From Sphaerolaimus hirsutus (lineage: Eukaryota; Nematoda; Chromadorea; Monhysterida; Sphaerolaimidae), in assembly GCA_964036195.1 (NCBI GenBank), contig OZ038457.1, positions 10,753,147 through 10,817,146 on the forward strand: 64,000 nucleotides of DNA. Direction: 5' to 3'. The notes beneath the pieces are model-generated. The model made no database searches, was not told the origin of the DNA, and worked only from the letters and a program-made list of their open reading frames with translations. Below, piece after piece: positions 1 through 64,000 of this stretch. Made by a program: the position numbers and the translations under genes. Numbering within the stretch: the first letter of the stretch is position 1; each line of letters begins with the position of its first letter.

Positions 1-669
1 TGCGTCACCGCACTTCCCCCTATTGTTGGGGAGTAAGGGGGTCTTACAACTTTATATATACAAAGTTTCAGCCTTATAGCACCCCCATGGACGGAGATAT
101 TACATCCGAAGTGAAATAAAAAAATGGGTGGTGTACTTGTCCGGGAAGGTGTTTACATGCCGACACTCATCTAGACCCGGCACTCATCTATCCACCCCTG
201 TGTAAAAGTACTGATGCCAGGTTATCTGGAGGCGGAGGGTCTCAATATAAGTAATTGCGATACGAGTGCGCCACAGCAATTATGTGACTTTTGTACTGCC
301 AGTGCAGTAATCAGACAATTGCTGCGAAGTGCACATGTTGCATGTATGTATTTGCGCCCCCAAATCACTTGGCGTCAGCACTGTTACTGGCATCTGGCTT
401 CAAGGATACCTTCACCGCTACTTGAGTGCATGCGCAGTTAAATAGTGGCACCCCAGAAATCTGCTGGCGCAATCGGTGTCGGGGGCGGCGTCATGCCAGC
501 CCACTCTCGTTAATCCGCCCGCTCGGCATGTACGGTACATGTATAGCGGGTATACATGATTGACGGGTAGAGTAACATGACAGCCGCGTCTACATGATGA
601 GCAGGTTTAGATGACTAGCAGGCCTACGTCTAAACAATAACCTGAGGAATCCATTTGACGCTTTCACAG
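1..669. other. Upstream intron of the VRK gene, no exon seen
   Basis: The kinase exon at 670 begins in phase 0 after a splice acceptor, so this stretch is intron (or holds an exon I could not recognise). It contains short direct and inverted words such as CACTCATCTA and TACATGATGA. I see no convincing coding segment or named repeat. Confidence 0.5.
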
Positions 670-859
670 ATTGCGGAGCAGTGCCTGCGATCGCTGCAGT
701 ACATGCACGAGCACAGTTTCTCCCATGCCGACGTGAAAGGCGAGAACCTGTTAGCGCAGAAAACGTTCAAGCGACCGGAGGATGCCTGTTGGATGCTGAC
801 CGATTTTGGCCTGTGCAAACGGTTAAACCAGCCCTGCTACAAAGAGGATAAGCGCAGGG
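670..859 (+). CDS. VRK exon a: catalytic loop and DFG
   Basis: The exon follows acceptor TTTCACAG and ends at donor G|GTTTGC in phase 1. It encodes IAEQCLRSL through YKEDKRR, with HADVK and the DFG motif. It matches the VRK segment that runs up to the conserved YKED. Confidence 0.88.
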
Positions 860-3800
860 GTTTGCGACGCTTTTTGGTTTATTTTTGGTCAAACCTGGCG
901 CCAGTCCCGCAAGTGGACAAATACTTTACTCTTGACTCTTGACTTTACTCTTGACTTTGTTATTGACTTTTTACGTTACTCTTGATTAGGGTTGGAAAAA
1001 AACGTTTTTTAAAAAAACAACGTTTTTTAAAAATAAAAAACGTTTTTTTAAGAGCTCCCAGATATGACCTTGTGTCAACATATATAGGTATATCAGACAG
1101 TGGCAATACTCTGTTATGTTATATATGACCATATAATGTCTGTGGAGCCATGGGATAGCATTATAAGTGGTGATTTGTGTCAAAAATATCCATTTTTCGT
1201 CGACATATCGTTTGTATATCGCCTTATAGTCGAATGCTCGTGACTTCAGGTAAAGTTTGGCACGGAAAAGTGATCAAACAAGGTTATAAAACGAGGTTGT
1301 TACTTTGGGAGTGAAGTTACACACTGTGGAGGTACATGGAAGCACATTACCTCAATATTATATACTACAGCAACATATGACGGCTTATTAACCCATGGTA
1401 GCACATAGAAATGGATACTTTGATACTAAAAATGCCACAAAACCAATTAAAACAACCACCAATGTCAATTTGTGTGTGAAATTGCGCGCTGTGCGCAAAA
1501 ATTTTGCAAAATACCTAGTGCTTAGTACTAAAAATTTCGGTCGATGTTTTTTTTATAATAAAAAAAACATTTCGGAAGTCATGTTGTTGTTTTTTTAAAC
1601 GTTTAAAAAAATATCGGCCAACCCTACTCTTGATATTGTTACATGCGAAACCAGCACCAGGGTGCAGTCCCAAACTGTCAGTGGCGTATTCAAATATTAT
1701 ATTTGTGTGTCCAAATATTTTGTTTTTGTATCCAAATCTGATGTTCAACATTAGATTTGGATGCACAAAGCTAAGATTTGGATATACCATTAACACTTCG
1801 GGACTGCCCCCTGGTTTTGGTTTTGCAAGTGGCAAAGTCAAGAGTAAAGTGAAAAGTCGAGAGTAAAGTCAAGATTCAAGAGTGAAGTAGGTACTTGTCC
1901 ACTTGCGAGACTGGCTCCAATAATTGGAACTTTTCAGTGTGGAAATACCCATTCACTTGACACAATACTGAGTGGCGCTTGACGCCATCGCAATTATCTG
2001 TTTGCTTTATCAGCGCACGAGGGCACGCTGCAGTTTGCGAGCATCGACGCGCACAAAGGCGCCGGTCCGTCGTTCCGCGGCGACGTACAGTCGCTACTGT
2101 TCAATCTGCTCTACTGGTTGAAAGGTTCGATTGTGCATTTTGAGTCTTCTGTTCAGACCAAGGACGTATCCAGGGGGGCGGGGGGGCTGCAGCCCCCCCC
2201 CCCCGTTCCCGGGGTGAGACCAAAAAATATCGGGAAATGCAACTTTTCCTATATCTTTTTCACGCTGTTTTCAAAAAAATTTGTTCAAATTGTACAAAAC
2301 AACTTGATCATAAGGTTAAGGAAGGGGAGTTATTCAAGGGGGGATTATTTTTTCCTCACTCGCCCAACAGGGTGGGGGGTTGTTCGAGTGGGGGGGAATT
2401 ATTCAAGCGAATACAGTATAATTTCCGATGCACACAGGTACGCTACCGTGGTGGGACGAAACTAATGGAGACAAGGTGCTGGCAGCCAAGGAAGCGCTAC
2501 TCGATTCGCCAATTAGTTATTTAAAAAAGTTGCTTGCCGACGCGCAGCTAACCAAGTGTTTGAGCAGGGCATTCGAAATTTCCGACAAAGCGAAGTTCGA
2601 TGAAACGCCCGACTACAACGCTATTTTGAAGGTTTGTCGTGTTGAAGTTGTTGCCCTATCAGTATCACGGTTCACTCAGTTTTTTATGGGGGTTTACGGT
2701 GGCCTTCACCATAGTTGTTAAAGTATTTACGTTTACTCGATGAATACGTATACTCGAGTACTGCGTAGGTACGTTTACATCCCCCCCCCCCGCCCCGAAA
2801 AAATACCGGTACTCACTTACTCGCGTAATTTTTGAAAGTACGCGAGTACAGAAAACGTATCTGTTTAAAAAAATTTGTGATGACATGAAACAATTCACCG
2901 TGTTCACATTTTACATTCCAACCTTTCACATTTCCGTGTGAACGCCGTAATAACCCCCGCGCATCGAACACAGGAGCTGCGGTCAATGTCCAAAGTTCAC
3001 AGTTCGCCAGTGAAACAACCCGCCAGTTCTAAAGCTAAATCCGGGCGCGCCGCACCGTCGATCAAGTTGGGAAGCGACAATTCGAGTGGCTCCGAGCCAG
3101 ATAGCAGATATTCTTCTAATGAGGATGTGAGCCATGTGTCTGACAGTTTGGACGAGCCGCAAAAACAACGCAGGGGTCGACGCACTCCGGCAAGGTTGGT
3201 GGATGGGTATGGGTCTTGTTGGTGTCATCTGTATGTGAAGATTGAAGTGTTCAACCAGTTTCACTCTGGGGGGGGTTTTGTAACTGACCTAAGTTATTTA
3301 TGTCTGACATTGGAAGCGTGCCAATGATAATAATTTTTCTGTTTCTGAATTTTGTAATATTTTGTGTAAACATTTATGTGTCCATACTAATTAAATAGCT
3401 GCAGCTGGGCCTAGGAGCCAGTTCGAGACCTATAAAGTCAAGTGTCAAATGTCGAATGTCAAATATGTCATACAAATTTGTCTGTTGTCATTGCGAAGTA
3501 GCATACAAATTTCTCAATTGCCATGCAAAGTGTCAAGATTTCATTATAAAAACTTTTCTATTTTGTTCTGATTGAAAATATGACATTTAATTTTTTACAG
3601 GGCCCGGGACTGTCCCCACGGGGCATTCCGAGGCCCGAAATATGGGAATCTGTATTTAAGGTGCGATGCCAGGCATTCCCAAGCAGCAATATATCACCTG
3701 GCAGCGCATGAAACTCGCTTGTTTTCAATTTTATCGCATGACTTGGCATTTGACAGATTGATCCATTGATAATAACACTGCGTTCCAAAAAACTGTGAAC

Positions 3801-4296
3801 AGAAAACACTTTACCCGCAGCGGAGGGCGCAGTACGGCCGTTTCGCCGCTGCAGCAGCATAATGGCCCTGTTCCAGGTGGGTACTTTCTAGGCACTTCGT
3901 TTTTATTCTCTCACCGTGCTCTGTACCGGTGCCGAACTTCGCAGGGCTGACCGAGTGGGGCGCTCAGAGATGGTTGGCGTCGCGCAAACTCGTCAAATCG
4001 GCCCGAAAGTCGATCGCATCAAAAAGACCGTCGCCAAAGGTAAATAGTAAATATGGCAATTAGGTATACTCCTCATTTTGATGCCGTCGCTAAAAAAAGC
4101 TCCTGGCGCGTAGAAATCGGCGGGCTCTACACCAAAATCTGGCGGCGTCGCCAAAAAGAGTGGCGTGCGTAAATCGCCAGCAAAAACGGCGGCCGGTGGG
4201 AAGCGGCGCCGGGTGCGGCGGCTGAATGTGCCCAAAGAGACGGTCGCCTGCCAGACGACCCCCTCCCTGCGCAGCCACGCCAAGGCTATTGGGTGA
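670..4296 (+). CDS. Vaccinia-related kinase (VRK1/NHK-1-like), C-terminal seven exons
   Basis: This is the 3' part of a VRK-family serine/threonine kinase gene. Joined exons are 670-859, 2014-2124, 2438-2631, 2974-3194, 3821-3876, 3945-4039 and 4114-4296: 1,050 nt, or 349 aa plus TGA, with every splice phase consistent. Visible motifs are the catalytic loop HADVKGENLL (Asp codon at 730), DFG metal-binding motif (Asp at 802), the VRK-typical GTLQFASIDAH with SFRGD in the activation region, and GTLPWWDE. VRKs usually have HGDIK and DYG, so these two motifs are variant, but the key Lys, Asp and Asn remain. After the kinase core comes a roughly 190-residue tail rich in Ser, Lys and Arg, with KRRRVRR as a likely nuclear signal. 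Family knowledge: VRK1/NHK-1 phosphorylates histone H2A and BAF in the nucleus. N-terminal exons lie outside the window. VRK1 versus VRK2/3 cannot be settled from sequence alone. Confidence 0.88.
895..1919. repeat. Foldback (word-hairpin) element in VRK intron, interrupted by a MITE
   Basis: The left end CTGGCGCCAGTCCCGCAAGT and the right end ACTTGCGAGACTGGCTCCA are inverted copies. The arms are made of repeated words (CTCTTGACTTTA on the left, TAAAGTCAAGAG on the right). The 640-bp MITE at 987-1626 and a second small hairpin near 1650-1820 sit inside. The ends match other foldbacks at 52,983 and 56,407. Confidence 0.7.
987..1626 (+). mobile_element. hAT-like MITE, family A (TAGGGTTGG ends), copy 1
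   Basis: The terminal inverted repeat is TAGGGTTGG...CCAACCCTA. It is flanked by the 8-bp duplication CTCTTGAT (979-986 and 1627-1634). The ends carry inverted A-tract/CGTTTTTT modules, and the interior contains CCCAGATATGACC and GCGCGCTGTGCGCAAAA. There is no transposase. Because the host sequence is itself rich in CTCTTGA words, the duplication alone would be weak here; copies at 34,973 and 54,369 support it independently. Confidence 0.82.
2014..2124 (+). CDS. VRK exon b: activation segment, substrate-side helix
   Basis: The acceptor is TTTATCAG and the donor AAAG|GTTCGA. It encodes AHEGTLQFASIDAHKGAG and SFRGDVQSLLFNLLYWLK. The GT(L/I)xFxSIDAH block with RGD is diagnostic of VRKs. It enters and leaves in phase 1. 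Confidence 0.9.
2159..2425. mobile_element. Degraded fragments of two MITE families
   Basis: Bases 2159-2220 resemble one end of family D (CAAGGACGTATCC followed by C/G homopolymers). Bases 2320-2425 resemble family G (TTATTCAAGGGGGGATT... ending GCGAATACAGTA). No clean flanking duplication remains. Both lie in the VRK intron before exon c. Confidence 0.5.
2438..2631 (+). CDS. VRK exon c: kinase C-lobe
   Basis: The exon follows CACACAG and ends at AAG|GTTTGT in phase 0. It encodes GTLPWWDETNGDKVL and continues to the end of the kinase fold (TPDYNAILK). Its start is confirmed by the split Gly codon shared with the previous exon. Confidence 0.9.
2710..2892 (+). mobile_element. Truncated family B MITE
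   Basis: The left end CATAGTTGTTAAAGTA is intact, followed by the family's TACTCGAGTAC words. The right end is missing. It lies in the VRK intron between exons c and d. Confidence 0.65.
2974..3194 (+). CDS. VRK exon d: Ser/Lys-rich linker
   Basis: The acceptor is GAACACAG and the donor GCAAG|GTTGGT (phase 2). It encodes ELRSMSKVHSSPVKQ, then a low-complexity acidic/serine stretch and KQRRGRRTPA. Sequence conservation is expected to be low here, so the call rests on frame and splice-phase continuity. Confidence 0.78.
3412..3625. repeat. Diverged word-hairpin foldback
   Basis: It begins GGAGCCAGTTCGAGACC and ends ACAGGGCCCGGGACTGTCC. Inside are AAAGTGTCAA-type words on both strands. It is related to the hairpins at 32.1, 39.5 and 41.4 kb but is less symmetrical. 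Confidence 0.5.
3821..3876 (+). CDS. VRK exon e: short tail exon
   Basis: This 56-nt exon lies between TTACCCGCAG and TTCCAG|GTGGGT. It encodes GGRSTAVSPLQQHNGPVP. It is needed to reconcile phase 2 from the previous exon with phase 1 at the next one, and it does so exactly. Confidence 0.7.
3945..4039 (+). CDS. VRK exon f: basic tail exon
   Basis: The acceptor is CTTCGCAG and the donor CCAAAG|GTAAAT (phase 0). It encodes LTEWGAQRWLASRKLVK and a basic stretch ending KRPSPK. Confidence 0.75.
4114..4296 (+). CDS. VRK last exon: basic C-terminus and stop
   Basis: The exon follows acceptor GGCGCGTAG and ends in TGA at 4294-4296. It gives 60 residues with KRRRVRRLNVPKETVACQTT near the end. Repeated SPK/KKSG-like words suggest a chromatin-binding or nuclear-localising tail. 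Confidence 0.78.
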   Translation, partial: KSAGSTPKSGGVAKKSGVRKSPAKTAAGGKRRRVRRLNVPKETVACQTTPSLRSHAKAIG

Positions 4297-4880
4297 ACTA
4301 GTGCTGTACTGCAGTTGGATAACTGCCAATTGTTTGCACCCTGTAGTTTTTTTTCGGGTAACTGGTAAAATTGATAAATAATGATGGTTGTTTGATTTGC
4401 CACTACCTAATTGGTCGGCCGATTTCCATGTATTTTTATGGCACATCAGTATTGATATTTTGCGTGTGAATCTGTAGTTTTAGGTAGAATGCAAATTTTT
4501 GTAATTTTATTTCTCTACGGGCATTCACTTTTATCGGATTGCCGTTTCTATTGCGATTGAGTAAAAAATGTTTTGCGGTTGGTGGGGATCTCTACTTGAC
4601 GTGGTATTTTCATGTTTGCTTTTATTCATTCTGTTCTATTCCTTCTGTATTGATTGAGTTGCTTCGTTTGAACAATGATGGTCTTTTCAAATTAGACTTC
4701 CGTTTCAAACAGAAACATTTGCATACATGAATATGGATGATCATTACCGTTGTTTGCACACGCATGAGAAGCTGCGCCTTCTAGCGTCTCGGGAATTCGA
4801 CTTTGTTCTTCATTTGGTCCATGTATCCATGTAGCACGTATCGTATACCTAAGAATTTATTCACAGTGATTAGTTAGTCG
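4297..4880. other. VRK 3' flank
   Basis: This is AT-rich sequence after the VRK stop, presumably 3'UTR followed by intergenic DNA. I see no canonical AATAAA close to the stop; an ATAAATAAT at about 4375 is the nearest approach. Confidence 0.4.
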
Positions 4881-6700
4881 TCGGTGCCGAGCCGCCTCAA
4901 CGTGGCCGCACGCGTGAACGCGCCGCTAGTTGCATGAAACCGCCGCCGCGCCGCAGCTGTTCGACGCGCTGCAGTGTAATCAACGTCGCGCCGGCCGAAG
5001 CGGCCGCGGTGGTCCGCTAGCCGCCGACGAGCCGCTTCGTTTCACACAATCGAATGTGGCTATACCTTTCGAATGTTGCCGGCTAGCTCCGCGCTTCTCG
5101 CCCGCCCCGCCGCGGTTCTCTGCCTGTGTGCTGTGCGGGCTTACTCTCGGCCCATCCAAAATTGTGCGGTGCGTCTAAAACCACCCGCCTCGTTGTTCGC
5201 GCTTGTGTACACGCGCCGTTTGATCGAGTCTGCTTTCCGCGAGAACTCGTTTGAAACATCTAGCCGCGCCGCTGAGCGCTGGTGCGGCCGCCAAAGCCGC
5301 TGCGTTTGCAGTTCTGATAAGCACCGAGCGCAGATAACAAGCGCGGTTGTTTGCGTCACGGCGGCGCACCGTGGGATTGGGGGCTGTGGCGTGTCCAGAG
5401 TCCGGCTCATCCGTCCCTTGGGCGCCCTAGTGTCGCCTCGCTGGCGCCCGTTTAGTGTGACGACCAAGTGAGATGGCTGCCGGCGGCGCTCTCAAAGTCC
5501 GCCGGCTGGCGGGCACTTGGACTCTGCGTACATGCGCGAGTGCATGTGCACCGGCGTCCGGTCGCCTGGCTGAGCGGCGTGCGACCGTGCACTGTGCCCC
5601 GCCGTCGAGCGGGTGGGCGTGCGGCCGATCGATACGGCTTGTGCAGCTGCCGCCCCGCCGGTCCCCTCGCAGCGTGCGCGATAGAGGGCATCCTCGCTGG
5701 CCGCGCCGCCGCCGCTGCCGCCGACACACTCAGCGCTGCTCCACTCCGACTGCAAATGGCCAGCCACGTCTAGTTAGCTGGCGTCCGGCCGCGGCGCACC
5801 GCTCGCTCGGAGACTGCGCCGCGCTGGTGGCCGTTGTGCTCTCGCGCCGCCGCGACGCCGCTGCACAAGAAAGGTGCTCGGCTGGTCGACTTCGTGCCGC
5901 CACCGATAGCCGCTTTAGGTTTACCTGCGCTGCGCCTTGTATACCTTGTCCGTGGCGGTGGTTGCTCGCGTTGTTGAAATAGTTACGGCGTAGTGATTTT
6001 GTGATATTTGTGTTTCCCATGTGCCGTGGCCCATGCGACGCGATGTGTTACCGGCGAGTGAAGCGCGCGGCGACGCAACGCAAATATGACCGACGTGTTG
6101 TTCCAGTTGGGCAACGGCACGCATAAATTATTGGTGTTTGCCCGGCACGCTTCAGTTGCGTCTGCCCAACCCATAGCGCCTCGTGCGGTTGCGCGGCAAG
6201 CGCCGCGGGCAGGTGATGCGGACTGTGGCGCGGCGCAGCCCTTTTCTGGCCTTGCGGCCGAGCGACGGCGGGTCGGCGTCGCGGTTGGCGCATGCAGCTC
6301 GAACGCGCGCGCTCAGCCGTTGCATGCAATTGCAGGCAGTGGGAACTCGGAACTGGCCATGCGGCTGCTGCACCTAGCGCCGCGGCCGGCTGCCCAAGTC
6401 CGGTCGCGCCGCTGACGGCGACCAGCTCATGTTGCATGCATGCTAGGCGGCCGGGCGGCGGCAGTCGGCACCAAGTCAGCCTATCCTTCCCCGTCGCTTA
6501 TACAGATACCGTAGCGCCCTCACCTGCCCATGCATGCATCCTGTTGCCCATGCAAAACTGTTCAAGTTGAACTCAACTTCGACTCGAGGCCACTTTAGCG
6601 ATCGTTTCCTTCGCCGCCCTGCCGCCACGCCCGGCGCGTCACGGCTGGCTGCTGTGCGCCTGTGCGGTGGCGCCAAAGCCGCGGCGCGCCAAACTTTCTC
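4880..6700. promoter_or_regulatory. Large CpG island
   Basis: About 1.8 kb is very rich in C, G and CpG, in sharp contrast to the AT-rich flanks. Many long open frames appear on both strands, which is expected by chance at this composition. I recognise no protein, clear start or splice structure. It may be the promoter or first exon of an unrecognised gene. Confidence 0.45.
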
Positions 6701-7180
6701 TTTTGTCATCTTACTTTCACATACTGCATTTTCTTTATTGAGTAGAACTTCACTTGAATATTGTCTACTTATTTACGTGGAACTTATTTATCTCAAGATC
6801 CGAGATTGTCTGTGCACCTTCAGTCAGTCTGATCCGGTAAATTGGGTGTCTTTTTGCTCTGGTTAATCGAAGGGTTTAATATTCCTCGGAGGCATTTATT
6901 TTCTGTTTTTGCGCGAATTTTAAGCCAAAGTCGATTTCCGGCCCTCGGCTGTAGTTCACCGCATTTTTCTGCAAAACGCGTGATTTTTTCGTGGTCCCTA
7001 AATATTTATTACCTACTCTAGATTACTTTAAGTATTTTACGCGGTGGTAAGATTTTGCCCTGAATTGAGTATTTATACTATCCATCCGCGTTCACAGCGC
7101 TAAATACATGGTGTAAATGTTGTTAAAACCACAATTATTTAGATTCTATATAATCATATAAATATGTATGAACAGCCCAC
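6701..7180. other. AT-rich intergenic stretch
   Basis: Nothing recognisable is present. The CpG island ends abruptly near 6700. Confidence 0.4.
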
Positions 7181-7688
7181 CAGGTCTTCTAGATTTCGAC
7201 CCTCCGGGGAGTTGGATAGATAGCAAATCGCTCCTCCGGAGGGATAGATAACTGAAAAAATTTCTGGGTGGGGGGTTGGGGGTGGGTTCGCGCGGGTTCA
7301 ATATATAGGCATAGGAGGAAGAAAAGGGAGAAAAATCGCTAAAAGTATATGAAAAATGGTATATAAGCACATATACTACTAAAAATAGCTGAAAATAGGT
7401 AAATAGGAACAACAACTAGTATTTTGGAGGTGAAAATCTATTTAAAAAAGTATGAAAAATAGCGATTTTGAGCGAAAATTAGGGTCGTGTTTCTCAAAAA
7501 TCGCTCCAGATAAGTAGATAGCTGGCCGATTTGGGGGGTGTAAGGGGAGAGTAGCCCAAAATTTTGCCTCCGGGATAGATAGATATGTAGCTGAGCGGCC
7601 TCCGGGATAGATAGATAGCTGGGCGGTTTGGGGGGGGGGTAACCCCACACAACCCCCCCCCCAACCCCCCCCCCCTTTCGTACCCCTG
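7181..7688 (+). mobile_element. hAT-like MITE, family I (GATAGATAGATA interior)
   Basis: It starts CAGGTCTTCTAGATTT and ends TACCCCTG. The flanks CAGCCCAC (7173-7180) and CAGCCAAC (7689-7696) match at 7 of 8 positions. The interior has GGGATAGATAGATA words and long G runs shared with copies near 34.1, 44.4, 55.8, 57.8 and 61.5 kb. There is no coding capacity. Confidence 0.65.
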
Positions 7689-8222
7689 CAGCCAACACAC
7701 ATGTCTAGTTCAAAACCGTTTTGGCGACATCAGACTCGAAATTGCGGCCGGTCATGTCGCACCGCACGCAGAACTTTGACGCAGCAGCAACTATGTCCAA
7801 CGACTAGTGATATTGAAGGCACCGCACCGCACCGGGTTAACACCCATTTCGGCCGCGCCATCTCGGCCGTGAACATTTTGGCCGCGCCGTTCCGGCCGGA
7901 GGACAGTTCGGACGTGGCCGTCTCGGCCGTGGACAGCTCGGCCGCGCGCCATCTTGACCGCGGGGACATCTCGGCCGCACAGGTATTTACACATGCGGCA
8001 ACGTAATCCTTACTCACGGCTACATAAACGAACAGAGGCACCAACATAAAATGATGCCGCGCATTGCACTTGAGTTCCGGCAGGCTTAAATAAATATGGC
8101 ATACACATTCAACTTTCAAACTCATTTGATTTCCACCATCTGCATAAAAGGGCGTGCTGCGGATTAGTTACAAGTGCATGCTATGTTTGATTCCAAAAAA
8201 AATCCTGGGTTGCACATGTGAT

Positions 8223-8690
8223 CATAGTTGTTAAAACATATTTACTTTTACTCGATAAATATGTATACTCGAGCACAGAGTAAATATGTTTTCGTTTCTT
8301 CAGAAAAAAAAGTTCTGGTACTCACTTTTACGTATACTGAATTACCTCAAAATACCCCCATGAGGGTTTAGTATTTCACCAGCAAAATTTGAGGGGGCAG
8401 TTAATTTGTGGGGGCAATTTGAGGGGGGCTTATTTGAGGGAGGGGGGTTATTATTTCATCAGAAATTTTCGTGAAATTCATAGTAAAGAATACACTTTTT
8501 CATACACAAAAACGCTAATAAACGGAGAAAGTAGGTTATATTGGGGCTATAGATGTACATCTGTACACAAATAAGTGTTTAAGTGTAGCTGCAATGCAAA
8601 TAAGTAGTGATAAATACTCAAGGGGTGAGAAAAAAATAATACTTTATGTTTACACATACTTTGAAAAAAGTTAGGTACTTTTAACAACTG
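8223..8690 (+). mobile_element. hAT-like MITE, family B, copy with nested family G fragment
   Basis: The ends are CATAGTTGTTAAAA...TTTTAACAACTG. The flanks CATGTGAT (8215-8222) and CATGCGAT (8691-8698) match at 7 of 8. From about 8338 it contains a family G piece (ATTACCTCAAAATACCCCCA with G-rich words), so family G inserted into a pre-existing family B copy. Confidence 0.75.
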
Positions 8691-8970
8691 CATGCGATTT
8701 TGCCCTAGACGTTCATCGATTCACTTCTCATCAATGTGAAATGGCTGAAATTGAAATTTTATCTGCTATGTGAATATTCTATTTGTATAAATTGCATTGT
8801 TGAAAAACGAAAATAAATGCTTGTATTCAGGTAAAAATTAATACGCTTGTATAAGGTCTATTTATGTTGTAAATATTTAGGTAAATAATATGTATGGTAA
8901 TTTTGTAATACGCAAAAGTGAAAAGATGTTTACAAACAAACAATACAACGTTAATTACTCCACACCAGTG

Positions 8971-9131
8971 GCCCCACACATGCTAGTTGACATCGACACC
9001 AAATGTCAACTGGTTCCGTTCCCAATTCAAAGCATGTGTTTGAACGTCAATCGTCGGCTCGTCAGCAAACTTTGAATCGGGATCGGCATCAGTTGACATT
9101 TGGTGTCGATGTCAACTAGCGTGTGGGGGCC
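8971..9131. repeat. Foldback element, family F (CACTAGTTGACA type)
   Basis: It is a near-complete inverted repeat: CCCACACATGCTAGTTGACA...TGTCAACTAGCGTGTGGG, with inner ACACCAAATGTCAACTGG and its complement. It lies in the loop of the 7845-10043 element. Confidence 0.75.
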
Positions 9132-9403
9132 CATTCCGCGCTGCGCCATTTGTTTCTACACAAACAACAACAATGTAACGTATTGAATGGATAGACACCT
9201 TACGTCATTTCGGTAGTTCCCAACTGGGGCGTCTGTTCCTGCCCCATCAATGTTGCTCTACACGTGTAGTGTGATGTGCATTTGAGTCTCGAGTTCATAT
9301 TACCAATGTGCCGCATGTGTAAATACCTGTGCGGTCGAGATGTCCCCGCGGTCAAGATGGCGCGCGGCCGAGCTGTCCACGGCCGAGATTGCCACGTCCG
9401 AAC

Positions 9404-9967
9404 TAGGGTGTCAACAAAAACTTTTTGGCGGAAAACGGAAACGGAAACGGAAAAAATTTTGCACATGCCGGAAAACGGAAACGGAAACGGAAAAAAATTT
9501 GCACTTGCCGGAAAACGGAAAAATGGAAGGCCGGAAAACGGAAACGGAAACGGAAAAATTTGCTGAAATTATGCCGGAAACGGAAAAAATTTGCTGAAAT
9601 TTTGCCGGAAATGGAAAAAAATTTGCAGAAATTTATCCTGAATAAAAAAAATTTGCAGAAATCTCACTAGAAGTAGGAAAAATTCACTTCATTGAGAACC
9701 TGCATGCATTTTTACCAGTTTCGCTGAAACAGAAAACAGAAAACTGAGCTAGAAAGTGGAAAAAAGTTGGAAAAACAGACAATTGAACCGGAAAATGGAA
9801 AAAGGCGGAAAAACTGAAAAAATTTGCCGGAAAACGGAAAATGACCCGGAAAAACGGAAACGGAAACGGAAAAAAAATTTAGCAGCCGGAAAACGGAAAC
9901 GGAAACGGAAAAAATTTCCCTGCGGAAAGCGGAAACGGAAAACGGAAAACGGAAAGTTGACACCCTA
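9404..9967 (+). mobile_element. hAT-like MITE, family C (TAGGGTGTCAA ends), purine-rich
   Basis: The terminal repeats are TAGGGTGTCAAC...GTTGACACCCTA, with an exact 8-bp duplication GTCCGAAC at 9396-9403 and 9968-9975. The interior is almost entirely GGAAAACGGAAACGG words on the + strand. It interrupts the right arm of the long inverted-repeat element, so it is the younger insertion. Confidence 0.88.
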
Positions 9968-10045
9968 GTCCGAACTGTCCTCCGGCCGGAACGGCGCGGC
10001 CGAAATGTCCACGGCCGAGATGGCGCGGCCGAAATGGGTCCCTAC

Positions 10046-10860
10046 CTGGCCGGTGCCGCCCCGGTGTCTCTTATTTTGGCCCTGGTGCTAGCACCCAAAG
10101 GCACCCTCGAAAAATGCACCGCACCCACACGTGGTGCTATTTCCCAGTGCCTTTCGTCACTACCAACGACCAGCCCCGGTAGCGAGCAGCTGGAACTGGT
10201 GACATGCTGAAACTGCAAGCTCCTTTGTGCCGCCCGTTAGCCCGCGGCAATTGGCCGCCCACATGTTTTTAGTTTCTGCTCATCAAAATTGCTTCTCGCG
10301 GTTGTTGAATTCGATTGCCGGCGTTGAAGCACGGGTGTTTTTGCATTCATTGCATTGAAAATAGCTGACCTTGCATCGGTGGGGAATGATCTATGTAGTG
10401 GTATATGAATGAAAAATAAATTACTTATCAATTTCTCAACACATTCCATTTTGTTTAGTAAGTATTAAGACTTTGTTGTGATTTTTATTATTTAATGGAA
10501 ATACATTTCAAAAAACAATATCAGCTCTAGAAATTTCTGTAAATATCAATTTGAAACGATTCCCACATGTTGTTCCGGTTGAAGTCTTAGTAAGCAACAC
10601 AGTTGTTTATTATTTGTTTATGTGTACCTATTTACTTTTACTCAAAATGTATGCATACTAGAGTACAGAGTAAATATCTCCAAGTAAATATTTGAAAAAA
10701 GTATTTGTACTCACCTTTTTGCTTACTTTTTGCGAGTACTTGAGTACAATAGAGTAATTTTTCCTGGTATTTTCCATTATATTTTACCAATTTTTTTTGA
10801 AATGCTAACCATAACTTAACTTTCTTTTCATGTAGCCCTGAAGCAGAGTATGTAGTGTTC
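10046..10860. other. Intergenic, repeat remnants
   Basis: Bases 10,046-10,200 hold GGTGC/GCACC-rich words similar to about 23,330-23,400. Bases 10,605-10,770 hold a decayed family B MITE (TTTACTTTTACTC, AGAGTACAGAGTAAATA). Nothing coding is recognised. Confidence 0.4.
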
Positions 10861-10864
10861 CGCT

Positions 10865-11310
10865 GTTGTATATAAACCCACGCTATGTCAGGTTTCAGGG
10901 CTCATATATAAGGTAGCAGTTGGTATTATTAGTCAATCTTGGCTCAACCACCAATCTATTTTCTCATTCTACAGTTGATCAGATCTCCACTCCAAATCTT
11001 TACCACATGTTTGTGATGTTTTAGAAGTTGGAAACATTGATCCTAGTAGAATCAGGACCACTTTCCTTCACACACCGAGCACCACACCATTGGCAGAGCT
11101 CAACACCTTTTGATTGTAACTCTGAATGTGCTAGGCAGTTCACTTGTGGTGCACAAGCTGAATGGAGAAGTTTCGAGAGATGTGGGTGCAACAAATATTT
11201 ACTTCTTAATGGAAAGAAAACACCTTTTTGTTGTCCGGAGTATTTGTATTTGTATTGTTTATTTGTATTGCCCTTGATATGACTACACGCCAGCGATTAT
11301 GTTAAATAAA
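10865..11310 (+). CDS. Possible small transcription unit with a Cys-rich open exon (unrecognised)
   Basis: Two TATATAA boxes (near 10,870 and 10,905) precede possible acceptors TTCTACAG (about 10,974) and GATGTTTTAG (about 11,024). An open frame follows to about 11,282, with AATAAA at about 11,303. The frame has no ATG and a stop directly before it, so it can only be a terminal exon. Cysteines fall as C-x3-C-x5-C-x12-C-x-C-x14-CC, as in secreted Cys-rich peptides, but I recognise no family. It may be a gene remnant or chance. Confidence 0.22.
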
Positions 11311-11620
11311 CACTGCCGCTTATATGAGTCGACTGAAAAGTTTTTGTATACAATCATAGCTTTGTACCAGCGTAAACACACATTTCCACATGACATACGC
11401 ATACACAGTACGTGAACACACACTGCACATACGTACATACGTGAAAAACACACATCGTATAAGAAAATATCGGAATTGAAGGTGTCGTAGAAGTCTTTCG
11501 TCCAACAGCTGCTAGAGGCCGATGGTGTCCGCGAGGAGAGCTGTATGCTGCCGGCGCGGTTGTAGTTGATGACTGTCCATAGATATGTATTTTTTGTCTA
11601 TTCAGCTGACATCCGTCAGC

Positions 11621-14600
11621 TCATACATGGTCGCACAGATTGTTGTTCGAAAATGCTGGTTCCCCATGCTGTGCAATTGAACATCTATCTAGGCATGTCA
11701 TTATATGAGCGTGCACTTTCGCTCTGTGCGAATGGCATCTTTTTGCGGAGATTGCCCATTTTATTAACTCTGAACCGTGTAGTGACTTTTCTACGCTACC
11801 ACACACACAACCTCCTGTTTTTTTTAGATCCATAAGCCTTCTTTGCGATGCCTTGTGAGCACATGATTTCCCAAACATATGACTTAAAGTCAGTGGGATA
11901 TTTAGACCTTTTCTGCTACAGGCATTACAGAATAGCATCTCATTTTTAGGATACTGTATACAGTTGTACCTGGCTTGCAGCCACAGCCAATATTTGCCTG
12001 ATAGACTTTTCAAGTTCAATTTATTGAGTGCTTCACCAAAACGTAGTTTTTGACTCGAATGGGTTATTAGTAATGCTAGACTTTCTCTTTCGCAGATCAA
12101 GTTTGTATATTTTTTCAGAGTGGCCTTTAACATGCACCGACTAAATGACAAACTGATACCAAATCGTTCTGCTGCTTGTACGACGCGACCGTAGATTGTG
12201 ATTGGCATTTGCCTGTTTTTATATTTTTTCGTTCCGACGGTACTTAGGAACGTGTATGCACTGTACAATAGCATATTCTGCGTTTGGCACAAATATCTAT
12301 CATAGTTCAGCATATGCCGTTGGAGGCGGTCTGACGGTCTGGTGCCCCCTAGCTCATGCCGCAGGGTATCATTGCAGCAGTTTTTTGGTAGTTTTGCAGC
12401 TCTTTTCAACGTTTGTAGGTACATTCTATCCATCAAATCTACGTGTTTTTGACGCACTGCAACCACTTCTAGTCCATATAAGATAGCGCTTTCGGCATAT
12501 GTTTTCCATATATGGTTTGCGTACCATAGTGGTCTGTGACTTCTACTGCTGCAACGAACTATCATCCCCTGCAGGCTTTTGGCTTTGTCCATCGATTTGT
12601 CTCTGTGTGTGGCAAAGGTATCCTTACTACTTGTGAACCATACGCCCAGATATTTGATTTTGTCTGTTTCTGTGATGAAAGTAGGCATATTTTTACGCGC
12701 AAACCCTAGACGCCACTTTTTGATTACATCAGCTTTTTTGCCCCATTTTAAAATAAAGCTTTTTGATGGATTTATTTGTAGGCTCCAATCCCATGCCCAT
12801 TTACTGAATATATCCATGATTTTTTGCAGTTCAAATTCAGTGTTGGCAGCCAGACAAATGTCGTCGGCAAACATTAAGGCGGGGACAACCTTTTTTTCCA
12901 GTCTTGCTCCATATCCGGATTCTTCCAAATGTAGCCGCAAATCAGCTAGATAGATTATGAACCCAGTGGGAGACCAGCAGCACCCTTGGCGTAGGCCCAT
13001 TGGGTAGTTTTTTAACCCAGTACATACATTGCCAAATTTCAAACGGCATTTTTGGTCCTCATAAGTATTGGATATAGCTGATATCAATTTGTGACTGTAG
13101 CCGAAATGACTCATTTTTGCCCAAAGTTTCCTTCTATCCACCCGATCAAACGCCTTTACTGCATCAACGAAACAAGTGTACAGGCTTCCCTTCATTTTAT
13201 CTGCATATTTTTTGCACCCTTGCAGTATTACTACATTATCTAGCGTTCTGCGTTTACCCCGAAACCCCCCTTGGATATCACCGAATCCGCCATTGGTTTC
13301 AAATGCGTGTAGCGTACGTTTATTAAGTATTGAAAGGTATAATTTTACAATATTGCAGCCGATCCCCAGTGTCCTATAGTTTTTTATGTCCATTGTGCTA
13401 CCTTTTTTGTGCAGAAATACCATTTCGCAGACACGCGCTGTGCTAGGAATTTTCTCTCCTTCGAACCACCGGTTAAAGATTGTTACGAGAGCCAAAATCC
13501 TGGAACAGTCAAATGATTTAAGAACCTCATGCTGTATTGACGTTGTTCCGGCTGATTTACCATTTTTCATTTTCTTGATGGCTGATCTTACCTCATTTTC
13601 ATCAATTGGCAGGTCCATCAATTTTTTGTCTTCCATTTTTATTATATTAGCACCTTTCCATATTCGTGCATCGAGATTTTCCGCCCCTGGGTTGGTTGTC
13701 ATGACAACATCCCATGCTTTTGATAGCTCTTTTTCAATATCATCATTTGAGGTAATGATACCATCAGCATTTTCCAGTGCAAAATTTTTAAACTCGGCTT
13801 TTTTGTATCCATTGACTAATTTATAAATTGAATTAACCCCCCATTGCGCGCTGGTGCTGGATTTTATGATGTAGTCACTTTCACCCTTCATTTCGCAGTG
13901 TTTCCTATATTTGCGTAGTTGCATACGGCATATCTGTAAGTGTAGAAGTGATTGACTGTCAGTTTTATTTTTTTTTAAATGTCGCCTTGCTGTATTTAAT
14001 TTTTTTATCAGTTTCGCCTCAGTTTCGTCATATGCCGCGCATTTCTTACCAGTGCCAGATTTTGACACTTTTTTACAGTGTTTGTGAACCGAATCAACGA
14101 GCATTTTATGGTCACAATTGCCTGCGTCCAGCGGATCATTCGATAGATTATTTTTAAACTCTGGAATCTCATGTATTTTTAGTTTTACCAGCGCAGGCTC
14201 GGCTTTTTGTTCATAAGTACTCTCTCCTGATGTCTTTACACTGAACTCAGCCATCAGCGCATTGTGGTCGCTTATTAAATTGCTATATTTACCATTTTCA
14301 TCCACTGCCCCGCGTACGAAGTTTAAGCTGCGTCCCATGTAGCAGATATAGTCTATGATTGAGCTGCAGTTGCTGCGCGTAAACGTCCATTTCCCGGACA
14401 TCCGTTTGTTAGCCAGCGTAATACCCGATTGTTTCAGCCAGTTTCTTATTATTTTGCCATTTTCATTCACTGGTTTATTGTTACCTTGTACCCCCCATTT
14501 GTCGCATCCTATATGGCCGTTTAAATCACCCAGTACTAAACTTGAAATACCTTTTTGTAGATTTTGGCGTAGAACTTCAGATACACTATGAAGTATTTCG

Positions 14601-17600
14601 GTATTCAGGGCTGCATTCGCATGATTTTTGCGTACTTTACCATTGTTTTCCAAATACACCAGAATCACGCTTACATTCTCATTTTGACATTTCACCATTA
14701 CATGCAGAATGTGATCTTGAACATCTCGCGATTCTGTATTTCCAACAAATTGACCGTGTAGATCACGTTTTACGTAGATTGTAAGCCCCCCCGCACAATT
14801 TTTGGATTTTTTAAAACAACTAAAGGCTTCATAACCATCAAGATCCGGGATATCGAGACCACATTTTGCCTGTGTCTCACATAGAGCAATCACATTTAAC
14901 TTTGTAACCCCCTTTTTGTGAATATCCCCCACCGTAGATGCCAGTGCAGTAAAATTTCCGCGCATTGCCCGGACATTTTGATAAAAAATACTTTTGATAA
15001 AAAATGCCCCACTTTTTGTGTGTAATCTTTTTTTACCTTTGTCATATAGATTTTTTAAACCTCCGCAGATCAACCCAGCCGTAGCAACCCCCACATTTTT
15101 TGAGTTTTTTACCCCCGGGTGTATATTAGCATCCATTGCGTACACACTTTCGCTGAGTAGGCATAGGTACATAACAAGCATGAATAGCGAGCAAGTGACA
15201 GTGTTATATTTATAATTTTTTTCAATGATAAAACCACAACATATAAATGTAAGGTAATCATAAAACGACGATTTCAAATTATCAGTTAGAGCATTTTTCA
15301 CTCTTTCCCAAATCAAGTTTTTTGCACCAAAAAAGCGATTTTTAAATAAATTTTGTGCATATTTTCGCCCGATCTCTATAAAAACCGTATTGGAAACTTT
15401 TTTCGTGAGATTTTCTATTCCATCTCCCAGCCGCATAGCAAAATACCAATACAAACACCGACACTTGTCTGTTGCAGAGGTGGTTTTGCACGTTTTGTCT
15501 AATTTTTTGCTGTCAGATCCGGAAAAATTAAATCGATCAATAATTTGACTGGTACCCTGGCAACAAGCGTTAGTACTTGGATCATACAAATTTCCAAAAA
15601 GTATCACCACAAGACGACATGCGCCAAAACTGCCATTTGCGTAATCGTGCCTGTACCTGAGAGAGTTTTTACCACGTTTTAGTGAATTTTTTGATACGTT
15701 CGCACTAATTTTACGAATTTCACCCAATTTTGTCATCAAACCCACCTTTTTATCGGCATAACCATCGCAGGGTTTCTTCAACCCCCCCTGTGGTATCCCC
15801 AAGTATTTTTGGAAGAACCATATTTGCCTCCAGCATTTCGCGTGTAGCCGCTGTCCACTCGCTGCTGAAAGCGCCCGCCGACCCGCTGTAAAAGTGGGAT
15901 TTCCTCCGATAGATATTTTTGTCGTGTATGAGTAAATGTTTTTGACAAACTTAGATTTGTCCTCTAAAAATTTTATCATCAATTCGCGGCAGCATATGGC
16001 ATCAAACGCCGCCGATGGGTGCAAACCATCCAATTTTATTCCAAACAAAAACCCGACGGGACCGGATTTGTTCCCTGTCAGTTTTTCAGAATTTTCAGAT
16101 AGCCATTTCAGGGGTTCCAGAACAACCACACGTTTTTCACCCTCCAAATAGTTTTTTGTGTGGTCTTCGAAGCACAGCATATAATCATGAAATTGGCGCA
16201 CATTCTCTGCCGACATGCCGTCTTCGATTCCCGAGGGCAATATCGGGTTGTGTGGTGCGAGCACAATTAGGGTGTGTACCATGCCGTGCTCATTTAACCA
16301 TTTCACAACCCTTTGAAGCATTTTCAACAGCGGTTTTAGGAAGTAGTTTTCCCAGATTTTTAGACGCGACGATTGACTGTGCGTCATTTCAGATTCAAAT
16401 AGCTCGCACGCCATCGAATCGAGGCACGTGCGCACGAAGAGCATGTCAAAATTTTTGTCAGGCTGGTATGACTGCATCACAATTGGCAGCATGCAGCCTA
16501 GGCGCTTGCCATTGAAAAGGTTGCCAAAATCAGTGACACATAATTGCACATTGCATTGCCGCGCCAGGCTGAAATTTTTATATTTACAATTACATTCACA
16601 TTTGCAGGATTCCTTAAATGTTAAAGTAGTTAATGTAACACACCGCCTTAGTTCTAATTTGCACCGATTTGTACAGCTATCACCAACAATTAACACCTTC
16701 AGTTGCGTGAACGGCATATTAATTTGTTTATCTTTAATTAGACCCGGTTCCACGCCAAACATCTGTAGCGCCGGAAAATCTCTGTGTGGCGCATTTGGCA
16801 CCCATATACCACCCTCAAATATTAGAGAAATCAGACTTTTGATATTTATTTCACCATCAGCCACGTTTGGCACAGACACCATGCATAGATCGGCGTCGGT
16901 TGATAAACCCACAGCGCGCATGTTCACCACTTTGGCCAGAGCTGCCAGCGCAGTTTGTGGCAAATCCGATATTTTCACAACTTTTTGCCAATTATATTCC
17001 GAACTGCGACCCTTGCGTACCTGAGAGTGGTTGTAGTTTGAACCGTATGCGTTGTTATCTCCATATTCGTAAACCGTCCCAACATTTTCATGCGCCGCGT
17101 GCCCCTGCTCGGGATGCTTGTCCTGCTCAGCCCCAACCACCACGGTGCGCTGTTTTGAACTTGCGTTAGCGCCGCGCGGCCGATCTTCGCGTGACTGAGT
17201 GAGCATGAAATTAATGTTTGGAGTAATTGACGTATAAACTAGACCCCTCATTCTATCAAAAAATTTTTGTGTCCGCCCAACTTTTCTATTACATCTTTTC
17301 GCCCATTTTTGCGCAATTTTAGACCAGCGGGTTTTTGATATACACGAAGTAGGTATTTTTAAGTCCAGAAATCGCAAATAGAGGACATCAGCTATAACCT
17401 TATTCGATGTGTCCAAGTAACTCCCGATGCGCATGCTGCGCGGCGCCATCGAGCTGCTCGGCATCGAGCTGCTCGGCATCGAGCCGGTTGGCAGCTCGGT
17501 CGAGATGCCGCTACCGCGCGACTGCGATTTTGCGTACAAATAAATAGTATAGCCAGTTTTAGCACATACCGTAGCTAGTATTTTATTTTGCAAGTTTTTA

Positions 17601-17719
17601 CGAACATCGATTTTTATTCCATTTATAAGCCATCTGGCTGCGACACCCTTTTTATACAACACTGCTCGTCTTAAGACATAAATGGGCCCCATACTAACCA
17701 GGTTCAGATTTCCGAACAT
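11621..17719 (-). CDS. LINE ORF2: SGNH hydrolase + APE endonuclease + reverse transcriptase, 2032 aa
   Basis: The polyprotein is needed for target-primed reverse transcription. The start chosen is the ATG at 17,719, one base after the ORF1 stop; the frame also extends upstream to about 17,875 without being needed. Domains in order: a Ser/Met-rich low-complexity stretch (about residues 79-97); an SGNH/GDSL-type hydrolase with LIVGDS (Ser about 348) and DGLHPS (Asp 564, His 567); a Lys/Phe-rich spacer ending in a hydrophobic segment and DANIHPG (about 863-869); an APE-like endonuclease with YQNVR (about 913), GDLNGH (Asp 1065) and SDHN (1150-1153); a reverse transcriptase with FADD (1617-1620) and an upstream FVDAVKAFDRVD block; a C-terminal CNAC...H...C zinc-like motif (about 1931-1953). 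There is no RNase H. Conserved active-site residues are present, so activity is plausible. The hydrolase call rests on two motif blocks; its Gly and Asn blocks are unclear. Confidence 0.86.
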   Translation of the reverse strand: MFGNLNLVSMGPIYVLRRAVLYKKGVAARWLINGIKIDVRKNLQNKILATVCAKTGYTIYLYAKSQSRGSGISTELPTGSMPSSSMPSSSMAPRSMRIGSYLDTSNKVIADVLYLRFLDLKIPTSCISKTRWSKIAQKWAKRCNRKVGRTQKFFDRMRGLVYTSITPNINFMLTQSREDRPRGANASSKQRTVVVGAEQDKHPEQGHAAHENVGTVYEYGDNNAYGSNYNHSQVRKGRSSEYNWQKVVKISDLPQTALAALAKVVNMRAVGLSTDADLCMVSVPNVADGEINIKSLISLIFEGGIWVPNAPHRDFPALQMFGVEPGLIKDKQINMPFTQLKVLIVGDSCTNRCKLELRRCVTLTTLTFKESCKCECNCKYKNFSLARQCNVQLCVTDFGNLFNGKRLGCMLPIVMQSYQPDKNFDMLFVRTCLDSMACELFESEMTHSQSSRLKIWENYFLKPLLKMLQRVVKWLNEHGMVHTLIVLAPHNPILPSGIEDGMSAENVRQFHDYMLCFEDHTKNYLEGEKRVVVLEPLKWLSENSEKLTGNKSGPVGFLFGIKLDGLHPSAAFDAICCRELMIKFLEDKSKFVKNIYSYTTKISIGGNPTFTAGRRALSAASGQRLHAKCWRQIWFFQKYLGIPQGGLKKPCDGYADKKVGLMTKLGEIRKISANVSKNSLKRGKNSLRYRHDYANGSFGACRLVVILFGNLYDPSTNACCQGTSQIIDRFNFSGSDSKKLDKTCKTTSATDKCRCLYWYFAMRLGDGIENLTKKVSNTVFIEIGRKYAQNLFKNRFFGAKNLIWERVKNALTDNLKSSFYDYLTFICCGFIIEKNYKYNTVTCSLFMLVMYLCLLSESVYAMDANIHPGVKNSKNVGVATAGLICGGLKNLYDKGKKRLHTKSGAFFIKSIFYQNVRAMRGNFTALASTVGDIHKKGVTKLNVIALCETQAKCGLDIPDLDGYEAFSCFKKSKNCAGGLTIYVKRDLHGQFVGNTESRDVQDHILHVMVKCQNENVSVILVYLENNGKVRKNHANAALNTEILHSVSEVLRQNLQKGISSLVLGDLNGHIGCDKWGVQGNNKPVNENGKIIRNWLKQSGITLANKRMSGKWTFTRSNCSSIIDYICYMGRSLNFVRGAVDENGKYSNLISDHNALMAEFSVKTSGESTYEQKAEPALVKLKIHEIPEFKNNLSNDPLDAGNCDHKMLVDSVHKHCKKVSKSGTGKKCAAYDETEAKLIKKLNTARRHLKKNKTDSQSLLHLQICRMQLRKYRKHCEMKGESDYIIKSSTSAQWGVNSIYKLVNGYKKAEFKNFALENADGIITSNDDIEKELSKAWDVVMTTNPGAENLDARIWKGANIIKMEDKKLMDLPIDENEVRSAIKKMKNGKSAGTTSIQHEVLKSFDCSRILALVTIFNRWFEGEKIPSTARVCEMVFLHKKGSTMDIKNYRTLGIGCNIVKLYLSILNKRTLHAFETNGGFGDIQGGFRGKRRTLDNVVILQGCKKYADKMKGSLYTCFVDAVKAFDRVDRRKLWAKMSHFGYSHKLISAISNTYEDQKCRLKFGNVCTGLKNYPMGLRQGCCWSPTGFIIYLADLRLHLEESGYGARLEKKVVPALMFADDICLAANTEFELQKIMDIFSKWAWDWSLQINPSKSFILKWGKKADVIKKWRLGFARKNMPTFITETDKIKYLGVWFTSSKDTFATHRDKSMDKAKSLQGMIVRCSSRSHRPLWYANHIWKTYAESAILYGLEVVAVRQKHVDLMDRMYLQTLKRAAKLPKNCCNDTLRHELGGTRPSDRLQRHMLNYDRYLCQTQNMLLYSAYTFLSTVGTKKYKNRQMPITIYGRVVQAAERFGISLSFSRCMLKATLKKYTNLICERESLALLITHSSQKLRFGEALNKLNLKSLSGKYWLWLQARYNCIQYPKNEMLFCNACSRKGLNIPLTLSHMFGKSCAHKASQRRLMDLKKTGGCVCGSVEKSLHGSELIKWAISAKRCHSHRAKVHAHIMTCLDRCSIAQHGEPAFSNNNLCDHV
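17440..17505 (-). repeat. 15-bp tandem repeat inside LINE ORF2
   Basis: GAGCTGCTCGGCATC is repeated about three times on the + strand, the last copy diverged. In ORF2 it encodes the repeat GSMPSSSMPSSSMAP. Being a multiple of three, copy-number change keeps the frame. Confidence 0.75.
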
Positions 17720-17720
17720 T

Positions 17721-20039
17721 TCAACATATCTTTTTTTGTGTTTCCAGCTGGGGGTTGGCACACCAGATACCGGTGCCAGTATATTTGGCGTAATCGCGGT
17801 CATACATTTTGGTTTCCGCCGGATTTTCAGTGTGTATTTTGCGCAATCCGTCACAAAGATCCATGTATACTTCACCCAGTAGCCCCCAGTAGGGTTTACC
17901 CCAGCCCTCCCTTTGTTCGTCCGGCAGCAACACCTTCGTGAGAAAGCACAATTTGCGGCTATATGACATGGTTTTTAGATTGGAGGTGCCTTCTGTAGGC
18001 ATATTATAAATCCAACCATACCCTTTTTTGTTCTTTTTGGTTTTATAATCCCAATAAAAAGCACGCAAGTTTGTACTATTATACGCGTTTTGATGTTTTA
18101 TTTGTTTTTCTGTATTCGCAAAAAACAGTGTGTGAACCCCCGAGGTAAACCCCCGAACCCCCATGGAATGCTTTCCAGCGGTAACTATATTCAGTAGATT
18201 TTTCCCCATTTTTAGAGTGTCATACATGTCTGACCCAACAACAAATCTATTTTGAGTAATTACCTCTGGCTCATACTTCTCGGCGCCAATCATTAGCGCA
18301 GATCTGAAGTCGTCCGGTCGATTCACAGAGTAGGGGTAGACGCCGCAGCTGCGCATCTGTCTGTGCAACGTTTTTCCATCAATTTCCTGGTATGTGCGCA
18401 CCAGGGTCGATGCGAGAGGTTTATTGACAGCCAGGGCCGATTGTACCTGAGTCGATGTATGTGTTGTGTATATTGGATCTATTGTCTGTACACCTGAGAT
18501 ATAAGTCCCGTTTTCAAATATTTTTGATCTCACCACTTGTCGCAGCGCCACGCACGCCGGGGTGAACTGGGCGTATTGCAACGTGTCTGCACTGTCTTTC
18601 CCGTACCAATTTTTCCCCTTAGGCAAAGACGCCCATAATGCCTGCGCCTTAAAGTACCATAGGCGGAAAGCATTGTCGTACATGTTCGGCGCGTGTGTGC
18701 GATAATCCCCATTTAGACGAAATAACTCTTGTAATTGATTTTCGCTTGCGCCGCAGTGCACCGATTGTAACTGTGGGGTAATGGAGATTTTTAGTAATAT
18801 TATGCATCGACATAAACCTACTTTTTTACATAGACCCATTTTTTTATACGCAGACCCACCCTTTTCACCAGTATATTTTGTGTATCCTCGTACAGTATTT
18901 GAGATCGTAATTTTAAACTTCGCAACCCATTTTGCAATGTTATTTATTTTTGACTTTTTGATGATTTTTATCACTACGCTATCAAAAAAGCGGTATACTT
19001 CTGAAGGGCTTATATACGACATAAAACCCCACAAATTGTATTTTTTCCCACTAACACGCATCAGACCCAACATCATGCAATTGAAACTCTCATCTAAACC
19101 TTCCAACATCACCACATGCGGCCACACCATAGAGAAGCAGTCGCTGTACTCGAATGTTGCAAAGTGGAGGGGTTCAGGCCCCTTAGGCGGGGCGGGGGTG
19201 GGTGGACTTCCGACCAATTTTAGCGCCTTAACCTCCTCACTGAGACATTTTAGCCGGGCATCGACATCACAGACATAACTCAAGAACGTGTGCATCGTGC
19301 CTAAGTCCACGGTTCGGTTGCCCTTACCCGAGGCTACGCGTTTTCCCATAGCCGCACGCAACAAATCGATGTCCAGTGTGTTCAGAATTGGGTCCTGGGA
19401 TGGGTAAACATTTCCCAGTGTGCGCCATATTATCCTATCCAGGTTAAATCCCATACCCCCCTTCCCAACCAATTTTTGCGGGTTTGTAACATCATCACGC
19501 TTCGGGGTCGATCCATGTTCGTCCAACGCCGGTTTCTTTGCGCCGATGTCACACTGCGTATAATTTTCGTATTGTAAAACAGTTGCGCAATTTAATAGCA
19601 GTAGTTGTATATACCAGCACCGTAGCATTTTGCCATGTATTTTAATACAGTTTTTGGGGTACCTTTCGCTTTTTGTATACATAATTTTGTGTATGACACC
19701 AATTTCACAATTTTTTCTGACCGGAGATTTTGACAAATGTGTTATCCCCATACGAACCTCTCCGGTATCCGCTTTTCGTTTTAGCACTTGAGTGGACTCC
19801 TCCATCGCATCAGCGGCCGCCGTCTCCCCGTGGTCAATTGTATTGGCCACATGCGCATCGCCCCCGTTGATAGACATGGTGCTGTCACTGGCCGTACTGG
19901 AGCTAGTCGAGGAGCCAGTTGATGAGCCACCCGACAACGATTTTGACCAAATAGTACTCGTGGGGGAATCCGGGGAGTATAATTTTGGACTTTTTGACTT
20001 TGACTCAAATTTTTGGCTAGTTTTGACAATTTTGGACAT
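17721..20039 (-). CDS. LINE ORF1, 772 aa, unknown type
   Basis: The start chosen is the first ATG of the long open frame (20,039), giving MSKIVKTSQKFESKSKSPKL. The frame continues upstream without an ATG. The N-terminus is Ser/Lys-rich (SSTGSSTSSST), followed by an unfamiliar folded-looking region with aromatic/Cys-rich blocks and the C-terminus GIWCANPQLETQKKIC. I see no CCHC zinc knuckle, RRM or coiled coil of the usual LINE ORF1 kinds. Two AT-rich stretches with many Lys/Ile (about residues 100-160 and 330-390) look like inserted low-complexity sequence that stays open. It ends TGA one base before the ORF2 ATG, so ORF2 is probably translated by termination-reinitiation. By position it is expected to be the RNA-binding protein, but that is inference. 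Confidence 0.72.
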   Translation of the reverse strand: MSKIVKTSQKFESKSKSPKLYSPDSPTSTIWSKSLSGGSSTGSSTSSSTASDSTMSINGGDAHVANTIDHGETAAADAMEESTQVLKRKADTGEVRMGITHLSKSPVRKNCEIGVIHKIMYTKSERYPKNCIKIHGKMLRCWYIQLLLLNCATVLQYENYTQCDIGAKKPALDEHGSTPKRDDVTNPQKLVGKGGMGFNLDRIIWRTLGNVYPSQDPILNTLDIDLLRAAMGKRVASGKGNRTVDLGTMHTFLSYVCDVDARLKCLSEEVKALKLVGSPPTPAPPKGPEPLHFATFEYSDCFSMVWPHVVMLEGLDESFNCMMLGLMRVSGKKYNLWGFMSYISPSEVYRFFDSVVIKIIKKSKINNIAKWVAKFKITISNTVRGYTKYTGEKGGSAYKKMGLCKKVGLCRCIILLKISITPQLQSVHCGASENQLQELFRLNGDYRTHAPNMYDNAFRLWYFKAQALWASLPKGKNWYGKDSADTLQYAQFTPACVALRQVVRSKIFENGTYISGVQTIDPIYTTHTSTQVQSALAVNKPLASTLVRTYQEIDGKTLHRQMRSCGVYPYSVNRPDDFRSALMIGAEKYEPEVITQNRFVVGSDMYDTLKMGKNLLNIVTAGKHSMGVRGFTSGVHTLFFANTEKQIKHQNAYNSTNLRAFYWDYKTKKNKKGYGWIYNMPTEGTSNLKTMSYSRKLCFLTKVLLPDEQREGWGKPYWGLLGEVYMDLCDGLRKIHTENPAETKMYDRDYAKYTGTGIWCANPQLETQKKIC

Positions 20040-20239
20040 GTGCCAAATTTTGAATTTTTTAATAGACGGGTATAAAACGGTGATAAAACGATGTATCTGC
20101 GTGTAACGGTCGTAGAAAAGGGTAAAAACGAAGTCGCAAACAAAAACTAAGACGGAAAAACCAAAGAAACACCGCCCCAAAGGGCGTCAGGGCGTACTCC
20201 ACAGACGTAGTCTCTCTTCTCAAGAAAAACCGGTTTTCG

Positions 20240-21400
20240 ATTTTTCTTTTTTTTCATAATGCATGAATGGCATGAAAATATTCATAATGCTCCCTTCTAA
20301 ATTTTCCAGAAGCGTACGGTAATTTTATGCTTTGATTAGAAAAAATAATCTTATTTACGCTTTCTGGGCTGGGGGGAAATATTTTACTCTCGTTTACTCC
20401 TAATAATTTATGCTTTCTGTACTTGGGGTGAATAAAAACAAAAATACTTTATGCTTACACATACTTTGAAAGAAGTTTGGTGCTTTTAACAACTCTGGTA
20501 AGCGATTGGTTCAGCGAAGATTTCTCCACAGAATTGTAAACAATAATCCCTTTGTCTCCACGCACACTATTTTACGGCTTTGAAAAGGATTAAATTTGCC
20601 GGAGTTAGGAATCCGTCGACCATTTCTGACAGAGATTAAATGATGCATGTGGGAAGAGAGAAGAAATGGAAGCGCTTGTGATAGGTGTGATTTAGCTCTA
20701 GTCTCCACATATGACGCCAAGCGACAAGTGATCAAACCGTTTACATCTGAATTCATATTTACGCACTCACGCTGGGAGATAATGAATGAGGAATATCGTC
20801 ATTCAGTCATCAGTTCGTCATTCACTTTTTGGACGAGTTTTCAAATTGGAACCGTGAAAACTAGCTTGTGTGGCCACAATACTGTAGGGCTTTGCTCCGT
20901 TAACGTAACATGCGCTGCTCGCGCCTGTGATGGCAGAGTCAAATGTGTTGGAAACAGTTGGATTTATCAGTTTCAGGAATTTCGGCCGTGAACTGAGAGT
21001 GTGGCCACATTGCGCTAAAACTTCACTTTCTGACAACGCCATTTGTATTTGTGCTTCATGAAATGTCCCTCCACTTTGCGACTGCCGAACCCCCAAATGG
21101 ATGATATGGCTGATTGAAATGTTTCAAATTCGCGCGTCGAATTTTGAGTGTATTCATCTTTCTACGAAACTTTTTTTAGTTTAATCCGATAATTGGTTAA
21201 TGTATTAGGTAAGCGGAATTGTTCCTTAGTTCACATTTCGTCGCACATCGCGCAAATGTTGCAAAAATGCCACTGTGAAGTTCCTCTTCCACAAACGGAA
21301 ACCATTCCTTCTCAATTTTACCCGCTTTCCGATGCAATATGTTCATCACAATCTATTTACCTATCTACTTTAGCCGGTGTACAAAACTAATGCAGAGCGG
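20240..21400. other. Intergenic; truncated family B MITE at 20,375-20,497
   Basis: The right half of a family B element (CTTTCTGTACTTGGGGTGA ... TTTTAACAACTCTG) is recognisable. The rest, about 20,500-21,400, shows no coding signal or repeat that I can identify. Confidence 0.5.
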
Positions 21401-21402
21401 GG

Positions 21403-21916
21403 CATAGTTGTTAAAACGTATTTACCTTTTCTCGATAAATACGCATACTCGAGTACAGAGTAAATACGTATACGTTTCCTCCGAAAAAAGTACTGGTACT
21501 CGCTTTTACGTATACTTTTTGAAAGTACTCGAGTACAGAAAACGTATTTTAGATCATCTTTTATTTAGGTTTTTTAAGACATAGGAGGGAAAAAAGGGAG
21601 AAAATGAGATAAAAACACGGGAAACTAGTCGAAAATGTGTATTGAACCAAAAATATAGTAAAAAATTGCGTAAAATACGCAAAAAGTTATTAAAATGACT
21701 GATTTTGAGAGACATTTTTTGAAAAATTTGGTGACATTTCTCAAAAGTACTCACGTTTACGTTTTCTGCGGGGAAAAGTACGTTTACTCACGTTTACTCA
21801 TGAGTAAAAGTAAAAAAAAATTACTTAACGTTTTCTGTACTCAAGGGGTGAGTAAAATATAAATACTTTACGTTAACGTATACTTTGAAAAAAGTTCAGT
21901 ACTTTTAACAACTCTG
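21403..21916 (+). mobile_element. hAT-like MITE, family B, full copy
   Basis: The ends are CATAGTTGTTAAAACG...CTTTTAACAACTCTG with an exact 8-bp duplication GAGCGGGG at 21,395-21,402 and 21,917-21,924. The interior has TACTCGAGTAC and CGTTTACTC words repeated on both strands. There is no coding capacity. Confidence 0.88.
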
Positions 21917-22019
21917 GAGCGGGGGGCTCTGTAAAGATGGCCGGGGGGTGCCGGTGCTTCGAAGCTCGGTAAATAGCCCGAGGTAAGCAATTGAAAAGCA
22001 GGCCTAGGTAACATAATAA

Positions 22020-23290
22020 CTAATAGCGTTTTGCGGCCGCGCGGCAAGGCGGCCGCGCGGCAACAAGAAACTATGTAGCCGCTGTTTGTGCGCCGAGCCG
22101 CCGCGCCGCAGTGCCCTGCGCCTCTAGCTGGAGTTGTTTGCCGCTAGCGCGCGTCCGGCACAAATGCAAAGCCTTCGCTTAAGTAGCGCGCACCCCCGCT
22201 CTACACTAAGCTTCTTGGCTATTTTTTTCCAAAAATTACTGGTTTTGCATAAAGTGATGTATCTAAGTATACTACATCTGGTGTGTACTTTTACGGTTTT
22301 CGCGTTAGCTACTTGATAGTACTTGCGCGATAAGGTTTTACCTACATGGTTCACGTGATAAAAACTGCATGCTTCACAATGCCTGCAACATGGACATTTG
22401 CGATGTCAATTTACAAGTAAGACGGTGTCCCGCACAGCTGATAATACTTTTACATTTGCATGCGACATTATTTCTAAGTATTTATGTAGCTCGCATAAAA
22501 TGACACTTCCCTAGATTGCTCGCTTGTATCATGAATATTTTGCGTCGTGTTGCCAACAATGACCACCCGTTGACGTCGCCCCCGCGGCCCGGTTTATTTC
22601 GCGCACCGATAGCCTCTTTCCAGTTTGAAGCCGTCAGCCCGGCAGCGGCGGCGCGACCGCCGAGCGAACGGGGCGCAGGCGTCGCCGCCGCGGCCGCGGC
22701 CAATCGATTGGTCGCCGCCTCGGTCGTGCCACCCCGGCCGCGCGCTGCAGTTGTTGTGACGCCCGCTCGCGCGTTCAGAGACCGCCGCCGCCGCCGCCCC
22801 GATGCCAACTTGGCCGTGCCGCTTGAAGATTTGCAATCACCTTCAACGACACCTTGGGGCGACGTTTGTTCATATAGCGCGGCGGCGCGTCGCCTTCGAG
22901 CCTGGGTTGATTTCTTTTGCATCGCTCGGTGGATACGATTGATCCGTGCTCATGCCTTGCTATTTCGTTGAAGCAGTGCGCGGTTCGTCAACAACGCACT
23001 GTATTGATTAAGAATCCCTTGAAAAATAAATAAATATGTATTTACCTACCTCATTCACTGTTTTTAGAAAGTAGTGGTATTTTAATAGCGGCGCTCACGG
23101 CTGGCAATACACGGCCCCCGCGTCGGAGCCACTGCGATGCGCCACAACAAGGGCGGCCGTATTCGCGTGTCAGTGTATCCGCGAGTGCGTCGCGGCGGTG
23201 GCGGCAGCAACAACACTTGCATCGCCCGGCCGTCGGATGCGACCACCGCTGCTGCTAGCGCTCGAAACTAGATTTTTCCTCAACTCGAGT
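22020..23290. promoter_or_regulatory. CpG island, two peaks
   Basis: Two GC- and CpG-rich peaks (about 22,030-22,200 and 22,570-22,980) are followed by a third at 23,090-23,280. They contain CGGCCGCGCGGCAA duplicated words. Open frames on both strands look like composition artefacts (Ala/Arg/Pro runs). No gene is recognised. Confidence 0.4.
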
Positions 23291-23507
23291 TTGAGTCTCG
23301 GCTAGTGATGTGAAGTTTCACCGGTGCTGCGCACTGTGCTTTTGAGTGGTGCCGCCCTCGTGCTGGTGCATTTTTTCGGGAAGGCACTAACGCGATTTCA
23401 ATGGCATCAAATTTGTTGCTTTGGAGGGCATGCGTTTAAAAAGTGATGCAATGAAATGCTTGTTGAAGAGAAGTGTTGCTGCCATTGAAAATCATACATT
23501 AATGGCC

Positions 23508-23755
23508 CTACACACACTAGTTTTCACTGTGACACATGTGAAAACTGAAATGGCGACATGGCGACATTCAGCCTACTCTTAACGTATGCTATATGTGTTC
23601 TAGTTTTCAAATTTTCATACTTTAACTTTCATTAATTTAAATTCAAATTTAATTTCAATTAAATCATTCAACCGTGTTCATTTATTTGCATTTGAAAAAC
23701 TTTCAGTTTTCACACGAAGTCACAGTGAAAACTAGTGTGTGTAGGCACATTATAC
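23508..23755. repeat. Foldback element, family F (CACTAGTTTTCAC type)
   Basis: The ends are CTACACACACTAGTTTTCAC and GTGAAAACTAGTGTGTGTAG in inverted orientation. The arms carry GTGAAAACTGAAA-type words. A second copy is at 52,003-52,652. Confidence 0.75.
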
Positions 23756-25180
23756 TATCATTGTATAGTTTAATTACGTAAAGGGCGATTGAGTAGAAAT
23801 ACACAGCATTAAAATGGCATTATGATTCCCAAAATGGATGATTTTCAGAAAATATAATTAAATATAATCTCAGAATAACCAGAAGAGGGTTTTTTTGCTA
23901 TGCTTTTGCTTTTTTGCTGTTTCATTACATATCCCTAATTAATTGTATGTGAAAAGTCTGTCAACTTTACAACCGAATGATCATGATGCAATGCAACTAG
24001 CATTCCAAAAATATAAGAAGATATTGTTTAAATTATAAGAAAAAATTGACAAATATTTTATTTATTCATATTTTCTACAAGTTTATCTGGAGAGATTAAA
24101 TTATGTTTATTTTACAAGAAGAATATAAAAAAAATACTTTCTCTGCATTTTCTCAGATAATTTCGAATTATATTTTAGAGGTTTACAGAGACTGTATTTA
24201 TTCTCTATTCTGATTTATTTATTCTGTATTATATTTTCTGAAAAATTCTCATTTCCGGAATGCTAAATGCAACCTACAACAAATGTACACGAGTCGACTC
24301 TTGTATGAACCCATTTTTTGCCTCGAGTCACAAGTCGAGTCGAGTTCGAGCACTAGCTGCTTCAGCGCAGGGTCGGCGCGTAGCTTGGAGTCCCAGTGGG
24401 CTAGGACAGAGTAGAGTGTGGCGCGCTGTCTTTTGGCTCCTTCTGCTGGCACTGGTTTCTCGTTCGGGCACACTTTTGCTTTCACTCTGCGTACAACCCA
24501 AGCGCACAGCGCGGCATTGGTAGGTGGCAATCGAGCTAAACTGCTTCCCATCCGGCTGCAGCTGTCCCAGTTGCCCTGTTTTCTACTTAGTCTTCGCTAC
24601 TCGACGTTCTTTGTTCACTCTTCGCTGGCTGAGTGGCTGCAGCCGCGCGGCTGCAGCTTTTCTCATTTCGCTACGGATAAGCTGCTTTCATGAATTCCTT
24701 GACAAAAACCTTGAACACGGCGTCAATTTCCGTTTTTGTCAATTCGATATACCTAGGTATTTAGGTATAATAATATATTTATTTACCTAATATAAAGAGA
24801 AATAGTGCAAAATTTCACTGCTATCAGCGGGAATCGAACCGGCGTCTATCGTGTACAGTACTGACTGGGCGCCAGTCACTATTCACGCTTTGCACGCTAC
24901 TACGGCAGTGGCCTTAACTATAGTGACATGCCATTGTATTTTTTGACTCATCTATGTAGGAACACATGTAGTGTTTATCAATTATTTCAACTGCATACTA
25001 GCGGGTTTCTGACTTAGCAATCATGACTTCATTATCTGCGTCCAATTGAGAGCTAATTATCCCTAATTTATGAAATGAATCGCTAGTCATTGAGATCATT
25101 ACATTTTGTTTAGCATTCGAATTCCCGTTGTGGCGTTTTTTTGCCATAAATACCGCATTTCATCGAAATACCCGCAGGGG
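23756..25180. other. AT-rich intergenic sequence
   Basis: Long A/T runs at 23,760-24,260 are followed by mixed sequence. Apart from the tRNA-like stretch near 24,860 I see nothing to annotate. Confidence 0.4.
24826..24905 (-). other. tRNA-like sequence (pseudogene or SINE head), uncertain
   Basis: Read on the - strand it has a B-box-like GGTTCGATTCCCGC and, upstream, TGACTGGCGCCCAGTCA, which can fold as a 5-bp stem with a 7-nt loop. The loop lacks U33, the variable region is too long, and no 7-bp acceptor stem pairs. A functional tRNA is therefore unlikely. Confidence 0.25.
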
Positions 25181-25184
25181 ATTT

Positions 25185-25366
25185 TTTTCATTGTAATTTC
25201 AGTCAAAGAAAGCATAGATGCAGATGTTTCTTGTGTCAATTTTATGCAACTCACGACGCAGAATGAAAACTATTGTGCGAAAATTCGTAACTCCTAGTAT
25301 AATAAACTCATGAGCTTTGGTCACAAGAAACATCTGCATCTACGCTTTCTTTGACCGAAATAACAA
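25185..25366. repeat. Foldback with 35-bp arms
   Basis: GTCAAAGAAAGC...TGCAGATGTTTCTTGTG near 25,201-25,236 is matched in inverse by CACAAGAAACATCTGCATCT...GCTTTCTTTGAC near 25,321-25,355. The spacer is about 85 bp. No family match was seen elsewhere in the window. Confidence 0.65.
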
Positions 25367-25835
25367 CGCCGTATCTTTATCCATTCACCTGTAATAAATT
25401 TTACAACCAAAAATCAATTTTACGCCAGGTCGAATTTTACGTCAAGCTGTAATCGCCACTTTACACCTTGGCCCAAATAATTTTCACCAGATGTTTATCA
25501 CAATTTTCAGCAGAGTCACAGCTGGTTCGAATTTTTTATCAGAGTATCGTCCCCATCCCAACTGAACTTGCTTGAACAAATTGTCTTTAGTCAAAGCCTT
25601 TCATAACTGGCCACATAATAATCTTTTATTTTGATTATTGACCTGGATATCTAACAACACGAAACTGTATTTAATCAGCCAATACACATGCATATTTATC
25701 ATTTATTAATCCATTGACCATGTAATGAACTAGTAGCAGGTGGATGACCGAGCGCGTTGCACTGTCTGTGCAGTGGACAACTGCGCAGGCGCTTTTATTT
25801 CATCAACTCAGATGCGCTCGGTATTGTACGTCATA

Positions 25836-26826
25836 CAGAGTTGTTCGGAGTACTGAACTTTTTTTTAAGTATTCGTAAATGTAAAGTGTGTTTTTTTACT
25901 CAACCCCTAAGTACAGAAAACGTAAATGAACTTTTTTACTTTTACTCGTGCGTAAAGTACTTTTTCCCGGAAAACGTAAACGCGAGTATTTTTAGAAATT
26001 TTGCCCAATTTTTCACTCAAAATACCCCTATTTTCATATCTTTTTGCTTTTCTTATTTTCAAATTCACCAGTTCACGTGCTTTTATTGCCCATGTTTAGT
26101 TATTTTTGGCCATATATGCACTTAGGTACCGTATTACCTCGAAATACCCCCAGGGGGTTTATTATTTCGCCAGCAAAATTTGAGGGGGGGATAATTCGAG
26201 GGGGGGGGTTTATTCGAGGGGGGGGTCTATTATTTCGCCAGAAATTTTCGAAAATTCCCCATACGCAGACGTAGAAAAATCGAACAATTACATAGATGTA
26301 TGTGTGTTTATAGGCATCTATAACTGTATATACACAAAAACCCTTCCCTAACGTCCCTTAATCATCAGTTTTAACGTGTGTTCTGCATTGTACAGAACAC
26401 AAACTGCGGTATTTGTCATGTACGTTCACGTTACACTCAGTTTTAGGGGGGGGTATTTCGAGGGGGGGGTTTATTATTTCCTCAGCCGAAATTTAGGGGG
26501 GGTATTTCGAGGGGGGGGTTAATTCAAGGGGGGGTTAATTCGAGGTAATACGGTATATGCCCATTTTTAGTTATTTTTGGCCATATATGCACTTAGGTAT
26601 ATACCCATTTAGGCTATTTTGACTATTTTCATTTTTTTCTCTTCTTTCCCTTTTATGCGTCCCTATATAAAAGCCTATCTAAAGTACGTTTTCTGTACTC
26701 GAGTACTTTCAACAAGTATACATAAAAGCGAGTACAGGTACAGGTAGAAACGTATACGTATTTACACAGTACTCGAGTATACATACCTATTTTACGAGTA
26801 AACGTAAATACGTTTTAACAACTATG
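25836..26826 (-). mobile_element. hAT-like MITE, family B, reverse copy carrying a nested family G MITE
   Basis: The left end is CAGAGTTGTTCGGAGTACTG and the right end CGTTTTAACAACTATG. The flanking 8-mers (ACGTCATA, CACGTCAA) are only partly alike. The family G element at 26,129-26,553 and an adjacent 41-bp duplication lie inside. Confidence 0.7.
26129..26553 (+). mobile_element. Tc1/mariner-like MITE, family G (CCGTATTACCTCGAA ends)
   Basis: The inverted ends are CCGTATTACCTCGAA...TTCGAGGTAATACGG, flanked by TA on both sides. The interior is GTTTATTATTTCGCC and runs of G separated by TTCGAGG/TTTGAGG words. There is no coding capacity. Confidence 0.82.
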
Positions 26827-27391
26827 CACGTCAACCAACTCCCAGTACACTGGCATCGCGTTCTGGTGGAGAAGCGCGTTGGTCGGTTTGTCGCGCGAAA
26901 AACACTGCCGCCGGTGCGCATTTCGCACCGGCGGCAGAACAAATCGCACTTCTAGTAAGGCGAGGCGACCTGCGTGCGCGCCGGGTCGCCGGCGCGGCCG
27001 CAGCAGCGGGCGACGTGGAAAGCGTGCGGCGCGGGCCCGGGCTGTGCGAGACAAGTGCGTCAGTGCGTGTATTCACGGTGTACGTATAGGCGTCGCCCAT
27101 AACGCCGTACGTCCGCGCGGCGAGTTGCATGCAGCGGCGGCGGTGCACTGCCCACCTACCAGCGTCGCGCTGCACTGCAGTGCACCGTAATTGAGATCGT
27201 TGTCCAGTGGTATCGGCGGACGAGCCGTGTTATTTCAGCCGAGCGGCCCACTCAGCCGCCGGCCAGCCTATCCGCCAGTGTCAGCCGCGGTCGCAAAGAG
27301 TTGTGATCGGCCGGGAAAAATGTCATATTATGGTGAGACGTCTATCCATCGGCGCCGCTATGCATGCGCCTAGGGTTCAGTTCAGGCGGCG
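26827..27391 (+). promoter_or_regulatory. CpG island with strong splice donor, candidate PMCA first exon
   Basis: A CpG-rich block ends near GGCGGCG|GTAAGTCG (donor after 27,391). It lies upstream of PMCA on the same strand, so it may be a non-coding first exon spliced to 32,878. CpG richness continues to about 27,860. This is inference; no transcript evidence is available. Confidence 0.35.
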
Positions 27392-27859
27392 GTAAGTCGC
27401 GCTGCGCGACGATCGGTCGACGCAAATTTTTAGCCATGCATGCGTTTTTGCATTCATTGAGTCGTCCAGGCGGACGGACACGCCGCGGAGCGCCGCCGCG
27501 CAGCTCGGCTTAATGCGACCGCTCCAACCGGCTATAACCGCCCGCCAAGCCTGCCATATTCGTGGCCCAAGTTGACGAATAAAACTGCGCTTCCAATTGG
27601 CCGCGGCGCGCCGCGACTGCAGGTTGTTGTGGTCGGTTCCCCTGAAGCGCCGCTTTGAAACGAGCGACATCAATCATTCTTTTACACGAGTTTACCTCAA
27701 ACAGCCACTGGGTGTAGGTAATTCGTGCCACACTGCGCGCACGCATCTCGCCTTGATGCTCATCGAAAGCGCCGCAGCGCTTTTTGACAGCAGCTGAAGG
27801 CTACATGCAGCCGACGCGGCGCGTGTGCCCACGTGACGTTGCACTTGCACTTCGTGTAT

Positions 27860-28920
27860 TTTTTATTCTATTCTATTCTTGCACCTAGTCTTTTTTTACG
27901 TGGCTGTGGATTTCGTTGGCAATTTTTCGGTCACACGAGTTTCCATGTGATGTGACTGACCTGACCAGTTTCGAGTGACGATTTTTTTAGGTCTGTAATA
28001 ATTTCCTATAAAGAAATGGTGTCATTTTGATGGTCGGTGATCGAAAAGCACAGAGGCACCTGCCAGACACAAGTGGCTGAGTGGGGCAACACAAGTGGCT
28101 GTGTAGCGCTAGCGATGTCGTGCTACAAGTGCCGCTGCGCGCTGCGATGCAATAATGACTGTCTAGGTACCTACTTTTCGCAAATTGAGTAGGCAATCTC
28201 GAACGCTATCCGTCTGTAGGATCGCTTACGCGGCTGGCATAACTTTGGGAGTACAATTTGTTTTTGAGGAGAATGACGTGCACCTTACGTGAATAAAAAA
28301 TAACAGTTAGGTACCTAAGTTTAACTATTTGAATATATGGAATGTATTTATTATTATTTATTGGAGTCAAAGATTACCTAATATGTCCCCCTGCCTAACT
28401 GTGCTTTTTAATAGTAAAATTTCTAAAATAATCTAAATCTATTTTTCAATAACGAGGTTTCTGTGGACATGGACAAAATCTGTGGACATTGACAAAATTT
28501 CTGAGAGATTCAGGTATATTTACAAAATATCTTGCTACATAGGCGAAACTGCACACCTATAGAAAAGTACTTTATAGAGCCATAGCGGTGCAGTGCGTAG
28601 AGAGGGGAGCACGCGTTGTTCAATGGTAAATGCGAAATTACTGGGGCAGTCAGGTTTTTTGCGCTCTTTTTACCATCGGCATTAAGCATCGGCATGTTTA
28701 TTTGCTGTAAAGTTTATTACGTTTTTATTGAAATATCTTTTTCAGAACCCAATAACAATTTCTTTATTTCACGATTCATCTACCTAATCATTTTCATACA
28801 TGTTTACGTTCTTTGCAATGGTACAGTCTTATATTCGTATTTTACTCGTAATTGGATAATACTCTTCCATTTTTCCGTGCCTCAAAATTGCAAACCCGTT
28901 CCACTAGTTGAGGAAGATAT
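27860..28920. other. Intergenic, nothing recognised
   Basis: This is mostly AT-rich sequence with no inverted-repeat ends, coding signal or named repeat that I can support. Confidence 0.4.
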
Positions 28921-28924
28921 ATAA

Positions 28925-29459
28925 ATAGTAAGTGATGTTTGATGTCAACTGGTCTGTGTCAACCAGGGTTGGTTTTAGTAAAATTATTTTTACTAAAATT
29001 GTATTTTATTTTTATTAAAATTGTATTTTATTTTTATTTTATTCTTCAATTTTCCATTTTATTTTTATTTTATTCTTCAATTTTTATTTTATTTTTATTT
29101 TTTATTTTAGTTTGTGACCAGGATTGATTTAAGTAAAATTCTTTTTACTAAAATTGTATTTTATTTTTATTAAAATTGTATTTTATTTTTATTTTATTCT
29201 TCAATTTTACATTTTATTTTTATTTTATTCTTTAATTTTCTATTTTATTTTTATTTTTTTTCTGAGATTTTGCCAACCCTGGTGTCAACTCATATTTCGG
29301 CTTCACGTGTTGTAGAGCGATCTCCAAATGCACATGCGGCAGCGTTGAAAGATAATTATTGCGGCAAGTGCATTGGAAGATCGCCCTGCGACATGAGAAG
29401 CTTAAATCTGAGTTGACACAGACCAGTTGACACACGTGTCTCAACTAGTGTGTGGGCCG
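28925..29459. repeat. Family F foldback, interrupted by a MITE
   Basis: The right arm ends CAACTAGTGTGTGGGCC. Inner pieces GATGTCAACTGGTCTGTGTC and GACACAGACCAGTTGACA are inverted copies on either side of the element at 28,964-29,281. The left outer end is eroded. Confidence 0.6.
28964..29281 (+). mobile_element. hAT-like MITE, family E (CAGGGTTGG ends), T-rich
   Basis: The ends CAGGGTTGG...CCAACCCTG have an exact 8-bp duplication GTGTCAAC at 28,956-28,963 and 29,282-29,289. The interior consists of two tandem copies of about 137 bp, made mainly of TTTTATTTTTATT words. Confidence 0.85.
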
Positions 29460-29691
29460 CGATTCATGTAAAATACGTAGAGCGATTAATCGTTTCAATC
29501 CTGTGCCCCTCGGCTCATACGTGTAGGCAGTGTAGTAGTCGATTGTACTTAAAAATACTACAAAAAATTAATTCAATTTATCAACTGTACTAGGTATTTT
29601 TTATAAATAACGGAAAAACAATCGATGCCTTGAAAAAACAACAATCGACATACATTCAAAATACGCGATGAACATTGGGCACAGTGCTCAG

Positions 29692-30184
29692 CATAGTTGT
29701 TAAAACGTATTTACTTTTACTTGAAAAATACGTATACTCGAGTACTGAGTAAATACGTTTACAATCTCAGGAAAAAGTACCAGTACTCGCTTTCACGTAT
29801 ACGTTTTCAAAGTACTCGAGTACAGAAAACGTATTTCAAAATGTCTTTTATATGGTGTTTTAAGTGAAAAAACAAAATGAATAGGTTAAAAATATTTAAA
29901 AATCGTCGAAACGGCATATGAACACATAAATAGCCAAAAATTGTCGAAGATAGACCAAAAGTTCTGGAAATTAATGATTTTGGATGACAATTTGGGTGAA
30001 AATTTTAAAAAATACTCATGTTTACGTTTTCTGTGTGAAAAAGTACGTTTACTCACGTTTACTCGCGAGTAAAAGTAAAAAAAAATATTTACTTTATGTA
30101 TTCTGTACTCAGGGGGTGAGTAAAAAATCTATACCTTACGTTTACGTATACTTTTAGAAAAGTTTGGTACTTTTAACAACTCTG
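29692..30184 (+). mobile_element. hAT-like MITE, family B, full copy
   Basis: The ends are CATAGTTGTTAAAACG...CTTTTAACAACTCTG with an exact 8-bp duplication GTGCTCAG at 29,684-29,691 and 30,185-30,192. Length is 493 bp. Confidence 0.88.
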
Positions 30185-30437
30185 GTGCTCAGTCCCGGGA
30201 ATTTCTGGTCTAAACGAGTGCCCACATTTCAATGCCTGTTAGATGATTGGGCCGGCACTTGCGTTGCTGCTCGTTCCACTCAGCATTTTGTTTACCCGTT
30301 AATTTTTTTATTCTGCGTTGCGGCGCATCGGCGCGAAATTGCATTAACCTGATAGGTTTGTTCATGCAGCCCGATTATTCTAATCCGGAAGTTTACGCTG
30401 CCCGATTCAATATGTCATTTTTGCTTGGCGGCCAAAT

Positions 30438-30727
30438 TAGAGTGTCGACAAAATTATTTTTTCGGAAACTGGAATTTTTTGCACATGACATAAATGGGAA
30501 AAATCAGTTTGGTTGAAACAGAAAACAAAAAGTTAAAGCTTGAAAAGGGAAAATTGGGCGGAGAAACAGAAAATTGAGCCAGAAAACGGAAAAAAGCGGA
30601 AAAAAACAAAAAATTTAGCCAGAAAACGGAAAATGGTCCAGACAAACGGAAACGGGAAATAGATTAGCAACCGAAACACGGAAATAAATCTCCTGGGGAA
30701 AGCGGAAAACAAAAAGTTGACACTCAA
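30438..30727 (+). mobile_element. Older family C MITE
   Basis: The ends are TAGAGTGTCGACAAAA...AAGTTGACACTCAA. The interior has GGAAAACGGAAA words, more diverged than at 9404. The flanks GGCCAAAT and AGCCATAT match at 6 of 8. Confidence 0.7.
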
Positions 30728-31690
30728 AGCCATATAAAATCAGTCTGATTTAAGATCAACTAATGCCATTGGCCAAAAAACACGTTGGGTGCGTTGAATT
30801 TCGTTCCAGAGCTCGGAAAACTTTCATGAGGATTTTATCATTTTAGTATGCCCACAGGCGATCCACAGTTCGGATTGAGCTTATCCCGCGCGCTTTTCCC
30901 TACTGCTATTTGAATATCTCAGCCTTGATTGGCAGGAAACTTTTTTTATTTTTTGTTTCATCACATTTTGCGCTCACGTTTTTTTGGATACGATTGAAAA
31001 TATTTTTCCAATGATCTAAATAAATTCATTCGAGTATAATGTATTTTGTGTAAACAAGTAGCTTCCCCATTCATTCCCCGACTGGAAATGGCGAGGTACG
31101 ACAGAAAATTGTAGTTTCGCCAAAATTCCACGAAATTTGATCGCGATAAAAGAGCTTTTTATGGAAGATATGAAATGGATACGAGCTACGGCTCAAAAAG
31201 CAGAGGGGATAATTTTAGGATTCTTGCTTTGTTGGGGCAATTTACGAATCGATAAGGACGGTCCGGGATCCGCTAGTTTTTACCGCTGCTGTCAAAGACT
31301 CGGCAAACCGCCCAGCTTGCGCGACGGGGCGCGACAATAAAAGCAGCGTAGCTGTTGTTTTTTGCCAGCTTCTCGCCTCTCTAACCTAAATTCTCTCAAG
31401 GCGAACGAGTTCAGTTAAGATTCAGTGTTCAGCTTTGAAGTTTGCCTTATAACAGCCTATTTGATTAGGTTTTTGTAATTGATCAAATTGCGGTTTGACA
31501 TGGTGCACGGTGCACTGCAGTACGATGGGTTCCCCTATTCCAAAAATCACGATAAAAAAAATGATTTTTCCGCTAGCCAGAACCAAAACTTTCGAATGCG
31601 CAACATAAATTTCCAGTTGACCGTGTGGTATTGATTGCTCGCTTCTAGTCACATTCCTCAAGTCAGGGTGAACTATCGGAACTCGATTGG
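30728..31690. other. Intergenic upstream of PMCA, nothing recognised
   Basis: I see no exon, named repeat or clear regulatory motif. Confidence 0.4.
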
Positions 31691-31699
31691 CATCATGCC

Positions 31700-32044
31700 A
31701 ACTGCCCTCCCTCGCAAACTCACCCCAAAACAATTACGCATTCCAGCGACCCTCCACTACAATTGCACAATCTAAACCCGAAGCGAAGGCGCGCCGGGCG
31801 CTGGTAAACGCGCGAGCGCATCGGGCTTCCATCGGCGCGGCGGATTCTATCGAACCCGGCGGCTCGCCGGACCGCACCTGGGGCACTTTTTAATGTCACA
31901 CTTTGCCGGCCGACGAGTGATGAGCTGAGTCACTCGACTGGACAGCGTCGGGTGTCGTGATCGGAAAGGCCAGGAGTAGATAGCCCTCCTGCGAGCGCGG
32001 CCGGCACGCGACCGTGTCGCCGCTGCGAAGCGAATTAGCCACTG
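31700..32044 (+). promoter_or_regulatory. Candidate PMCA promoter and 5'UTR exon
   Basis: This CpG-rich segment ends with a consensus donor CACTG|GTGAGT after 32,044, 833 bp before the acceptor CCCCGCAG at 32,877 that opens the PMCA coding exon. The spliced leader would run straight into the ATG at 32,966. The transcription start is unknown. Confidence 0.42.
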
Positions 32045-32087
32045 GTGAGTCGACGCCGGCAGTTTTTTGATTGCGACGGCTCTGTGG

Positions 32088-32256
32088 GCAGTCCCAGACC
32101 TCGTAAAGTGTCAAATGTCATGCAAAGTGTCAAAAGCCAGTGTCGTGCAAAATGCCCTGCAAAATGGCAAGCGTACGTTTGCCATTTTACCGGGCATTTT
32201 CGATTACTTTTGACACTATGCATGAGATTTGACATTTTACAGGGCCTGAGACTGGC
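32088..32256. repeat. Word-hairpin foldback, about 170 bp
   Basis: The left arm GCAGTCCCAGACC...GTAAAGTGTCAAATGTCATG and the right arm ...TGACATTTTACAGGGCCTGA are largely complementary. The centre reads GCAAAATGGCAA...TTGCCATTTTACC. It is flanked by CTGTGG on both sides. It lies in the intron between the candidate 5'UTR exon and the PMCA start. Confidence 0.75.
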
Positions 32257-32612
32257 CTGTGGTGACGTTCGCGTGTTCATTTGGTGATTGTGGGAATGTT
32301 CACCGTGGTGCGTCTGGATGTGATAAGTGAAGGTCTGGGTGGGCTATTCTTACGGAAATACGGCGCCATTTTTTGACGTCATTCCCTTGGAATATTCGTG
32401 CTGTGTCACGGTTTTAAACACCTCGATTGAAAAAAAAACTGTCTGTGGGATGCGTAGAAATGGCATTGTATATGATTCATTTGTCCTGCAAATATATGTC
32501 TGTCATCTCCGTTTTTTACACATTTACACTCTGGTACCTTCTTGTGCATTTAATGTTACGATTTACAACGAAAGGACGGCTGTTTACTAAAAGATACAAA
32601 CACTTCACGTAT

Positions 32613-32795
32613 CTGGTTCCAGTCCCGCACGCTGTAAAGTGTCAAAAGTTGAACAAATTTTTACAAATTCGGCAATTGTCTGTCTTGCAAAGTGTCGAAA
32701 TTTCAATAATTTCAATATGTCAAATCATTTTTTGTTTGATTGACATTTTACATGACATTTGCCGCTTGACTTCACACTTTACAGAGATCGGCAAT
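32613..32795. repeat. Diverged word-hairpin foldback
   Basis: It begins GGTTCCAGTCCCGCACGCTG and is built from AAAGTGTCAAAA/TTGACATTTTAC words with partial symmetry. It is a weaker relative of 32,088-32,256. Confidence 0.5.
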
Positions 32796-32965
32796 GTCCG
32801 CTGATAAAAGTCGTGCAAAGTGACGTTCACCCTTTATGTATGTCAGACTCAAATTCATCAACCAACAAACCCCGCAGGTAGATCGGCGTCAGCCTCGACC
32901 AGGTCGGCCAGTTGCCATCGCCGACCCGCCAACGGTGCCCGACAAACAGCCGACAAACGGGCACG

Positions 32966-60850
<27,885 letters not shown>

Positions 60851-61480
60851 TAGGTTACTTATTATACTACGTAAACACATGTATTTCTACGCATAGATGC
60901 AGTCTGTTCCAAAATTCAGATTTTCACGTTATCAATTTCAATTTTATTAATACTAATATTCTCACGTTTCTCAGAAAAGTGGAACCCGTTGTTCGTCTGC
61001 TAACAGTTTGGATTTTTTTGGTGCAGGTGTTATTGATAATTGCTAATTTCTTGAGCCGCTGCTGAAATTTGGGGTAGCATTTTAGGGTGCGGGTTACATA
61101 TAACTGAGGGACCGCTTGGTGAAAATTGTTACTTTTTGAATACAACATGGTTTTTAGGTCCGGGCTAACATGAAGACCGAGTGCATCGTTCTACGACCCC
61201 CCTGACCGGACACAATGTTCACGTCAACAAAATCGTCTATTTTGTAATGAGAAATTCTGCGAATTGTTTTGTAATATATACATGCTACATACATACCCCA
61301 TACCCATGATCGAAAGAAACACGATGCCGAAAGTCTTAGATCAATATTAGTTCCAGGTTCATCTGATTTCAAAACTCCATATCGCAGCCTATTTTGCCAA
61401 TGAACACTGGAAATAATCAGAACTGCTCCGAAATTTCTATTTTTAGTCAGTGTATCTTAAGTCACTTCATCGCAGGGTCT
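60851..61480 (+). other. PMCA 3' flank / 3'UTR
   Basis: Presumed 3'UTR. I see no canonical AATAAA close to the stop, so the transcript end cannot be placed. Confidence 0.4.
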
Positions 61481-61484
61481 CCCA

Positions 61485-61615
61485 CAAATCCGGCCAGCTA
61501 TCTAGTTATCCCGGAGGCTGCTCAGTTATTTAGTATCTATCTATCCTGGGGACAAAATTTTTCCCTTCTATCCCGGATTTAGGGGGTAACCCCCCACCCC
61601 TCCCCCCCCCGACTA
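61485..61615 (-). mobile_element. Family I MITE fragment
   Basis: GCAGGGTCTCCCACAAATCC, TATCTATCTATCC and C runs match the complement of 7181-7688. Confidence 0.55.
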
Positions 61616-61630
61616 CACCTGTGGTGTGGA

Positions 61631-61728
61631 TAGGGTTGGAAAAAAAACGTTTTTTTAACTCGATGTTTTTTTATAAAAAAAACGTTTTTTTTTAAAAGCT
61701 CCCAGATATGACCTAGTGTCAACATATG
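61631..61728 (+). mobile_element. Truncated family A MITE
   Basis: TAGGGTTGGAAAAAAAACG through CCCAGATATGACCTAGTGTC matches the first 95 bp of 54,369, then stops where the satellite-like region begins. Confidence 0.7.
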
Positions 61729-61734
61729 AAGGGT

Positions 61735-62200
61735 GTGCTTCTAAAAGTACCGATCTACGAAAAATCGATTTTGAGATAATCGCAATTTAATGTTTGGAGT
61801 ATGCAATACCCATACATGAGTATCAGGTATGGGTATTTTGGGTATGGGTATTTAGGGTATATTGTTGGGTATCCACATGCATGCGTATAATCTTCGATTA
61901 TACACGTAACACTAGCTATATAAAATTTTGTAATAGTGATGCCATTAATTTACTGTAGATCGGTACTTTTATAGGCACAATTAGGAAACATTTAAGAAGA
62001 TCGGTACTTTTAAAAGCACAAACTGTAGATCGGTACTTTATGAAAGCACAAATAGTTGCATTTTATGTACATCGGTACTTTTAAAAGCACATTTAAGAAA
62101 AAACACATTTTTATGGCAGATCGGTACTTTTTGGAGTACAAAATGTATAACCGTACTTTTAGAAGTACAAATCTTTGAATTGAATGTATATGGGCACTCA
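61735..62200. repeat. Degenerate satellite with GATCGGTACTTT words
   Basis: AGATCGGTACTTTTA recurs in both orientations at irregular spacing. It is related to the 142-bp array further right. Confidence 0.6.
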
Positions 62201-62600
62201 ATTAGTATTTTTGCAAATTGAAATTTCGATTTGCACATGTAAAATGAATATTTTTTGCGAATCAAAATTTCGATTTGCACATGTAAAATGAATATTTTTT
62301 GCGAATCGAAATTTCGATTTGCACATGTAAAATGAATATTTTTTGCAAATCGAAATTTCGATTTGCACATGTAAAATAAATATTTTTTGCAAATCGAAAT
62401 TTCGATTTGCACATGTAAAATGAATATTTTTTGCAAATCAAAATTTCGATTTGCACATGTAAAATAAATATTTTTTGCAAATCGAAATTTCAATTTGCAC
62501 ATGTAAAATAAATTTTTTTTTGCAAATTGAAATTTCAATTTGCACATGTAAAATGAATATTTTTTTGCAAATTGAAATTTTGATCTGCATATGCAAATAG
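62190..62600. repeat. 44-bp tandem satellite with a palindrome in each unit
   Basis: GCACATG recurs at 62,233, 62,277, 62,321, 62,365, 62,409, 62,453, 62,497 and 62,542: exactly 44 bp apart until the last. Each intact unit holds a 22-nt perfect palindrome centred on GAAATTTC. Because 44 is not a multiple of three, a stop-free unit opens all frames on one strand. Confidence 0.92.
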
Positions 62601-62944
62601 ATTAGTTTTGTTGTATCAAAATTACAATTTGTTTGTACACTTGTTTTGAGATTGGAAATTTTGATCAGCATGTGTAAAATGGATAAATAATTTCAAAATC
62701 AGCAGATCGAAATTTTTATTTGTAAAAAATATATATATCTTACATGTGCAAATCAAATTTTTTTTTCAATTTTCATTTTACATGTGCAAAATGAAATTTC
62801 AATTTGCTAAAAAATGTCTATTTGCACATAAATTATATTTTTATTATATTTTAATTGAAATTCAAAATGTCGAGTAAAAGACATTTAATATGATAAGTAA
62901 ACCAATGATGTGATCTTTTTTGATTTTGACGCTATTTTCTGTGA

Positions 62945-64000
62945 TCTTTGCTGTTAAAAGTACCGATGTACAGTGCTGAAAATTAAAGTTTCAAATTTGT
63001 GCAAAAAGAAGTACTGATCTACATGTATATCAGTACCTTCGGAATTACCAATTGTGTTAATTTGCAATTTTTAGGCACCTTTTTTGATGTGTGCTTTTAG
63101 AAGTACCGATCTACAGCAAGAATGAATTTTTTAAAATTTGTGCAAAAAGAAGTACCGATCTACATGCAGATCAGTACTTTCAGAATTCTGTGTTGGCCCT
63201 ATTTTGATTAAAAGCGACTTTTTCGAAGGTGTACTTCTAGAAGCAATGATCTACAGCACAAAAATAAAATTTCAAAATTTGTGCAAAAATAAGTACTGAT
63301 CTACATGCAGATCAGTACTTTTAGAATTCCGTGTTGGCTTTATTTTGATTAAAATTGACTTTTTTCTAAGGTGTACTTCTAGAAGTACCGATCTACAGCA
63401 CAAAAATAAAATTTCAAAATTTGTGCAAAAATAAGTACTGATCTACATGCAGATCAGTACTTTTAGAATTCTGGGTTGGCTTTATTTTGATTAAAATCGA
63501 CTTTTTTCTAAGGTGTACTTCTAGAAGTACCGATCTACAGCAAAAAAATTTTTTTTCAAAATTTGTGCAAATAAAAGTACTGATCTACATGCAGATCAGT
63601 ACTTTTAGAATCCCGTGTTAGCTTTATTTCGATTAAAATCAACTTTTTTCCAAGGCGTACTTCTAGAAGTACCGATCTACAGCACAAAAATAATATTTCA
63701 AACTTTGTGCAAAAAGAAGTACGGATCTACATGCAGATCAGTACTTTTAGAATTCCGTGTTGGCTTTATTTTGATTAAAATTGACTTTTTTCTAAGGTGT
63801 ACTTCTAGAAGTACCGATCTACAGCAAAAAAATAAAATTTCAAAATTTGTGCAAATAAAAGTACCGATCTACATGCAGAACGGTACATTCAGAATTACTC
63901 ATTTTGGCTATATTTTGATGAAAAGCAAACTTTTTTCCGAGGTGTGCTTCTAGAAGTACCGATCTACAGTAGAAAAATAAAATTTCAAAATTTGTGCAAA
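62945..64000. repeat. 142-bp tandem satellite, continues past the window
   Basis: The GTGTACTTCTAG box recurs at about 63,089, 63,229, 63,371, 63,513, 63,655, 63,797 and 63,942, a period of 142 bp. Each unit carries the perfect palindrome GTACTTCTAGAAGTAC and a hairpin GTACTGATCT...AGATCAGTAC around ACATGC. Open frames in it are not genes. Confidence 0.9.

Follow-up and report, generated by a model that had tools for sequence, protein, structure and literature searches.

Does a single open frame that runs from a hydrolase through an endonuclease to a reverse transcriptase encode a single protein? The question is raised by the minus strand of a 64,000-nucleotide stretch of the genome of the nematode Sphaerolaimus hirsutus (contig OZ038457.1, positions 10,753,147 to 10,817,146), here called the window, for which an earlier note, made from the letters alone, had proposed that a domain shuffle moved an SGNH-type hydrolase from ORF1 into ORF2 of a LINE. 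An uninterrupted frame in a retrotransposon is not proof of one protein, and for LINEs two questions are open: how ORF1p and ORF2p are balanced, and how a single RNA can act as messenger and template alike.

The frame and its copies

The frame is without stops from 17974 to 11624 and comprises 2084 amino acids counted from a GTG at 17875. It contains the hydrolase-like blocks LIVGDS (16693-16676) and DGLHPS (16030-16013), whose starts are 221 residues apart, the APE endonuclease motifs GDLNGH (14530-14513) and SDHN (from 14272) and the FADD motif (12871-12860) of a reverse transcriptase that is matched by Pfam RVT_1 (3.8e-26, residues 1489-1746). The motif positions and the RVT_1 match bear out the earlier note, which had placed all three activities in one frame. 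The search for further copies that it had called for found the same layout in 10 other, divergent copies in the same genome, in each of which the hydrolase part (34-42% identity) and the endonuclease-reverse transcriptase part (45-61%) were matched separately; for each pair of matches an identical frame length was reported, a measure that can bridge stops (2821 versus truly 1998 residues in copy E02, 2454 versus 2264 in L039). The single hydrolase-like/endonuclease/reverse transcriptase frame is confirmed as real and not a product of chance.

RVT_1 was matched in all 13 aligned copies and Exo_endo_phos_2 in nine of them (best 2.3e-11); the window copy is among the four misses, and its endonuclease is assigned by GDLNGH, SDHN and the aligned relatives, not by the profile. 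Having a reverse transcriptase, an upstream APE endonuclease and dispersed copies, the element is an APE-type non-LTR retrotransposon (LINE). Its dispersal is seen from E02, which lies on another contig and is 99.4 and 99.5% identical to the window copy in two blastn pieces (positions 1249-10256 of E01, the window copy), with unrelated flanks. A search for target-site duplications found none of at least 7 nt in the window copy and, in E02, one 7-nt match that is not at the edges on both sides. In the PDB the reverse transcriptase best matched R2 proteins, a match that does not place an APE element. Viral contigs gave no match to the window protein or to the endonuclease-reverse transcriptase profile, and prokaryote contigs none to the profile.

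The 348-Mb genome contains at least 34 matches to the window protein and at least 187 to the spliced ORF1p described below. We joined 23 copies (E01 to E24, with no E08) and later added L037-L042. Twelve of the 23 (E02, E03, E05, E06, E07, E09, E10, E12, E13, E17, E18 and E24) make up the ORF1 alignment, in which E02 represents the window copy; the other 10 had no ORF1 in the fetched stretch or were frame-broken, and the aligned copies were selected for long frames. In the reverse transcriptase tree, L039, L040 and E24 group together in a clade with good support, separate from the remaining 22 rows.

In E02, what the earlier note had listed as ORF1 (17721-20180) and ORF2 is one continuous frame of 1998 amino acids through ORF1 into the endonuclease, which ends at a break of its own between endonuclease and reverse transcriptase. 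The window copy is broken inside ORF1 instead, by a short indel that puts it out of frame when compared with E02, to which it is 99% identical, and because of this break the initial part of ORF1 had appeared as a separate upstream ORF. Single frames are present in E10 (2626 amino acids) and E13 (3023), both counted stop to stop, and in L040 (2717). Comparison of the copies puts the hydrolase not in ORF2 but in ORF1, after a gag-like region. (The latter is named by its position, without a domain match.) A chimera of two adjacent ORFs, named in the earlier note as the case against it, comes near to what the copies show, except that the arrangement is conserved; unspliced, the element would have one frame and, spliced, two. 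The features of the window copy, all on the minus strand, are as follows.

11245..20252, minus strand: whole element copy of about 9.0 kb; ends placed where similarity to E02 (C16) is lost
15750..20039, minus strand: ORF1, from the first ATG (MSKIVKTS, 20039) to the TAA stop at 15752-15750; nine introns proposed
near 17.74 kb, minus strand: frame break in ORF1 of the window copy, relative to E02
19554..19757, minus strand: proposed intron I1, 204 nt
19395..19469, minus strand: proposed intron I2, 75 nt
18771..19055, minus strand: proposed intron I3, 285 nt
18447..18533, minus strand: proposed intron I4, 87 nt; exactly absent in E10
17934..18263, minus strand: proposed intron I5, 330 nt
17522..17698, minus strand: proposed intron I6, 177 nt; absent at the matching place in subfamilies L039 and L040
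17195..17398, minus strand: proposed intron I7, 204 nt
16569..16643, minus strand: proposed intron I8, 75 nt, phase 2, within the hydrolase-like domain; exactly absent in L039
15951..16720, minus strand: SGNH-like domain, motif-based, approximate limits
15886..15950, minus strand: proposed switch intron L1, 65 nt, 2 mod 3; ORF1 stop if spliced, fusion frame if retained
15750..15885, minus strand: last ORF1 exon (C-terminal tail and stop), not read in the fusion frame
15744..15745, minus strand: GT of a donor-like GTGGGT directly past the ORF1 stop
15137..15749, minus strand: hypervariable spacer, open in the fusion frame, with a hydrophobic stretch at its end, before AMD
11621..15136, minus strand: ORF2 core from the M of AMDAN (putative start), with APE endonuclease, reverse transcriptase and a C-terminal Cys/His cluster
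14230..14990, minus strand: APE-type endonuclease (GDLNGH, SDHN), approximate limits
12638..13411, minus strand: reverse transcriptase domain (RVT_1)

Intron-like inserts and the end of ORF1

The ORF1 alignment consists of conserved blocks interrupted by hypervariable inserts, which are unrelated in sequence and length and have sharp, intron-like edges; with the inserts removed, ORF1p aligns well across most of its length. In 43 inserts from 11 copies (47 rows minus four from E06 that are near-copies of those in E05) the acceptor AG was present in all 43, a G at donor position +5 in 36 and a pyrimidine at -5 in 42. Except at I8, the search patterns accepted only a Val codon (GTN) as donor and only Gln or Lys as acceptor, and the GT at the donors is therefore partly built in. 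The acceptor codons were CAG (6/6 and 8/8) and AAG (10/10), counts that take in the near-identical pair E05/E06, and the synonymous CAA and AAA were never used. At I8, whose edges are in phase 2 and do not result from conservation of Val or Gln, the codon before the insert is CGG (Arg) in 9/9 and CAG precedes the next exon in 12/12. The same edges were found in six independent I7 inserts, in three of I2 and in eight inserts of L039 and L040. Some sites have poor donors (GTATTT, GTAATT), and the I6 row of E13, 609 nt long, extends to the I7 acceptor.

Three inserts are exactly absent from some copies: I4 from E10 (its relative E07 has it), I6 from L039 and L040, and I8 from L039; alternatively, the insert could have been gained elsewhere. 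We read the inserts as spliceosomal introns, eight of them (I1-I8) in ORF1, of which one (I8) lies inside the hydrolase-like domain; a first reading as membrane segments was abandoned for most sites. Two side observations may be added. In L041, a 96% relative of E10, 250 nt are deleted near I4, and this copy is uninformative on the loss of I4; exon ends of a PMCA-like host gene resemble, by eye, GTNNG donors, a likeness too weak to use.

Whether retained or spliced, I1-I8 leave the reading frame unchanged in the copies analysed. Their 2535 codons contain no stop in the fusion frame, the one that leads into the endonuclease-reverse transcriptase, versus 184 and 178 stops in the other frames, and each of 500 single-base shuffles of the intron sequence gave at least 152. 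Lengths in multiples of three and the lack of stops count as a single finding, because both edges were placed within the same open frame and the copies were picked for long frames; despite this selection the lack of stops is still striking. The exceptions are one ORF1 stop near the I2 site in L039, one stop in the reverse transcriptase of L038, one in the spacer of E09 and frame breaks in E02, E03 (in the tail), E06 and E12.

In the hydrolase-like domain, GDS with the catalytic Ser and DxxH with the Asp and His are invariant in 10/10 aligned rows; the block-III place of the oxyanion-hole Asn, located by motif and spacing and not by structure, is occupied by Leu in 10/10. Pfam and PDB sequence searches gave no useful match to the hydrolase part, PF13472 had no match in the Sphaerolaimus hirsutus genome, and hhalign against E. 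coli TesA aligned 16 columns with a probability of 3%, which gives no homology support. The domain is called SGNH-like by its motifs, and its SGNH fold is putative.

Past the hydrolase there is a conserved peptide in another frame, which is reached by removal of L1: in the window copy the ORF1 stop lies about 260 nt downstream of DGLHPS and comes into frame only when the 65-nt L1 is taken out. L1 has a GTNNGT donor in phase 2 in 13/13 copies (12 without the near-copy E06) and is 62-89 nt long (74 or 92 in L040), always 2 mod 3 (13/13); the acceptors end in CAG and were chosen by eye ahead of the conserved exon. The tail predicted after splicing of L1 has 44-52 residues and its own stop in 12/13 copies, E03 being broken there. 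In the four copies with a whole ORF1 the spliced ORF1p has 893 to 991 amino acids (E13 with one intron left in), and the spliced product would unite the gag-like region and the hydrolase in one ORF1p of about 920 amino acids. Since the codon-position bias of the last exon is weak (511, 513 and 636 differences at positions 1, 2 and 3), the frame of this exon is assigned from the conserved peptide and the stop. Close pairs of copies showed too few substitutions for a test of selection.

With L1 retained, the frame of nine copies has no stop in 224 L1 codons and none in 413 last-exon codons; the spacer of the nine has one (in E09) in 1516 fusion-frame codons versus 101 and 102 in the other frames, and the linkers of L039 and L040 have none in the fusion frame. 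In 12 of 13 copies splicing would lead to a stop and retention towards the reverse transcriptase, as in the BARE1 element discussed below. An intron after the ORF1 stop was also considered for the donor-like GT, for which no shared acceptor was found.

A proposed splice switch and its rivals

The intron-like edges, the exact absences, the frame arithmetic of L1, the conserved tail with its stop and the open fusion frame can all be read off the DNA. We propose that spliceosomal introns interrupt ORF1 of this LINE, which consists of a gag-like region and, after it, an SGNH-like hydrolase. With L1 removed, translation would end at the conserved stop and give ORF1p alone; with L1 kept, the ribosome would stay in the other frame, pass the ORF1 stop and read into the endonuclease-reverse transcriptase. 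Because I1-I8 are frame-neutral and stop-free in the copies analysed, RNA that keeps them would still be translatable. An ORF1-ORF2 fusion would be translated from the unspliced RNA, which would also be the template; this would tie the reverse transcriptase to intron-bearing RNA, so that the introns stay in the family. We infer the splicing itself, the translation of unspliced RNA and, for intact copies, a division of roles like that of Gag and Gag-Pol, with ORF1p made from spliced and the fusion from unspliced RNA. To the whole explanation (intron-split ORF1, L1 switch, fusion from unspliced RNA) we give a probability of about 0.7. A little less firmly, we think it probable that this is a LINE lineage which sets ORF1p against fusion by splicing, with one switch intron that is not a multiple of three and up to eight frame-neutral, stop-free introns, in which reverse transcriptase comes in cis only from intron-bearing RNA and introns persist from one round of retrotransposition to the next. 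If true, a natural LINE splice switch would exist, with introns that are not lost although the element moves through RNA, and cis preference and ORF1/ORF2 stoichiometry could be tested via the splice sites.

Splicing could also be real and the fusion without function, the stop-free introns merely sparing unspliced RNA nonsense-mediated decay and ORF2 being translated from its own ATG (AMD). Of the 10 copies shown, 6 have a G both at -3 and at +4 of this ATG, and a donor-like GT lies at most 12 nt past the ORF1 stop in 10/11 copies, a distance at which decay would be avoided under the 50-nt rule. Such an escape does not, however, need a spacer of 128-211 codons open in frame with ORF2, which 8/9 copies have, and we consider this explanation unlikely, if still one to be reckoned with.

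Much less credit is due to an unspliced polyprotein, read in a single frame through hypervariable linkers, in which the edges would reflect amino-acid conservation. The frame is indeed open in many copies, and the protein might require Val and Gln or Lys at the edges. Against this reading speak the acceptors, at which the synonymous CAA and AAA never occur, the phase-2 edges at I8 and L1, the exact absences of inserts and the conserved exon that is read in another frame up to a stop. Least probable of all, and to our minds very improbable, is the domain shuffle from ORF1 to ORF2, which the single open frame of the window copy had suggested: the hydrolase lies between the gag-like exons and the ORF1 stop in 12/13 copies, and the split into ORF1 and ORF2 seen in the earlier note is a frame break of this copy.

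Comparison with known elements

The closest analogue of the proposed splice switch is BARE1, a Copia LTR retrotransposon of barley, which is described as having one frame and, where gag ends, an intron of 104 nt; its splicing brings a stop directly after Gag into frame, and unspliced RNA is read on into pol (PMC3735527). Both elements share the one-frame layout and a switch intron that ends gag or ORF1. They differ in that BARE1 is an LTR element with pol and one described intron, whereas the Sphaerolaimus element is a LINE with up to eight additional frame-neutral introns, an endonuclease-reverse transcriptase and predicted splicing. In copia, splicing removes 2950 nt of pol and gives a Gag-only RNA, and in the LTR element Ogre splicing takes place between ORFs (PMC3735527). 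Both have splicing of retroelement RNA in common with the proposed switch; unlike the Sphaerolaimus LINE, both are LTR elements.

Penelope-like elements, a different class, also keep introns: Arkhipova is said to have reported in 2003 that some contain introns, retained despite moving through RNA. We know of no frame-neutral design or splice switch in them.

With ZfL2-1 and other CR1/L2 LINEs, whose ORF1 (type IV) carries an esterase and whose ORF2 carries endonuclease and reverse transcriptase (PMC3905857; PMC4120745), the Sphaerolaimus element shares the content of ORF2 and, in ORF1, a hydrolase whose motifs supply the catalytic Ser and Asp/His. In the ZfL2-1 esterase N195 lines the oxyanion hole (PMC3905857; PMC4120745), and Leu is at the inferred place here. 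Unlike in these LINEs, a long gag-like region precedes the hydrolase, and no introns are mentioned for them in the excerpts cited. Among the titles and abstract openings listed for open-licence PMC papers (in one case 10 of 2,424), none described a LINE with ORF1 introns or a splice-made fusion.

Spliced human L1 RNA is known to be inserted as SpIREs, the spliced copies being generally dead ends (PMC5860796). E10 without I4 may be such an insertion of spliced RNA. In contrast to the human L1 copies, the splice-like sites of the Sphaerolaimus element recur across subfamilies.

Junction upstream of the ORF2 core

Many copies of the LINE carry, directly upstream of the ORF2 core (APE endonuclease, reverse transcriptase and Cys/His cluster), a run of hydrophobic residues that leads into small-x-small and then M[DEN], as in VYA before MD, CYA before MD and VSA before MN.

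15131-15190 (-): hydrophobic stretch, small-x-small and M[DEN], read from the sequence; also in other copies

To judge from the residues, this junction resembles either a cleavage site for signal peptidase or the start of ORF2.

Element end and L039 subfamily

The window copy and its 99% identical copy on another contig both terminate in short ATACAA-type repeats rather than in poly(A).

11245-11275 (-): short ATACAA-type repeats at the element end, read from the sequence

L039, a copy lacking the proposed introns I6 and I8, and similar genome matches represent a second subfamily with fewer introns and an unchanged switch. Among the matches listed (at least 187 with the spliced ORF1p query), those that share this pattern lie on several contigs, which suggests that the subfamily is multi-copy.

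Other features of the window

9429-9956: GGAAAACGG-rich tandem repeats, near the LINE
62958-64000: 142-nt tandem array, reaching the last base of the window
34393-34839, 43290-44276, 46015-46473 and 48108-48595 (+): exon-like open stretches, from open-frame reading

The open stretches between 34393 and 48595, which point to an animal as host, look like exons of a gene that probably encodes a plasma-membrane Ca2+ ATPase of the animal type.
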